In this document: in pieces, positions 1-64,000 of the stretch
Numbering within the stretch: the first letter of the stretch is position 1
Layout of the letters: every line of letters begins with the position of its first letter
NCBI GenBank assembly: GCA_029204225.1
Contig: CM055096.1
Span: forward strand, 38,621,866 to 38,685,865
DNA from: Diphasiastrum complanatum
Taxonomy: Eukaryota; Streptophyta; Lycopodiopsida; Lycopodiales; Lycopodiaceae
Reading direction: 5' to 3'
DNA: 64,000 nt
Notes under the pieces: model-generated
What the model saw: only the letters and a program-made list of their open reading frames with translations
What the model was told of the DNA's origin: nothing
The model's database searches: none
Program-made: the position numbers and the translations under genes

Positions 1-474
1 GAATATCCTGTTCGTAAAAAAATAAGCCGTCTCAGTTTTTTTTAAACGAAAGAACTCTTACTAGAATAAACCACTGCGTTGCAATAAAACTCACGAAAGC
101 TTCATAAAGCGATACTTATATTCATAAATAAACCATGAACTGTGAATCACCTCAACGAAATACAAATCGACAGCACTAAACTCCCTGAGAAACAATTTTG
201 TACTATTCATGCTAAGCGAATGTGCTTGGCCTAATACAAATATCAGAAGGATTGATCTACCAGAAAACATAGCAGCATCAGAAAAGTAGATAGGAACACA
301 AACAGCGATGCCGATGGAGCACGAGCCATATGAGATAATACAGGTACTACACCACCCTCTACATGCCCAAGACACATATATTTATATATTTACGGATGGA
401 GCCACGAGTGCAATTAGAAACAGCAGATGCCAGCAGCGTTAAGAATGAGTCCTGTATTATAATTTATTGTGCAG
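1..474. other. Unassigned AT-rich sequence
   Basis: I recognise no gene, repeat or RNA here. The right edge ends in a pyrimidine-rich stretch and TGTGCAG, which would serve as a splice acceptor for the open frame that follows, so this could be intron. Confidence 0.3.
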
Positions 475-858
475 GAAATTTCATGGCCAATACCTGAATA
501 TCTTCGTAAGCTCCAACGTCAGTCCATTAGGAAGCTCGCACTAAGTAAAAAGGAGATGGATCGAGAATCGAGACAAGAAAAACCTCGAACAATGCCACCT
601 CGAGTGGATGACAGCCGGGAGCTGTGTAACAGTATATGTCCTTCACGTAAAGTGGGTGATGCCTTGCCATGGCATCTGCTCGGGCAGGGCCTTATGGCCA
701 GAATGGCCGAAGCAAGTTGCTTGGCAGGCCCTAAGAGGGAAAATATAAAAATAAAGACATCTCTATTGGGCCTCCACCTGCCCTCAAGCTCCCACCCTCG
801 AGCAGTTACTATGAGGGCCAAGAAGAGCCCCTGTATGTGGGTTTCACCTTGTTCGTGA
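475..858 (+). CDS. Possible terminal exon, unrecognised protein
   Basis: An open frame of about 128 codons begins directly after a good acceptor (TTATTGTGCAG, ending at 474) and runs to a TGA at 856-858. It starts EISWPIPEYLRKLQRQS, followed by a basic, charged stretch (SKKEMDRESRQEKPR) and a Ser/Pro-rich tail. It has no transposon motif and its composition is more GC-rich and less repetitive than its neighbours. I do not recognise the family. It may be the last exon of a host gene whose upstream exons lie outside the window, or a chance frame. An overlapping antisense frame (519-821) is judged a shadow. A decayed copia element begins about 40 bases downstream on the other strand. Confidence 0.3.
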   Translation, partial: EISWPIPEYLRKLQRQSIRKLALSKKEMDRESRQEKPRTMPPRVDDSRELCNSICPSRKVGDALPWHLLGQGLMARMAEASCLAGPKRENIKIKTSLLGLHLPSSSHPRAVTMRAKKSPCMWVSPCS

Positions 859-898
859 TTGAGTTTACATGAATTTTAGGTCTTTTTGGGGGGTTGTA

Positions 899-1272
899 TT
901 AACCTGTTACTGACAAGTACCACTTAGGCACTCTCCTAGGAGTCTCATTAATAACCCTGTCTTTTTCCATTGGCTCTTCCATATCGACATCAACTTCTTT
1001 CTTCACCTGTACTCTGGCTTTATTATCAAAAAAATCAATTGTCAATTTTATTTCGTCGTTTTGACCCATCTCATCAAAAGTAGCATCTTTGAAAATCACG
1101 ATCTTTTGTGCATCTGTGTAATACATCCTGTATGCCTTGGCTTTTTCATCATATCCAAGGAAAATACACTTAACAGCTTTTGCATCCAGTTTCTTTCGTT
1201 TTTTCATCAAGCACATGAGCGTAAGCATCACAACGAAATACTCGTAAATGAGAAACATTAGGTTTCTTTCCT
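899..1272 (-). pseudogene. Copia integrase C-terminal (SH3-like) remnant
   Basis: The translation gives GKKPNVSHLRVF, then CDAYAHVLDEK, then (after a frameshift near 1195) KLDAKAVKCIFLGYDEK followed by AYRMY. This is the conserved block between the copia integrase core and RT. It ends at 899 with a stop before any RT motif. Upstream it is fused at about 1272 to the tail of gag, so about 1.5 kb of protease and integrase coding is deleted. No catalytic residue remains. Confidence 0.75.
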
Positions 1273-2118
1273 AAGAGTTGTAACTCTCAGATGATAGAAA
1301 TTCGGGATGATAGTACCAACCAAAGTGGTTGCCTTTTCTTGTGCTATCTCCTTTTGTTTCTTGAAGCATTCACGCTCCCAATGGCCAGGTTTGTTGCAGT
1401 ACCTACAATTTCTAGGTTTATTTTGTCTGGAATAGCCACGTCCTTGACCTCGGCCTTGATTCCAATTGCCTCAATTTGGACTATCATTGGCTTGCTCATG
1501 AAATTGTTGAAATGATCCCCGACTTGGTTTCCTCCTCTCGATTGATACCTTCCACGACCAAATCTTCCGCCTCGTCCTCTAACTGCAAGAGCTTGATCAT
1601 AGCCCCTGTTACGATGATTCAAGTTCTCTTGATGTTGCTCTTCCTGCAAAAGCAATCCACCTAGCTCTTCATAGGTTGGAATATTCTCCCGTGTGGGCAA
1701 TGCTTGTCACAAGCATATGATGTGACTCACTCAAGCTGTTCAATGTCAATTGAACAATCTTATGATCCTGTACTCGCTCTCCAACTGCTGTTAATTGGTC
1801 ACGAATCTCTTTGATCTTCAGTAGGTGATCGACAATAGTTGCACCATCATCCATCCGTAATGTGTGCAGCTTCGTCTTCAGGAATAGCACTCGAGATGTG
1901 TTTGTGGTCTCAAACAATGCCTTCAACGTATCCATGCTTCTTTCGGTCCTTGTCTGCTGATCTTCTTTAATCACTGGCCTTGTTTCTTCACCTGTCAAGA
2001 TCTCCCATAGCTCCTTTTCCATCAAAATATTCTTCAGTTTGAATTTCCAAATTGCATAGTTGCCGGCTCCTTCCAATTTGCTTGACTCATTGAGGACGCT
2101 CTCGCTTAGAGTTGCCAT
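1273..2118 (-). pseudogene. gag: Copia gag with CCHC zinc knuckle, frameshifted
   Basis: The start is placed at the second methionine (2118), giving MATLSESVLNESSKLEG, which then reads YAIWKFKLKNILMEKELW, the usual N-terminal block of copia gag (UBN2/Retrotran_gag family). The first Met at 2157 would add 13 unrelated residues. Gag continues through TNTSRVLFLKTKLHTLRM and VQLTLNSL. After a frameshift near 1480 a zinc knuckle CRYCNKPGHWEREC (C-x2-C-x4-H-x4-C) is readable. In a living element gag would form the virus-like particle and bind RNA through the knuckle. The frame breaks mean this copy makes no complete Gag. Confidence 0.8.
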
Positions 2119-3563
2119 AACTGCACTTAGATGAGTCCGGATCTCAAGTGACTGCAAAAATGGAAAATTTGCTACGAAATTGACAAATGACTTCTCAGAC
2201 CACTTTGCAATCCGAGCTATGGATTGAAAGTTATGCCAAATTGAAGATTTTGGGCTTAAAATGGCTCACAACTACCCTTAAGCCTGAAAAATGCAAAACT
2301 GCCTTTTCTGAAAAATTCCTCTGTCGCGCACAAATCTCCAATTTCAAAGATTTTTATATCAGCGTGTAGGCAATTGCACCGAGATAGTCCTGTCTCGCCA
2401 AATATGCAAAATAGTCGCGTTCTCCATGCTCAAATATCACTCTATAATTCGCTTTTCTGCAAAAGAACACCATGGACAAGACCTAAAGAGATAGGGGCAG
2501 CCCTTCAAAATATGGACAGAAAGTTGGGTCCCTTCAAAATGAAATTTTTGAATGAAGAATTCCAATTTTTGACCCAATGAATGTTGGCCGTCGATCTGCA
2601 TCCAAGATTGGATGTTCTCCACCATTAAACTATCCCGATCAAAATTTGACGATGTGGATAAACTTGGAGAGGTGAATGAGGCCCTTGGAGACATAGGACA
2701 CTCTTTTACACTATGTAACCAGGCGGAGTGAGCGTGCAAACAGCCCGTGACCAGGAGAGAGGAAGAGAGCAAGAGAGAGCATGGCGGCCATGGAGTCAAA
2801 TGGACTTTTCAGCACCATTTCTCCACCATTTCTCAGCAAAACTGGTGCATTCCGAGTGCCTTCTGATCACGCCCACCACAAGCTGATGAATATGAAAATT
2901 TCGACTCCAATGATGCACCCTGCACATTTTTCTAGCAGATTGTAATTTTTGGCAGATTTGCCCTCTTTCTAGCTTTTTCTCACAACTTGTTCGGTGCTTC
3001 GTCAAGATGATTGTTGCTCCTAGATCGCCTCCTGTAAGCTGAATACAATGATTTGCCTCACTTTGAATGATCAAGAATCCAAGTTTCTTGATAAACTTTT
3101 CACAAACAGTGTTTCAGACCAAGTTTTGGAAGAAGTTGATTTTTTCTCCACATTCAACCCTTTTTGGCTCTATAAGATGCTATAGTTGAAGTTGCTCTAC
3201 CAATTAATACAAACTTAGTGTAGCTTGTTTCAATGATTTCTGCTGAGAAAACAACGATTTTCAACTTCCAAAAAGTCTAAAAATCTCAAAAACTGTAAAA
3301 AGCCAGCAAAGGCTCATAGTTTGCCAATGTTAAACAGATTTCAGATCTGTTTGTTGCTGCCCTAGCTTTTTAAATGTTTTCAAGACTAATGTTCAGTTCC
3401 CCATTGAAGACCTTTGTGCTTCAACACCTGCAATAATGCTCAAGAAGACTGTTTTCATCAACATTGTAAGTTCTCTTTTTTCACCTCCTGTGAAGGACTA
3501 TCTCACCTCAGTACATAGCCATTGAAGCCGAACCCAGTGAGTCAGGCACTCAAGATCAGAGGA
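2119..3563 (-). other. Leader (5' UTR) of the minus-strand copia element
   Basis: About 1.4 kb lie between the primer site and gag with no sustained frame in the gag direction. Short open frames (2437-2799, 2796-3074) have no recognisable motif and are not called as genes. Confidence 0.5.
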
Positions 3564-3575
3564 GCTCTGATACCA
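3564..3575 (-). other. Primer binding site (initiator Met-tRNA type)
   Basis: The plus strand reads GCTCTGATACCA, the complement of TGGTATCAGAGC, directly next to the LTR end. This is the standard copia minus-strand primer site. Confidence 0.85.
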
Positions 3576-3890
<315 letters not shown>

Positions 3891-4527
3891 TTGCCTTCCA
3901 TTTTAAAGAGAAATATATGATGCTTACTTTGCAAGATTTGTGCACACAAACCTTTTGATATGTTGAATTTTTTAGATGTGTTTTACACTCTTGTAAGGTT
4001 CTTTTTGTGCTAGACGACTTAAGGCAAACTGATTCTCAATTTAGGAATCATTGGTTTTTATATTTTAGGGTGAATGTAAAAGGAGAATTTTGAATTTGTA
4101 TTCAAAATTTGATTGAATCACTATAGGACAACATGCACTACAATCAATTTTCACATTAATATAAAATAACGTTTACTCAAAATCTGAGTAAAAATCAAGA
4201 GTTTAGCATTACTTTTAGATGTGAAAACACTTCAACATGACTATACAATTTTTGCTATAAATTTTTTGGCTGGTTTTCATGTCAAGGAAGGCTCTTACCC
4301 CATTGAGCCAGAGGGGGCCTCATAATGAGGAAGGCCCTTGGTGGGGGTCTTCTTGTTGGATTTCAAAAGGTCAGGTGAAAATTCGATCTATAATGCGGTT
4401 CCTACAACCTATAAATAATAAAAAAATACAACAGTCCTTAAAATCAAAATTGAATTGAATCAGATCAAAACCCACTTCGACCCAAGATTGGATTGAATCA
4501 AATCAAATCAAAAGCCATTTCAATCTA
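3891..4527. other. Unassigned AT-rich spacer
   Basis: No gene or repeat family recognised. Near 4440-4525 there are short reiterations of the type GATTGAATCAAATCA. Confidence 0.4.
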
Positions 4528-4764
4528 GGATTGGATGATTATTCTAGGTGGTCAACACTCATGTTCATAAATAAATCTGAAGCCTTTGAATGCTTCAAGA
4601 AATTCAAGGCCATGGCTGAAACCCAAACATCTAGAAAGGTGAAGCACTCCGAACTGATGGTGGTGGTGAATAAATCTCCAATGAGATGTCCGACTATCTG
4701 GCCAAACAAGACATTCGAAGACAATTTGCAACTTTCTATTCGCCTCAATAGAATGGAATTGTAG
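4528..4764 (+). pseudogene. Copia integrase core remnant
   Basis: Reads DDYSRW, then INKSEAFECFKKFKAMAE, then (after a frameshift) LRTDGGGE, QFATFYSPQ, and NGI with TAG where a Gln is expected before it. These are the first two acidic blocks of the rve (DDE) core and the SPQQNG block. Several stops and shifts mean no function. It is unusual in being followed, not preceded, by gag. Confidence 0.7.
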
Positions 4765-5115
4765 ATGGCAAAGCATTAGCCATTGTATCTCTAAACTTGA
4801 AAGATTCACAAGTAGCTCACGTAGCCAACTGTTCCACTTCCAAAGAAGGATGGGACACATTAACTGGTTTGTACAAAATGACAGATGTATCGACTTGTCT
4901 CTTTTAAGAAAGAAGTTTATATCGCTCAAGATGAGTGAGGGGACCTCACTTACTAATCATCTGAATGAATTCAAACAACTACTTTTAACCAGCTAGCTGC
5001 AATAGGTTCATCAATATCAGAGGACATGCTAACATACATCTCTTCTATCCAATCTTCATATGTCTTACCGAAAATTTAGTATTGCTTTTGACCAATACTC
5101 CTAAGTTGTCTCTAC
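4765..5115 (+). pseudogene. Copia gag remnant
   Basis: Reads ALAIVSLNLKDSQVAHVAN, CSTSKEGWDTLTGLYKM, TDVSTCLF, then in a shifted frame KKFISLKMSEGTSLTNHLNE and FKQLL. This is a copia Gag core (UBN2). It lies immediately 3' of an integrase fragment on the same strand, the reverse of the normal order, so the two come from different copies or from a rearrangement. Confidence 0.65.
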
Positions 5116-5499
5116 CGTGAAGCGGACAACAAGTTTCATTACAAAAAGGTATATCAACATCAAATACAAAGATAGTCACCCTCTATTTGACTAAGCAACA
5201 GTACCAGAAGAAAGAAGCTTCGAAGGACAAGACGACCAAAGTTGAGCAGACTGATTCAAACCAACAACAACATGATTGATAATGAAAAAGATGAAGACCA
5301 AGCTCTTCTACAAGTAATGCAAGAGAACCAACCACGACATCAAGGATTGTCAAGGTCTCAGGCACAACTAAGCAAAGAAGAAGATATAGTAGCAGCATGA
5401 AAGAAGTTTTGATTCTACTAGAAACTCCCACGAAGATCCAACATTGTTGATGATACAAGATCAACAAAGTTGAGATGCCCTGTTATGGCATCTTGATTA

Positions 5500-5990
5500 A
5501 GGTGTTTCACAGCACATGACTCCATGCAAATTTCTATTTGAAAATCTCACACTAGTAGATTTGAAGTACATCTACTTTGGTGAGTCAAGTGCACACACCA
5601 AATTGAGGGCCAAGGAATGATTTGCCTTCAACTTTTAGATGGAAATTCGATATTGCTTAATGGTGTACTTTACGTACCCAAATTGACAAGAATTATTATC
5701 TATTACCAAGGTCATAGATCAAGACTATAAAGCTGTGTTTAATTCGAAGCAATGTACTATCTTCAATAATGATTGTAATGAAATGCTCTCTGCAAACAGA
5801 AAAGGTAATTTGTCTTGAATCATGATTATGCACTTTCTACCAATATGAGTACTTCAAATACCCATTTATGGAACCGAATGATTAGGACATTTAAACATGA
5901 GAGCAACCTTGTACATGCAATACAATAGTATGGTTAAGGATTTGAACTTAATGCTTCTTCCACAGAACTTTGAAATCAATATGTAGAATT
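5500..5990 (+). pseudogene. Copia protease-tail / pre-integrase remnant
   Basis: Reads FNSKQCTIFNNDCNEM, LSANRKGNL, then HLWNRMIRTFKHESNLV and MVKDLNLMLLPQNFEIN, matching the gag_pre-integrase block (LWHRRLGHLN). The protease active site is not readable. 5116-5500 holds Lys/Gln-rich gag-linker-like sequence without a clear frame. Confidence 0.55.
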
Positions 5991-5991
5991 A

Positions 5992-6011
5992 CAAATTTAG
6001 GTCATAGGGTA
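5992..6011 (+). pseudogene. Left edge of B-family fragment at A1 target site
   Basis: AATTTAGGTCATAGGG matches the B-family pol at 61068-61084 (encoding LGHRV). The same reading resumes at 10052 after the inserted A element, so these bases mark the insertion target. Confidence 0.5.
6005..6011 (+). repeat. Target-site duplication TAGGGTA (left)
   Basis: Identical to 10052-10058 flanking the other end of the A1 element. Copia elements usually duplicate 5 bp. The extra two bases may be chance. Confidence 0.6.
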
Positions 6012-6592
6012 TGTGCAAAAAGTACAAAAAGGACCAAGAGTGGATCCTAATTTGATCCTCAAGAGGGATTGGTTGTCAGATTACTTGATCTATTCAATCT
6101 ACTTGAGATTAAGATCAATCTAGATCAATTCTAGACACAAAATCCTAACAAGAACAATCATTAATTGAAGGTAGGTGTACTTTCTGGTTTCCCACGTGTG
6201 AAAACCTGTCTGCGTACGGACTCCAACCTGAAAATCAAGTACACATTGATATAACCTCAAAACAATCAAAACAAATGTAGACAAATGGAGAGAATCACTC
6301 AAAATTGCTTTCGAAACCAAGATTGGTGTCTCACAATGATTATGGCCAAATGTGGCACTATATATACAATAAGTGGGAGCTCGTGGTACTGATCATTCCT
6401 CTGATCCCCACATGTGTGAAGGTGCTTTGTCATATGATGATTCATCATGCAAAACTGACACTTGGACAAAACCTTCTATTTTGAGCACTTTTGGTCTATT
6501 TTCCTTCTATATGGAGATCTACTTGGAAATCTTCTAGAACTCAAAATTCGGCTACTTCAGCTTATTCCACATGTGTGAGTTGTCCTCTACAC
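6012..6592 (-). repeat. A1 3' LTR, outer part
   Basis: Matches the intact LTR at 9230-10051 from its first base to ...CTCTACAC, then switches at 6592/6593 to A-family leader sequence in the opposite orientation. Confidence 0.85.
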
Positions 6593-7720
6593 CATTGTAC
6601 CATCACTCTAGATTTGTTCAAGAGTGATAGGGTCAAGTTTAGAAGCATCAATTTGCTAGAAAACATCCTTGGATCTATCCTCCAAGTGAAACCTTTGAGA
6701 GTTTCTAGTGCATATAGAGCATCTATGCAAATCTTTTGTAGAATTTGACATAGATTGGCTTCAATTGAGAGTTCTAGAAAAGAGATTGAGATCCAAGTCA
6801 CATTGCTCAACCCTACTCAATTTGTTTGAGTGATTGTAAGGTTTGAAAAGAGTCATTAAGGTGTCTATGGCAAATGTGTAGAGAGAGATCCAATTTTCTA
6901 AATGTTTCTTCCTTTGTAGAGGGCAAGATCTAGAAGCTCATTTTGTGTTGTTATTGGTGGAGAATTTGTCTTCTCATAGGTGATCAAATCTTTCTAAGTG
7001 GTATTAGCTCTTTGAAGCACAATATCTTAGTGAGAAAAATCACAACTTTTGATTTTGAATTTCGTTCCAAGTCTTAAAAGGTAGAGTAATTGGTGGAATC
7101 CAATAGGAGTGATTGAATTCAATTTGTTGAGCAAAATTTGACATAGTATGTATGAAACTCAAATTAGTTCTATTCACCTTTCTTTGTGAGAGTGTGAGGG
7201 TCAATTTGTGATCCCATTTGATGTCTAGAATGAGGAGGAGTCCATATTTGAGTATTCATGTATGGTTGAGATCTTTGTGAATCTCTGGTTGTCTACTTTT
7301 TAAGCTTTGTGAAAAATTGGTGGTATAGTTTGTTTTCAAATCAAATTCATTCTAAATCTCAAGAGTGAGATTATTTGGGTCAAGAGTGAGTCCAAAAGAA
7401 GTGATTAAGTTTGATTTTCATGTGTTTGAAACAAAACCCATCTTTTGTTCAAGAATCTCAAGTGTTGAGAGAACTAGTCAAGTGAAAAGGAAAATCTAGG
7501 TGTCAAATCTTTTCATATCCATTTCAACTTTCAAGAAAAAAGATTCATTGGTATTTGATGAGTCCAATAGGAGATTGGATCTGATTTCTTTTGTGATTGA
7601 TTCAAAGATTGTGTGCTTTTGTCTTAGTGATCAAAGCAAAGTTTCCAAGTGACTAGTCATTAGTGTGAAAATTGTATCTTAGGTTTGTGAGCTAGATCTT
7701 TTGTAGATCATTCTAGATTA
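6593..7720 (+). other. A-family leader inside the A1 inversion
   Basis: Closely matches 29133-29850 of A2 on the plus strand, starting CCATTGTACCATCACTC. No coding frame is conserved across copies. Confidence 0.7.
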
Positions 7721-8406
7721 TTGAAGATGTTAAAATCTAGTCTCTTGAAAGTCACAAATTACATTTGTAGAATCATATCACAGGTTTTTATTCACATGGC
7801 ATCAATAGGTAGCAACCTATGGAAGGAAAGAAAGGATCCTAAGTGCAACCTTTGTGGCAAGGGAGGATATATTTTCTCAAGATGCTACAAAAAGAAGACC
7901 AATCCATCCAAGGAGTACCAAAGCAAGGGGCCGAGGTGAAGGATGGAACTGCAAGTTCAAAATGCAAATACAAGAAGGATAAGTCCAAGGAAAGGTGTTT
8001 CCTTTGTGGAAAGGTGAATGAGGCTTAGAGTCTCACAAGGACTTGCAAGATTTGTCTTCAAGAGTCCATCACAACACATGTTGAATCTTTTGGAATTTTT
8101 CATTTGGAAGTGCATTGTTTGGTTCAAGATGCAAAGATAGATGTCACTTTCATGAAAGTAACTTGGATTTATTTTATGTCCTTGGAAAGTATTTTGCTTG
8201 TAACTTTGGACAAGTTCAAACTTATCGTTATTATCCAAGAGAAATTAATCAAGAATAAGGAGCAATCACAAAATGAAAATAGTTTCATTTATGCTCTCAT
8301 GTCAACTTATGAAGAACCATTTTGCTTTGAAGAGATTTTTTTATCTCAAAGGTGGATTAAGGCAATACTAGTTGAGTGTGATGCCTTAAAAGATAGCAAA
8401 ATATGA
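7721..8406 (+). pseudogene. A-family gag/pol-relic ORF, truncated copy
   Basis: Homologous to the N-terminal half of the 658-codon frame at 42743-44719. An ATG at 7796 begins MASIGSNLW, followed by the zinc knuckle CNLCGKGGYIFSRC (the expected His is replaced by Tyr). After a frameshift near 7935 come the second CFLCGK motif, then NEA-stop-SLTRT (TGG to TAG), LEVHCLVQDAKIDVTFM, WIYFMSLES and the FCFEEIFLSQRWIKAILVE block. At about 8437 the frame joins 3' non-coding sequence (GCCAGCAAAGACC), removing about 1.26 kb present in A2 (30967-32222). Non-functional. Confidence 0.7.
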
Positions 8407-8534
8407 TTTCCTTGTAAGCTTACATTAGTTATGAAGTCAAGCCAGCAAAGACCAATTCAGCCCATGGAGTCAAGTTCAAGATCATCATGTTTTCCATCAA
8501 GCTAAATTTACCAAGCTAGATTTTTGAGGAGGAG

Positions 8535-8789
8535 TGTGAAAAATGCAAAAATAAGCTTGGTAGAGGCCAAAAATCTTGTATATAGATAAACACACATGTG
8601 TGGAGCCTGTTCCCACGTGTGAAACTAGTGTACTTGTGATGTACCATAATCATATAGGATGTACATATGATTTAATTCAAGTTCTAGTTGCTAAAAAGGT
8701 CAAAAACTAGTTTTCTAGACATATGACACATGGCATCAATCTATTGATTGCATGAGCCACATCCTTTGGTTAGGTGTCATATCCCATGT
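8535..8789 (+). repeat. A1 3' LTR, inverted inner part
   Basis: Begins TGTGAAAAATGC after the polypurine stretch GAGGAGGAG and runs to ATCCCATGT, exactly the portion of the LTR missing at 6592. It then joins minus-strand leader at 8789/8790 with about 1 nt of overlap. Confidence 0.8.
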
Positions 8790-9217
8790 CACTCCTTAAT
8801 CTATATTTTTGGCAAAATCTCTCTCAACTTCAACATACACTCAAAAAATCAGAGAAGATCAATTAATGCACCAAATTCAAGATTCAATTTTAATTTTTTG
8901 GCTGATCTAATCCAAGAAGTAATCAAGGGATTACATTCACTATAGGAAATGCTTGATTTTGCACCAAAAATCACTCAAATTGGGTATGTGAGTCAAATTC
9001 TACAAATTTTTGAAATTTCTCAATCAAAACCGGAGCTCTACGGCCTCACACGTGTGAAAAGGGTTCCTACAGCCCACAACAAGATCTCCAAAAAATTTTG
9101 AGGATAGCTATCAAATCCAACTCGCTACACAAAATTTGACTAGTTTCCAAAAAAACTGCTAATTTTGGCTTTGATTTGGATTAACCCTATCAATTTCAAC
9201 AAACATTCTTGTACTTG
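8790..9217 (-). other. A1 leader (5' UTR)
   Basis: Reverse complement of the A2 leader 28511-29110 in content (TTTGGCAAAATCTCTCTCAA and following, and a segment containing CACACGTGTGAAAAG). Confidence 0.75.
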
Positions 9218-9229
9218 GCTCTGATACCA
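9218..9229 (-). other. A1 primer binding site
   Basis: GCTCTGATACCA on the plus strand, next to the LTR start at 9230. It is the Met-tRNA-type copia primer site. Confidence 0.85.
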
Positions 9230-10051
9230 TGTGAAAAAAGTACAAAAAGGACCAAGAGTGGATCCTAATCCGATCCTCAAGAGGGATTGGTTGTCAGATT
9301 ACTTGATCTATCAATCTACTTGAGATTAAGATCAATCTAGATCAATTCTAGACACAAAATCCTAACAGGAACAATCATTTATTGAAGGTAGGTGTACTTT
9401 ATGGTTTCCCACGTGTGAAAACCTGACGGACTCCAACCTGAAAATCAAGTACACATTGATAGAACATCAAAACAATCAAAACAAATTAGACAAATGGAGA
9501 GAATCACTCAAAATTGCTTCCGAAACCAAGATTGGTGTCTCACAATGATTATGGCCAAATGTGGCTCTATATATACAATAAGTGGGAGCTCATGGTACTG
9601 ATCATCCCTCTGATCCCACATGTGTGAAGGTGCTTTGTCATATGATGATTCATCATGCAAAACTGACACTTGGACAAAACTTTCTATTTTGAGCACTTTT
9701 GGTCTATTTTTCTTCTATATGGAGATCTACTTGGAAATCTTCTAGAACTCAAAATTTGCCTACTTCAGCTTATTCCACATGTGTGAGTTGTCCTCTACAC
9801 ATGGGATATGACACCTAACCAAAGGATGTGGCTCGTGCAATCAATAGATTGATGCCATGTGTCATATGTCTAGAAAACTAGTTTTTGGCCTTTTTAGCCA
9901 CTAGAACTTGAATTAAATCATATGTACATCCTATATGATTATGGTACATCACAAGTACACTAGTTTCACACTTGGGAACAGGCTCCACACATGTGTGTTT
10001 ATCTATATACAAGATTTTTGGCCTCTACCAAGCTTATTTTTGCATTTTTCA
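9230..10051 (-). repeat. A1 5' LTR, 822 bp
   Basis: Runs TGTGAAAAAAGTAC to GCATTTTTCA. It contains a TATATATA box (near 9570, in reverse orientation), several CACGTGTG-like palindromes, and a terminal polyadenylation-like AT-rich end. It is followed by TAGGGTA. Confidence 0.85.
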
Positions 10052-10250
10052 TAGGGTAGAATTTGTGTTTGATCAATGTCAAATTGTTTGATTAGTGTCA
10101 AATTGTTGATAGGACAAATAAGATAGAAAAAATAAAATCCTTGCACTCGGCAAGAGGCGTGGACACTTATATAGACTGATTCATTGTTATTCTGATACAA
10201 GTCAAGCCTTGAATACCTCTGTTCTAGTCAATAAGGCATTGCTTTGGCAT
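10052..10250 (+). pseudogene. B-family pol fragment right of A1
   Basis: Continues the disrupted B reading: HRVEFVFDQCQIV, KILALGK-like sequence (frameshifted), CYSDTSQALNTSVLVNK-like sequence and ALLWH. It aligns with 61074-61235. It ends at 10250, where the match switches to a minus-strand fragment. Begins with the right target duplication TAGGGTA (10052-10058). Confidence 0.65.
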
Positions 10251-10955
10251 TGATAGATATAAATGTCTTCTTAGATGTATTCGTTTAGAAATATTGTTTG
10301 AACATCCATCTGGTGAATATTTAGATCTTTGGCAGCTGCGATAGTGAGTAAGGTTCAAATTGACTGATGCTTTACCACTAGATTGAAGGTCTTAGTGTAG
10401 TCAATCTTCCTTTGTTGACATATAGAGTGTGAGATGATGAAATCGAAGAGGTGTCTTGACTTCTTCAATTGTCTTCCTGTAGAAACATAGTGATAACTCT
10501 CGTGAGATTTAATTTGAGTGTGTCGTAATGATCATCACCTAGTTTTCATATGTAGAAGACAAGCTCGATAACAATATCATAATTGTGTCTTGATCATCAA
10601 TAGTTGATCCGACAATTGCAATCAGATTCTATTGCAAGAGGTTTTTGAATTGGTTAACGTGCTTTTGAAGAGAATTACCATTTGACATCTTGAGTGAGAA
10701 GAATTTTCTTCTGAGATGCAACTTAAAAGTCACGTCTATCATATCATATAGTGCGCTTAGGATGTCTCACACTTCTTTCTAAGTTTGAGCTTATAATATA
10801 TGGCCAATTTGAGTATCTAATATATTGATAATGATGAGCGAGAAAGAATTACCATCCTTCGAAATCAACAAGATCTTCATCTTAAATTTTCACAAATAGT
10901 AATAGGATCCATTCAATTTGTCTACAATGAGACCAACTTTGCTTTGAGAATCCAT
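10251..10955 (-). pseudogene. B-family gag fused to an RT fragment (minus strand)
   Basis: From ATG at 10955: MDSQSKVGLIVDKLNGS, WKFKMKILLI-like sequence, KFFSLKMSNGNSLQKHVNQF, VGSTIDDQDTIMILLSSLP, MFLQEDN and SQDTSS-like sequence. This Gag body matches 60380-60560. It then jumps directly to RT: KIDYTKTFNLVVKHQSI, TLLTIAAAKDLNIHQMD and VQTIFLNEYI. The zinc knuckle, protease and integrase between them are deleted. Stops interrupt both parts. In the RT piece the HQMDV block is intact, but the rest of RT is absent because the plus-strand B fragment abuts at 10250. Confidence 0.7.
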
Positions 10956-11010
10956 CTGGAAGCAATTTCGTCAATGAATTGATGGCTTAAAAATGAACTA
11001 ATATTGTGCA

Positions 11011-11124
11011 ATGTTGTAATTGAAAATCAATTATTTGTGAAGAATGGTAAGAATATCTTCCTATGTTGATCATGGGGGCTATGCTCATGTTGTTTCTTTG
11101 TATATTTTATTGTACATAAAGGAA
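11011..11124 (+). other. 3' internal end of a C element with polypurine tract
   Basis: Matches, in reverse, 36684-36790, the sequence between the C-family RNase H end and its LTR (shared CTATGTTGATCATGGGGGC...). It ends CATAAAGGAA, a short polypurine tract abutting the LTR. Confidence 0.6.
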
Positions 11125-11714
11125 TGTGAATTGAGCACATATCCTTCTAGAATAGGTCGAGTTTGAGTTAGGTAGATCTACATTGTTGACATGCACAAAG
11201 TTTGGTAGCATGCAAAGTTAGGTAGAATGTAACTAGGAAAAATCTACATTTGTCTAAGAAGTAGATATGCAATTTTTGCCACCTCATGCATGTACTTCGA
11301 GATGTGGATCTATGTTAGTAGAGTTAGCTAAATGATGTGGATCAAGCATTGCACACTTGTAAATCCACTAGGACTCGAGCCTCTTGATGTAGGAAAATCT
11401 TGGCTAGTTTGCCATATTGTGAATATTGAGATTTTGATGAGGTTTTCAACATTCTCTCTCTACTTGAGTTTTTTGGCTTCATTTTCTCTCTCTACTAGAG
11501 AGCAGCCTGTTTTTCCCATAGTGAGCACTTAGAATTATTTTTGATGTTCATCTCTCATAGTGAGGACTTAGTTTTTTGAGTCTATTTATGCCATTGTGCT
11601 CTTGTCATGGATTTTTTATGTAATCTGTTCATTGATCATTCATGTGCAATCACAACACCTTAGTAAGATCCTGTAAGGTGTGTGGTGAAGTTCACACGTG
11701 CTAAAAACTTCACA
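11125..11714 (+). repeat. C-family LTR, 590 bp
   Basis: Runs TGTGAATTGAGC to ACTTCACA. It matches, in reverse, 54263-54900 and the start at 36596-36683. It has a 3' internal end on its left and a primer site on its right, so it is shared between two C-element bodies. Confidence 0.8.
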
Positions 11715-11726
11715 TGGTATCAGAGT
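11715..11726 (+). other. C1 primer binding site
   Basis: TGGTATCAGAGT immediately 3' of the LTR. The last base differs from the usual C. Confidence 0.85.
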
Positions 11727-12477
11727 GTTGTGCTTTGTAGAGGTGAGGGTGCATACATCAGAACTTGAGAGAAATTGTTTGCAGGAACTCAGATTTGGGA
11801 GAGGAATACAATCTCAATTTGAATCAAACCAATTTTGAATCATAGATTGATCAAATCAATAATGATTTGCATTAAATGAGATCTGTATTTCTGCACGTGT
11901 GAGATCAGCCTATTTCAAATAGGAGTTATATCTCAAGTATTGATCCATTTTTTGTGTTTAATAGCTTGTTAGAGAGGTATTGAAGTGTAGAATGTTGTGC
12001 TTGTGTTTCTAAATCAATTTGATTTGATTCTAGAAAGAGTTAGGCAATCAAATTGATAGGGAGTGTACCCCATCTTTTGTGATATGCCAAAGAGAGCACA
12101 CATCCATTCAATCTCATCAATATTTACATTTTGTGTTTTCAATCAAAGATAGAATTGGTAGACGAGTTGCAGTTTTCATAGACACATCATTTCACACAAA
12201 TAAATTGTCTTTGATTTGTATGTGTGATCCTAGAGTGATTCCATCTTTTGAAACTCGAGGTAGTAGTTGACATCAATCTTGTTTGTGCTTCATTATCTGA
12301 TAGAAGCTAGATCTAGATTCAAGTTGATTGATTCACTATTGTGTGCAAGATCTCACATTGTTTGTTGCTAAATTTCATAGGCTGGATCAACATTCCAGGT
12401 TATATCCTAGATTGAAAAGAGTAGCAACAGATTCAATTCCACTTTTTTGTCATTACTAGAAATCTCTCATAGTGAAC
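11727..12477 (+). other. C1 leader (5' UTR)
   Basis: Matches the leader of the second C element at 55690-56222, for example TAGCTTGTTRGAKAGGTATT and CAATTTGATTTG. No convincing coding frame. Confidence 0.65.
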
Positions 12478-12714
12478 ATGTCTTCCGTTGGTTCAGTTCT
12501 TTTAGAACATAGTGAGAGATGAACATTTTTCGATTATGCAATTTGGAAGATAATAATGTAATATTTATTGGTTCTACAGGATGTAATAGACATAGTGTTA
12601 GGAGTTGAAGTTGAACCAGAAGCTCCTAATACTGCTTTAGAGTTCAAGAAGAAATCTAAGATTGCTCTTCATGTTATAAAAACGAATGTGTCGAATGATA
12701 TTGAAGAAACCAAG
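12478..12714 (+). pseudogene. gag: C1 gag N-terminus
   Basis: ATG at 12478: MSSVGSVLLEHSER, then a stop, FFDYAIWKI, VLQDVIDIVLGVEVEPEAP, then KKKSKIALHVIKTNVSND. This is the N-terminal third of a copia Gag. The start matches the paralogous start at 56223 (MSSSDSQFLEHSER). The frame is cut at about 12714 by inserted E-family and unknown sequence and resumes at 14638. Confidence 0.65.
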
Positions 12715-13079
12715 TGTTTCTATCTTTCAAAGCCTTAGCATTTTTCCTTAGTTTTTTCCTTTGCTATTTTTTGCAACTATGCATTTTGAACTATGTTTTG
12801 CACAATCTGCATTTTTGAACTGTTTTGTCACACAGTTCGCGTTTTTGTGGCATGAAGAGAATTCAGCACTAGGCCTAAAACACTTAGAAAATAACTCTGG
12901 CAACTTTTCTCGACATTGTCGCATTATTGCGAAAAAGGAGAGATTGTCTTTAGAATGCCTTAGAAATATTTTTCAGACATGCCTTCGTGTTTTTCGCCTT
13001 TTTCTCCCTTTTCAAGAAAAAGAGAAGGTGCCCTTAAAAAGGCGACACTGCCATTAAAATCTCAAAAAATGTCTTTAAG
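12715..13079. other. Unassigned insert with CAGTGTCGCC-type motif
   Basis: Not recognised. At 13036-13052 it carries the reverse complement of the GGCAGTGTCGCCTTTTT motif that is reiterated at 29873-30071, so both stretches may derive from one repeat family. Confidence 0.35.
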
Positions 13080-14158
13080 CAAAGGCGAAGGCCTGCAGCG
13101 TGAAGGCACTCTCCAACGGACAGAAGGCAACTAATGCACGAGCAAAAGGAAGAAGGTCAGACAACATGACACAACTCGAATTTCTTCGTGACACAAAATC
13201 CTTCGCGCTCCAAAGGACCAGGAAAATCAAACCATGCCAACGCAAGCATATCCCTGAGTTGTCGCTCATGGGATCCCGAGACCATTGTCTCCCTGATTGT
13301 ATTGAGGTATATGGCTCTAAGAGCTTCTCCTCCATGCACTTGACACTTCTGGTAGCTATAGCCCCCTTTCGGTAGGGAGCGCACACTCTGTTTGTGGGTC
13401 CTCAATCTTGGCCATCTCTCTTCTCCACTCCTCCTCCATAGCTTATAGCTATGGCTACCTAACAATATTCGATCCAGCTTGTTGTTTACTCCACGGTGCA
13501 CCACGAACTCTTGCCAGCATCCTTATCCTGCTAGGGCGCCCTTCTACAGTCTTTCACATATCTGAAAATGTCCTCCTACAAGGAAAGATCCATGATTTTT
13601 CAGTTCTTAACCCTAGCCATTAAAAAAAAAGATTTTTTGGCATTTGTAAATCTCTTTCTGAGATTTCTTCTTGCATCTCTCTATCAATCTGAGGCCGCCC
13701 TACCTCAAGCTTTCCAATGCAATTTATAGCATGTTAATTGGTGCGGTATTGCTCTTGAACATGCTGACTTTCTGAGAAATCCACGTTGGTGAAACACGAA
13801 ACCGATTTTTTTTTAAATTTCCTCAATTTCCACCCAATCTGACCTTGTAAATTGCTATGGCTCTCTGTCACTGCTCGTTGCAAACCCATGCAAGCTCCAT
13901 TGCGCCAACTGGCGGTTGAATTATGATGATTTCTCCAAAACCATCGAAACTGCAAAATTCTTCTCGAAATCCACCTACGACGATCATTCTGATCTTCCCC
14001 GAAGCTCCAATTGAAGGAGCTTTGTAGTCTCTAGCCATCTGGACTACCGATACCTTGTATGGAGTCCTCTCTCCTGAGACGCTCTGAGTGCTATTTCTCC
14101 TGGTGAAAGACGTTATCCCATAGCTCCACCAGATCATGCATGCCTGCAACACCCTGCT

Positions 14159-14170
14159 GCTCTGATACCA
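14159..14170 (-). other. E-family primer binding site
   Basis: GCTCTGATACCA on the plus strand, followed by AGTTGAAATT. In element orientation this reads AATTTCAACT then TGGTATCAGAGC. Confidence 0.75.
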
Positions 14171-14637
14171 AGTTGAAATTCCGATAGAATATAGTGCAGT
14201 CTGCAGATCACATCACACAATCACCATAGCCACTCCTCACAAGCCCTCAAAGTTGGCAAAAAAAAAGTTAATGATTACAAAAAAAAAATTGTACATATAG
14301 TAAAAGCCCCAACATGCATGGGCTCGACAAGTGTTAACTCACCAAAATAGACACCTATTTAACTAATAGGCCCAACATGGGCTAAAAGACTAACAAACTC
14401 AGGACATGCCCTTGAGTATAGCAAATGTCGTAAAAATACACTGTACAGGCTAATTTTTCCTACGTGTGGATACTCGACTAACCCAAGTAGCCGTCTACGG
14501 GATCAGTGCCAATCAATATATCCTAATAGGTCACGTCCCGATCACAACCATATACAGTAAACCAAATAAACTGTACACTAATTACATCATCACATTTAGA
14601 GCTTATACTAATGAATCAGATCACAACCTGATTTCTA
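14171..14637 (-). repeat. E-family 5' LTR (approximate bounds)
   Basis: Lies between the primer site and the resumption of C1 gag. No second copy is available in the window, so the outer boundary is inferred from the gag junction. Confidence 0.45.
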
Positions 14638-15240
14638 ACTATGCTTAGGGAGATAAGTCCTTGCACTACTGCCAAAGAGGCGTGGGACATCCTTAAAACT
14701 ATTTATGAAGCTAATAATACATCTAGATTGCTCACACTTAGAAACCAGATATGTCTAAGTTATCAGAGAGTAGATGAGAGTGCTTCAAGTTATGTTATGA
14801 GAGTGAAATATCTTCATAAAGAGTTAGCTAGTATTGGAGATGCTCCTAAGAACAATGAAATTGTTCAAGTAGTCCTTAATGGACTAAGAGATGAGTATGA
14901 TAATATTGTGCAGCCTTATGCTATCAAGGAGGATCTACCATCTTTGGAGACTCTTCAAGGGGTTCTCATTGCTGAAGAAATCAGGCAAGAGAAGAAGCTG
15001 CTGAGGATCAACAGACTTTCATTGAAAGCTCTCTTCACAAAGAAAAAGTCAAGAGGCAAGGGAAAAGGACAACAACACTTCAAGAAGGACAAGGACAAAA
15101 CCAAAGATGGTGGTGAGGATCAACCCTCACAGGCTACAACATCCAATGGCAAGAAGAAGATGTCATATCAAATGCTTCTTTTGTGGCAAGAAGGGCCACT
15201 ATACATCAAACTGTTTCAAGAAGAAAAACCAGTTTAAACA
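14638..15240 (+). pseudogene. gag: C1 gag, central and C-terminal part
   Basis: Reads LREISPCTTAKEAWDILK, NNTSRLLTLRNQICLSYQ, ASSYVMRVKYLHKELASIG, IVQVVLNGLRDEYDNIV, then LPSLETLQGVLIAEE and a Lys-rich linker. This is the UBN2-type Gag core. Near 15160 the frame shifts to the one carrying the knuckle CFFCGKKGHYTSNC (C-x2-C-x4-H-x4-C). Gag packages RNA and forms the particle in a live element. Here its N-terminus is 1.9 kb away, so no intact protein is possible. Confidence 0.85.
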
Positions 15241-15595
15241 AGCTAACCTTACTACTGAGGAAGAGTGTGAGGGTAATGAGAGTAATAGGGAGGATGCTCT
15301 TATGATGTCAAGTATTTCATCTTTCCCTTTCGAAAGTGAAGAAGTGTGGTGGATAGATAGTGGGGCTAGTTCCCATATGTCTAGTTCTAGGAATTCTTTC
15401 ACAAGTCTCATGCCTTATGTAGGTGCAAAAAGATCAATCTATACTGCTAATGATGTAGAGTGTAAGATTGAAGGAATAGGTAGTGTTCCATTAAATGGAT
15501 CATCAAAATCTTTGTGTTTGCATGATGTACTTTTTGTGCCTAAACTAACCAAGAACCTCATTAGTATTGGGGACAGTTGTTTGATTTTGGTTTAG
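15241..15595 (+). pseudogene. C1 aspartic protease domain
   Basis: Continues in frame from the knuckle. WWIDSGASSHMSSS contains the Asp-Ser-Gly active site, followed by ECKIEGIGSVPLNG and LHDVLFVPKLTKNLISIG, the usual flap and C-terminal blocks of a copia protease. The active-site residues look intact. A frameshift near 15580 separates it from integrase. Confidence 0.85.
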
Positions 15596-16363
15596 ATGTC
15601 AAATTTTATGTTGACAAGTGTGTAATCTCAAGGGAGAATGAAGTGATAGCTAGAGGGTCTAAATTTGTAAAGTTGTACAAGTTAGATCCTAGAGAGAATG
15701 CTAACATATATGATGTTGCTTATGAGACCATGATTCATCAAGAAGATTTGTGGCATAAAAGGTTGGGCCATCCTAACTTCAAAGCTATGCAATCAATGGT
15801 CAAGGAAGGAAAAGCAGTTGGATTACCAAAGTCTATGGCAAAGGAGCTGCAACCTTGTGAAGCATGTGTTTTGGCCAAATCCCATAGGTCAAGCATCAAG
15901 ACACATCAACCACTTGAGCTCGTGCATTTAGATGTTCACTTCTCTTCTACCAAGAGCAAAGGAGGAGCAACATGTTTTGTGTCCTTTATAGATGATTACA
16001 CAAGATTCTCTTGGATTTATCTTTTATCTTTTATCTTCTAAAGCCATGGTTTTTGATGTCTTCCTTACATTCAAAGCTTATGTTGAAAATCGGTTTTCTA
16101 TTAAACTAAAAGCTTTGAGAAGTGATAGTGGAGGTGAATATACCTCTAATAAATTTAAAGGCTATTGTGAGCAAGAGGGAATACAAAGAGAGTTTTCTTG
16201 CTCTTATACTCCTCAACAAAATGGAGTTGCTGAAAGAAAAAATAGAACAATTTGTGAATGTGCAAAAGCCATGAGACTAGAAGCATCTCTACCCAAGGAA
16301 TTTTGGGGAGAAGCAGTTACATGTGCTAATTTCTTTGTAACAAGCTTCCTAATCTTGCAATAG
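15577..16363 (+). pseudogene. C1 pre-integrase and integrase core
   Basis: HQEDLWHKRLGHPNFKAMQ and CEACVLAKSH form the HHCC zinc-binding region. The DDE core follows: HLDVHFSSTKSKGGA, FIDDYTRFSWIY, (frameshift near 16035) LRSDSGGEYTSNKF, SYTPQQNGVAERKNRT. All three acidic positions are visible. Compared with the sister copy at 57545, five residues (RPFPR) are missing after KSHR. A second frameshift near 16340 leads into the SH3-like block. It would insert cDNA into the host genome. The breaks make it inactive. Confidence 0.85.
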
Positions 16364-16682
16364 AAGGAAGATCACCATATGAAATGTTGTACAAGAAAAA
16401 GCCTAAGGTAGATCATCTTAGGATCTTTGGTTGTTCATGCTATGTGCATTTTCCTTTAGAGACTAGGAAGAAGGATGATCCTAGTGCTATTAAAGGTATT
16501 TTTGTTTGATCATATGCATCTTCTAAGAAAGCATACAAAGTTTATGTTCCCTCTACTAGCAAGAATGTTTTAAGTAGAGATGTGATCTTCCATGAAGATC
16601 AGAAGTATAACTTGGATGAGGCAAAGGTCAAGGAGTCTCATGCTGGATCTACCATTCAATTAATCCTAATGTTGTTCAAGAA
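16364..16682 (+). pseudogene. C1 integrase C-terminal block and linker
   Basis: YEMLYKKKPKVDHLRIFG, CSCYVHFPLETRKKDDPSA, then a stop in place of GY, ASSKKAYKVYVPSTSKNVL and SRDVIFHEDQKYNLDEA. This is the conserved stretch leading to RT. Frameshift near 16680. Confidence 0.75.
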
Positions 16683-17693
16683 TTGTTTGGACCGAGGCTT
16701 GAGGAGGAGCAAATTCAAGTTCAAGCACCTAGAAGATCCACAAGAGAAAGATTTGAGCCAAGTAGGCTCACATATGTGGAGAGAGGAAGGCACCTGGAGG
16801 ATGTCAGAGGCACTTCCTATCATGTATTTTTCATATCACATGAAGAGCCAATTAGAGATGTCCAAGAAGCATTTCAATCCAAGGATTGGGTTGAAGCAAT
16901 GACCCTTGAGTATGAAGCCTTGATGTCAAATCATACATGGGAGCTTGTCAATCCACCGACCAACATGCATGTCATTGGATGAAAATGGGTGTTCAAGATC
17001 AAATACAACACTGATGGATCCATCAACAAATTCAAAGCAAGACTTTGTGCCAAAGGATATTCTCAAGTCAAAGGTCTTGATTATGAAGACACTTTTGCAC
17101 CTGTTGCAAAAATTGTAACTATAAGAATTCTCATTTCGCTTGCATGTTATCACGATTGGAGGATGTTTCAAATAGATGTATCTAATGCTTTCCTCAATGG
17201 TTACCTTGAGGAGGAGATCTACATGGAGCAACCACCTGGATTTGTGAAAGTTGGTGAAGAAGCAAAAGTATGTCTTTTGTTTAAATGTCTTTATGGACTA
17301 AAACAAGCACCAAGGTCTTGGTATGCAATGCTCAAGTCTTTCCTTATATCACTCGGATTTCATCTTAGTGATTATGATACATCATTGTACATCAAGTTTG
17401 TAAATAACTCTTTAGTTATTCTTCTTATCTATGTAGATGATATAATTCTTAGTGGAAATGATTTGGAGCTAGTTGAAGAGACAAAATGTGCACTTGGTAG
17501 TGAATTTACAATGCAAGATCTTGGAATTTTTCACTACATTTTAGGCCTAGAAATAGACTTTTGGAAAGATCATGTTTTCATAAGTCAAAGTAGATATGCT
17601 CTTTCCATGCTTAAGAAATTTCAAATGGAAAATTGTAAAGGCATAGATACTCCAATGGAGCACATTGTAGAAGTTCCTATAAAAGAGGATTAA
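16683..17693 (+). pseudogene. C1 reverse transcriptase
   Basis: EPIRDVQEAFQSKDWVEAM, then a stop (TGA at 16981 for a Cys or Gly before KWVFKIKYN), [64 protein letters not shown] and FHYILGLEIDFWKDHVFIS. The catalytic Asp of QIDV and the YVDD box are present. It belongs to RVT_2 of Ty1/copia. It would copy the element RNA into cDNA. One internal stop and a stop at 17693 break the frame. Confidence 0.9.
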
Positions 17694-17950
17694 ACGTCCT
17701 TCCAGGACATCACTCTTTATAGGAATCTTATTGGCTCACTCATTTGGTTAATAGTGACTAAGTCAGATATAAGTTTTAGTGTGCATAAATTAAGCCAATA
17801 TATGCGAGATCCTTGGCAAAAAGAATCTTGAGATATGTATCTTCTACCTTAGACTATGGATTGATCTATAAAGGAGAAGATCTAACGTTGGTGGCTTTTT
17901 CAGACTCGGATTTTGTAGGAGACAAAGTGGATAGGAAATCCACAAGTGCA
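17694..17950 (+). pseudogene. C1 RNase H, truncated
   Basis: TLYRNLIGSLIWLIVTKSD, VHKLSQYM, then (shifted) KRILRYVSSTLDYGLIY, AFSDSDFVGDKVDRKSTSA. It stops matching copia right after KSTSA at about 17950. The remaining RNase H, polypurine tract and 3' LTR are missing. Confidence 0.85.
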
Positions 17951-18228
17951 CTATTGGCCCATTCAAATCAAAAAAGAGTGGAAAACTCTTGCATTAATTA
18001 GAGGACCCAATTCAAATTTGGATTTGGTGGGAACTCCTATTTTATTCACTAACTTGACATTTAGGCCTTGCGACATCTAAAGGGCCCGCAGAAAGGCCTA
18101 AAGTCCTTTTATCAACTTTCTAATTAATCAAATAACTATGTGATCATCGGGTTGGACTTACACACACAGGGTGCCAAATCTCTCACTTATTAGCTAGGGT
18201 TGCCTTGGGACCCACAAACCCTCCAACA
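17951..18228. other. Unassigned, LTR-like stretch
   Basis: It carries no coding signal. It could be part of a gypsy-type LTR on the minus strand (in reverse it begins TGTTGGAGGGTTTGTGGG), but there is no second copy to test this. Confidence 0.25.
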
Positions 18229-18562
18229 AAGCCATTAGATCAAGATTTTTCGCTACACAACAAAGAGCAACTGCAAATAACAATGAGACGAAATGACAAC
18301 ATTCTTGCTGAGATCGAGGTCGAGGAGGATTCTAGTCTAAATCACATTTGAAGAGAACTTGACATGTTGCAGTATGACCTTCCTCAGTATTATCAATTTC
18401 GATTGGACTATAAAAGTATATTATAAAATATGCATATTGATGATGTTTCAAAACACAAATCATACACTGATCATGATTTTTTGGGTGCAGATAAGAGCAC
18501 GACAGGAAGAGCACTTCAAATGCAAAGATATAGGAACAACAATCGAAATTGAAGATGCATGA
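18229..18562 (+). pseudogene. Gene H fragment, two exons and one intron
   Basis: Exon 1 (18229 to about 18415) reads KPLDQDF, EQLQITMRRNDNILAEIEV, EEDSSLNHI, a stop, RELDMLQYDLPQYYQF and RLD. An intron with GTATAT at its start and TTTTTTGGGTGCAG at its end (to 18490) leads to exon 2, IRARQEEHFKCKDIGTTIEI and EDA-stop. Exon 1 is clearly homologous to 48170-48390 on the minus strand, where the same boundary is followed by GTACGT. Conservation of both the protein and the exon end argues for a real spliced gene family. I do not recognise it. The alternating pattern would fit a small beta-grasp domain, but that is a guess. One in-frame stop makes this copy a pseudogene. Confidence 0.55.
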
Positions 18563-18639
18563 ATATATAAAATCTCAATATATTTGTATAAAATTTTCTG
18601 TACACGGGAAACACAAATTGGATCATCCACACGAAGGGA

Positions 18640-18782
18640 GAACATTCATTTTTTTGTATCATCTTTCTTTTGCTCTATGATTTCTAAATCTAGTTCTCCA
18701 GATGGAAGAACCTTTGCTGCTACTATTTGGAATATCAACAACATAGGAATTTCCACCAATATCTTTAATGCTTCATGTTGAA
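18640..18782 (-). pseudogene. Type-2 fragment next to gene H
   Basis: Minus-strand reading QHEALKILVEIP, KVLPSGELDLEIIEQKK. It resembles 47206-47345 on the plus strand (KLLPTGEMDLEIIDS). In both places it sits beside a gene-H fragment and points toward it. Family not recognised. Confidence 0.4.
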
Positions 18783-19790
18783 AATGCCAGATCCCTTGTG
18801 GCATGACTTGAGAAAACAAATTTAATAAGGACTTGTATTAGAAACATATATAAAAAATATAACAAGGACTAATTTTAGAGACATATCTCATGAATGACAA
18901 TAATCAATTCATAAAATTATTCTAAATAAATATATTACCTTCCGTAAATCTGGAAGAGAGTCATGTTGAGCTTGTGAAAATTCATACGTGTGGGAATGCC
19001 CTAAAGTGTGAATATGATCTCCTAAGCAAAGCTTTTGCACTTTAGATCAACTATTGATTGAAAACCAAGATCAATGTCAAAATCTAAGGCAAAGAGGCAA
19101 ATCTACATGCATACATTCATATTAACCAAAAGTGTTTTACACGTGTGGAAGCTCATCATGAAAAAACTATGGCAAAATAAGCTTCTCTTCTCGGGTAGAG
19201 AGAGAATAGACCCATTTTGCACTTTGGTAGAGAGAGAAAAAATACACACAAAATTGAGAGATCTCCAAATTGACTAAAAAACTCACATTAGATTATGATA
19301 GAAATGAAGAGTACATATAAAACTCATGGAGATCCATTCTTCAATCCTCTCTAATCTTATTGGATGTGTGATGCAACATCCCTCACTTTTGATTGGACCC
19401 TTACAACACATCTCTCTCTTATGATTGGACCCTTCAACTTTTGCCACCACATAGGGTGCATCACTCATCAAACCTAAAATTGACATGGGTAAGCAACCTA
19501 ACTAGCTCGAGCTACATCACAATTGAATTTTGGCCTAATTATGACAAAACATGTGTACTTGACCATTTGACCTCTAAAGCCAAAATTGGCCCTATCACCT
19601 AGTGACACCAAGATGCTTGACTAGCAATCTTTATGATACCCCTAAACTCAATATTATAAACTATTTCTAACTATTTTACACATATGGAAACATGCTCCAC
19701 ACGTGTCCATTCGACATACTACTGCATTGCCTTGTGAGGCTCTGCTGTTTCAATGAGATATCTGTTCCTTGTCTATAAAAAAGTAGATGA
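18783..19790. other. Unassigned, LTR-like spacer
   Basis: No gene recognised. It contains several ACGTGTG motifs (near 18987, 19141, 19699) and a GGTAGAGAGAGA stretch like those in C-family LTRs, so it may be an old LTR. Confidence 0.3.
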
Positions 19791-19874
19791 AATATCGGAT
19801 AAACGCGCACGAGATGAAATGGAAATCTGCAAAAAATACAAGCGTGCGTTGAACTAAAATCAAATAATTATTAC

Positions 19875-20424
19875 CAGTGCATTGACCATTTTAAGCTTTG
19901 TATAGGATGTTGCACCTGGCACTGGAAAGAGTTCCAGTACTTTCTTGATATGGGTCCTCGCTTGTTTGTGGGTGTGTGTAATAGAGTTCATCTTTATACA
20001 AATCAGATTACACCCTCATCATTGACATATAAAGACGGCACATTTAAGCTCTAGTGCTCACTGCAATCAGAAATCAATATAGTTTTTAGACTGCATGTAA
20101 AATTGCAATTCATATGAAAAAATCAACTTATTAAAATCTGAAAAGCATACACTTACTTGGTTATGTATGGGAGCACGAGCATTGGAGTCCCTAGTTTGAC
20201 ATTTTCTAACATCTCAGAGTACAACATTTTAAAATCAGAGAAATCGAAAGCAGCCATGAAGTGTATAGAAAATAATGAGACATCTATAAAAATCGGGTCT
20301 GAAAAAACTCCATCCAATATTGAATGGCCCCCAATCGTACATTGTCACCTAACATGTTATTCTTAGTTTCTAATTCGCCTATATCTAATTTACTAAGGGG
20401 AAGACCTATTTTGGTCTTTGACAT
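19875..20424 (-). pseudogene. Ulp1-like (C48) cysteine peptidase fragment
   Basis: Exon A (20157-20424) follows an acceptor (TTTTCAG) and reads MSKTKIGLPLSKLDIGELE, LGDNVRLGAIQYWMEFFQ, then after a +1 shift near 20285 IDVSLFSIHFMAAFDFSDF and KLGTPMLVLPYIT. A GTAAGT donor and a GATTGCAG acceptor bound a 96-bp intron (20061-20156). Splicing gives TNEH-stop-SLNV, where the stop replaces the Trp of the HW motif that carries the catalytic His in SUMO/Ulp1 peptidases. Exon B (19875-20060) then has a stretch like the DS(L/I) acidic motif, written NSI here. The Gln and Cys of the active site are not seen. Two breaks plus the stop mean it is dead. C48 genes are often carried by plant DNA transposons (Mutator/Kiki-type), which may explain its presence. 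Confidence 0.45.
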
Positions 20425-20499
20425 CTGAAAACTGTAAGTTGGACCTAGAGATTTAAGATATTTAGCAATTGGTCATACTGTACATATTTTGGTGACTTT

Positions 20500-20798
20500 A
20501 TAAATTTAAGTGTAGGGGGTGCAGGAAGTGATACAAATAAATCCAAAAATGAGTCTACCTTTAAATTTACAAATCGATCTAACTCTGTTCTTCACGCTCA
20601 AGGGGGGGACATAATAGATGGAGATGTAGGAGGAGAAGAATCTCTAGGAGAAGAAGAACCGTTACGTGACTAAGAAGCTATATGAGGACATTTAGGAGAA
20701 GAAGAATCTTTAGGAGGAGATGGAGGAGATTTAGGAGGAGGAGAAGAAAAATATTTAGGAGAAGAGGAGATAGTTTTAAGGATTTTCGTGAGAGGAGA
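20500..20798 (-). pseudogene. Ser-Pro-Pro-rich coding-like tail
   Basis: Downstream of the histone-like frame on the same strand, the translation is dominated by SPPPKSPPSPP, DSSSPK, SSPRDSSPP and similar. It could be the C-terminal tail of the histone-like protein after a stop or shift, or a separate exon. Its DNA is a GGAGGA/GAAGAA-rich stretch on the plus strand (20600-20790). Confidence 0.3.
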
Positions 20799-21299
20799 CT
20801 ACTTTGAGACATGCCCACTCTTTACCCAAAATACAAGTCGAGTCCGTTGAGATTGCTTCCGCTTTTTCTTTTCTACAGTTGGTTTTAGAGGAGAGGACGG
20901 AGCTGGTTGGAAGTACTCAGCAAATTGAATGTTGAAATCCTTCGGCATGATAGTCACCCGCTTTGCATGAACAACTGCAACAACAAAATCTGAAAAGAAT
21001 TTCACCTGGAAATCCTCATAGGCTGTGTGCAGAGCTTCAACTGCCATGACTGTCCATCTCACATCTACAAAGAGACTTCTTGTTACCTACCTAATTGATT
21101 GTATGTGAGCCTTCGAAATCGGAAGATTGTTTGTCTTCTATAGCCTCTGAATGTCCTTTAGCCATGTTGGGTCACGTGGTCTGCCCCTTGGCCTAGGAGG
21201 CGGTGGTGGAGGATGAGGCGGTGCTAGATTTCCCTGTTGGCCTCCTTACATTGGAACACCTCTAGGATGTACTCGTGCTGTTTGCTTCGTGTGGGCCAT
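20799..21299 (-). pseudogene. Divergent histone H3-like pseudogene (copy 1)
   Basis: One uninterrupted reading frame of 167 codons with three stops (codons 18, 54, 71). It begins MAHTKQTAR, nearly the H3 tail MARTKQTAR. A Pro-rich, RGRPR-containing linker replaces the usual Lys-rich tail. Then come the alpha-N region DIQRL-stop-KTNNLPISK, VTRSLFVDVRW, VEALHTAYEDFQVKFFSD, and the strongest match HAKRVTIMPKDFNIQF, equal to H3 HAKRVTIMPKD at the end of the histone fold. A C-terminal basic patch EKKKRKQSQRTR follows, absent from canonical H3. Two stops are simple C-to-T changes of Gln codons and one replaces Glu, so the frame is otherwise preserved. No intron is needed. The family (H3 variant, or CENH3-like) cannot be fixed by eye. 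Confidence 0.75.
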
Positions 21300-21559
21300 T
21301 CGCAGACCCAATATCGAATCAACGCGCATGTAGAAAGGTCCTCAGCTAGAGAATGTATGCGACACGTGCCCGAACCTATATTAGGCAGAAAGGTAGAAAA
21401 TGTGCAATAGCACGGCAGTGTGGATCAAAAATATCATAAGCAGATCGTGCGTGCTGAACTGATATCTCCTCTGAGTCGTGCGGGTCAAATGTTCAAAGTA
21501 AAAAAAATTTACAGTCGTGTTTGTGTTTATATGGGACGAGCACGAGCGTCCGAATTGAT
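21300..21559. other. Unassigned, contains reiterated ATATCG...AACGCGCA motifs
   Basis: No gene recognised. Two instances of a recurring motif (21311-21330 and, in reverse, 21446-21466) lie here. It may be the 5' flank of the histone-like gene. Confidence 0.3.
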
Positions 21560-21810
21560 TGCCTTGTGAATGTTGCGAATCTCTAGGCACAAAAGATGGC
21601 GATTATTAAATTTGAAATCTCTTGGAATCTTGAACATCAAGTCATTAATAAATGTTTGTGGGTCTTGATAATGATTAATCGAAAAGGTTAATGATAGACC
21701 AATAATTACATTCCGACGCACGTACCATGTTGTATCTATCTAATTGGTCGACATTTAAGGGCCCCAGAATTCAATTCATTTCTTGACAAATGTATGGCTA
21801 TGATTGATTG
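21560..21810 (-). repeat. Direct repeat unit 1 (coding-like)
   Basis: Minus-strand reading RRNVIIGLSLTFSINHYQDP, QTFINDLMFKIPRDFKFNN, HLLCLEIRNIHKAINSD. Its plus-strand sequence matches 22190-22400 (shared TAATGATAGA and TTCATTTCTTGACAAATGTA). Protein family unknown. Confidence 0.5.
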
Positions 21811-22189
21811 GGATAGGCCATAAATATCAGAAGAATTTTGAGATCCTATCTTCATAATGCCATCGTGATTTTGAGATCCTATTTTTGTTGCGATAGCGAA
21901 TCGACGCGCACCACCGGTATGAGAAATGATTGTTCTTCTATGGGGCGCGCTAAATCGACATCAGAATGGCCATATCGGAATATCGATTCAACGCACGCCC
22001 TAGTTGAAGTGCCCCCCACTGTAGTCACCCATGTGCGTTGAACCGATATCGAACAAAATTCCTTCAACATTTCCTTTGTAGATTCTTCATAGCTTTGGTC
22101 TATAAACAAAACAGGCCAAAGCTATGAAGGATCTACAGAAGCAAGCTTTGATAATCTCGACAATGAATTTTTTTTATCGTCTTGTTTAT

Positions 22190-22400
22190 CACGTGAACAT
22201 TGTGAATCTCGAGACACAGATTATAGTGATCATTAACTCTACAATCTTTTAATAAATGTTCTTGGGTCTAGCCTAATGACGAATCGAAAAGGCTAATGAT
22301 AGAGCAATTATGATTTTCTGGTGCAAGTACAATGTTGTATTGAAGGCCCCGGACTTCCATTCATTTCTTGACAAATGTATGGCTGTGATTAACATTCTGG
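22190..22400 (-). repeat. Direct repeat unit 2 (coding-like)
   Basis: A second, more broken copy about 620 bp away: KIIIALSLAFSIRH, stop, ARPKNIY. With unit 1 it shows an old tandem duplication. Confidence 0.5.
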
Positions 22401-22663
22401 GTAAAACATGACTCAAAGATTCTCCAATGCATGAACGATCAGTTAAATAGTTCTTTGCCACCAAACATGATATGCAACAAACATATAAAACTCAATTTAT
22501 GTTAAATAAATTGATAATGCACATTATCAAATGCAAATCAAACTTAAATGACAAATACAAATCAAATAAACAGTTTATAAGAAAACATACTTAAATGCTC
22601 AAATCCTTTTTTTTTCTGATTGCTGCTATATGTAGATAAGTCATCAATATTCTTCTTTGGTAC

Positions 22664-23101
22664 TCACTTTCTTTTTCTTTTCATCATTGCCTTTTTGATA
22701 ACTCGTATATCAACAACAGATTTTAAACTGTCGGATCGCAACTTTTCCATGGATTCTAAAATATCTTGGTTTGAGCCTCGAAGATTAGTGACTGTAGAAT
22801 TCAACTCTGATATAACATGCTTGAGTGCATTGTTTTTAGCACTAATGTGTTTCACATAATGAAGCAATTGTTGATTAGCAAACTATAATTGTTGATTAAG
22901 ACAAGATACACTATGCATTTCAATTTCACGCAGCTTTTGACAATATCCAAGTAATCCGCTATTCAGGTCCCTTCAGCCCATTTCTTTTGAAAATTTTTCA
23001 ATAATGGCCTTCAAGCCTTTCATGAACCCTTTACCTAAAATCCAATGGTGTCTTTCAATCGAGTGGTCCAAAGTGCTCCTCAAACCTTTGATCTCATCCA
23101 T
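22664..23101 (-). pseudogene. Coiled-coil protein pseudogene, unrecognised
   Basis: 146 codons in a single frame from ATG at 23101 to TAA at 22664, with two in-frame stops (after SKEMG, TGA; after CLNQQL, TAG). Reads MDEIKGLRSTLDHSIERHH, GFMKGLKAIIEKFSKEMG, LLGYCQKLREIEMH, HYVKHISAKNNALKHVISE, LNSTVTNLRGSNQDILESME, KLRSDSLKSVVDIRVIKKA and a basic end MMKRKRK. Heptad-like Leu/Ile spacing over the last 70 residues suggests a coiled coil. No family is recognised. It sits upstream of, and on the same strand as, the histone-like and Ulp1-like remnants, so all may come from one captured or mobile gene set. Confidence 0.5.
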
Positions 23102-24165
23102 CTATTATTGTGGGTTCAAATCTGACGGGCTGAAGCTCTCTTGCGCGCCGATCCATTCGCTTCTAGACATGGACCCCTGCTATCGCCCTGTCCAATTCAG
23201 CGTACGCGAGCTACATGCATCCACTCCTTTTTCTCTCCTTCATCATGCTTCTAGCTATGGCTTTTAGGAGGGTTTTGGTTGCCTGAGAAAGTCTCCTCCA
23301 ACTCCACCCCTGGCTTGCGGCCATCCATGGTTGTTTGACAAATACTTAATTACATCAGGACATCCACGTTCAACCTATTTCAGGTCTGAAAACTATCAGC
23401 CATATCTAAAGAACAGTGATTTTACCTTTCAAAGAACCTAGCTGCTTCAAATCTCCAAGGCAAATGATGGAACTGCTCTCTACTTGCTTTATGGCTAACC
23501 ACGGCCTTTTGTAGGCTAGCTCTCCCTCTAAAAAATGCCCGTCTTCAACCACTTGTGGAACCAAAAATGAACTCCTACTGTGAGAGATCATCCATTTACC
23601 AGTTGTAAACCCTGGTTGAGCAAATTTCCATAGCCTCTAAGAAAGAGTAATTGCTCTTACTGCGCTTCATGGCCGACTCCATCCTTCTAGGATTAGCTTG
23701 GCCTCAATAGAACCTTCCTGGGTAGCAATTTACAGTGCCCAATTTCGTCAACCGTAGAGAAAGATCCGTGGTTTTTGATTTTTTAAACACTAGACCACCG
23801 TAGCTAGTTTCCTGAACTGCTTCTTTTTCTTCACACTATAAATGGATTTCAAAATCCTCTCAGCTCATAGTCGCAACTACCCTGCTCCACCTTTCGATCC
23901 ACTTCACTCAGTAATTGACGAATTACTGAAGAAGTTCTGGTCAATTTTCTGTCATAGCCGTTTTCTGAAGCAACCCACCGTTTTGAGCAATTTCTTCATG
24001 AATTATCCCCGAAATCCATCTACGACGATCATTCTAATCTTTCCCGAAGCTCCGATCGAAGGAACTATGATGTCTTCTGCCATCCGGACTGCCAATACCC
24101 CGTATGGAGTCCTCTCTCCTGAGACGCTTCTCGTGCTTTTTTTCTTGGTGAAAGATGCTATCCCA
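23102..24165 (-). repeat. E-family leader copy 2
   Basis: The right part (24010-24165) matches 13968-14125 at high identity and same orientation. Other shared phrases include AAAGATCC(A/G)TGGTTTTT. No primer site or LTR survives, because the match ends at CTATCCCA (24165). A long plus-strand frame here (23842-24273) is judged spurious because the sister copy does not keep it. Confidence 0.5.
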
Positions 24166-24660
24166 TTAAATCATATTAAGAAAACTTTGACTCATGCAAA
24201 ACTTCACATTCAATCTGCAATTCTCGGTAGCTCAAATACTTTCTTAAAAATAGGAGAATCAGGCCACATTTAAGGCAAATACCAATATGCCAAAGATTTG
24301 ATGGCCTTGCTTGAGAGATATGCACCAAAAATGTCTCATTTCTTTACTCTTGACTTTGAGCTTGTCTTCAATCTTGAACAATCACCAAACAGATCATCTT
24401 AAAGAAGCTTGGAAGATCAATAATCAGATCTTTGATGTCATATAAGATTTTCATATACCAAAATAAACCATGAATGCCAAGATCCAATGGATCTCTAACT
24501 ATGAATGGATAGTAGAGGCAATCGTAAACAGGCTTGGAGGGCAGGTTTCTGTAGTATAGGCTGTTATGATGTCTACACAGATTTTGATTTGAGAAAGTTA
24601 TGCAATTTCTCAATTTTTAGAATTGCCATTTTAGTTTTTAAAAGTTGACTGTGTTTTTCA
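24166..24660. other. Unassigned
   Basis: No gene recognised. The plus strand near 24278-24330 reads YQYAKDLMALLER, weakly like the copia RT block QYALDLL, but this is too short to call. Confidence 0.25.
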
Positions 24661-25610
24661 ACTGCAGATTATGTTTCATAAGACGAGCTATTCACTACGT
24701 GAAGGAGCCTGGGCAGACGACACAGGATTGGCGCTGCAAGTCTCGCCTATGACTCCTTACTACTTATTGAGAAGAATGTCGTGTACCCGACTCCTTCCCC
24801 GATACATGATTGTTTAAATGGAACTCATAGTGAAATAGAAGGGAAATACAAGCACGATTGAACCAGGTATATCATCGTGTATCGCTGTCTGTCTTCCAGG
24901 CTGACCGGCTAAAAGCATGATTCCAAAATATGTAAGTGGCCGCCACCAGCTATCGTGCACTGCCAAAAGACAAAACCCAAATAGATAAAAGCACCGACGA
25001 TGGAAGCAGATGAATCACGATTCAGACCAGATTTTCTCAGAATTGTGACAATGCAACAGTTTCAGATTCCCAATGCAATCGTCAGTGACAGCGGGCTACT
25101 CCGGAAGCATTCTATCACTTTCGAAACCAACAAACACAGAACCTGTAGATTGCCTTAGCAACAGCTCTTCACATCACATTGTAGCTACCGGCCGTTCCCT
25201 GCGATCAGCAACATAGCGCATAGCGCCCGCACTGAATAATCCCAGAGAGGTACTTCTCGGCAGGTACATTACTGTGAAGGGTTACAACTAACTATATATA
25301 TAGTATCGAATCTCGATAAGAGCCCCAGGAATGTTCGTGGACTTGAGCTTCGACGATAGCTACAAAAAAGGGCTGGAATCTGAATCTCTCCATGTCTTCC
25401 TGATACATGTGCAAATTTAGCCTGTGCAGCACGTGACTGAGCAGTATCTGAATCCCGATATTTCATATTTCTATATCAAATCTCATCTGGGCTGCAGCGC
25501 CTGCTGTACCCCGTGAACGGGCAGTATCCGATATGCATGCCTGCGCCACAGGCTACATGGTACAGCACATCTGGTGGAGGTGATGAGTGGTGGTAACAAC
25601 AACTAGTGAT
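24661..25610. other. Unassigned GC-richer, apparently non-repetitive stretch
   Basis: The composition is richer in GC and CpG than elsewhere, with no copia motif and no long frame. It could be untranslated or intronic sequence of a host gene, since it follows a TTTCAACTGCAG acceptor-like site at 24655-24666. Confidence 0.3.
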
Positions 25611-25724
25611 GGATGAAGTCTATGGGAAGGCCCCCGGTCTTCCCAGATTTAAGGGTGTCCCTCGGGCCTGAGGAATGGGGGCCTTTCACCTATATGTACA
25701 CCACTCTTAATATTTTTCTTTTGT

Positions 25725-27200
25725 TATTTAGGGTGTGTTCTTGGAGTAGATTGCATCTCCTCTTTACGGAAAGCCTTGTGAACCTAAGAACACGTTTCCA
25801 TGGTTTTCAGTCATTATATTTTTACCACGAGATACCTTTTTTACGACAATAACATTTTACCACGAGTTAATTTTAACCGTAGTAATTTTGTTACCATAGA
25901 TTTTTTTTATGCAATTTTTTACTGCAATTTTTTCACCATAGTAACTTTCTTAGATAGATTTTTTCTCATACATTTTCAACGTACGATCTTTTTACCATAC
26001 ACTGGTTTGCACATAATTTTTGTACGCAGATAGCTCACATGTTCCAAACTTGAGAAAACATCTTGAATTGAAAACACTGTTGAAATGGACGTTGACACGA
26101 AGGTATTAACAAGAAGGCATTGAGGAAGCTATGGTGGCGAAGCGTTCAACGATGGTGACAAGTGTCAGAAACATGACAATGGTAATTGAAAGGACTAACT
26201 CAAGGTAAACCCTAGGGTTAGGTTAGTGGGACCATGGTAACTCAGCTAGGATAGGGGGGGTAAATGGAGCGTGGCGCAGTAGCGATGGAGGTCGGGTTGC
26301 ATTCTGTTGAGCACATTCTGCTTTGCACATCATCAGACTATAGGTATGAGCACATTGTACTATGCACAATAGACTATAGGTCTTTTTTAGCTCTTGTGAT
26401 CCTCTTGTCCATTCTAACTAGTCATAGTTGACTCTTTCGGAACTTTTATCCAGGTTATGCATCTTGTACTGTGAGATACATTTTTGCAATGCTTTGTAGA
26501 AAGTTACCGATTTGGTTTTTGCCAGCTTAAATAGTCTTAGTGATAATGGTAGCAAGAGTGGAATGACATGGAATTAGGAGTTCTGAATCATAGCTATTTT
26601 TTTTTTAATTATGCTTTGTGAATGCAAGTTTTGAGAGATTATTAAGGGAAATTGCACAAGATTTGGGTAATAGTCTGATTGGTGCACAAAGGCTGCATCT
26701 GTGGGATGGGATTATTTTATCCACTATTATTTTAGAGAGTCATTGACAAGGCCATTGGACGTCCTTTCACATGCTATGCATCATTTGAGGGATATTTTGT
26801 CAATCTTTGGAGAATTTGCACAGCTTCGGTTGGATACTAATAGACTGCCTAAATCCGGCCTCAACCTCTATTTGAGCAGACAATTACAATAACATCAAAA
26901 AGAGCCTAGTGCCTCGAATTTTCAACAATTTAAACGTTAATACTCTATGCTATAGGAATACAGATTTTACATGTCATAGGATTTTATATGCATAGATTGT
27001 GGTTAGGTTTAGAAGATAGAGTTTTTGTGCATGCAATTTACAAAAATTTTATAGCTTTTTATGATAAATAAAAATTTGTTTACAGAAGGTAATATTTTTT
27101 TATTTACAGTAAGTGAAATTTTTTACATGAGGTAATTATTTTTTATTGTTGGTAAAAGCATCTATCAATTTACCTTAAAGAGAAACCTTACACAGTTGTA
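25725..27200. other. Possible non-autonomous DNA transposon, weak
   Basis: 25800-26000 is a series of TTTTTACCAYRG-like phrases and 27040-27170 a series of TTTACAG/GGTAAT-like phrases, roughly inverse to each other, as in subterminal repeats. Near the left edge GTGTTCTTGG and CCTAAGAACAC form an imperfect inverted pair (25736-25797). I cannot fix terminal inverted repeats or a target duplication. Confidence 0.2.
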
Positions 27201-27469
27201 AGGTTCCTCTGATGTGTCAAGTTGCTACAACTATCATATTTTGCCAATTAAGGTTACTTCTAAATACACAACAAATCTTTTTGAAGTGCTTTGCGTAAGT
27301 AAGGTGGGAAGTGGACTCAAGAGGAGAGGAGAGGACCTGGAGGAGAAGCAATAGTAGATTATGGCCCATATAAAAGAGTGCTCGCAAGTTTTCCACAAGC
27401 TCGTTAGCCCTCCATATTAGGCCCTACTTGGTACCACGTACTATCAAGCCTATGTCTCAGAGTTGAGGT

Positions 27470-27472
<3 letters not shown>

Positions 27473-27549
<77 letters not shown>
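27473..27549 (+). repeat. (GA)n microsatellite, 77 bp
   Basis: Essentially pure GA repeat. Confidence 0.98.
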
Positions 27550-27552
<3 letters not shown>

Positions 27553-27696
27553 TTTATTTAATTGTCATAGGAGGTTATTATCTCTCTTTTCTAGCTACCA
27601 TGTATCCAAGTAGGGTTCGGTAACTTGCTAGTGTTAGTAGCCAATACCCCTTCTAGTTAAGCTTATTGAACTATAGGGAAAGGAGCAAGAAAGGGG

Positions 27697-28497
27697 TGTG
27701 AAAAATGCAAAAATTATGCTTGGTCAAGGCCAAATCTATGTATATAGGATGATTACACATGTGTGGAGCCTGTTCCCACTTGTGAAATAAATGTACTTTT
27801 CATGTAGTACAATCATGTAGCTTGTACATATACTTTAAATCAAGTTCTATTGGCTAAAAAGGCCAAAATCATGTTTTTTAGGCATATGCCACATGGCATC
27901 AATCTAGACATTGCATGAAGCCACATCATGAGATTAGGTGTCAAATCCCATGTGTAGAGGTCTTCTCACACATGTGGAATAAGCTGAGGAAGTCGAATTT
28001 GCACTTCTAGAAGAGTCTTTTCCTAGTTCTCTACATAGAAGAAAAATGGACCAAAAGTGCTCAAAATAGAAGGTTTTGTCCAAGTGTCAATTTTGCAGAT
28101 GAATCATCACATGACAAAGCACCTCACACATGTGAGATCAGAGGGATGATCAGTACCACGAGCTCCCACTTTTTGTATATATAGAGCCACATTTGGCCAT
28201 AATCATTGGTTTTGGAGGCAATTCTTGTCAATTTCATCATTTGTCTTGATTTTTCTTGATAGTTTTGAGTTCCTATCATATTGTACTTTGATTTCAGGCT
28301 GGAGTCCGTACTCTGACAGGTTTTCACACGTGTGAAACCAGCAAGTACAATTCCCTTTCATTTATGATTGTTCTTGTTAGATTTTCTCATCTAAATTTGA
28401 TCTAGATTGATCTTAATCTTGTGTAGATTGATAGATATCATCCAATCACTCTTGTGGATCATTTTAGGATCCATTCTTGGTCCAACAGATCACCACA
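27697..28497 (+). repeat. A2 5' LTR, 801 bp
   Basis: TGTGAAAAATGC to ATCACCACA. It has a TATATATA box at 28176-28183 and palindromes of the CACACGTGTG type (near 28325). Confidence 0.85.
28176..28183 (+). promoter_or_regulatory. Putative TATA box of the A2 LTR promoter
   Basis: TATATATA in the context CCCACTTTTTG before and GAGCC after. It is conserved at the same place in A1, A3 (40739-40745) and the 50-kb LTR. Confidence 0.55.
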
Positions 28498-28510
28498 TGG
28501 TATCAGAGCC
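28498..28510 (+). other. A2 primer binding site
   Basis: TGGTATCAGAGCC directly after the LTR. Confidence 0.9.
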
Positions 28511-29849
28511 AAGTACAAGAGGATTTATGAAGATTTGATGGGGTTGATCCAAAACTAAGCCCAAATTAGCAAGTTTTTGGAAACTAGCTAATTTTGATGA
28601 GGCGAGTTGGATAGGATAGGTATACTCAAAATTTATGGACAAAAACTTGTTGTGGGCTAAAGGGGTACTTTTCACACATGCTAGAATGTACAGTACCAGT
28701 TTTGGAGCCTTATGTTTCAGTTTGATGCTAAATCTCCTAAATTAGCAAGTTTGTGGAAACTAGCTAATTTTGAGGTAGAGAGTTTGAATTGATAGCTAGA
28801 TTCAATTTTTTTGTACCAAAACTTGTTGTAGGCTGTACGTGTACCTTCCAAACGTGTGGGGGCCGTACTGAACCTGTTTTGGTTGAGAAAATTCAAATTG
28901 ATAAATAATTTGACTCATATTAGAGATTTTTAGTGCAAATTCAAGCTTTTTCTATAGAGATTCTATTGCTATGATTTGTTCTTGGATTGGATCATTCAAA
29001 TAATTTAATTTTAAGCTTGATTAAGGTGCATTAAATGTGTTTCTCTGATTTGAGTAAATGTCAATGTTGAGAGAGATATTGCCAAAAATCATAGATTAAG
29101 GAGTGATATGCAAGGTGAGAGGTTGAAATCCATTGTACCATCACTCTAGATTTGTTCAAGAGTGATAGGGTCAAGTTTAGAAGCATAAATTTTCTAGAAA
29201 ACATCTTTGGATCTGTCCTCTAAGTAAAACCTTTGAGAGTTTCTAGTGCATATATAGCATCTATGCAAATCTTTTGTAGAATTTGACATAGATTGGCTTC
29301 AATTGAGAGTTCTAGAAAAGAGATTGAGATCCAAGTCACATTGTTGAACCCTACTCAATTTGTTTGAGTGATTGTGAGGTTTGAAAAGTGTCATTAAGGT
29401 GTCTATGGCAAATGTGTAGAGAGAGATCCAATTTTCTAAGAGTTCCTTCCTTTGTAGAGGGCAAGATCTAGAAGCTCATTTTGTGTTGTTATTGGTGGAG
29501 AATTTGTCTTCTCCTAGGTGATCAAATCTTTCTAAGTGGCATTAGCTCTTTGAAGCACAATATGTTAGTGAGAAAGAAGAATCACAGCTTTTGATTTTGA
29601 ATTTCATTCCAACTCTTAAGAGGTAGAGTCATTGGTGGAATCCAATAGCGGTAAATGAATTCAATTTATTGAGCAAAATTTGACATAGTATGTATGAAAC
29701 TCAAATTGGTTCTATTCAACTTTCTTTGTGAGAGTGTGAGGGTCAAGTTGTGATCCCATTGGATGTCTAGAACAAGGAGGAGTCCATATTTGAGTGTTCA
29801 TACATGGTTGGGATCTTTGTGAATCTCTGTGTCTAATTTTTAAAGCTTG
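28511..29849 (+). other. A2 leader (5' UTR)
   Basis: Matches A1 (6593-7310 and, inverted, 8790-9217) and A3 (41107 onward). No conserved frame. Confidence 0.7.
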
Positions 29850-30341
29850 ATGTGTAAAATCCTTGTGTAAATCTGCAGTGTCGCCTGTGTAGTATCTTGT
29901 GTAAAACTACAGTGTCGCCTTTTATTGTCGCCTGTCATAAACTGCGAGGAAACATGCAGTGTCACATTTTTTGTCTTTTTCGACTGTCGAAAATTGCATG
30001 TTAAAATGCAGTGTCACATTTTGCCCTAATTGTCACATGTCAAAAACTGCATGTAAAACTGGAGTGTCGCCTTTTTCGCCTTTTTTTTGCAAAAAGTGTC
30101 ACTTTTCTGGAAGTTCCTAAAAATGGCCGAAAAACAACTTAGATAAGTGTCGCTAAACACTTAGTTGCAATTTAAGGTAAAAATAAACGACAATGTCGAG
30201 TGTCGGGTTTTTCGCCTGTGGAAAAACCCGAGTAACAATGCAGACTGTGTCGACAATTAGTTCAAATATGCAGATTGTTAGAAAACAGGTTAATTTTTTG
30301 TAGGTTGTATTTGAGAGAGTAAAAATCAGAGAAGGAAGAAG
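29850..30341 (+). repeat. Foreign block with reiterated CAGTGTCRC motif
   Basis: It replaces the part of the leader, and the ORF start codon, found in A1 and A3. A phrase like CTGCAGTGTCGCCTTTT recurs at about 29873, 29908, 29953, 30006 and 30059. The related motif at 13036-13052 suggests a dispersed family. It has no coding content. Confidence 0.5.
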
Positions 30342-30346
30342 CATCA

Positions 30347-32174
30347 ATAGGTGGCATCCTATTGAAGGCAAGTAAGGATCTTAAGTGCAACCTTTGTGGC
30401 AAGGGAGGATATGTTTCCTCAAGATGCTACAAAAAGAAGACCAATCCATCCAAGGACAACCAAAGCAAGGGGGGATGGAGCTTCAAGTTCGAAATGCAAA
30501 TACAAGTAGGACAAATCCAAGGAAAGGTGTCTTCTTTGTGGAAAGATGAATGAGACTTGGAGTCTCACAAGGACTTGCAAGATTTGTCTTCAAGAGTCCA
30601 TCACAACACATGTCAAACCTTTTGAAATTTTTTATTTGGAAGTGCATTGTTTGGTTCAAGATGCAAAAATAGATGTCACTTTCATGAAAGCAACTTGGAT
30701 TTATTTCATGTCCTTGGAGAGTAGTTTGCTTGGAACTTTGGATAAGTTCAAACTTATTGTTATTATCCAAGAGAAATCAATCAAGAATAAGGAGGAGCAA
30801 TCACAAAATGAAAATAGTTTCATTTATGCTCTCATGTCAACTTATGAAGATCTAATATGCTTTGAAGAGATTTTTTATCTCAAAGGTAGATTAAGGCAAT
30901 ACTAGTTGAGTGTGATGCCTTAAAAGATAGCAAAACATGTTTTCCTTGTAAACTTACATTAGATATGAAGTCAAGGAAATGGAAATGTCTTCATAATATA
31001 GATTCTTTTGGTTTCAATAAGATCATGAATGATGTGTTCATTCATAAAGATGAAAATTGTAAGTTTTCAATCTTAAAGGCAAGCTGTAAACTTCTTATGA
31101 GAATAAGTGAAGCATCCAAAGTGGACACTTATATCCATAAGCAAGTAATTAGCCTTATGGAAATGGAAATACCTTTTGATTTCAATATTAGAAAAATCAT
31201 GCCAAGTTGTGGTGATTTTTGGAGTTATGTTTCTAGCATAACTAATCTTGATAATCATAGGGAAGTGCATATTGTATGGTCATGGTTGTTATGATTATTA
31301 TGAGACATGGAGGTCTCGGATTTCCATCAAGAAGGAGCACCATGAAGAGGATCTTAAAGAGTCATCTCAAGGTTCAAGTGTGCCAAGGATTGAGGAGGAG
31401 AGACCTTCTCAAGTTGTGATTCCAAAAAGAAACCCAAGAAACATGGTTGAGCCCATGTGGCTCACATTTCAAGGGAAAGAGGAGCATATCTCATGTGGTA
31501 TACATCTCATACTTACTTCTCTTATGTCATTTGATGAATCAATTTGCTTTAGTGAGATCATTGCATCTCAAAATTGGAGTAAAGCCATACTAGTTGAGTA
31601 TGAAGTCTCTCTTGAGAACATAGATGATGTTCTTAAAAGTTTGAAAGTGATTTTAAATCAATTAGAAAGCAATTGGTTATTTCATCAAATGTATGTTCTT
31701 GAGTCATGTAAGAGCAAAAGTGATTTGTTCACTCATAGTTTGAAAAATTGTCTTTTTTTAAGTACTGAGGCAAATTGTAAACTCTTTATGAGAGTAAGTG
31801 AATCATCTTTTAAAGACACTTATCTCCATAATGAAGTATTTAGCCTCATTGGATCTGAGATTAGCATGGTAAACAAGCATGAAGATATGATGCAAACACT
31901 TTGTTATTATAGCATGCATAGCCTTGCCAATTTGGATGAGTCTAATTCTCCAGATCGTGGTAACATGATGTTAGATATTTGTGATCCTAATAAGTCAAGA
32001 AGACATCTTTATTTCCTCATGGAGGAGCATGCACATGAAGAAGGAGCAAGCCTCAAGGTCAATCATCTACATGAAATTTGGAAGGAATCAATTTTGGAGG
32101 TGCTAGGATGGTGCAAAGCTCTCAAGTTCATCAAAGATGTCAACATCAAAGAAGCACTATCATGGATATGGTGA
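30347..32174 (+). pseudogene. A2 relic gag/pol ORF, frameshifted
   Basis: Aligns along its length with the intact 658-codon frame of A3. Parts: ASIGGILLKASKD and the knuckle CNLCGKGGYVSSRC (His position is Tyr); shift; NETWSLTRTCKICLQES, LEVHCLVQDAKIDVTFM, WIYFMSLES, LDKFKLIVIIQEK; shift near 30895; SRKWKCLHN, LLMRISEASKVDTYIHKQV; shift near 31265; then a 308-codon frame to 32174 with VPRIEEERPSQVVIPKR, ICFSEIIASQNWSKAILVE, LFHQMYVLESCKSKSD, KLFMRVSESSFKDTYLHNE and VLGWCKALKFIKDVNIKEAL, ending SWIW. The ATG is lost because the foreign block joins at CATCAATAGG. At least three shifts make it non-functional, although long stretches remain open. Confidence 0.75.
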
Positions 32175-32314
32175 TTTCAGATCAACATCAAGCTCATTGG
32201 CTGATCTTCACATGACCTTTTGAACCAGCAAAGACCAATTCAGCCCATGGAGTCAAGTTCAAGATCATCATGTTTTTTATCAAGCTAGATTTACCAAGCT
32301 AGATTTTTGAGGAG

Positions 32315-32903
32315 TGTGAAAAATGCAAAAATTATGCTTGGTCAAGGACAAATCTATGTATATAGGATGATTACACATGTGTGGAGCCTGTTCCCACGTG
32401 TGAAATAAATGTACTTTTTATGTAGTACAATCATATAGCTTGTACATATAGTTTAAATCAAGTTCATATAGCTTGTACATAAAAGGCCAAAATCATGATT
32501 TTTAGGCATATGCCACATGGCATCAATCTAGAGATTGCATGAAGCCACATCATGAGATTAGGTGTCAAATCCCATGTGTAGAGGCCTTCTCACACGTGTA
32601 AAATAAGCTGAGGAAGTCAAATTTGCACTTCTAGAAGAGTTTTTTCCTAGTTCTCTACATAGAAGAAAAATGGACCAAAAGTGCTCAAAATAGAAGGTTT
32701 TGTCCAAGTGTCAATTTTGCATGATGAATCATCACATGACAAAGCACCCTCACACATGTGAGTTCAGAGGGATGATCAGTACCACGAGCTCCCACTTTTT
32801 GTATATATAGAGCCGCATTTGGCCATAATCATTAAGCAATACCAATCTTGGTTTTGGAGGCAATTCTTGTCAATTTCATCATTTGTCTTGATTTTTCTTG
32901 ATT
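32315..32903 (+). repeat. A2 3' LTR, truncated
   Basis: Starts TGTGAAAAATGC after GAGGAG and follows the 5' LTR to CTTGATTTTTCTTGAT, then diverges. Confidence 0.85.
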
Positions 32904-33560
32904 ATTCTTGCTTTCTCAACATACAACTGTTCCAATGCCTATTGACTCACAGGAGGCCACTTTATGTCATGAAATGAATGAGGCTAAGGACGAGCAGCCA
33001 GTAAATGAAGAAGAAGAAAGAACATTCTCGGCCTTGCAACAATTCTGAGTCATTTCAACAAACCAATGAAGAAAATGACAGATTGCTGAAAATCAGGAGC
33101 CTCTCTCCAATCATCATCAATGGTAGAGAGTACGTTTTTTTTTAATGATCTACAATAAATTCTCCATCTCTGAGAGGATGAACTGCTAAGTGCGTTGTTG
33201 AAATTGCAGAATGGACCAATACATACGATCACACAGTGATTGATGATACCTTTGAGAAGTTGTGTCCAACAGATGACGATGCCACATGTGAAATGGCATT
33301 GGCAAAAATCTTGATAGAACTCTGAAACGTCAGTCCCCCTCCTGAGATGACTCACCAAGATACAAAAGAATACGATTTCACTCAATTGGAGGGACAACAA
33401 GGAAGCATTAAATTGAGTGACACTGTAGAAGTCGATGAGGGGACACAAGACGCCATTGAAATCGATGCTTATGTAGCTAGAGCAAAGGAAGTGAGAAAAG
33501 CCAGGGAGAGTAACTCCAAGGATGCTTCCTTGGTGCACTGTACTTTTTAGAGTAGTACAT
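32904..33560 (+). other. Unrecognised coding-like stretch
   Basis: Plus-strand frame around 33347-33547 gives TKEYDFTQLEGQQGSIKLS, VEVDEGTQDAIEIDAYVAR, KEVRKARESNSKDAS and a stop. A preceding frame, before a stop near 33323, reads TYDHTVIDDTFEKLCPTDDD. Acidic and uninterrupted over about 65 codons, but not recognised. It could be a degraded exon. Confidence 0.3.
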
Positions 33561-34029
33561 CTACTACATTAGCAAAAAGTATAGTCCTAATGGAGATGAT
33601 GAGCTGCTTCAGTGCAAATCATTGTCCAAACATATTGCATAGGTGGAGCTAGCAAAATGATACATTAAAACATATTGTGTTTGAAAAAGTGCAGTTGTAA
33701 ATGATCTGAGCTTAGGCTTTGATTCTAGGCTAGTGATTGGAGCAGCCACGACCCATTTTTCAAAGAATCTGGTACTCATATTCTTGCATCAAAAATTTTA
33801 AAGCCTACACTATTGTCGAGTGAGAGGAAGGCTATTATGTACCAAACGCTCAATGAATAAAAAATATCTTTGCAATTGTGTGTTTCAAAATTGGTGTTGT
33901 TTTCTATTTGTTCATTATGATTAAAATTATAAAAGCTAATTGCTTATAAAGCTAAACTACTTAGAAAATCAGTATAGAGAATGTTATGGAGGAGTGCAAG
34001 AGTGGACCCTTTGACCTAGTCAAAACCAA

Positions 34030-34340
34030 TATTTTCGCGCTCCTGTGTGATCACGCAGGAGCGTGAAAATAGCAGTTTTGACTAGGTCAAAAGCTCCAGT
34101 CTCGTGCTCCTCTGTGATCACGTAGTAGCACAAAAATAGTTGTTTGGGCCAGGTTATAAGGTCCAGTCTCGCGCTCCTCCGTGATCGTGCATGAGTTCCG
34201 AATTAGAGTTTTTGAGCAGTTCAGAGGGTCCACTCAAAAGGTCCACTCTCGCACTCCTCAGTGATCACGCAAGAGCATGAAAATAGGTGTGTTGACCAGG
34301 TCACAGGGATTACTATCACGCTCCTCCATGATCCACTTAT
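34030..34340 (+). repeat. Tandem palindromic repeat, about 4.5 units
   Basis: Units of about 70-90 bp, each with a near-perfect palindrome centred on TGATCA: CGCTCCTGTGTGATCACGCA at 34039 then GGAGCG; further units at about 34101, 34168, 34248 and 34315 (decayed). Units are linked by phrases like TTTTGACTAGGTCA and GGTCCAGTCTCGCGCTCC. Confidence 0.8.
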
Positions 34341-34491
34341 AGAATTCATAATATGAATTTGAATCACATAGGTATGAAAAATATGCACTATGAAATATGC
34401 ATCAGATGAATACGGAAAATTGGCCCTTGGGGCTTCCATTAAATTTGAACATTGTACATTTCAAATAGAGTGGCACTGCGCCTTTTCCAAT

Positions 34492-35244
34492 CTACAATTT
34501 TCTAATTTTCATAGCCAACATTAAGTCACGTGGCATGAGTATCACTCGCTTTGCATGTTGGGCACAAAGGTAGGCATCTTCGAATGGTGTAGTGAGGTGA
34601 TTCTCGGTAGCCTCCTATAGTGCAGATATAGCCTCACTCGTGATCCTGTAGTCCAAGACTAAATTGTCCATTATTTTTTTGATCACTCTTAAAAATGGTG
34701 CCCAAAGAAGCAAGAGATTGGTGTTGTTCTGGTACTTTGCAATCTCTTCCATAAATTTGGATTGGCATTGGTTGCGTTGTCGTCTTGGTGGAGGCTGCAT
34801 CATATCCATCCTCTTTCCCGCCCAGGGTGTCTATGAACAAGAAGAAGATCTAGCAGCAGAAGATCCAGCAACTCCTGGAGATCCAACAGCAGGAGGAGAT
34901 CCACCAGCAGCAGAAGCAGGAGGAGATCCACCACCAGCAGAAGCAGCAGAAGATTCACCACCAGTAACAGGTTGAGATCCAGCAGTAGTACTGGCACCGT
35001 TGAAATTAAAATAGATCTTCAACTTCTGTGGGCACTGTTCCCATAGCTTGCACCTCAGATTCTATGAAATTATGGACATCTTCCTCCATTGGCATGGGGA
35101 TCCGAGGTGTAGTCAGAGGGCATAGCAGACACGGGCTGCCATGTGAAGATTTTATAAAATTTCATTGTGCTTGATACTTTGAAGCTGCTCTGCAGTAACC
35201 CTGATCCTGCTAGGTGCCCTTGTTGTTTGCTTTGTCCTAGCCAT
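34492..35244 (-). pseudogene. Divergent histone H3-like pseudogene with long tail (copy 2)
   Basis: ATG at 35244 gives MARTKQTTRAPSRIRVTAEQ, close to the H3 tail. After a frameshift near 35160 comes an acidic linker (TTPRIPMPMEEDVHNF, IESEVQAMGTVPTEVEDL), then in another frame an Ala/Gly/Ser/Pro-rich repeat (GGGSPPASAAGGSPP, 34870-34960), then a histone fold: MEEIAKYQNNTNLLL, IKKIMDNLVLDYRITSE, AISAL-stop-EATENHL (H3 ALQEA, Gln to stop at 34615), PFEDAYLCAQHAKRVI, LMPRDLMLAMKIR, stop at 34492. FEDAYLCAQHAKRV matches H3 FEDTNLCAIHAKRV. The repeat-rich insertion between tail and fold is not seen in canonical H3. Two shifts and stops make it a pseudogene. It differs strongly from copy 1, so the two are old paralogues. 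Confidence 0.75.
34870..34965 (-). repeat. Ala-Gly-Ser-Pro coding repeat
   Basis: The plus strand is a GCAGCAGGAGGAGATCCACCA-like trinucleotide-rich tract. In the histone-like direction it encodes GG(D/S)PPA-type reiterations inside the H3-like tail. Confidence 0.6.
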
Positions 35245-36595
35245 GTGCTTACTTCTAGCCATAAACAACTCAAAGTATGTTAGAAAGATCTTTAATATGC
35301 TAAAAAGATCTTACTGATGTCAGAAAAGCAATCCATAACAAAAAAGAAAAGATGAAAAAATTTACAAAATTATGCTCTCCTCTACTAGTAAAAGTGAAAA
35401 ATGAATGGTAAAATTCCTAAATTATATATCACTTGGCCCATGCATACTATAGTTCAACTAGCATGTTTTGGCCTTGTGTAGCTTAATGAAAGCTTTTTGG
35501 GCAATATCGGATATGTGCTTCAATTGTACAAAGATTTAGTTCTTTATCTTATGAACTAAATCTTCAAGGCAAATCTACCACACACTCAATACTTCAAGTA
35601 AGCCAGTTAAAATTAAGTTTATATAATGGTGATACAATTGAATTTGATGATAATTATTCTATTCAGAAGACTTAACTCTTAGTGTACCTTTGAAACCTGA
35701 GAGAGTACTTATAATCAGAGATAAATAATTGAGAAATAATTCTACCTCTGAGTGCTTCCAAGGACAATAGTATTCAAGGGGAGAAGAATGTTACGTCTAT
35801 TGTATTATTCCTTTATAATCCTATAGTTAATCTACATCCATTCATTTATCCATCTTTGTAATTTTATTCATGTTTCTACATAGTCTACAGAAATGCATGG
35901 GAGTCGCTCAACTGGGTGGCATCAACAACGATGAACTACCAAAGATGTCAAAGGTTGTTCCTGTCTATTATGAAGCCAATGACTTACCTGAGTTGGCTAG
36001 CAAGTACATTTTGAGGAAGTCCTAACTGGATGGATGACAACACATTGTGGCTAAGCTTCAATTGTGACCTATGACCTAATTAGTTTCCCTAATTGGATAG
36101 CCTAAGTGACATTCCTCATTAGTATAAATTGTTGATCATTAATGAGAGTTATGGAAGAAATAAGTTTATACTTTGAATATTGCTATTAGTGCTTACTACT
36201 TATCAACAGAAGTGCATCAAATAGAGATATCAGTTACTCAGAGATAATTTAGAGTACGTGGTTTCATCCACTATTATTTTGTAATCATCTGATTTGTACA
36301 TGCTACTTACTGAATCAATCATACTTTCTTATTGCATTTAGTATTATGTCAGAATGTATGTAAGCTTCTTTGAAGGTATTTTTTATCTGTTATTCTCTTA
36401 TCAATTAGTCTGAATTGTCAAATTCTTTGATACTGCAATATTTTATATCTGTCAATTACATTCTAAAAATTTTTGTCTACAAAATCACTTTAGTACCAAT
36501 GATTTTAACGTTAGTTTCTAAAAGATTTGAATGTGATAATTGTCACGATAGCTTTGTTCTACTTTTGATAGGTGTAGTCATACATTAGAAGGAGT
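35245..36595. other. Unassigned AT-rich sequence
   Basis: No gene or repeat family recognised. A short plus-strand frame near 35905-36023 (AQLGGINNDELPKMSKVV and following) may be a gene fragment but is too short to call. Confidence 0.35.
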
Positions 36596-37192
36596 ATGCT
36601 ACCAAACTTTGTGCATGTCAACAAATGTAGATCTACCTAAATCAAACTCGACCTATTCTAGAAGGATATGTGCTCAATTCACATTCCTTTATGCACAATA
36701 GAATATACAAAGAAACAACATGGGCATAGCCCCCATGATCAACATAGGAGGATATTTTTAACCATTTTTCACACTCCTTAGAATATATCTACCTATTCAC
36801 CATGGACTTTGAAATTAAGCCAAGATTTGATCTCATCTTGACAAATACATTCTTGAGTAATGGCGTTATGAGTAGATCTGCAACAGAAGATGAAAATTGA
36901 GCATGTTCCAACAATATCTCTCTCTCGATTACTTTCTCTCTTACAAAATGATGTGCTACCTCGATGTGTTTTCTTCTTTCATGGAACACATGATTGTTTG
37001 CAAGAGCCTGAGCCAAGATGTTATCATTCTTGATAATAGGTAGGTCTTCATCTCCACCTTAGCTCCATGAGTAGCCTCTTAATCCATAGGACCTTCTTTG
37101 TGGTAGTTGTAAGAGCTTTGTATTCTGCTTCACAGGATGACAAAGATATAGTTGCTTGCTTCTTATACAACCAAAAAACTAGATTTCCTCGA
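36596..37192 (-). pseudogene. C-family RNase H end plus start of 3' LTR
   Basis: Minus-strand reading: GNLVFWLYKKQATISLSSC, EAEYKALTTTT, VLWIKRLLMELRWR, then LAQALANNHVFHERRKHIEV, AHHFVREKVIEREILLEHA, FVKMRSNLGLISKSMVNR and a stop at 36789. This is the C-terminal half of copia RNase H with its usual SLSS.EAEY and KHIE..HHF motifs. A polypurine stretch (AAAGGAA) and the first 88 bp of a C-type LTR (36596-36683) follow. The rest is truncated. C1 and C2 both lack precisely this portion. Confidence 0.8.
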
Positions 37193-37618
37193 GTTTGTAA
37201 ATCGTGTTTTCATCTTTATCTCAATACAAGCAGATTGGTCTTTTTATGGAATGGATTTGTGAATGTCCTTGCTCTCTAACTCTATTCCTCATTCTCTCAT
37301 GCTTTTGTTGTATTTGTTAATTGTTAGATCTGAATGTTATTGGGATTGTATGTGAGAGAGAAAGGGAGAGAGAGAGGAAGCAAGTAACTATCTTATTGTG
37401 GATCACAGTGTTAATTGATTTAGGGTTAATGAATGTTAGTGTTAATTAGTAGTGCTAATGGATGGCAGATTTAATTGTGGATCATCTATGCATTCTGGAT
37501 TTGTTTATGCTATTGCTCTCACGGAATCAAACCTCCATGTGACGACTAACTTCATCTCCTTGATGCTTGTGTGCTTGGATCTTGGGTTGAGGATAGGATA
37601 GAAAATAAAGCCACTACA
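37193..37618 (+). repeat. Probable gypsy 5' LTR (left bound unknown)
   Basis: Inferred only from the primer site that follows. It ends CCACTACA at 37618. The left boundary is arbitrary, set at the end of the C fragment. Confidence 0.35.
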
Positions 37619-37622
37619 ATTT

Positions 37623-37638
37623 TGGCACCATTGCTAGA
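37623..37638 (+). other. Gypsy-type primer site (tRNA-Asp type, decayed)
   Basis: TGGCACCATTGCTAGA compared with the canonical TGGCGCCGTTGCCGGG used by many plant gypsy elements. All differences are C-to-T or G-to-A. Confidence 0.55.
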
Positions 37639-39209
37639 GAGCTATGCCAGTTTCTTAGATTGTAGCATGTTTGGATGAATGTTAGCTTGCATTAGGCATC
37701 TTGTTTTGGCATGAATAGGGTCAAAAATTGCATTTTAGAGTATTTTGCTTGATTTGAGTGGATCTTCTTGTTTGAAATCTAATCTGCAAGAACTGTGTAA
37801 GCCTCATGGTGAATCCCTATAGATGGAATGACCATTTAGGAACTAGTATCTCTAGGCAAAGTAATAAATGCAAGTAGACCCCTCTTAAAGAAAGTAGAGT
37901 GAGCCACCTTTTGATGGTGACCTCTAGTGGAGAGCATTATTCCACTTGTAATTTGTGTAATGTGGAAATGCCACTAGGATGCCACCTAAGGAGCTCTCTT
38001 GCTTATTTAAGAGACTCCCTCTTTGAGAAGAGGAGATTTGTGTGTATTGTACCTACTCCATGCTGAAATGAGAAGAGCCTCCATGAATTTGGTGCATCCA
38101 TTGAGCTCCTTGATCATGCTTGTTTCTTGAGTGATGCATTCATGATCTTGCCCTTCCTTCCTTTGTGTGTGGTTGTGGATAGTAGAGTGGATTAGTTTTT
38201 CTGATTTCCTAGAGTGGATTAGATTTCATTTCTTGTTTGTGAATTAATGTAGGAATCAGCATTCAGGTAAACTAAATAGGCTGGGTTTGTGATGTAATTC
38301 TTGCATATCCTCTTACAACCCTGATCTTGATGTTCTTGGGATGTCCAATAATCAAAAGACTGGTTGATTTCTTGATTCTTGGACTTCTAAAATGCTGTAT
38401 ATTAGTTTCTTGTTTCTTGTTTTATGGATTGATGCAAGTATATTAGTGTTTAGGATCTGAACCAGTTTGTTTTGTAGCATTAAAGTAGGATTCAATGGCA
38501 TTTCAACCACTCTACACGTTGATTTCTTGGTTGAATGCATGATCTGCATGTTTGGTAGATGAGCATGTGATTTCAGTTCAAGAGTCACTGCCCTGAGTTG
38601 TCCTCTAACAGGCAGGACAAACAAAATACAACGATGAATTTTCAATTCACTCTACCTGATTGGGTAATGAAACCAGAACGTTAACTTCAAGAAACTGCCC
38701 AAACGACCTAGTAACAAGCAGAAAATAATTTTGTAAGCAAGAAGTAAGAAAAAACCAGTAAACAGATCCTCCCAAGCAAAGGATCTATCAACATTTGGTG
38801 TCGTTACTACTGGACCAACACATAATCAAACTATAAACTACTTCTTGGCCTTCACTGTTCTTAACCATGCACTCTGATATCTGAAACGCAACCTCCATCT
38901 ACACAAGACTTGCAATACAGGAATAGTTTCCGACAAGCATCCACACATCACTTGTCTGATCTCCACCAGCACCCTCACAACCTATTCCTCCTTCAAACCT
39001 GCAAAACACACACCCTGCAATGTACTCCACACACTACCCACACATACATCCTGCAACCAATGCCTTATCTTCATCCCTTACCTTCATCTCTCACACACCT
39101 GCAGATGCCACGCTCTCCTTCATCGATATCTTCTCGAGCACCTAAAATGCACCGCCACACCGCCTTTTCTTTCATGAGCCCCAACCCTTCACGCTCCCTT
39201 TTCTTCTAA
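37639..39209 (+). other. Gypsy leader, first part
   Basis: Long non-coding leader. 38900-39200 is C/A-rich with low-complexity phrases (CACACACC, CACTACCCACACA). An open frame there (38910-39209) is compositional. Confidence 0.4.
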
Positions 39210-40125
39210 TCTTGACCGAGCCAACAGACGCTTAGATCTCAATAGACCCAGAGTGCTCTCAACTTTCGACCGAGTAACGAGATCGACATCTTGATCGAAC
39301 ACTTCTCTTAGATCTCAACTGAGGAAGACACTTAGATCTCGACCGACTGTTATTCACTCAGATCCCAACCAAATTAAATTTTCTCAACATCTCGACCGAA
39401 TCAAATTTCCTCACTATCTTGATCGAATCAGATTTCAAAAACTCAATCGAGTCACCAAACGCACTCTCGATCGACTCGCAAAACCTGTCAAGTCTCCACT
39501 GGGTCTAAACGAAGCAATTTATCAGAGTCTCGACCGAAAGATTTTCTCATAGTCTCGATCAACACAGTTCATCACAGTCTTCACCGGGGGCCCTGCATGT
39601 GAAATCTCGCCTGCGCCCCAATGGTGAAAACTCGACCTCGCCCTCTCTACAATATCTCAGTCGCGCCCCCCCATCAGCTCTCGACCGAGCTAGCAACCTT
39701 ACATCTCAACCACGACTCTAGACACCTCAATTCTCATCCACATGTGGAAGTAGCTATAGTTCTCAACCAAGCCAGAGGCCTCAGCTTTCGACCGAGCCAC
39801 ACAGCTCAGCTCTCACCCGCGCCAGACAGCTCAGCTTTCAACCGCGCCCTTTATGTGAAATCTCGACCGCGTCCTGCATGTGAAATCTGGACCGCATCAT
39901 CTCCACTCCATCTCGACCGAGCTGCCACACTCCATCACGATCTCGACCATGTCGCCCCTCCATTACCCTATTGACCAATCCAGCAAATTCTCAAACTTCA
40001 ACTGTGCCTGAAATCACTCAAAACTCGACTGGGTCATTCCTTTGAGATCTCTACTGTGCTTGAAACCATCAAATCTCGACCGAGTCTCAGTTGCAAGCAA
40101 TCTCGACCGAAAAACCACAAAAATT
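39210..40125 (+). repeat. Interspersed TCTCGACCGAG array in gypsy leader
   Basis: The decamer CTCGACCGAG and close variants (CTCGATCGA, CTCGACCGCG, CTTGACCGAG) recur at least 25 times at irregular 25-45 bp spacing, usually as AGATCTCGACCGAGTCA or similar. No coding frame is consistent with it. Confidence 0.75.
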
Positions 40126-40239
40126 TTGATACTTTCTTATTTTTTGATACTTCTTTAATTTTTTGAGCCTTCATTAGGATTTTGATACTTTTTTATTTTT
40201 CGATACTTCCTTAATTTGTTGAGCCTTCGTTAAGATTTC

Positions 40240-40244
40240 GATAC
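40240..40244 (+). repeat. Target-site duplication GATAC (left)
   Basis: Identical to 45705-45709 on the other side of element A3. Confidence 0.9.
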
Positions 40245-41093
40245 TGTTAAAATTGGCAAAAGCTAACTTGATCATATCTTGTGAATACCATTATGAGTAG
40301 TACATATCATCATAAGACATGTGTGGAGCCTGTTTCCACGTGTGAAATAAATGCATTTATCATTTAGATGAGTCATATAGGTTGTACATACCATTTCATT
40401 TGAGATCTAGTGGCTAAAATGGCCAAAATCTAGTTTTCTAGCTATACCACTTGGCATCATTTTATTGGTAGGAAAAGCAATTTCACATGGATAGGAGTGA
40501 TCTCACACGTGCTAAGGACTACTCACATGTGTGAAAACATCAGTAGTAGGTGAGATCCAACTTGTAGTAGATACTTGTGCAAGTCCCTATAAATTAGGAA
40601 AATTGCCTAAAATCAAGGGAGGTGGCTATAAGTTAGGAAACTTGGTCCATGTGCCATATTGATGATTATTGGTGGATCCTTTGATGAGTAGGCACTCTCA
40701 CACGTGCCAAATCATCTGAGTAAGCATCAGCTCTTATGTATATATGGTGGCTCATTTGGCCATAATTGATATGGGAGCTAAATCTTGGTTTTGGAGCAAT
40801 TCTAGTGTTTTCTCTCTATTTGTCTTGTGTTTTTTTTGCATTGGTTGGGTTCTAAGCTTAGTATACTTTATTCTCAGCCTAATTTCCGTACTCTGACAGG
40901 TTTTCACACGTGTGAAACCAGAAAGTACAAGTTTTGATCAATAATGATTGTTCTTGTTAGATTTATTCATCTAGATTTGATCTAAATGCTATCTAATCTT
41001 GTGTAGATTGATAGGTTGATCTAATCTAACATCCAATCACACTTGTGGATATGATTCAGATCTATTCTTGGTCCATTTTGCTGTACTTTGCCA
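40245..41093 (+). repeat. A3 5' LTR, 849 bp
   Basis: TGTTAAAATTGG to TACTTTGCCA. TATATAT at 40739-40745. Palindrome TTTCACACGTGTGAAA near 40901-40916 and several other ACGTG cores. Confidence 0.92.
40739..40745 (+). promoter_or_regulatory. Putative TATA box of the A3 LTR promoter
   Basis: TATATAT in the same relative position as TATATATA in A2. The 3' LTR has the same box near 45351. Confidence 0.55.
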
Positions 41094-41106
41094 TGGTATC
41101 AGAGCC
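41094..41106 (+). other. A3 primer binding site
   Basis: TGGTATCAGAGCC directly after the LTR. Confidence 0.92.
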
Positions 41107-42742
41107 AAGTACAAGTGCATTTAGGGCATTGATCTAAACTATACCCAAATTGGCAGGTTTCTGGAAACAAGCTAATATTGAGGTAGTGAGGTTGAATGGA
41201 TAGCTAGAACCATCATATTTGTACAAAATCTTGTTGTGGGCTCCAGGTGTACTTTCCACACGTGTGTGGCCATACAGGACCTTTTTTTGACAGTAAAATT
41301 CAGTTTGGTGCATTTTGAGCTTCATACACCCAATTTTGAGTCAATTTAGTGCATTTTTCAAGCTTTCACTTGCATTGTTTCTATTCCATTGATTTGTTCT
41401 TGGTTTAGATCAATCATATAGATGGATTAATGCTTGTTTACAGTACATTGAAGTTGATTCTCTGATTTTTTGAGTGTACATTGAAGTTGAGAGAGAAAGA
41501 GTGCTATAAACCAAAGATTAAGAGATTTGTTCAAGAGTGAAAGGGCCGAGTCTAGAAGCATCTAAATGCTAGAAGACACTCTTGGATCAGTCCTCCAAGT
41601 GAAATATTAGTGAATTTCTAAAGCAAAAACACTCATAAAGGCAAAATCTACCTATGTGATAAGAATTGTTGGCAAGTACTAGGAGAAAAATTTAAGATCC
41701 AAATCACATTGTTCACCCCTACTCAAGTGTGTGAGTGTGTTTTTTGGCTTGAATTAAAGTCATAAAGGTGAGTGGCATATGTGTGTTGATCCAAAATTTC
41801 CAAGAGATCCTTCCTTTGTAGAGGGCAAGAACTACTAACTCAATTCTTGACTTTGGTGGAAAATTTGTCTTCTTCATTGTGATCAAATCTTGCTAAGTGG
41901 CATTAGCTCTTTGTAAGCACATCTTAGTGAGAGAGAAGTATCACATTTCTGGAAATTTGAATTTCATTCCAACTCTAAAGAGGTAGAGTCAATGGTACTT
42001 GGCGGAGTCCAATAGGGGTGAATGAATTCAATTTTTTGAGCAAAATTTTGACATTATATGTATGAAACTCAAATAAGTTCTATTCAACTTTCTTTGTGAG
42101 AGTGTGAGGGTCAAGTTGTGATCCCATTGGGAGTCTAGAACATGGAGGAGTCCATAATTGAGTGTTCATGCATGGTTGGGATCTTTGTGAATCTCTAGAT
42201 GTCTAAATTTTAAGCTTGGTGAAAAATTATTGACATAGATTGTTATCAAACCATTTCATGTCCATTCCGAATCTCAAGAGTGAGATTCTTTGGGTCAAGA
42301 GGAATCTCAAAAGGGGTGATTGGATCTGATCTTTGTGTGTTTGAATCAAGTATACATGTCAAGTTTTTGTGATCTAGTGTAGATCCTTTTTTGTGAAAAT
42401 TAGTGGTTTAATTTGTTGTCAAATCAAATCAAATTCAATCCAAATCTCAAGAGTGAGATTATTTGGGTCAAAAGTGGATCCAAAAGGAGTGACTAAGTTT
42501 CATTTTCAAGTATTTGAACCAAAACCCATACTTTGTTCAAGAATCTCAAAAGTTGAGAGAACTAGTCAAGAGAAAAGGAAATTCTAGGTGTCAAATCTTT
42601 TCAAATCCATTCCAACTCTCAAGAGGAATATTCATTGGTATTTGTTGAGTCCAATAGGGGTGTTTGGATCTGATTTTTGTGATTTGATAGAGTGCGTGAT
42701 CAAAACAAAGATTAGTTTCCAATTGAGTAGGTTGAAAGAGAT
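41107..42742 (+). other. A3 leader (5' UTR)
   Basis: 1.6 kb without a conserved frame, homologous to the A1 and A2 leaders. It has repeated phrases such as CTCAAGAGTGAGATT and GAGTCCAATAGGGGTG at several sites, suggesting internal duplication. Confidence 0.7.
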
Positions 42743-44719
42743 ATGATTCAAAATTTGTGGTCTAGATCTTGTGTAGATCCTTCTAGATTGTTGAATGTGT
42801 TCAAATCTAGTTTCTTGAGAGTCACAAATTACATTTTGAAAAGTCATATCACTAGGTTTTACTTCCTCATCATGGCATCAATAGGTGGCAACCTATTGGA
42901 GGCAAGTAAGGATCCTAAATGCAACCTTTGTGGCAAGAGAGATCATTTTGTCTCAAGATGCTACAAAATGAAGACCAATCCATCCAAGGAGAACCAAAGC
43001 AAGGGGGCCGAGGTGAAGGATGGAGCTTCAAGTTCAAAGTGCAAAGGCAAGAAGGACAAATCCAAGGAAAGGTGTTTCCTTTGTGGAAAGATGCATGAGG
43101 CTTGGAGTCTCACAAGGACTTACAAGATTTGTCTTCAAAAGTCCATCATCACACATTTCAAACCTTTTGAAGTTTTGCATTTGGAAGTGAATTTTTTGGT
43201 TCAAGATGCAAAGATAAATGTCACTTTCATTAATGTCACTTGGATTTATTTCATGTCCTTGGAAAGCATTTTGCTTAGAACTTTGGAAAAGTTCAAATTT
43301 ATTGTTATGATCCAAGAGAAACCAAGAAAGATTAAGGAGGAGCAATCACAAAATGAAAAAGGTTTCATTTATGCTCTCATGAAATCTTATGAAGGACTAT
43401 TTTGCTTTGAAGAGATTTTTGTATCTCAAAGGTGGATTAAGGCAATACTAGTTGAGTGTGATGCCTTAATAGATAGGAAAGCATGTTTTCCTTGTAAAAT
43501 TACATTGAGTATGAAGTCAAGGAAATGGAAATGTATTCATAATGTATTTTTTGTTGGTTTCAATAAGATCATGAATGATGTGTTCATTCATAATGTTGAA
43601 GATTGTAAATTTTCAATTTTAAAGACAAGTTGTAAACTTCTTATGAGAATAAGTGAAGCATCCAAAGTGGACACTTATATCCATAAGCAAGTAGTTAGCC
43701 TTATTGAGATGGAAATAGTTCTTGATTTCAATATTAGAAAAATCATGCCAAGTTGTGGTGATTTTTGGACTTATGTTTCTAGCACAAGTAATGTTGATGA
43801 TCATATGAAGTGCACAATATATGATTATGTTTGTTGTGATCATTTTGAGACATGGAGGTCTTGGATTTCCATCAAGGAGGAGCACCAAGAAGTTGATCTT
43901 GAGGAGTCATCCCAAGGTTCAAGTGTGCCAAGGATTGAGGAGGAGAGTCCTTCTCAAGTTATGATTCCAAGAAGAATATCAAGAGACATGGTTGAGCTCA
44001 TATGGCTCACATTTCAAGGGAAAGAGGAGCACATTTCAAGTAGTATACATCTCATGCTTGTTTCTCTTATGTCATTTGGTGAATCAATTTGCTTTAGTGA
44101 GACTTTTGCATCTCAAAGTTGGAGTAAAGCAATACTAGTTGAGTATGGTGTCTCTCTTGAGAACATAGTTGATGTTCTTAATGATATGAAATTGATTTTA
44201 GATCAATTAGAAATCAAATGGTTATTTCATCAAATGTATGTTCTTGAGTCTTGCAAGAGCAAGAGTGAGTTGTCTACTCATAGTATGAAAAATTGTCTTT
44301 TTTCATGTATTGAGGCAAATTGTAAACTCTTTATGAGAGAAAGTGAATCATCCTCTAAGGAAACTTATCTCCATAATGCAGTATCTAGCCTCATTAGATC
44401 TGAGATTAGCATGGTAACCAAGCATGAAGATATGATACAAACTCTTTGTTATTATAGCATGCATAGTCTTGCCAATGTTGATGAGCCTAATCCTCGAGAT
44501 CTTGGTAACATGATGTTGGATCTTTGTGATCCTCATGAGTCAAGAAGGACTCTTTATTTTATCATGGAGTTGCAGCTATTTTCAAGGAGGAGGAGCTTTT
44601 GGATCAACCATATGCTTCAAGGATGGAACAAATCAATGAAAGAGGTGCTAGGATGGTGCAAAGCTCTCAAGTTCATCAAAAAAGTCAACATCAAAGAGGC
44701 ACTATCATGGATATGGTGA
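42743..44719 (+). CDS. 658-codon gag/pol-relic protein of A3
   Basis: An open frame with no stop. The start may be 42743 or the Met at 42872 (MASIGG), which is shared with A1. Residues 60-73 are a full zinc knuckle, CNLCGKRDHFVSRC; 111-114 a half knuckle, CFLC. Residues 146-190 resemble the beginning of integrase (LEVNFLVQ, WIYFMSLES) but lack the DDYSR acidic motif. From about 209 to 325 and 436 to 555 there are two collinear copies of one module (for example ICFSETFASQSWSKAILVE against FCFEEIFVSQRWIKAILVE, and CKLFMRESESSSKETYLH against CKLLMRISEASKVDTYIH), offset by 229-230 residues. Each module looks like the start of copia RT: WLFHQMYV stands where HQMDV would be, with Asp replaced by Tyr. 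YVDD is absent. Ends KEALSWIW. It may bind RNA like Gag. Function is otherwise unknown. Confidence 0.8.
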   Translation: MIQNLWSRSCVDPSRLLNVFKSSFLRVTNYILKSHITRFYFLIMASIGGNLLEASKDPKCNLCGKRDHFVSRCYKMKTNPSKENQSKGAEVKDGASSSKCKGKKDKSKERCFLCGKMHEAWSLTRTYKICLQKSIITHFKPFEVLHLEVNFLVQDAKINVTFINVTWIYFMSLESILLRTLEKFKFIVMIQEKPRKIKEEQSQNEKGFIYALMKSYEGLFCFEEIFVSQRWIKAILVECDALIDRKACFPCKITLSMKSRKWKCIHNVFFVGFNKIMNDVFIHNVEDCKFSILKTSCKLLMRISEASKVDTYIHKQVVSLIEMEIVLDFNIRKIMPSCGDFWTYVSSTSNVDDHMKCTIYDYVCCDHFETWRSWISIKEEHQEVDLEESSQGSSVPRIEEESPSQVMIPRRISRDMVELIWLTFQGKEEHISSSIHLMLVSLMSFGESICFSETFASQSWSKAILVEYGVSLENIVDVLNDMKLILDQLEIKWLFHQMYVLESCKSKSELSTHSMKNCLFSCIEANCKLFMRESESSSKETYLHNAVSSLIRSEISMVTKHEDMIQTLCYYSMHSLANVDEPNPRDLGNMMLDLCDPHESRRTLYFIMELQLFSRRRSFWINHMLQGWNKSMKEVLGWCKALKFIKKVNIKEALSWIW

Positions 44720-44841
44720 TTTCGGATCGACATCAAGCTCATTGGCTGATCTTCACACCTTTGAACTAGCAAGGATCCATATTAGAAGACCAATTCAGCC
44801 CATGGAGTCAATCTCAATATCATCATGTTTTTATCAAGTTA

Positions 44842-44852
44842 GTTTTGAGGAG
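44842..44852 (+). other. A3 polypurine tract
   Basis: GTTTTGAGGAG immediately before the 3' LTR. The same TTTTGAGGAG precedes the LTR in A2 and in the 50-kb element. Confidence 0.75.
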
Positions 44853-45704
44853 TGTTAAAATTGGCAAAAGCTAACTTGATCATATCTTGTGAATACCATT
44901 ATGAGGAGTACATATCATCATAAGACATGTGTGGAGCCTGTTTCCACGTGTGAAATAAATGCATTTATCATTTAGATGAGTCATATAGGTTGTACATACC
45001 ATTTCATTTGAGATCTAGTGGCTAAAATGGCCAAAATCTAGTTTTCTAGCTATATGCCACCTGGCATCATTTTATTGGTAGGAAAAGCAATTTCACATGG
45101 ATAGGAGTGATCTCACACGTGCTAAGGACTACTCACATGTGTGCAAACATCAGTAGTAGGTGAGATCCAACTTGTAGTAGATACTTGTGCAAGTCCCTAT
45201 AAATTAGGAAAATTGCCTAAAATCAAGGGAGGTGGCTATAAGTTAGGAAACTTGGTCCATGTGCCATATTGATGATTATCGGTGGATCCTTTGATGAGTA
45301 GGCACTCTCACACGTGCCAAATCAGCTGAGTAAGCATCAGCTCTTGTGTATATATGGTGGCTCATTTGGCCATAATTGATATGGAAGCTAAATCTTGGTT
45401 TTGGAGCAATTCTAGTGTTTTCTCTCTATTTGTCTTGTGTTTTTATGCATTGATTGGGTTCTAAGCTTAGTATACTTTATTCTCAGCCTACTGTCTGTAC
45501 TCTGACAGGTTTTCACACGTGTGAAACCAGCAAGTACAAGTTTTGATCAATAATGATTGTTCTTGATAGATTTATTCATCTAGATTTGATCTAAATGTTA
45601 TCTAATCTTGTGTAGATTGATAGGTTGATCTAATCTAACATCCAATCACACTTGTGGATCTGATTCAGATCTATTCTTGGTCCATTTTGCTGTGTACTTT
45701 GACA
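44853..45704 (+). repeat. A3 3' LTR, 852 bp
   Basis: TGTTAAAATTGG to TACTTTGACA, matching the 5' LTR throughout. Confidence 0.92.
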
Positions 45705-45709
45705 GATAC
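45705..45709 (+). repeat. Target-site duplication GATAC (right)
   Basis: Matches 40240-40244. Confidence 0.9.
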
Positions 45710-46390
45710 TTCATTATTTTTTGAAACTTCATTAATTTTTTGAGCCTTCTCTAATTTTTTCGATACTTGCTAATTTTTCAAGACTTTATTACTTTTTTCG
45801 GGCCTTTATAAATTTTCGAGTCTTCATTATTTTTTGGAGCCTTCGTTATTCTTTGATCCTTTGTTATTTTTTGACCCTTCGTACCAAACCAAAACAAATT
45901 TTTTTTTGACATAGTCTACATTTTTTCTTCTTTTTCTTCTTTCTGATCCACTTCCATTTTCCGACCCCAACTCCATTTCTCGAACATCCACTTTTTTTTA
46001 ACATTCATTTTTTGACTTTCAATGTTTTTTCAAGTCATCGTTTTTTCGAGTTATCAGTTTTTCGATTTATATTTTTTTTCAAATCATAGTTTTTCGAGTC
46101 TCAGTTTTTCGAGTCACAGTTTTTTCGAGTCATAGTTCTTCGAGTCTTAATTTTTTGAGTTACAGTTTTTTTGAGCCATCATTTTTTTTTCTTTTTCGAG
46201 TCATATTTTTTTTTCCGAGTCACCAGTTTTTCGAGCCACTCTTTTTTCGAGTCACCAGTTTTTCTAGTCATACATTTTTCGAGTCACCAATTTTCGAGTC
46301 ATCAGTTTTTCACACACCGATTTTTTGAGTGATCCATTTTTTGATCCATCAATTTTTCAATACCGTCATTTTTCCAACCTCTGATTCAAA
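45710..46390 (+). repeat. Gypsy leader, TTTTTCGAGTCA array
   Basis: Reiterated TTTTTTCGAGTCA(C/T)AG and TTTTTGAGCCTTC phrases at about 14-20 bp spacing. The same phrases occur left of A3 at 40125-40244, showing that A3 split one array. Confidence 0.75.
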
Positions 46391-46510
46391 TTTCGACCAA
46401 CCCACCATATTGACAGAGCCTTAAAGCTCAACCAAAAAAATAAAATAAAATAAATAACCCTTAAAAAAAATAGAAACCCATACAACACCCACAAATACAT
46501 GACAGTACAC

Positions 46511-46821
46511 CATGGACCAACATATTGATCTTGATATTCCATAAGCTTATCCATACAAAATAACGTCCCCTACAGCTGAACAAATCAGACGTCATAGGTT
46601 CTACCGAATGCGGGCCCAAATACACGAACCATCCACAAACCCATTCGTAGAACAAGAGCCTAATAGGGCCAAGTCTACACGTGCACAAGCCCATGTTCAT
46701 GGTGTTTTCTACCACTCACGAAGCTCATTTTGAGAAAAGAACACCCAAGTTGGATCTACCAAAGTTTGATGGTAGTTCAGACCCTCAAAGATTCTTGCAA
46801 ATCTTTGAGAATGCGCGTTGA
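46511..46821 (+). pseudogene. gag: Gypsy gag N-terminus
   Basis: ATG at 46511: MDQHIDLDIP, stop, AYPYKITSPTAEQIRRHRFY, RMRAQIHEPSTNPFVEQEPN, then after a shift HFEKRTPKLDLPKFDGSSDP, QRFLQIFENAR. KLDLPKFDG.SDP..FL is the opening block of the Ty3/gypsy Retrotrans_gag domain. It is cut at 46821 by an F-family LTR fragment. The capsid core and all of pol are missing. Confidence 0.7.
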
Positions 46822-47115
46822 TGCAAAAAATGATCAAGGAAACGCGAATTGCAAGTATCAATCAGGCTTTTAAATGAAACGAAATGAAACGAAATGAAAC
46901 TGGACGAAATGAAACGAAACAAAGCGAAACTTGAATGAGCTCTGCTATTGACATTGCTAAAATGAAATCAAATTAATCGCGAACAAAATAAATTCGGATG
47001 GATTTCAGATATGATTGTTGGTCACTGCCTGCTATATCATTCGTACAATCCTCCAGAAAGTAGACAAACATTGTTGATCTACATTATAGATTAATACAGC
47101 ATTCAACAAAACTAT
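46822..47115 (-). repeat. F-family LTR fragment
   Basis: Matches 49789-50065 (shared AATGATCAAG, CAAGTATCAATCAGGCT, repeated GAAACGAAAT phrases). It ends at CATTCAACAAAACT. It directly interrupts the gypsy gag. Confidence 0.75.
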
Positions 47116-47179
47116 ATACAAACTCCTATTAACTGATCTTTGATTAATTACATTTAACTGTGTTTATGTTTTTTTTCAG

Positions 47180-47350
47180 TTTAGATACACGAAGGTCTCC
47201 CCAATGGAGATAATGCACTTCAGGCAGGAGACCATAAAGCTTGTGATCGAAAATTCATATCCAGTTGCAGTGGCCGAGTGTTCTCCACCCAAGCTACTTC
47301 CAACTGGAGAAATGGATTTAGAGATCATAGATAGTTGATTTCGCTTAAAT
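47180..47350 (+). pseudogene. Type-2 gene fragment, copy a
   Basis: Follows an acceptor-like TTTTTTTTCAG (47171-47181). Reads SPMEIMHFRQETIKLVIENS, YPVAVAECSPPKLLPTGEMD, LEIIDS. Related to 18640-18782 (minus) and duplicated at 47795-47930. Not recognised. Confidence 0.4.
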
Positions 47351-47794
47351 ATTCGTCTCACTTGATGTGGATGAGACACGTGTACAAATTTTTTTAATAG
47401 AAATATACTCACAATTTTTCTATGGTTGTTCTTACTTGTTTTTTTTTCTGTTATTAACTCAGGTTATGATTCATTCATCATCAATTTCTACGGTTTTTCA
47501 ACATGTTTGTTTTTCATAGCCTTGGTCTACCTTGCCTTTACCATGATTTTTTTTTGGATAAGTTTAGAATGATGATCTGATCGAACCTTTGCCACAACCA
47601 ATCCAAACATGCGACAAACTTAGATTTGTTACAACAAAGCTTTCATCAGTTCATCTTCTGAACATATCCAAATATGCCAAGACAAGGACAATACAGACCA
47701 AGGCAACGAAGACCAGAAATACAACCAATATATACGAGACATCAACAAGGGCAAGCGTCGATTGTAGTGATCACTGGAGCTCAAGTGACTGAAG

Positions 47795-47930
47795 ATCTCC
47801 TGAATGGAAATAGCGCATTTCCTGTAGGAGACAATGAATCTTGCTATCAAAAACTCATATTATCTAGTTGCAATTACATTTTGTTTTGCACCATGGAAAT
47901 GGAGATCATAGAAATGAAAGAGCCTCATAG
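47795..47930 (+). pseudogene. Type-2 gene fragment, copy b (duplicate)
   Basis: Nucleotide-level duplicate of 47200-47345 (CTCCTGAATGGAAATAGCGCA and onward), more decayed. Ends near MEMEIIEMKEP. Confidence 0.4.
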
Positions 47931-48169
47931 AAAAAGTGGTTCATATATTTTCAAAAATGATGTATACAAAAAATTGTATTACATAATACAAAATTCCATG
48001 GTTCATAATCTATGGATCTTCAATTTTGATGGATGTTCCAATGTCTTTGCATTTTATATGCTCTTCCTGCCTTACTCTTACCTGCACAAGAGAAATTGTT
48101 TAAGTTATATAGTTTATGAAACTGAGTCACTTAGAAATAGAAAAAAAAGAATATTTTTATATGGCATAA

Positions 48170-48430
48170 CGTACCTTTACACCATTCAATTGAAATTGAT
48201 AGTACTGAGGTAGATCGAATTGCAACATGTCTAGTTCTGATCGAATGTGATTGAGACACCAATCTTCCTCGACCTCAACCATTGCAAGAATGTTGTCATT
48301 TCTTTTCACTGTTATCTGAAGTTGCTCTTGAGGGTGTATACCAAAATCTTGATCAAGTGGCTTCCAAACATTTTTGCATTTAATCCATCTTCTATAATAC
48401 AGCAGCAAAGTGAGCATTTGTTTTTGGATG
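48170..48430 (-). pseudogene. Gene H exon homologous to 18.2 kb
   Basis: An acceptor-like CATTTAG precedes YHIQKQMLTLLLYYRRW. It continues IKCKNVWKPLDQDFGIHPQE, QLQITVKRNDNILAMVEVEE, DWCLNHIRSELDMLQFDLPQ, YYQFQLNGVK, then GTACGT as splice donor. Uninterrupted here over about 87 codons. The copy at 18.2 kb shares KPLDQDF, ITV/MKRRNDNILA, EVEED, LNHI.RELDMLQ and DLPQYYQF, and uses the same exon end. Conservation despite decay around it argues for an ancestral host or transposon gene. Family unknown. Confidence 0.55.
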
Positions 48431-48691
48431 TGATATCTAAATGTCATGGATGAGTAACATACTCTGCACTCAACTTGCTGATTTTGTTTTGTATCTCAAC
48501 CATCATCCAGCAACTCGGCGATTATATCAACACTCAAGTCCTTAAAATTAAACATTGTTTTTGTTCTCCGAACATTGCATTTGAAAAAAAAAATCAACAA
48601 AAATAGTAAAAGGTTAGATACCAACGTAATCTATTATTCTTTGATCTAGTGCTACATTTTAATATACTCTGAATATCAATATATAGCCTAG

Positions 48692-48955
48692 ATCAAAAAC
48701 TTTCTGAAATTGCTGCATCAGGAGAAATCCATTCCTCACTCAAAAAATCTGGTAGAGGATATGGCTCTAATCTACCAACTAAACCATTTTTAACAGGAAA
48801 ATAGGTGATCATAAAAAAAAAAACTCTTGACTCTAAAAGTGATTTTGAAAAACGACATTTATATTGTAAAATATCGATATCCGAATGTATGACATCGATT
48901 ATTCCTGCAATTGATTGAACTGATTGCCATTCAAAGAAATTTGATGGATACAAAT
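48692..48955 (-). pseudogene. Gene H upstream exon (probable)
   Basis: An acceptor TGGTTTTGCAG immediately precedes LYPSNFFEWQSVQSIAGIID, VIHSDIDILQYKCRFSKSLL, ESRVFFFMITYFPVKNGLVG, RLEPYPLPDFLSEEWISPDA, AISESF. Open for 87 codons with protein-like composition. It lies upstream of, and on the same strand as, the exon at 48170-48430. Not recognised. Confidence 0.45.
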
Positions 48956-49059
48956 CTGCAAAACCAACAAAAACATCTCAAGAAAGATATAATTTAAAGA
49001 AAATGCTAAATCTAAAAAAATTGAATCTGAAAACTTACAATTGCATTTCCTTCTGTCAT

Positions 49060-49760
49060 TTGGATTCAGATCATGAATGTTGAGCTCATTGTGAAGATAA
49101 GCATGTGTTCGAATTCTTCTCGAATCTCGACAACAGCCTTTTCGAGTGTCATTGTAGGATCTTTTTCTAGCAGCATTCTAGTTGTTTGGAAGGATCTTGG
49201 TAAAGCTCTCAACAGATAAGTGAGCTGTTTCTTTGTTGACACTGCATTTTCTACTCCAAAATTGTGAAAGGAGAAGATCCTTCATCTTCCTAATGAAGGA
49301 AGTGAGGTCTTTACCATCCCACTACAGGTTTGTCAGTTGATCTTCGAGCAGCTTGATCTGATTGCATGATTTTATCTGAAATCTTGTGAGTAATGTATCT
49401 CACATCTCTTTTGCTTTAGAGATTGTAGCCAGGTCAAGAGTTAGGCTATCCTCGATGGATGAAGATAACATGGCTACTACCTTGTCATTCTTCTCCCTCC
49501 ATTCACATAGCTCCTTGCCTGTAGTTGTAGACATCTCCTCGGTGCCATCTACCCAGGGGAATAATCCTTCTCCCTTTAGTATTAGCGAGGTCTTAGCCTT
49601 TCATGCTAGAAAGTTAGATCTTGATGAATCGAGGATTGTGCAGATTTTGGATTGTATGCTGCTTATCGAAGCCATTGCTGTGAATTGTGTTCTCACTTGT
49701 TGATGGTTATTTGATTGAATGCTTAGCCTCCTAGATCTGATAGCTTTGCGGCTATGTCAA
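49060..49760 (-). pseudogene. gag: F-family copia gag
   Basis: Minus-strand reading: SISSIQSKICTILDSSRSNF, WREKNDKVVAMLSSSIEDSL, TLDLATISKAKEM-stop-DTLL (Trp to stop), CNQIKLLEDQLTNL, WDGKDLTSFIRKMKDLL, then shifted VNKETAHL and TMTLEKAVVEIREEFEHM-like blocks. It has the order and motifs of a copia Gag (UBN2 type). No zinc knuckle or pol follows to the left. The 5' LTR and primer site lie directly upstream. Confidence 0.65.
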
Positions 49761-49773
49761 ACTATGACAGGGT

Positions 49774-49786
49774 GGCTCTGATACCT
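49774..49786 (-). other. F-family primer binding site
   Basis: GGCTCTGATACCT on the plus strand, complement of a Met-tRNA-type primer site with one terminal change. Confidence 0.7.
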
Positions 49787-49788
49787 AA

Positions 49789-50433
49789 TACGAAAAATGA
49801 TCAAGAAAACGTAAATTGCAAGTATCAATCAGGCTCTGAAACGAAATGAAACGAAACAAAGCAAAACTGGACAAAACGAAATGAAGCGAAGCAAAACTTG
49901 AACAAGTTTTGATATTGACATTGCTAAAACAAAATAAATTTGGATGGATTTTAAATATGATTGATGGTCACTACCTGCCATATCATTCCTACAATCCTCA
50001 AAAAAGTAGACAAACACTGCTGATCTACGTTGTAGATTAATATAGCATTCAACAAAACTGAACCAGTGTGCCGAATTGATAAAAACAAGTGGATGAGATA
50101 CACAAGTGATAGCAGACAGTAACTCATTCAAGATCAGACAAAATTGAGAGTGATATGTGCGTAATAGCTACAGTATCATCTATTGATCCTCTTGATTTCG
50201 AGCGCTGTATGACAGACCAACACATCGCATTGGTGTGAGAGAAAATAGTGTTCTCTCACAAGTAGTGTCTCGCTAACTAGCAGACTTCTTGGATATCTGT
50301 GGATCCTGCTTGCAAAATTGTCTCGCTCACAGGTGGACTTCTATTCTGTATTCTGTGTATTTTTTATCTGCTACTGTATGCATCAGTAATTGCATACATT
50401 CAGAGTAGCACATCAGATTAGATAGACTAAACA
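49789..50433 (-). repeat. F-family 5' LTR (approximate)
   Basis: Begins TACGAAAAATGATC (TG changed to TA; the 46822 copy reads TGCAAAAAATGATC) and plausibly ends at AAACA, six bases before the A-type LTR. Confidence 0.55.
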
Positions 50434-50439
50434 ATCTAT

Positions 50440-51270
50440 TGTAGAAACCTGCAAAATATGACCAAGAATGGATCCTAATCTGATCCACAAGAGGGATTGG
50501 ATGTTAGATACAATTGATTTATCAATCTACACAAGATTTAGATCAATCTAGATCAATTCTAGGCATGAAAAATCAAAAAGAACAATCATTAATGAAGGTA
50601 AATGTACTTGCTGGTTTCACACGTGTGAAAACCTGTCAGAGTACAGACTTCAACCTGAAAACAAAGTACATTATGATAGAAACTCAAAACATTCAAAACA
50701 AATGAAGACAAATGGAGAGATTGACACAAAATTGCTTCCAAAATCAAGATTGATGTATCATATAGATTATGACCAAATATTTCTCTATATATACACTTCT
50801 TGGAGCTCGAGGTACTGAGCATGCATCAGATCTCACACATGTGAGAATGCTTTGTCATATGGTGAATCATCATGCAAAATTGACAGTTGGATCAAACTTT
50901 CTATTTTGAGCATTTTTGGTCCAATTTTCTACTATATGGAGATCTACTTGGAAATCTTTTAGAAGTCAAAACTCGCCTACTTCAACTTATTCCACACGTG
51001 TGAGCTATCCTCTATACATGAGATGTGACACCTAACCAAAGGATGTGGCTCATGCAATCAATAGATTGATGCCATGTGTCATATGTCTAGAATACTGGTT
51101 TTTGGCCTTTTTAGCCACTAGAGCTCGAATTAATCATATGTACAACCTCTATGATTATGGTACATGACAAGTACAGTACTTTTACACATGGGAACAGGCT
51201 CCACACATGTGTAATCATCCTATATACATGATTTTGGCCTTGACCAAGCATAATTTTTGCATTTTTCACA
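50440..51270 (-). repeat. A-type 3' LTR, 831 bp
   Basis: TGTAGAAACCTGC to GCATTTTTCACA, with the same motif order as A1-A3, including a CACACGTGTGAAAAC palindrome near 50620. Followed by CTCCTCAAAA, the polypurine tract in reverse (51271-51280). Confidence 0.85.
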
Positions 51271-51282
51271 CTCCTCAAAATC

Positions 51283-52302
51283 CTAGCTTGGTAAATCTAG
51301 CGTAGATCTATCTATAGCTCCAAGAGCCAATCTTAATTTTACAAATGGATCTTTAGACAATGCCTTGGTGAGTATATCAGCAATGCAATCTGATGATGAA
51401 ACATGAATAAGCTTGATCTCTTTTGCTTGCACTTTCTCCCTCATGAAATGATGTGAAATCTCAATGTGCTTTGTTCGAGCATGGAAGATTGGATTGTTTG
51501 CAAGTTGTTGAGCTGCTTGATTGTCACAATATATGCATGAAATGTCTTCATTCTTGATCACATTAAGCTCCTCCAAAAGCCTTTTCATCCAAAGAACCTC
51601 CTTTGTTGTTGTTGTCATAGCTTTATACTCGGATTCTGTTGATGAAAGAGAGATGGTATCTTTCTCTTTGGAAAGCCAAGATATAGCTCCTCCACATAAG
51701 AATTTAGCAAATGCACTTATGGATCTTCTATCCATCTTGTCACCTGCAAAACTTGAGTCTGAATATGCTCTTAAACAAATATTAGTCCTTTCATAAACTA
51801 GGACAAAGTCTTTTATAGCCAAGATGTACCTTAACACCCTTTTTGCTCCTTTCCAATAACATATTAATGGACTTTGCATGTATTGACTCAATTTGCCAAC
51901 ACAAAAGCTAAGATCTGGTCTAGTGATGGTTAAGTATATCAAGGAACCAATAAGCATTCTATAGGTAGTGATGTCCTCAAAGGATGCTTCATCACTTTCC
52001 TTAGAAACTTTTACACTTAGTTCCATTGGAGTTTCAACTCCTTTACAATCAATCATGCCAAATTTTGCTGAGATTGATCTAGCATACTTAGATTGACATA
52101 TGAAAGTAAAATCATTACTTCTAGTGACTTCTATTCCAAGTATAACTTTAAGAAGTCCTAGATCTACCATCCTAAATTCACTAGACAAGGAAACTTTTAC
52201 ATCTTTGATGCCATCTAGATCATTTCCTGTGAGTATAATGTCATCAACATATAAAACTGAGCTAATGATCTTTCCATCATTACATTGTAGTACAATGATG
52301 GT
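51283..52302 (-). pseudogene. A-type RT C-terminus and RNase H
   Basis: From right: [18 protein letters not shown], then shifted [180 protein letters not shown], then stop at 51283. YVDD and the RNase H motifs are intact over 301 codons. The RT N-terminal half (fingers, first catalytic Asp) is missing: integrase joins directly to GLKQAP near 52360. Its last codons and polypurine tract match the ends of the non-autonomous A elements. Confidence 0.88.
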
Positions 52303-52974
52303 TCATAAGAACTTACAACAAATCCAATGTAGATAAGATAGGAATGCAACCTGGAGTACCATGCTCTTGGTGCTTGCTTGAGTCCATAAAGACTCTTCCT
52401 TTTTCCTTGTTTCTAAAGGAATATGTACATAACAAGTACATCCAAAAACTTTCAAATCACTAAGATTTGGCTTTTTGCCATACAATACTTCATAAGGTGT
52501 AAGTCCTTTAATGGCACTATCAGTAATTCTATTACCTAGAAAGTTTGCACATAAAATAGCTTCTCCCCAAAATGAAATAGGAAGGGATGCATCTAATCTC
52601 AAAGCTTTAGCACACTCACATAGTGTCCTATTCTTTCTCTCAGCTACTCCATTTTGTTGTGGAGTATATGTGCAACAAAACTCTCTTTTAATGCCATTAC
52701 TTTCACAAAACTCTTTCATCCTATTGGAGATGTACTCCCCTCCATTATCACTTCTTACTACTTTCAAGCTAGTATTGAGTTGCTTTTCCACAAGAGTTTT
52801 GAGCTTTACAAAGGACTCAAAAAGATCACTTTTCTTAGACAAGAGATAAACCCAAGAGTATCTTGATCTATCATCAATAAAAGTGAGATACATAAGAGCT
52901 CCACCAGTTGATTCATGTGAAAATGAATGAACATCCAAGTGTATCAGGTCAAGAGGAGAGTTAGATCTTGTCAA
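52303..52974 (-). pseudogene. A-type integrase core
   Basis: [122 protein letters not shown]. All three acidic residues of the DDE site are present in one open frame. After ETRKKE the sequence fuses out of frame to RT, a deletion of several hundred codons. It would catalyse insertion of cDNA. Confidence 0.88.
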
Positions 52975-52977
52975 AAA

Positions 52978-54262
52978 TCTCTAGAAATGTAGCTTATGAG
53001 ATTTGGAGAGTCCACAAGCTTCACAAAGCTTGCCACACTTGGATATGGTTTTGGGAAGTCCACTTGCTAGCTCCTTTGTCACCATGGTCTCCATAGCTTT
53101 GTAGTTAGGATGGCCTAACCTTTTGTGCCATAATTCCACTTGAGTGAGCTCCTCCCTTGCCATGTTGACACTTCCAACCATCACATTAGCATCCAATTTG
53201 AATAATCTCCCTTGCTTGAAACCACTAGCAGCACATTTTTCATCTTTCAAGATAGAACATGCTCCATGATTGAAATGTACATCTAATCCACTATCCATAA
53301 GTTGTCCTACACTCAACAAGTTCTTTGTAATTGAAGGTACATAAAGAACATTGTCTAGATCTACTTCTTTAGATGATCCTAGACATAAAGGAATGGATCC
53401 AGCACCTACAATCTCACATTCTTGATCACTTGCAGTGAAGATAAATCTCTTAGAACTATTGTAAGAAAGCAGATTAGAAAAGTAGTCTTTTTGGTGAGTC
53501 ATGTGAGAGCTTGCCCCACTATCAATCCACCAAGTGTCTTGATTAGATGTTTGTGTTGAGGATACCATCAAAGATAGATTGCACTCTTCCTCCTCCTCCT
53601 CAAGCACAAGATTGCCTTGATTGTCCTTCTCTTGGGCATTCTTCTTCTTGTAGCACTCGGATGCAAAATGTCTCTTTTTTCCACAAAAGAAACAGTTCAG
53701 CTTCTTCTTGTCCTTTTTGCTCTTGCCTTTGGAACTTGATGCTCCATCTTTGTTCTCCATCTCCATGTCTTGAGTCTTCTTGGATAGAAACTTTTTCTTT
53801 TTTCCTTTCAAGGAAAAGTTAGCTTTTTCATCACCATCATTCAAAGATAAGGAACTCATCCTACTTTTGATATGAATCATTCTACTCTCCTCACTTACAA
53901 ACACACTTTGAAGTTTTTCAATACTAGGAAGTGAATCTTGAATAGAAAAGGTTTGAACAAGATTGGAATAATGATCTCCTAATCCATTCAAAATGATTTG
54001 AACTAACTCATCATCTTTGATTTTATCATCTATAGAAGACAACTCCTTATTCAAAGATTTGATCCTAAAGACATAATTTTGGGCACTTTCACTACTTCCT
54101 TTCATGATTTGAAGGATTTGATTCCTAAGCATGAGTATCCTTGAAGTATTCTTGGATCCATAAATTGCTTTTAATGAATCGCATGCCTCTTTGGATGTAG
54201 TACAAGATGAGATTTCCTTCAAAAGTTCATTACTTACATCCATTTTATGCAATGTAATGCAA
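52978..54262 (-). pseudogene. gag: A-type gag, zinc knuckle, protease, pre-integrase
   Basis: A 432-codon open frame. Its first residues fall in the C-type LTR, so the real element sequence begins at about 54262 (LHKMDVSNELLKEIS). Gag core: CTTSKEACDSLKAIYGSKN, RILMLRNQILQIMKG, DDELVQIILNGLGDHYSNL. Knuckle CFFCGKKRHFASEC (C-x2-C-x4-H-x4-C). Protease DTWWIDSGASSHMTHQ. Pre-integrase LWHKRLGHPNYKAMETM and CEACGLSKSH, then a stop just before integrase. The segment KDGASSSKGKSKKDK before the knuckle resembles KDGASSSKCKGKKDK in the A3 ORF, linking the two. The Gag N-terminal third is missing. Confidence 0.88.
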
Positions 54263-54900
54263 TGTGAAGGTTTTAGCATGTGTGAACTTCACCACACACC
54301 CTACAGGATCTTACTAAGGTATTGTGATTGCACAAGATTGATCAAAGAACAGTATGCTTGAAAAATCTAAGGCAAGAGCACAATGGCATACATCAGATGA
54401 AAAAATCTAACTCTTCACTATGAGAAAATAAATGTCAGAAATAATTCTAAGTGTTTAGTATGGGAAAAAGAGGCTGCTCTCAAGTAGAGAGAGAAAATCA
54501 AGCATAGAAAACTTGGGTAGAGAGAGAATGAGTCCAAAACACCAAAATCTCAATATTTACAATGTGGCAAAACATGCCCAGCTTTTCCTACATGAGAGAG
54601 ACTTGAATTCCTACAGTGGAGTTGCATGGAAAGTCCACTTAACTGAACTAATTCACCTACCAGAGATCCACATGTGTAACTGCATGCATGTATGTTGCAT
54701 GTACTACATGTCAACTCATAAAACTGCCTAGACATGTGTAGATCACTTAAACTACTTTGCATGTTGCATGCACTGATTGCATGTGGCTTGCATGCATACA
54801 TTAAGACTTTGCATGCTATCTAAACATTTGCATGTCATCATAATTGAACCTATCTAACTCAAATCCGAGCTACACTAGAAGGATATGTGCACAATTCACA
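54263..54900 (-). repeat. C-type LTR, 638 bp, minus strand
   Basis: TGTGAAGGTTTTAGCATG to CAATTCACA. Reverse match to 11125-11714. A polypurine tract lies on its right (CTCCTTTTA, 54901-54909), marking it as a 3' LTR of a minus-strand C element whose body is lost. Confidence 0.78.
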
Positions 54901-54909
54901 CTCCTTTTA

Positions 54910-55689
54910 TGTAAAACATGAATTTTAGTGAAAATCACTGGACGCGCTGTGTGTGGGACACGCAGAGGATGAAGAACGGATCGATAATCACACTTTGGAT
55001 GCTCTTGGTGAGTGGTGAGTGTGATGATTTTGCGGTTTTGCAGTCGGTAAGTCAATCTTGATCAAGCCATTATAGCTCTGGAGCAGTGTATCAGGTTTGT
55101 CATCAAGGTGATACACTTCAACTGCTAGTTTGGATAAGTCAAGTCAATTTGCCATATCAGTATTGCATCAGGGATGCAGATTCCAGCGATGACAAGGTGC
55201 AGATCATTTGGTTTGGGCCATGGAAGATCTCACAGGTTTACTTGGGGGGATATTGGCATGCACAGTCATGGACTTGATGGTGGCTTTGGAGTTCACATCT
55301 CAATGTATTCTCAGGGAGTGGTTTGGAACCATTCATAGGAGTAGCTTGGAGCTAGCTTGGGAGAATACATGTGGGCACTATAGGGTAGATGCTCAGATCT
55401 TTGTGATCAAGGATGTCATTGGAATACCTGATAGAGATAGCACTGTAGGATGACATGGGATGATCATCAAGGGGCAGCTATTTCATATTGGACTTGAGTC
55501 ATTGGCATGCAGGACTTATAGGTGGGATTTATGATGGAATTAGGAAGCTGCAAACGTAAATGGTCAAAGCGTGAAGCTTTGAGAGCTAGCTCTAGGTTGG
55601 AATGGAGATCGCATAGGGTGTGATCGGAGGGCAAACACTATGATGGGTGTTTTGCTAGCGATCTACTAGAGGGGACACTTCTCAAGGAA
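54910..55689 (+). other. Unassigned, two coding-like frames
   Basis: Frames at 55086-55277 (YQVCHQGDTLQLLVWISQ, DKVQIIWFGPWKISQV) and 55208-55453 (LEFTSQCILREWFGTIHRSS, LELAWENTCGHYRVDAQIFV) look protein-like but are not recognised. Composition is less AT-rich than the flanking C sequences. Possibly a captured gene fragment. Confidence 0.3.
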
Positions 55690-56222
55690 TGATCCAAATT
55701 TGATGTTCTATAGCTTGTTGGATAGGTATTCAAGAGTAGAATGTGTTGCTCTTGTTTCTAGATCAATTTGATTTGTTTTTAGAAGAGTTTTAGGCAATCA
55801 AAGAGTTTGAGAAGATACTCAACTCATGGGATATGCCAAAGTGAGCACACATCTATCTTTTTCACCATTTTCATTAATTTTCACTGTCGATCAAGTAGAT
55901 AAAAGTGAGTGTTCTGAGGTCTTAGACTTTTCATTTCACACATATTACTGTTTTTGAGTTGAAAGTAAGTTCCTAGAGAGTTTATCAGTACTTTGAAACT
56001 TGTGGGAGAGATGGACTTCTTGCTTGCATGTGCTTCTTCTTTTGTGACTGAAACAAGATCCAAATTCAAGATAGATTGATTTTCTGTATTGAGAATTTGT
56101 TCTCACATCTGTTGCTAGATTTCATATGGTGGATCAACATCTGTGTTAAATCCTAGATTGGATAGCAAGCAACATCCTTTCAACTCCATTTTTTATCATT
56201 ACTAGAATTTCTCACCAAGAAG

Positions 56223-57017
56223 ATGTCTTCATCTGATTCACAGTTCTTAGAGCACAGTGAGAGATTAACCAAAATGAATGCTACCAATGAAGTGTTAAGA
56301 GAGATCACTACATGCACCACTGCCAAGGAAGCTTGGGATACTCTAAAAACAATCTATGAAATCAAAAATATTTCAAGATTGCTTACACTTAGAAACCAAA
56401 TATTTCTAAGTTATCAGAGAGTAGATGAGAGTGCTTCATCATATGTCATGAGAGTTAAGGATCTTCATCAAGAGTTAGCTAGTATTGGTGATGCTCTTAA
56501 GAACACTGAACTTGTTCAAGTAGTCCTAAATGGAGTTAGAGATGAGTATGACAATATTGTGTAGACTTATGCTATCATGGAGGATCTTCCATCCTTGGAA
56601 ACACTGCAAGGTGTTCTCATTGCTGAAGAAAGTAGGCAAGAGAACAAGATGTTGAGGATCAAAATACTTTCATTGAAAGATGGTGAAGATGACAAAGCAC
56701 TCTTCATCAAAGACAAGTCAAGAGGCAAGGGCAAAGGACAACAACACTTCAAGAAGGACAAAGCCAAAGAAGGTGGTGAGGATCAGTCCTCACAAGCTGC
56801 AACATCCAATGGCAAGAAGAAGCTATCAAAGATCAAGTGTTTTTTCTATGGCAAGAAAGGACATTATGCATCAAACCATTTCAAGAAGAAAAACCAATCT
56901 AAGCAAGCTAACCTTACTAATGCGGATGAGTGTGAGGGTGTAGAGAGTGAAAGAGAGGATTCACTAATGATGTCTACTTTTTCATCTTTTCCTTTTAAGA
57001 ATGAAGAAGTCTGGTGA
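56223..57017 (+). pseudogene. gag: C2 gag
   Basis: ATG at 56223: MSSSDSQFLEHSERLTK, a deletion relative to C1 (about 75 residues), then MNATNEVLREITTCTTAKEA, ISRLLTLRNQIFLSYQRVDE, TELVQVVLNGVRDEYDNIV, a stop (CAG to TAG, 56562), TYAIMEDLPSLETLQG and a Lys-rich linker. The zinc knuckle is broken: CFFYGKKGHYASNHF has Tyr and His in place of the second and third Cys. Ends at TGA (TGG to TGA, 57015) in the WWIDSG motif. Confidence 0.88.
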
Positions 57018-57643
57018 ATAGATAGTGGGGCTAGTTCTCATATGTCTAGTTCTAGGAACTCTTTCACTAATCTCATGCCATATCTAGGTGCAAAAAGATC
57101 AATCTATACTGCTAATGATGTTGAGTGTAGGATTGAAGGAATAGGAAGCATTCCATTGCATGCATCATCATCAAAATCTTTTTGCTTACATGATGTACTA
57201 TATGTACCTAGATTTACCAAGAATCTCATTAGTGTAGGACAGTCGTTTGATAGTGGATTGGATGTCAAGTTTCAAGTTGACAAGTGTATAATCTCAAGAG
57301 AAAATGAAGTTATTGCTAGAGGATCTAGAATTGGTAAGTTGTACAAACTAGATCCTAGGGAGAGTGCTAACATTTCAAATATTGCTTATGAGACCAAGGT
57401 TCTACAAGAGGATCTGTGGCACAAGAGATTGGGTCATCCCAATTTCAAAGCCATGCAATCTATGGTCAAAGAAGGAAAAGTTGTTGGTCTACCAAAGACA
57501 CTGTCTAAGGAACTTCTACCTTGTGAAGCTTGTGTGCTGGCAAAGTCACATAGAAGGCCATTTCCTAGATCAAGTATCAAGACAAAGCAACCATTTGAAC
57601 TTGTACACTCTGATGTTCATTTCTCATCAACTAAGAGCAAATG
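57018..57643 (+). pseudogene. C2 protease and pre-integrase
   Basis: IDSGASSHMSSSRNSF (active-site Asp-Ser-Gly kept), ECRIEGIGSIPLHA, LHDVLYVPRFTKNLISVGQS, LWHKRLGHPNFKAMQSM, CEACVLAKSHRRPFPRSSIK, ELVHSDVHFSSTKSK, then a stop at 57642 where C1 has Gly. Intact frame otherwise. Confidence 0.88.
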
Positions 57644-58190
57644 AGGAGCCAACTGCTTTGTCTCTTTTGTAGATGATTATACAAGATATTCTTGGATCTA
57701 TATGTTGTCTTCAAAAGCCATGGTTTATGATGTTTTTCTTACTTTCAAAGCTTATGTAGAGAAACAGTTTCCTTTCAAGTTAAAAGCTTTAAGAAGTGAT
57801 AGTGGAGGAGAGTACACTTCCAATAAGTTTAAAGACTTTTGTGAGAGAGAGGGTATTCAAAGAGAGTTTTCTTGTTCATATACTCCTCAGCAAAATGGAG
57901 TTGTTGAGAGAAAAAATAGAACTTTGTGTGAATGTGCAAAAGCCATTAGGCTAGAAGCTTCTCTACCTAAAGAATTTTGGGGAGAGGCAGTTGCATGTGC
58001 AAACTATCTTTGTAATAGGCTTCCAAATCTTGTAATAGGAGGAAAGACACCATTTGAGATGTTGTATAAGAAAAAGCCCAAGGTAGATCATCTTAGGATT
58101 TTTGGCTGTGTATGCTTTGTGCATGTGCCTCTAGAAACTACGAAGAAGGAAGATCCTAGTGCAGCAAAAGGAACTTTTGTAGGATATGCA
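57644..58190 (+). pseudogene. C2 integrase core and C-terminal block
   Basis: CFVSFVDDYTRYSWIYMLS, LKALRSDSGGEYTSNKFKDF, SYTPQQNGVVERKNRTLCEC, EFWGEAVACANYLCNRLPN, FEMLYKKKPKVDHLRIFGCV, HVPLETTKKEDPSAAKGTFV, GYAS. Catalytic Asp, Asp and Glu are visible. A frameshift near 58190 ends the frame. Confidence 0.88.
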
Positions 58191-59122
58191 TCCACTAAAA
58201 AAAGCACACAAGATTTATTTGTCCTCTATTGACAAGAATGTTGTTAGTAGAGATGTGATCTTCCATGAAGATCAGAAGTTTAACTTGTATGATGCACAGA
58301 TCAAGGAGACTCGTGCAAGATCAATCATCAATCTTGATGCTATTCAAGAAGAGGTGAAGCCGAGGCTTGAGGAGGAGCAAATTCAAGTTACTCCAAGAAG
58401 ATCTACATGAGCAAGATCTGAGCCAAGGAGGCTCACATATGATAAGGAAGACAAGTGGAAGGTGAAACTTCCTATCATGCACTTTTTATATCAGATGAAG
58501 AGCCTAAGGATGTCCAAGAAGCTTTTCAATCCAAGGAGTGGGTTGAAGCAATGACCCAAGAATTTGAAGCCTTGATATCAAATAACACATGGGAGCTTGT
58601 GGAGCCACCAAACAACATGAATGTGATTGGATGTAAGTGGGTACTCAGAATCAAGTATAATCATGATGGGTCAATCAATAAGTATCAAGCAAGACTTTGT
58701 GCCAAAGGCTACTCACAGATCAAAGGTCTTGACTACGAAAACACCTTCGCACCAATTGCAAAGATGGTAACAATTCAAATACTCATCTCTCTTGCATGTT
58801 TTCTCAAATGGAGTATGTTCCAGTTTGATGTTTCTAATGCATTTCTCAATGGTTATCTTGAGGAGGAGATTTATATGGAGCAGCCTCCAGGCTTTGTGAA
58901 GGAAGGTGATGAATCAAAAGTTTGCCTTTTGTTCACAAGTCTATATGGGCTGAAACAAGCACCAAGGTCTTGGTATGCAAGGCTCAATTCTTATCTCATA
59001 TCACTTGGATTTTGTTTAAGTGAATATGACCCTTCTCTGTATTATAAGTTTGTAGATAACTTTGTAGTTATTCTTCTCATCTATGTAGATGATATCATTC
59101 TTTGTGGAAACAATGAGAGTTA
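58191..59122 (+). pseudogene. C2 linker and reverse transcriptase
   Basis: After the shift: KKAHKIYLSSIDKNVVSRDV, IFHEDQKFN, RLEEEQIQVTPRRST, stop. From 58455: [117 protein letters not shown]. Both catalytic elements (QFDV and YVDD) are kept over a 222-codon open frame. A deletion-type shift follows at about 59122. Confidence 0.9.
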
Positions 59123-59635
59123 GTTGAAGAAACTAAGCATGCACTTGGTACTGAGTTTAAGATGCATGACTTAGGAGTTCTTCACTATATTTTAAGTCTT
59201 GAAATAGATTTTTGGAAAGGTCATACATCTATAAGCCAAAGTAGATATGCACTTTCCATGCTCAGAAAATTCCATATGGAAAACTGTAAAGGCATAGATA
59301 CACCTATGGAGCACACTATAAAAGTTCCTATTAAAGATAATAAAAAATCCTTTGAGGGCATCACTCTTTATAGGAGTCTTATTGGCTCACTTATTTGGTT
59401 AACAGTGACTAGGCCTGATCTAAGCTTTTGTGTTCATAAGCTAAGTCAACACATGTAGGATCCAAAGTTATATCATTGGAAGTTGGCTAAAAGAGTCTTG
59501 AGGTATATATCTTCTACCTTGGATTATGGACTATTCTATGAAGGAGAAGATCTTACTTTGATTGCTTTTTCATATTCAAATTTTGCAGGGGACAGGTTGG
59601 ATAGGAAATCCACAAGTGCTTACACTATATTTCTT
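59123..59635 (+). pseudogene. C2 RT end and RNase H, truncated
   Basis: MHDLGVLHYILSLEIDFWKG, ALSMLRKFHMENCKGIDTPM, SLIGSLIWLTVTRPDLSFCV, HKLSQHM, stop, KRVLRYISSTLDYGLFYEGE, LTLIAFSYSNFAGDRLDRKS, TSAYTIFLGF. The RNase H motif SDSDFAGD reads SYSNFAGD, so a catalytic Asp position is lost. The remainder is missing. The fusion to A-type leader adds unrelated codons to 59875. Confidence 0.85.
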
Positions 59636-59890
59636 GGTTTTGCACTAAAAATCTCTCAAATTGGGTGTGTGAGTCAAATTGTACAATTTTTTGAATTTTC
59701 TCAATCAAAATCGGACCTGTATGGCCTCACACATGTGAAAAGTGTTCCTATAGCCCACAACAAGTTCTGGTCCAAAAATATTAAGAATACCTATCAAATC
59801 CAACTCGCTACACAAAAATTCCAAAAACTTGCTAATTTGGGCCTAGTTTTGGATCACCTCCATCAATATCAATAAATCCTCTTGTACTTG
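59636..59890 (-). other. A-type leader, minus strand (part 2 of the split element)
   Basis: Matches, in reverse, 28511-28960 and is parallel to 8945-9217 in A1 (CAAATTGGGT, GTGAGTCAAATT). Contains CACACATGTGAAAAG. Confidence 0.7.
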
Positions 59891-59902
59891 GCTTTGATAC
59901 CA
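59891..59902 (-). other. A-type primer site, one change
   Basis: GCTTTGATACCA, against GCTCTGATACCA in the other copies. Confidence 0.7.
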
Positions 59903-60083
59903 TGTGGAAACCTGCAAAATAGGACCAAGAATGGATCCTAATCTGATCCACAAGAGGGATTGGATGCTAGATACAATTGATCCATCAATCTACACAAGAT
60001 TTAGATCAGTCTAGATCAATTCTAGGCATAAAAATCTAACAAGAACAATGATTAATGAAGGTAAATGTACTTGCTAGTTACAC
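59903..60083 (-). repeat. A-type 5' LTR, first 181 bp only
   Basis: Closely similar to the LTR at 50440 (AAACCTGCAAAATA, CACAAGAGGGATTGGATG), so the two are likely the LTRs of one element. Broken at GCTAGTTACAC. Confidence 0.75.
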
Positions 60084-60370
60084 TGGCGGGCTATGCATCC
60101 TGCTAATGCTTGTTCTTCATCTCAGCCTATCCAAGCACATGCCATCCAACGATATGAAGAACAACCATCTCAATCTGGACATTCCTCACATTATCACTAA
60201 TATCCACCAGGAAGTCCAGAACCACTAGCCATACAAGATGGCTATGCCATTACGCAAGGACCATTGAACAACAAATGTTTCATCTGTGGTGAAACCGGCC
60301 ACTTCATGGTTGATTGTCCAGTCAAGACCAAGTACCACACCGAGGGTCCCGACTGTGTCAGAAAATATAG
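60084..60370 (+). pseudogene. Zinc-knuckle fragment of another gag
   Basis: QAHAIQRYEEQPSQSGHSSH, then NNKCFICGETGHFMVDCPVK with a perfect C-x2-C-x4-H-x4-C at about 60276-60317. It is followed at about 60370 by a Gag body that should precede a knuckle, so this piece belongs to a different element, possibly gypsy. No protease follows in its frame. Confidence 0.6.
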
Positions 60371-60842
60371 TTTCAACCCAAGTAAGATCCTACCTGCCTG
60401 CGAAAGCCTGCCCTCTACATATGAGAACTGGGTGATGATCATCATGACACACTCAGATTTAACTCTTACTAGAATTATCACTATGTTGCTACAAGAAGAT
60501 AATCGAAGAAGTCAAGACACTTCGTCTACCTCTTCGTCTCATGCTTTGTATGTCAACAAGGGCTCGAAACGACAAAAGCTGAAAAAGCTCCAAGCAGTCT
60601 ACATTGAATCAAAAATAGACTCAAGGTCAAGAACAATCATCGAATCCACATTCGTCAAAGAAGAAGATGTTTTGCAAGTATTACAAATGCAACATGAGAT
60701 CCAAGATTGCCGAATTCTCAAAGCGAAGAATGCAGCCAAGCAACCTGATCAACAAGAAAATATAGTTACAACATCTCCTGAAGTCGAGATGGACAAAGGC
60801 GCTTTTATGGTCAAAGACAAATACGTGGTTTCTGGATTCTAG
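60371..60842 (+). pseudogene. gag: B-family gag C-terminal part
   Basis: LPSTYENWVMIIMTHSDLTL, TRIITMLLQEDNRRSQDTSS, TSSSHALYVNKGSKRQKLKK, SRSRTIIESTFVKEE, and a shifted, destroyed knuckle region near 60650-60700. It matches the minus-strand gag at 10451-10700. The upstream Gag core is missing. The frame runs through to 60842 in a shifted phase. Confidence 0.7.
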
Positions 60843-61416
60843 AGCTACTCAGCATATGACCATTCATCGCGAGATTTGTCAATCATATACGCCTTACAAC
60901 ACGAAGAAGTATGTTCATCTTAGTGACGATATCACTCACGCTATCGAAGGTGAAGGTATTGTAAGATTAAGATTCCATCATGATCAATTCAAACTACTGT
61001 CGAAAGTCTTGTATGTTCCTAAACTATCTACAAATTTGTTATCAGTAAGTAGAATCACAGATTTAGGTCATAGGGTGGATTTTGAATCTGACCAATGCAG
61101 AATTATTAATAGGAGTAATAAGATCCTTGCACTCGGCAAGAGGCATGGATACTTATATAGATTGGCACATTGTTATTCTGATTCTAGTCAAGCTTTGACA
61201 ACCTCTGTTCTTGTCAATAAAGCATTCTTATGGCATCATCGCTTAGGACGCTTGAATTATGCATTTGCTTCGAACATGTCCAGACAATCCCTAGTACTTG
61301 ATCTCGACAATCTTCTGGTGAAGTTGATTTCCCTGTTTGCCATAGCTGCATCTTTGGAAAACAGACTAGGATTTCTTTTAGATCGAGTTATAGACATGCA
61401 ACAAGAGGTCTGTTAG
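60815..61416 (+). pseudogene. B-family protease and pre-integrase
   Basis: WFLDSRATQHMTIHREICQS: the active-site DSG reads DSR. Then KKYVHLSDDITHAIEGEG, LLSKVLYVPKLSTNLLSVSR, ITDLGHRVDFESDQCRIINR, GKRHGYLYRLAHCYSD and AFLWHHRLGRLNYAF. A frameshift near 61330 breaks the zinc-binding region (CHSCIFGKQTR readable in the other frame). The Gly-to-Arg change would abolish protease activity. Confidence 0.8.
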
Positions 61417-61670
61417 ATATTGTTCATACAGATATATGTGGATCTATGCAAACTCCTTCATTACTAGATGCAAAGTATTTCATTACCTTTATTGACGAAT
61501 TTTCTAGAAAAACAGCTGTTTACTTCATTAAACAAAAGTCAGAAGTTTTCATCAAGTTCAGACAATTCAAAGAGCATGCAAAAAATCAAACCGATTAACG
61601 AATCAAAGCACGGAGATCCGATAATGGGGGAGAATACATCTCCACTGAATTCAAGGAGTACGCCATACTC
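61400..61670 (+). pseudogene. B-family integrase N-terminal half
   Basis: RGLLDIVHTDICGSMQTPS, KYFITFIDEFSRKTAVYFIK, QKSEVFIKFRQFKEHAK, stop, RSDNGGEYISTEFKEY. Two of the three acidic blocks are present. The third (PQQNG..ERKNR) is missing because the match ends near 61670. Confidence 0.7.
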
Positions 61671-63271
<1,601 letters not shown>

Positions 63272-63278
63272 CCCCCCC

Positions 63279-64000
63279 AAATTCTGCTGGTGGGGATGTT
63301 GTTATCTGTAACTTGCAGGCTCCAGATTGGATCTATGTTTGGAACACGTAGTTGAAACACGTTGAACATGCGACTGGACTAAAGATTGAACAAATTCTAA
63401 CTAAATTTGTTTCGATCTTGCTATAGTTGACTCAAAAATGAATATGACGATGAGATGCAGAAATCAACTCTAACATGATATGTACTTCGCAAATTTGCAA
63501 TATGATAAGAGATCCTAAACTCTGTGCAAGGTGATCTGAAGATGGATAGATGAATGAAAATGTGTTCTTGAGATGCTTTACGGAAGACTCTCGTGCAGTA
63601 GCTATTTCTCATGCAAAAATCAATTACACGTAACAGGTGAAGAGAAACAAGGAAATAAACAAATGGTACAGAGAGTGAGAACTGTATGGTACTTGTCAAA
63701 CAAAACTTTCATTCATCAACATTGATAATTCACCTTGACTATTGCAATATCCCATTGGTCTTGTAGAGTAATGAGAAAAACTCTGAAATGCCCTTGTCAA
63801 AACAACACAGCGTTGGTGACACTCAAATCTACCATCCTTGACAGCAGATATTGTAGGATATGGCTTGAAATGCATAGAAGCAGAAAGTAGTATTCCCATT
63901 AGTATCCTTCAGATTATGAGATTCATAAATGAACCTCTGTTTAGATTTCCGATTTCTCAAAGTAGGTTCGTGATATGCAATTAGCGAAAATCTCATCAGA
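63279..64000. other. Unassigned
   Basis: No gene, repeat or RNA recognised. Confidence 0.4.

What the first reader, a model, noticed from the sequence alone, without database searches (positions are those of the whole stretch)
42743..44719. Intact 658-codon ORF in a non-autonomous copia element, built from a duplicated RT-like module
The frame is fully open in the youngest A element, yet every catalytic motif expected of copia pol is absent. It keeps one perfect zinc knuckle. Two modules offset by 229-230 residues align without gaps over about 120 residues (SQRWIKAILVE against SQSWSKAILVE; CKLLMRISEASKVDTYIH against CKLFMRESESSSKETYLH). Each begins like the N-terminal edge of RVT_2, and the second has HQMYV where RT has HQMDV. 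A long catalytically dead frame kept open in a mobile element suggests selection for a non-enzymatic role, such as RNA packaging or parasitism of a partner.
Basis: partly seen in the sequence, partly recalled or inferred. Interest (0 to 1): 0.8.

Follow-up and report, generated by a model that had tools for sequence, protein, structure and literature searches.

The report
Open frame kept, protein sequence not
A jumping element that has lost all its enzymes still carries a 2-kb reading frame derived from them; related copies keep that frame free of stops and frameshifts while its amino acids drift as if unselected, so what is maintained may be the act of being translated, not a particular protein.

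Summary
The 658-codon ORF is real. It lies in a non-autonomous copia LTR element (40245-45704). No catalytic domain was detected. It is a collapsed copia polyprotein, colinear with an autonomous copia family present in the same window: zinc-knuckle region, N-terminal part of integrase, then the N-terminal edge of reverse transcriptase twice.

The frame is kept open in relatives. Six A/B copies against a young C copy (last ~400 codons): 155-168 substitutions, no stop (9.4-9.8 expected), indels only in multiples of three. A against B: no stop (6.0 expected), two indels of 9 nt, while the adjacent, equally diverged leader has nine indels, none a multiple of three. Yet N/S relative to a mutation-matched null is 0.85-1.13 (A/B-C) and 1.78 (A-B), and replacements are no more conservative than random; copia elements E-F give 0.22.

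Best guess: in-cis selection for uninterrupted translation (RNA surveillance or RNA fate); inferred. A fast-diversifying protein is the main rival. Some sub-tests are weak.

The parts
40240..40244 (.). Target-site duplication GATAC, left copy
   Evidence: read
40245..41093 (+). 5' LTR (TG...CA)
   Evidence: 97.5% identical to the 3' LTR over 850 columns; ends read
41094..41106 (+). Primer binding site TGGTATCAGAGCC, complementary to initiator-Met tRNA (assignment recalled)
   Evidence: read
41094..42742 (+). Leader, depleted of upstream ATG (16 against 38.2 in shuffles; antisense CAT not depleted)
41844..44694 (+). Core cassette shared by subfamilies A and B, whose LTRs differ (A-B 90-99% in 150-nt steps inside; 79-86% in the 750 nt before it, 76% in the tail after it)
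42743..44719 (+). The 658-codon ORF: collapsed copia polyprotein
42920..42961 (+). Zinc knuckle, residues 60-73, CX2CX4HX4C in this copy
43106..43390 (+). Residues 122-216: remnant of the N-terminal part of integrase
   Evidence: tblastn 5e-7 against L058; residues 121-215 score 97 against a maximum of 58 in 1000 shuffles
43406..43483 (+). Residues 222-247, start of module 1: N-terminal edge of RVT_2
   Evidence: tblastn 0.007, 4 of 1000 shuffles as good; same partner DNA as module 2
43940..44239 (+). Residues 400-499: integrase-RT linker plus start of module 2 (RVT_2 N-edge)
   Evidence: tblastn 4e-8; residues 385-560 score 100 against a maximum of 66 in 1000 shuffles
44853..45704 (+). 3' LTR
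45705..45709 (.). Target-site duplication GATAC, right copy
   Evidence: read
50440..54288 (-). Copy of the autonomous-type copia family P1 (gag to integrase, RT end, 3' LTR about 50440-51300); candidate helper family; this copy lacks part of RT, and no 5' LTR was found by the LTR search up to 55600

Best explanation
The element is a non-autonomous copia retrotransposon, presumably moved by enzymes of autonomous relatives. Its ORF is the collapsed remnant of a copia Gag-Pol reading frame (knuckle region, integrase N-part, RT N-edge, the last duplicated). Shown: the frame stayed open between subfamilies while the amino acids drifted without detectable constraint. Inferred: selection acts in cis on the RNA. 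A transcript whose main frame is translated uninterrupted to near the 3' LTR escapes surveillance (nonsense-mediated or RDR6-type decay) or is otherwise better routed to packaging, so copies with an early stop leave fewer progeny, whatever protein is made.
For: Six A/B copies (WIN, L011, L021, L036, L049, L046) against young C copy L059, last 395-400 codons: 155-168 substitutions, 0 stops against 9.4-9.8 expected (P <= 0.00025), indels of 3, 6, 9 or 12 nt only. Without a hypervariable block near the C-terminus (five of the six): 0 stops against 6.2-6.8, P 0.0005-0.002. A-B (WIN-L049): 0 stops against 6.0, P 0.001. Control of equal divergence, WIN-L049: leader part of the core, 888 nt, 46 substitutions (5.2%), 9 indels, 0 of 9 multiples of three; ORF to 44690, 1930 nt, 108 substitutions (5.6%), 2 indels, both 9 nt. 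N/S relative to a mutation-matched null 0.85-1.13 (A/B-C) and 1.78 (A-B), against 0.22 for pieces of copia elements E-F and 0.59 for P1-L058 integrase; BLOSUM of replacements equals the null here but is above it in both controls. Codon positions diverge alike, 43:45:39. In 27 A copies, shared variants hold 1 stop against 7.6 expected, P 0.003. Leader ATGs are depleted in A and B, antisense CAT is not. No stop in 26 of 67 A matches, 67 of 68 B matches, and 76 of 129 C matches over the C-terminal half; counted by hand, duplicated places included, lists ranked by protein score. Kinship to family P1.
Against: The RNA-surveillance step is inferred; no transcripts were available. In the 13 A copies found by DNA similarity (window copy included) shared stops are 1 against 3.5, P 0.12; in all 27, stops shared versus private differ only at Fisher P 0.09; private stops are themselves low (18 against 25.6, P 0.07); and control frame +2 also runs low (3 against 7.3, P 0.056; 0 against 3.0 in variants of 4 or more copies, P 0.04). 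One stop, codon 490, occurs in three copies. ATG-creating changes in the leader are not purged among shared variants (3 of 50 against 15 of 189). Excess replacement changes in A (P 0.009) and A-B (P 0.027) are not expected from frame-only selection. L059 was chosen because the table showed it open, and it covers only the last 400 codons.
Confidence: 0.5

Rival explanations
1. The product is a functional protein whose sequence is mostly free or under diversifying selection: an RNA-binding or capsid-associated adaptor, or an interfering decoy, with only bulk properties or a few residues constrained.
For: Excess of replacement changes among shared A variants (N105 S19 against 87.3/30.1, P 0.009; shared against private N/S Fisher P 0.016) and A-B (N92 S16 against 77.8/24.1, P 0.027). 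Replacements unevenly spread (variance/mean 2.3-2.9; control E-F RT 1.1). The first 120 codons hold only 3 of 49 fixed A-B differences. Cys60 and Cys73 invariant in 31 of 31 insertions; pI 8.5.
Against: No excess in A-C (omega/null 0.98-1.13 for four A copies, 0.85-0.87 for two B copies); replacement types random; position 68 of the knuckle altered in 12 of 31; the leader next to the conserved start is about equally conserved; no confident fold, though from a shallow alignment.
Confidence: 0.3
2. No selection on the frame: openness is inherited from a recently active ancestor and copies were picked for being open.
For: N/S at the null; protein-ranked searches favour open copies; individual A copies often carry private stops; the DNA-ascertained subset alone is not significant.
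Against: The A-B indel contrast with the adjacent leader uses a B subfamily found by DNA similarity; 13% divergence from C without a stop.
Confidence: 0.1
3. The protein was conserved until lately and constraint was lost only recently, so residual openness reflects old constraint.
For: Ancestry from a constrained polyprotein.
Against: A-B and A-C span different divergences and neither shows N/S significantly below the null.
Confidence: 0.1

Closest known systems
[quoted passage not shown] passages of PMC8704663 seen)
   Same: Non-autonomous LTR element with a single ORF, presumed to be moved by autonomous relatives
   Different: No gag domain detected here; only a knuckle region, fused to integrase and RT remnants
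BARE-2 type elements (BARE1/BARE2 mentioned in a passage of PMC8704663; details recalled)
   Same: Copia non-autonomous element thought to depend on a relative with similar LTRs
   Different: BARE-2 is recalled as losing gag expression with pol recognisable; here no catalytic domain is detectable
LARD (recalled; the name was a search term)
   Same: Non-autonomous LTR element without enzymes
   Different: LTRs under 1 kb here, and a long maintained ORF
Additional ORFs (aORFs) of LTR elements (passage of PMC12786077)
   Same: Long ORF of unclear function in an LTR element
   Different: aORFs are additional to gag and pol; this one descends from gag-pol
Sirevirus gag/pol (PMC9073684: abstract, Results and vN/vS method section read)
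   Same: Copia genes tested within one genome by variant frequency
   Different: There vN/vS falls with frequency, averaging 0.15 in the top classes; here N/S is higher among shared than among private variants

Membership tests
Ty1/copia LTR retrotransposon (non-autonomous) | Two LTRs with TG..CA ends, 5-bp TSD, initiator-Met PBS | tested here: met
   (tRNA assignment recalled)
Ty1/copia LTR retrotransposon (non-autonomous) | Copia order NC - integrase - RT | tested here: met
   colinear remnants against family P1
Ty1/copia LTR retrotransposon (autonomous) | Recognisable protease, integrase, RT and RNase H | tested here: not met
   no Pfam domain; only N-terminal parts of integrase and RT align
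TR-GAG | ORF encodes a GAG domain | tested here: not met
   no gag family at E<=10; only 59 residues precede the knuckle
LARD | Non-coding internal domain with very long LTRs (recalled) | tested here: not met
   658-codon ORF; LTR about 850 nt
RVT_2 reverse transcriptase | Full domain with catalytic aspartates | tested here: not met
Element mobilised in trans by a relative with matching LTRs | Autonomous family with similar LTR in the genome | tested here: inconclusive
   P1 LTR against A LTR 70% locally (809 columns), 66% over the whole alignment; against older window copies C 80% and D 90%; no autonomous copy with an A- or B-type LTR was seen or systematically sought
Element mobilised in trans by a relative with matching LTRs | Transcription and transposition by that helper | not testable with these tools
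   no transcripts

The most novel reading that the evidence does not exclude
Frame-only selection: a mobile element keeps a 2-kb reading frame open across subfamilies because being translated through is what pays, while the protein itself is evolutionarily free. The ORF would be a 'placeholder' that passes the host's RNA quality control, and the same core cassette is carried in different LTR backbones.
Probability: 0.45. Interest if true: 0.8.

Novelty: new variant of a known kind. Interest (0 to 1): 0.62.

Why it matters
An open frame is usually taken as evidence of a useful protein. This family offers a case, testable inside one genome with thousands of first-look candidates, where an open frame and a conserved protein come apart. 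If true it suggests how non-autonomous elements survive RNA surveillance without coding for anything specific, and warns against calling a protein function, or gene birth, from an intact ORF alone. It also bears on cis-preference in retrotransposons: a cis RNA effect would select each copy's own frame even though the enzymes come from elsewhere.

Tried and rejected
Structure prediction on 11 family proteins gave mean pLDDT 29.7, so no fold search was run. A scan of viral contigs found no relative. Classical pairwise dN/dS alone is hard to read, since its neutral baseline need not be 1; a mutation-type-matched null and shifted frames were used. That the ORF is more conserved than its surroundings, first taken as purifying selection, was rejected: the leader inside the core is as conserved. 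The mostly 3n private indels of A copies (12 of 15 in the ORF, 5 of 28 in the leader) were not used as evidence, because the protein-ranked search favours them. Earlier versions of the shared-variant test included L043; it was dropped because it shares flanks with L039, one duplicated insertion with a +2 frameshift. A splice donor in the leader was considered and left open: the string is present in 18 of 42 fetched copies and was not found in the B copy or the C copy scanned. Eight paper searches showed no report of this pattern in the titles and abstract starts listed; only three papers were opened. One paper was not held.

Full report
What is there. The ORF at 42743-44719 is 658 codons long and intact. 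It lies in an LTR element with LTRs at 40245-41093 and 44853-45704 (97.5% identical), a GATAC duplication on both sides and a PBS matching initiator-Met tRNA (read; tRNA assignment recalled). The window is part of a 1.74-Gb genome without a name in these tools; that it is a plant is my inference.

Ancestry. Pfam finds no domain at its cut-off. An autonomous-type copia family, P1, has one copy at 50440-54288 (-) of the window; the integrase-RT part of a second copy was fetched as L058. Against them the ORF is colinear: knuckle region (blastp 2e-5; 71% DNA identity over 111 nt), residues 122-216 with the N-terminal part of integrase (tblastn 5e-7), residues 222-247 with the start of RT (0.007), and residues 400-499 with the integrase-RT linker and the same start of RT (4e-8) (E-values are for this one short subject sequence). 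Residues 331-385 and 560-658 show no similarity to L058 beyond shuffles. Both modules also hit the same 41-51 nt of partner DNA, each at E 9e-4, so they look like two copies of one RT-edge segment. The ungapped self-comparison singles out offsets 229 and 230. LTRs tie the family to P1 as well: local identity 70% (A, 809 columns), 80% (older window copy C, 620) and 90% (older window copy D, 263).

Subfamilies. A (window type) and B share a core of leader plus ORF, but their LTRs are only 65% alike over the whole alignment (local pieces 83% over 269 and 71% over 322 columns), with identity steps near 41844 and 44694. The core thus sits in different LTR backbones, by recombination or by very unequal rates. 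B is a recent burst: LTR parts 99.7-100% identical in the three copies looked at; 67 of 68 matches without a stop, 34 of the 68 with one identical score. C: 129 matches listed from 26,101 first-look candidates; 76 without a stop over the matched C-terminal half; 16 of these stand in open frames of 640-648 aa, five of the 16 with one identical score and so probably duplicates (counted by hand).

The frame is kept. WIN against B copy L049: 108 substitutions in 652 codons, no stop where the null expects 6.0 (P 0.001). In the leader part of the core, with nearly the same substitution rate (5.2% against 5.6%), there are nine indels, none a multiple of three; in the ORF two, both 9 nt. By my arithmetic the chance that all nine frame-breaking indels fall in the leader is about 3e-5. 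Six A or B copies against the young C copy L059: 155-168 substitutions in 395-400 codons, no internal stop against 9.4-9.8 expected, and indels of 3, 6, 9 and 12 nt only, alignment ends left out. Leaving out a hypervariable block near the C-terminus changes nothing (five copies). L059 was chosen as an open copy, which is a bias, and covers only about the last 400 codons; for the part before, only the older C copy of the window was compared (NG86 dN/dS 1.06, 1.22 and 0.87 in three pieces).

The protein is not kept. Substitutions fall evenly on codon positions and omega is like that of shifted frames. With a null that places each observed substitution type at random codons, omega/null is 0.85-1.13 (A/B-C) and 1.78 (A-B); the mean BLOSUM of replacements is not significantly above the null in any of these. 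The same test on pieces of copia elements E (14.6-17.7 kb) and F (56.2-59.9 kb), 380 codons, gives 0.22 and strongly conservative replacements, and on two P1 copies (integrase, 193 codons) 0.59 and conservative replacements. The knuckle's position 68 is not His in 12 of 31 insertions.

Within subfamily A, 27 insertions were kept of 37 A sequences (10 dropped as duplicates by identity or shared flanks). Private variants: N311 S108 X18 against 312.5/98.8/25.6 expected; shared: N105 S19 X1 against 87.3/30.1/7.6. Fisher tests of shared against private give P 0.016 for N/S and 0.09 for stops. Control frame +1 is near expectation for shared stops (7 against 7.9) and has somewhat more silent changes than expected (38 against 29.8); frame +2 has 3 stops against 7.3 (P 0.056). 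Of the 27, 13 (window copy included) were in the DNA search; there the trend is the same but not significant (S P 0.07, X P 0.12). In maize Sireviruses the published ratio falls with frequency, to an average of 0.15 in the top classes (PMC9073684, Results read).

Translation. The leader has 16 ATGs where shuffles expect 38.2, the B leader 17 against 38.0, the older C leader 32 against 40.4; the antisense triplet is not depleted. The last ATG before the ORF lies at 42356, about 380 nt upstream. This fits a leader that is scanned to the ORF. Against it, new ATGs are not purged among shared variants.

Mechanism. Shown: ancestry, frame retention between subfamilies, lack of detectable amino-acid constraint. 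Inferred: the advantage of an open frame acts on the RNA itself, for example by avoiding nonsense-mediated or RDR6-type decay. Ribosome stalling that sends retrotransposon RNA into SGS3/RDR6 silencing is described in a review passage (PMC12786077). The excess of replacement changes within A and between A and B, and the few fixed A-B differences in the first 120 codons (3 of 49), leave room for a fast-diversifying protein.

Noticed in passing
window 6012-10051 and 27692-32905: Older copies (D, C) of the same core with LTRs closer to the autonomous-type P1 family than to the A LTR: the core occurs in different LTR backbones.
   Followed up: partly
L046, L049, L057: Very young burst of subfamily B with near-identical LTR parts and an open ORF; 34 of 68 listed matches share one identical score.
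   Followed up: partly
window 44540-44660 against L059: Hypervariable block near the C-terminus (about residues 600-640) between A and C with a 12-nt indel; perhaps a compensated frameshift.
   Followed up: partly
ORF codon 490 in L032, L034, L044: Same codon is a stop in three A copies that are not each other's nearest relatives; recurrent mutation or exchange.
   Followed up: no
window 42240-42687: Leader holds imperfect direct repeats, for example 42240-42319 and 42413-42492.
   Followed up: no
window 60201-61416: Another copia-like gag/protease fragment with an intact-looking zinc knuckle.
   Followed up: no
window 8537-8789 and 9799-10051: 98% inverted repeat, 253 nt, overlapping LTR matches in opposite orientation.
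   Followed up: no
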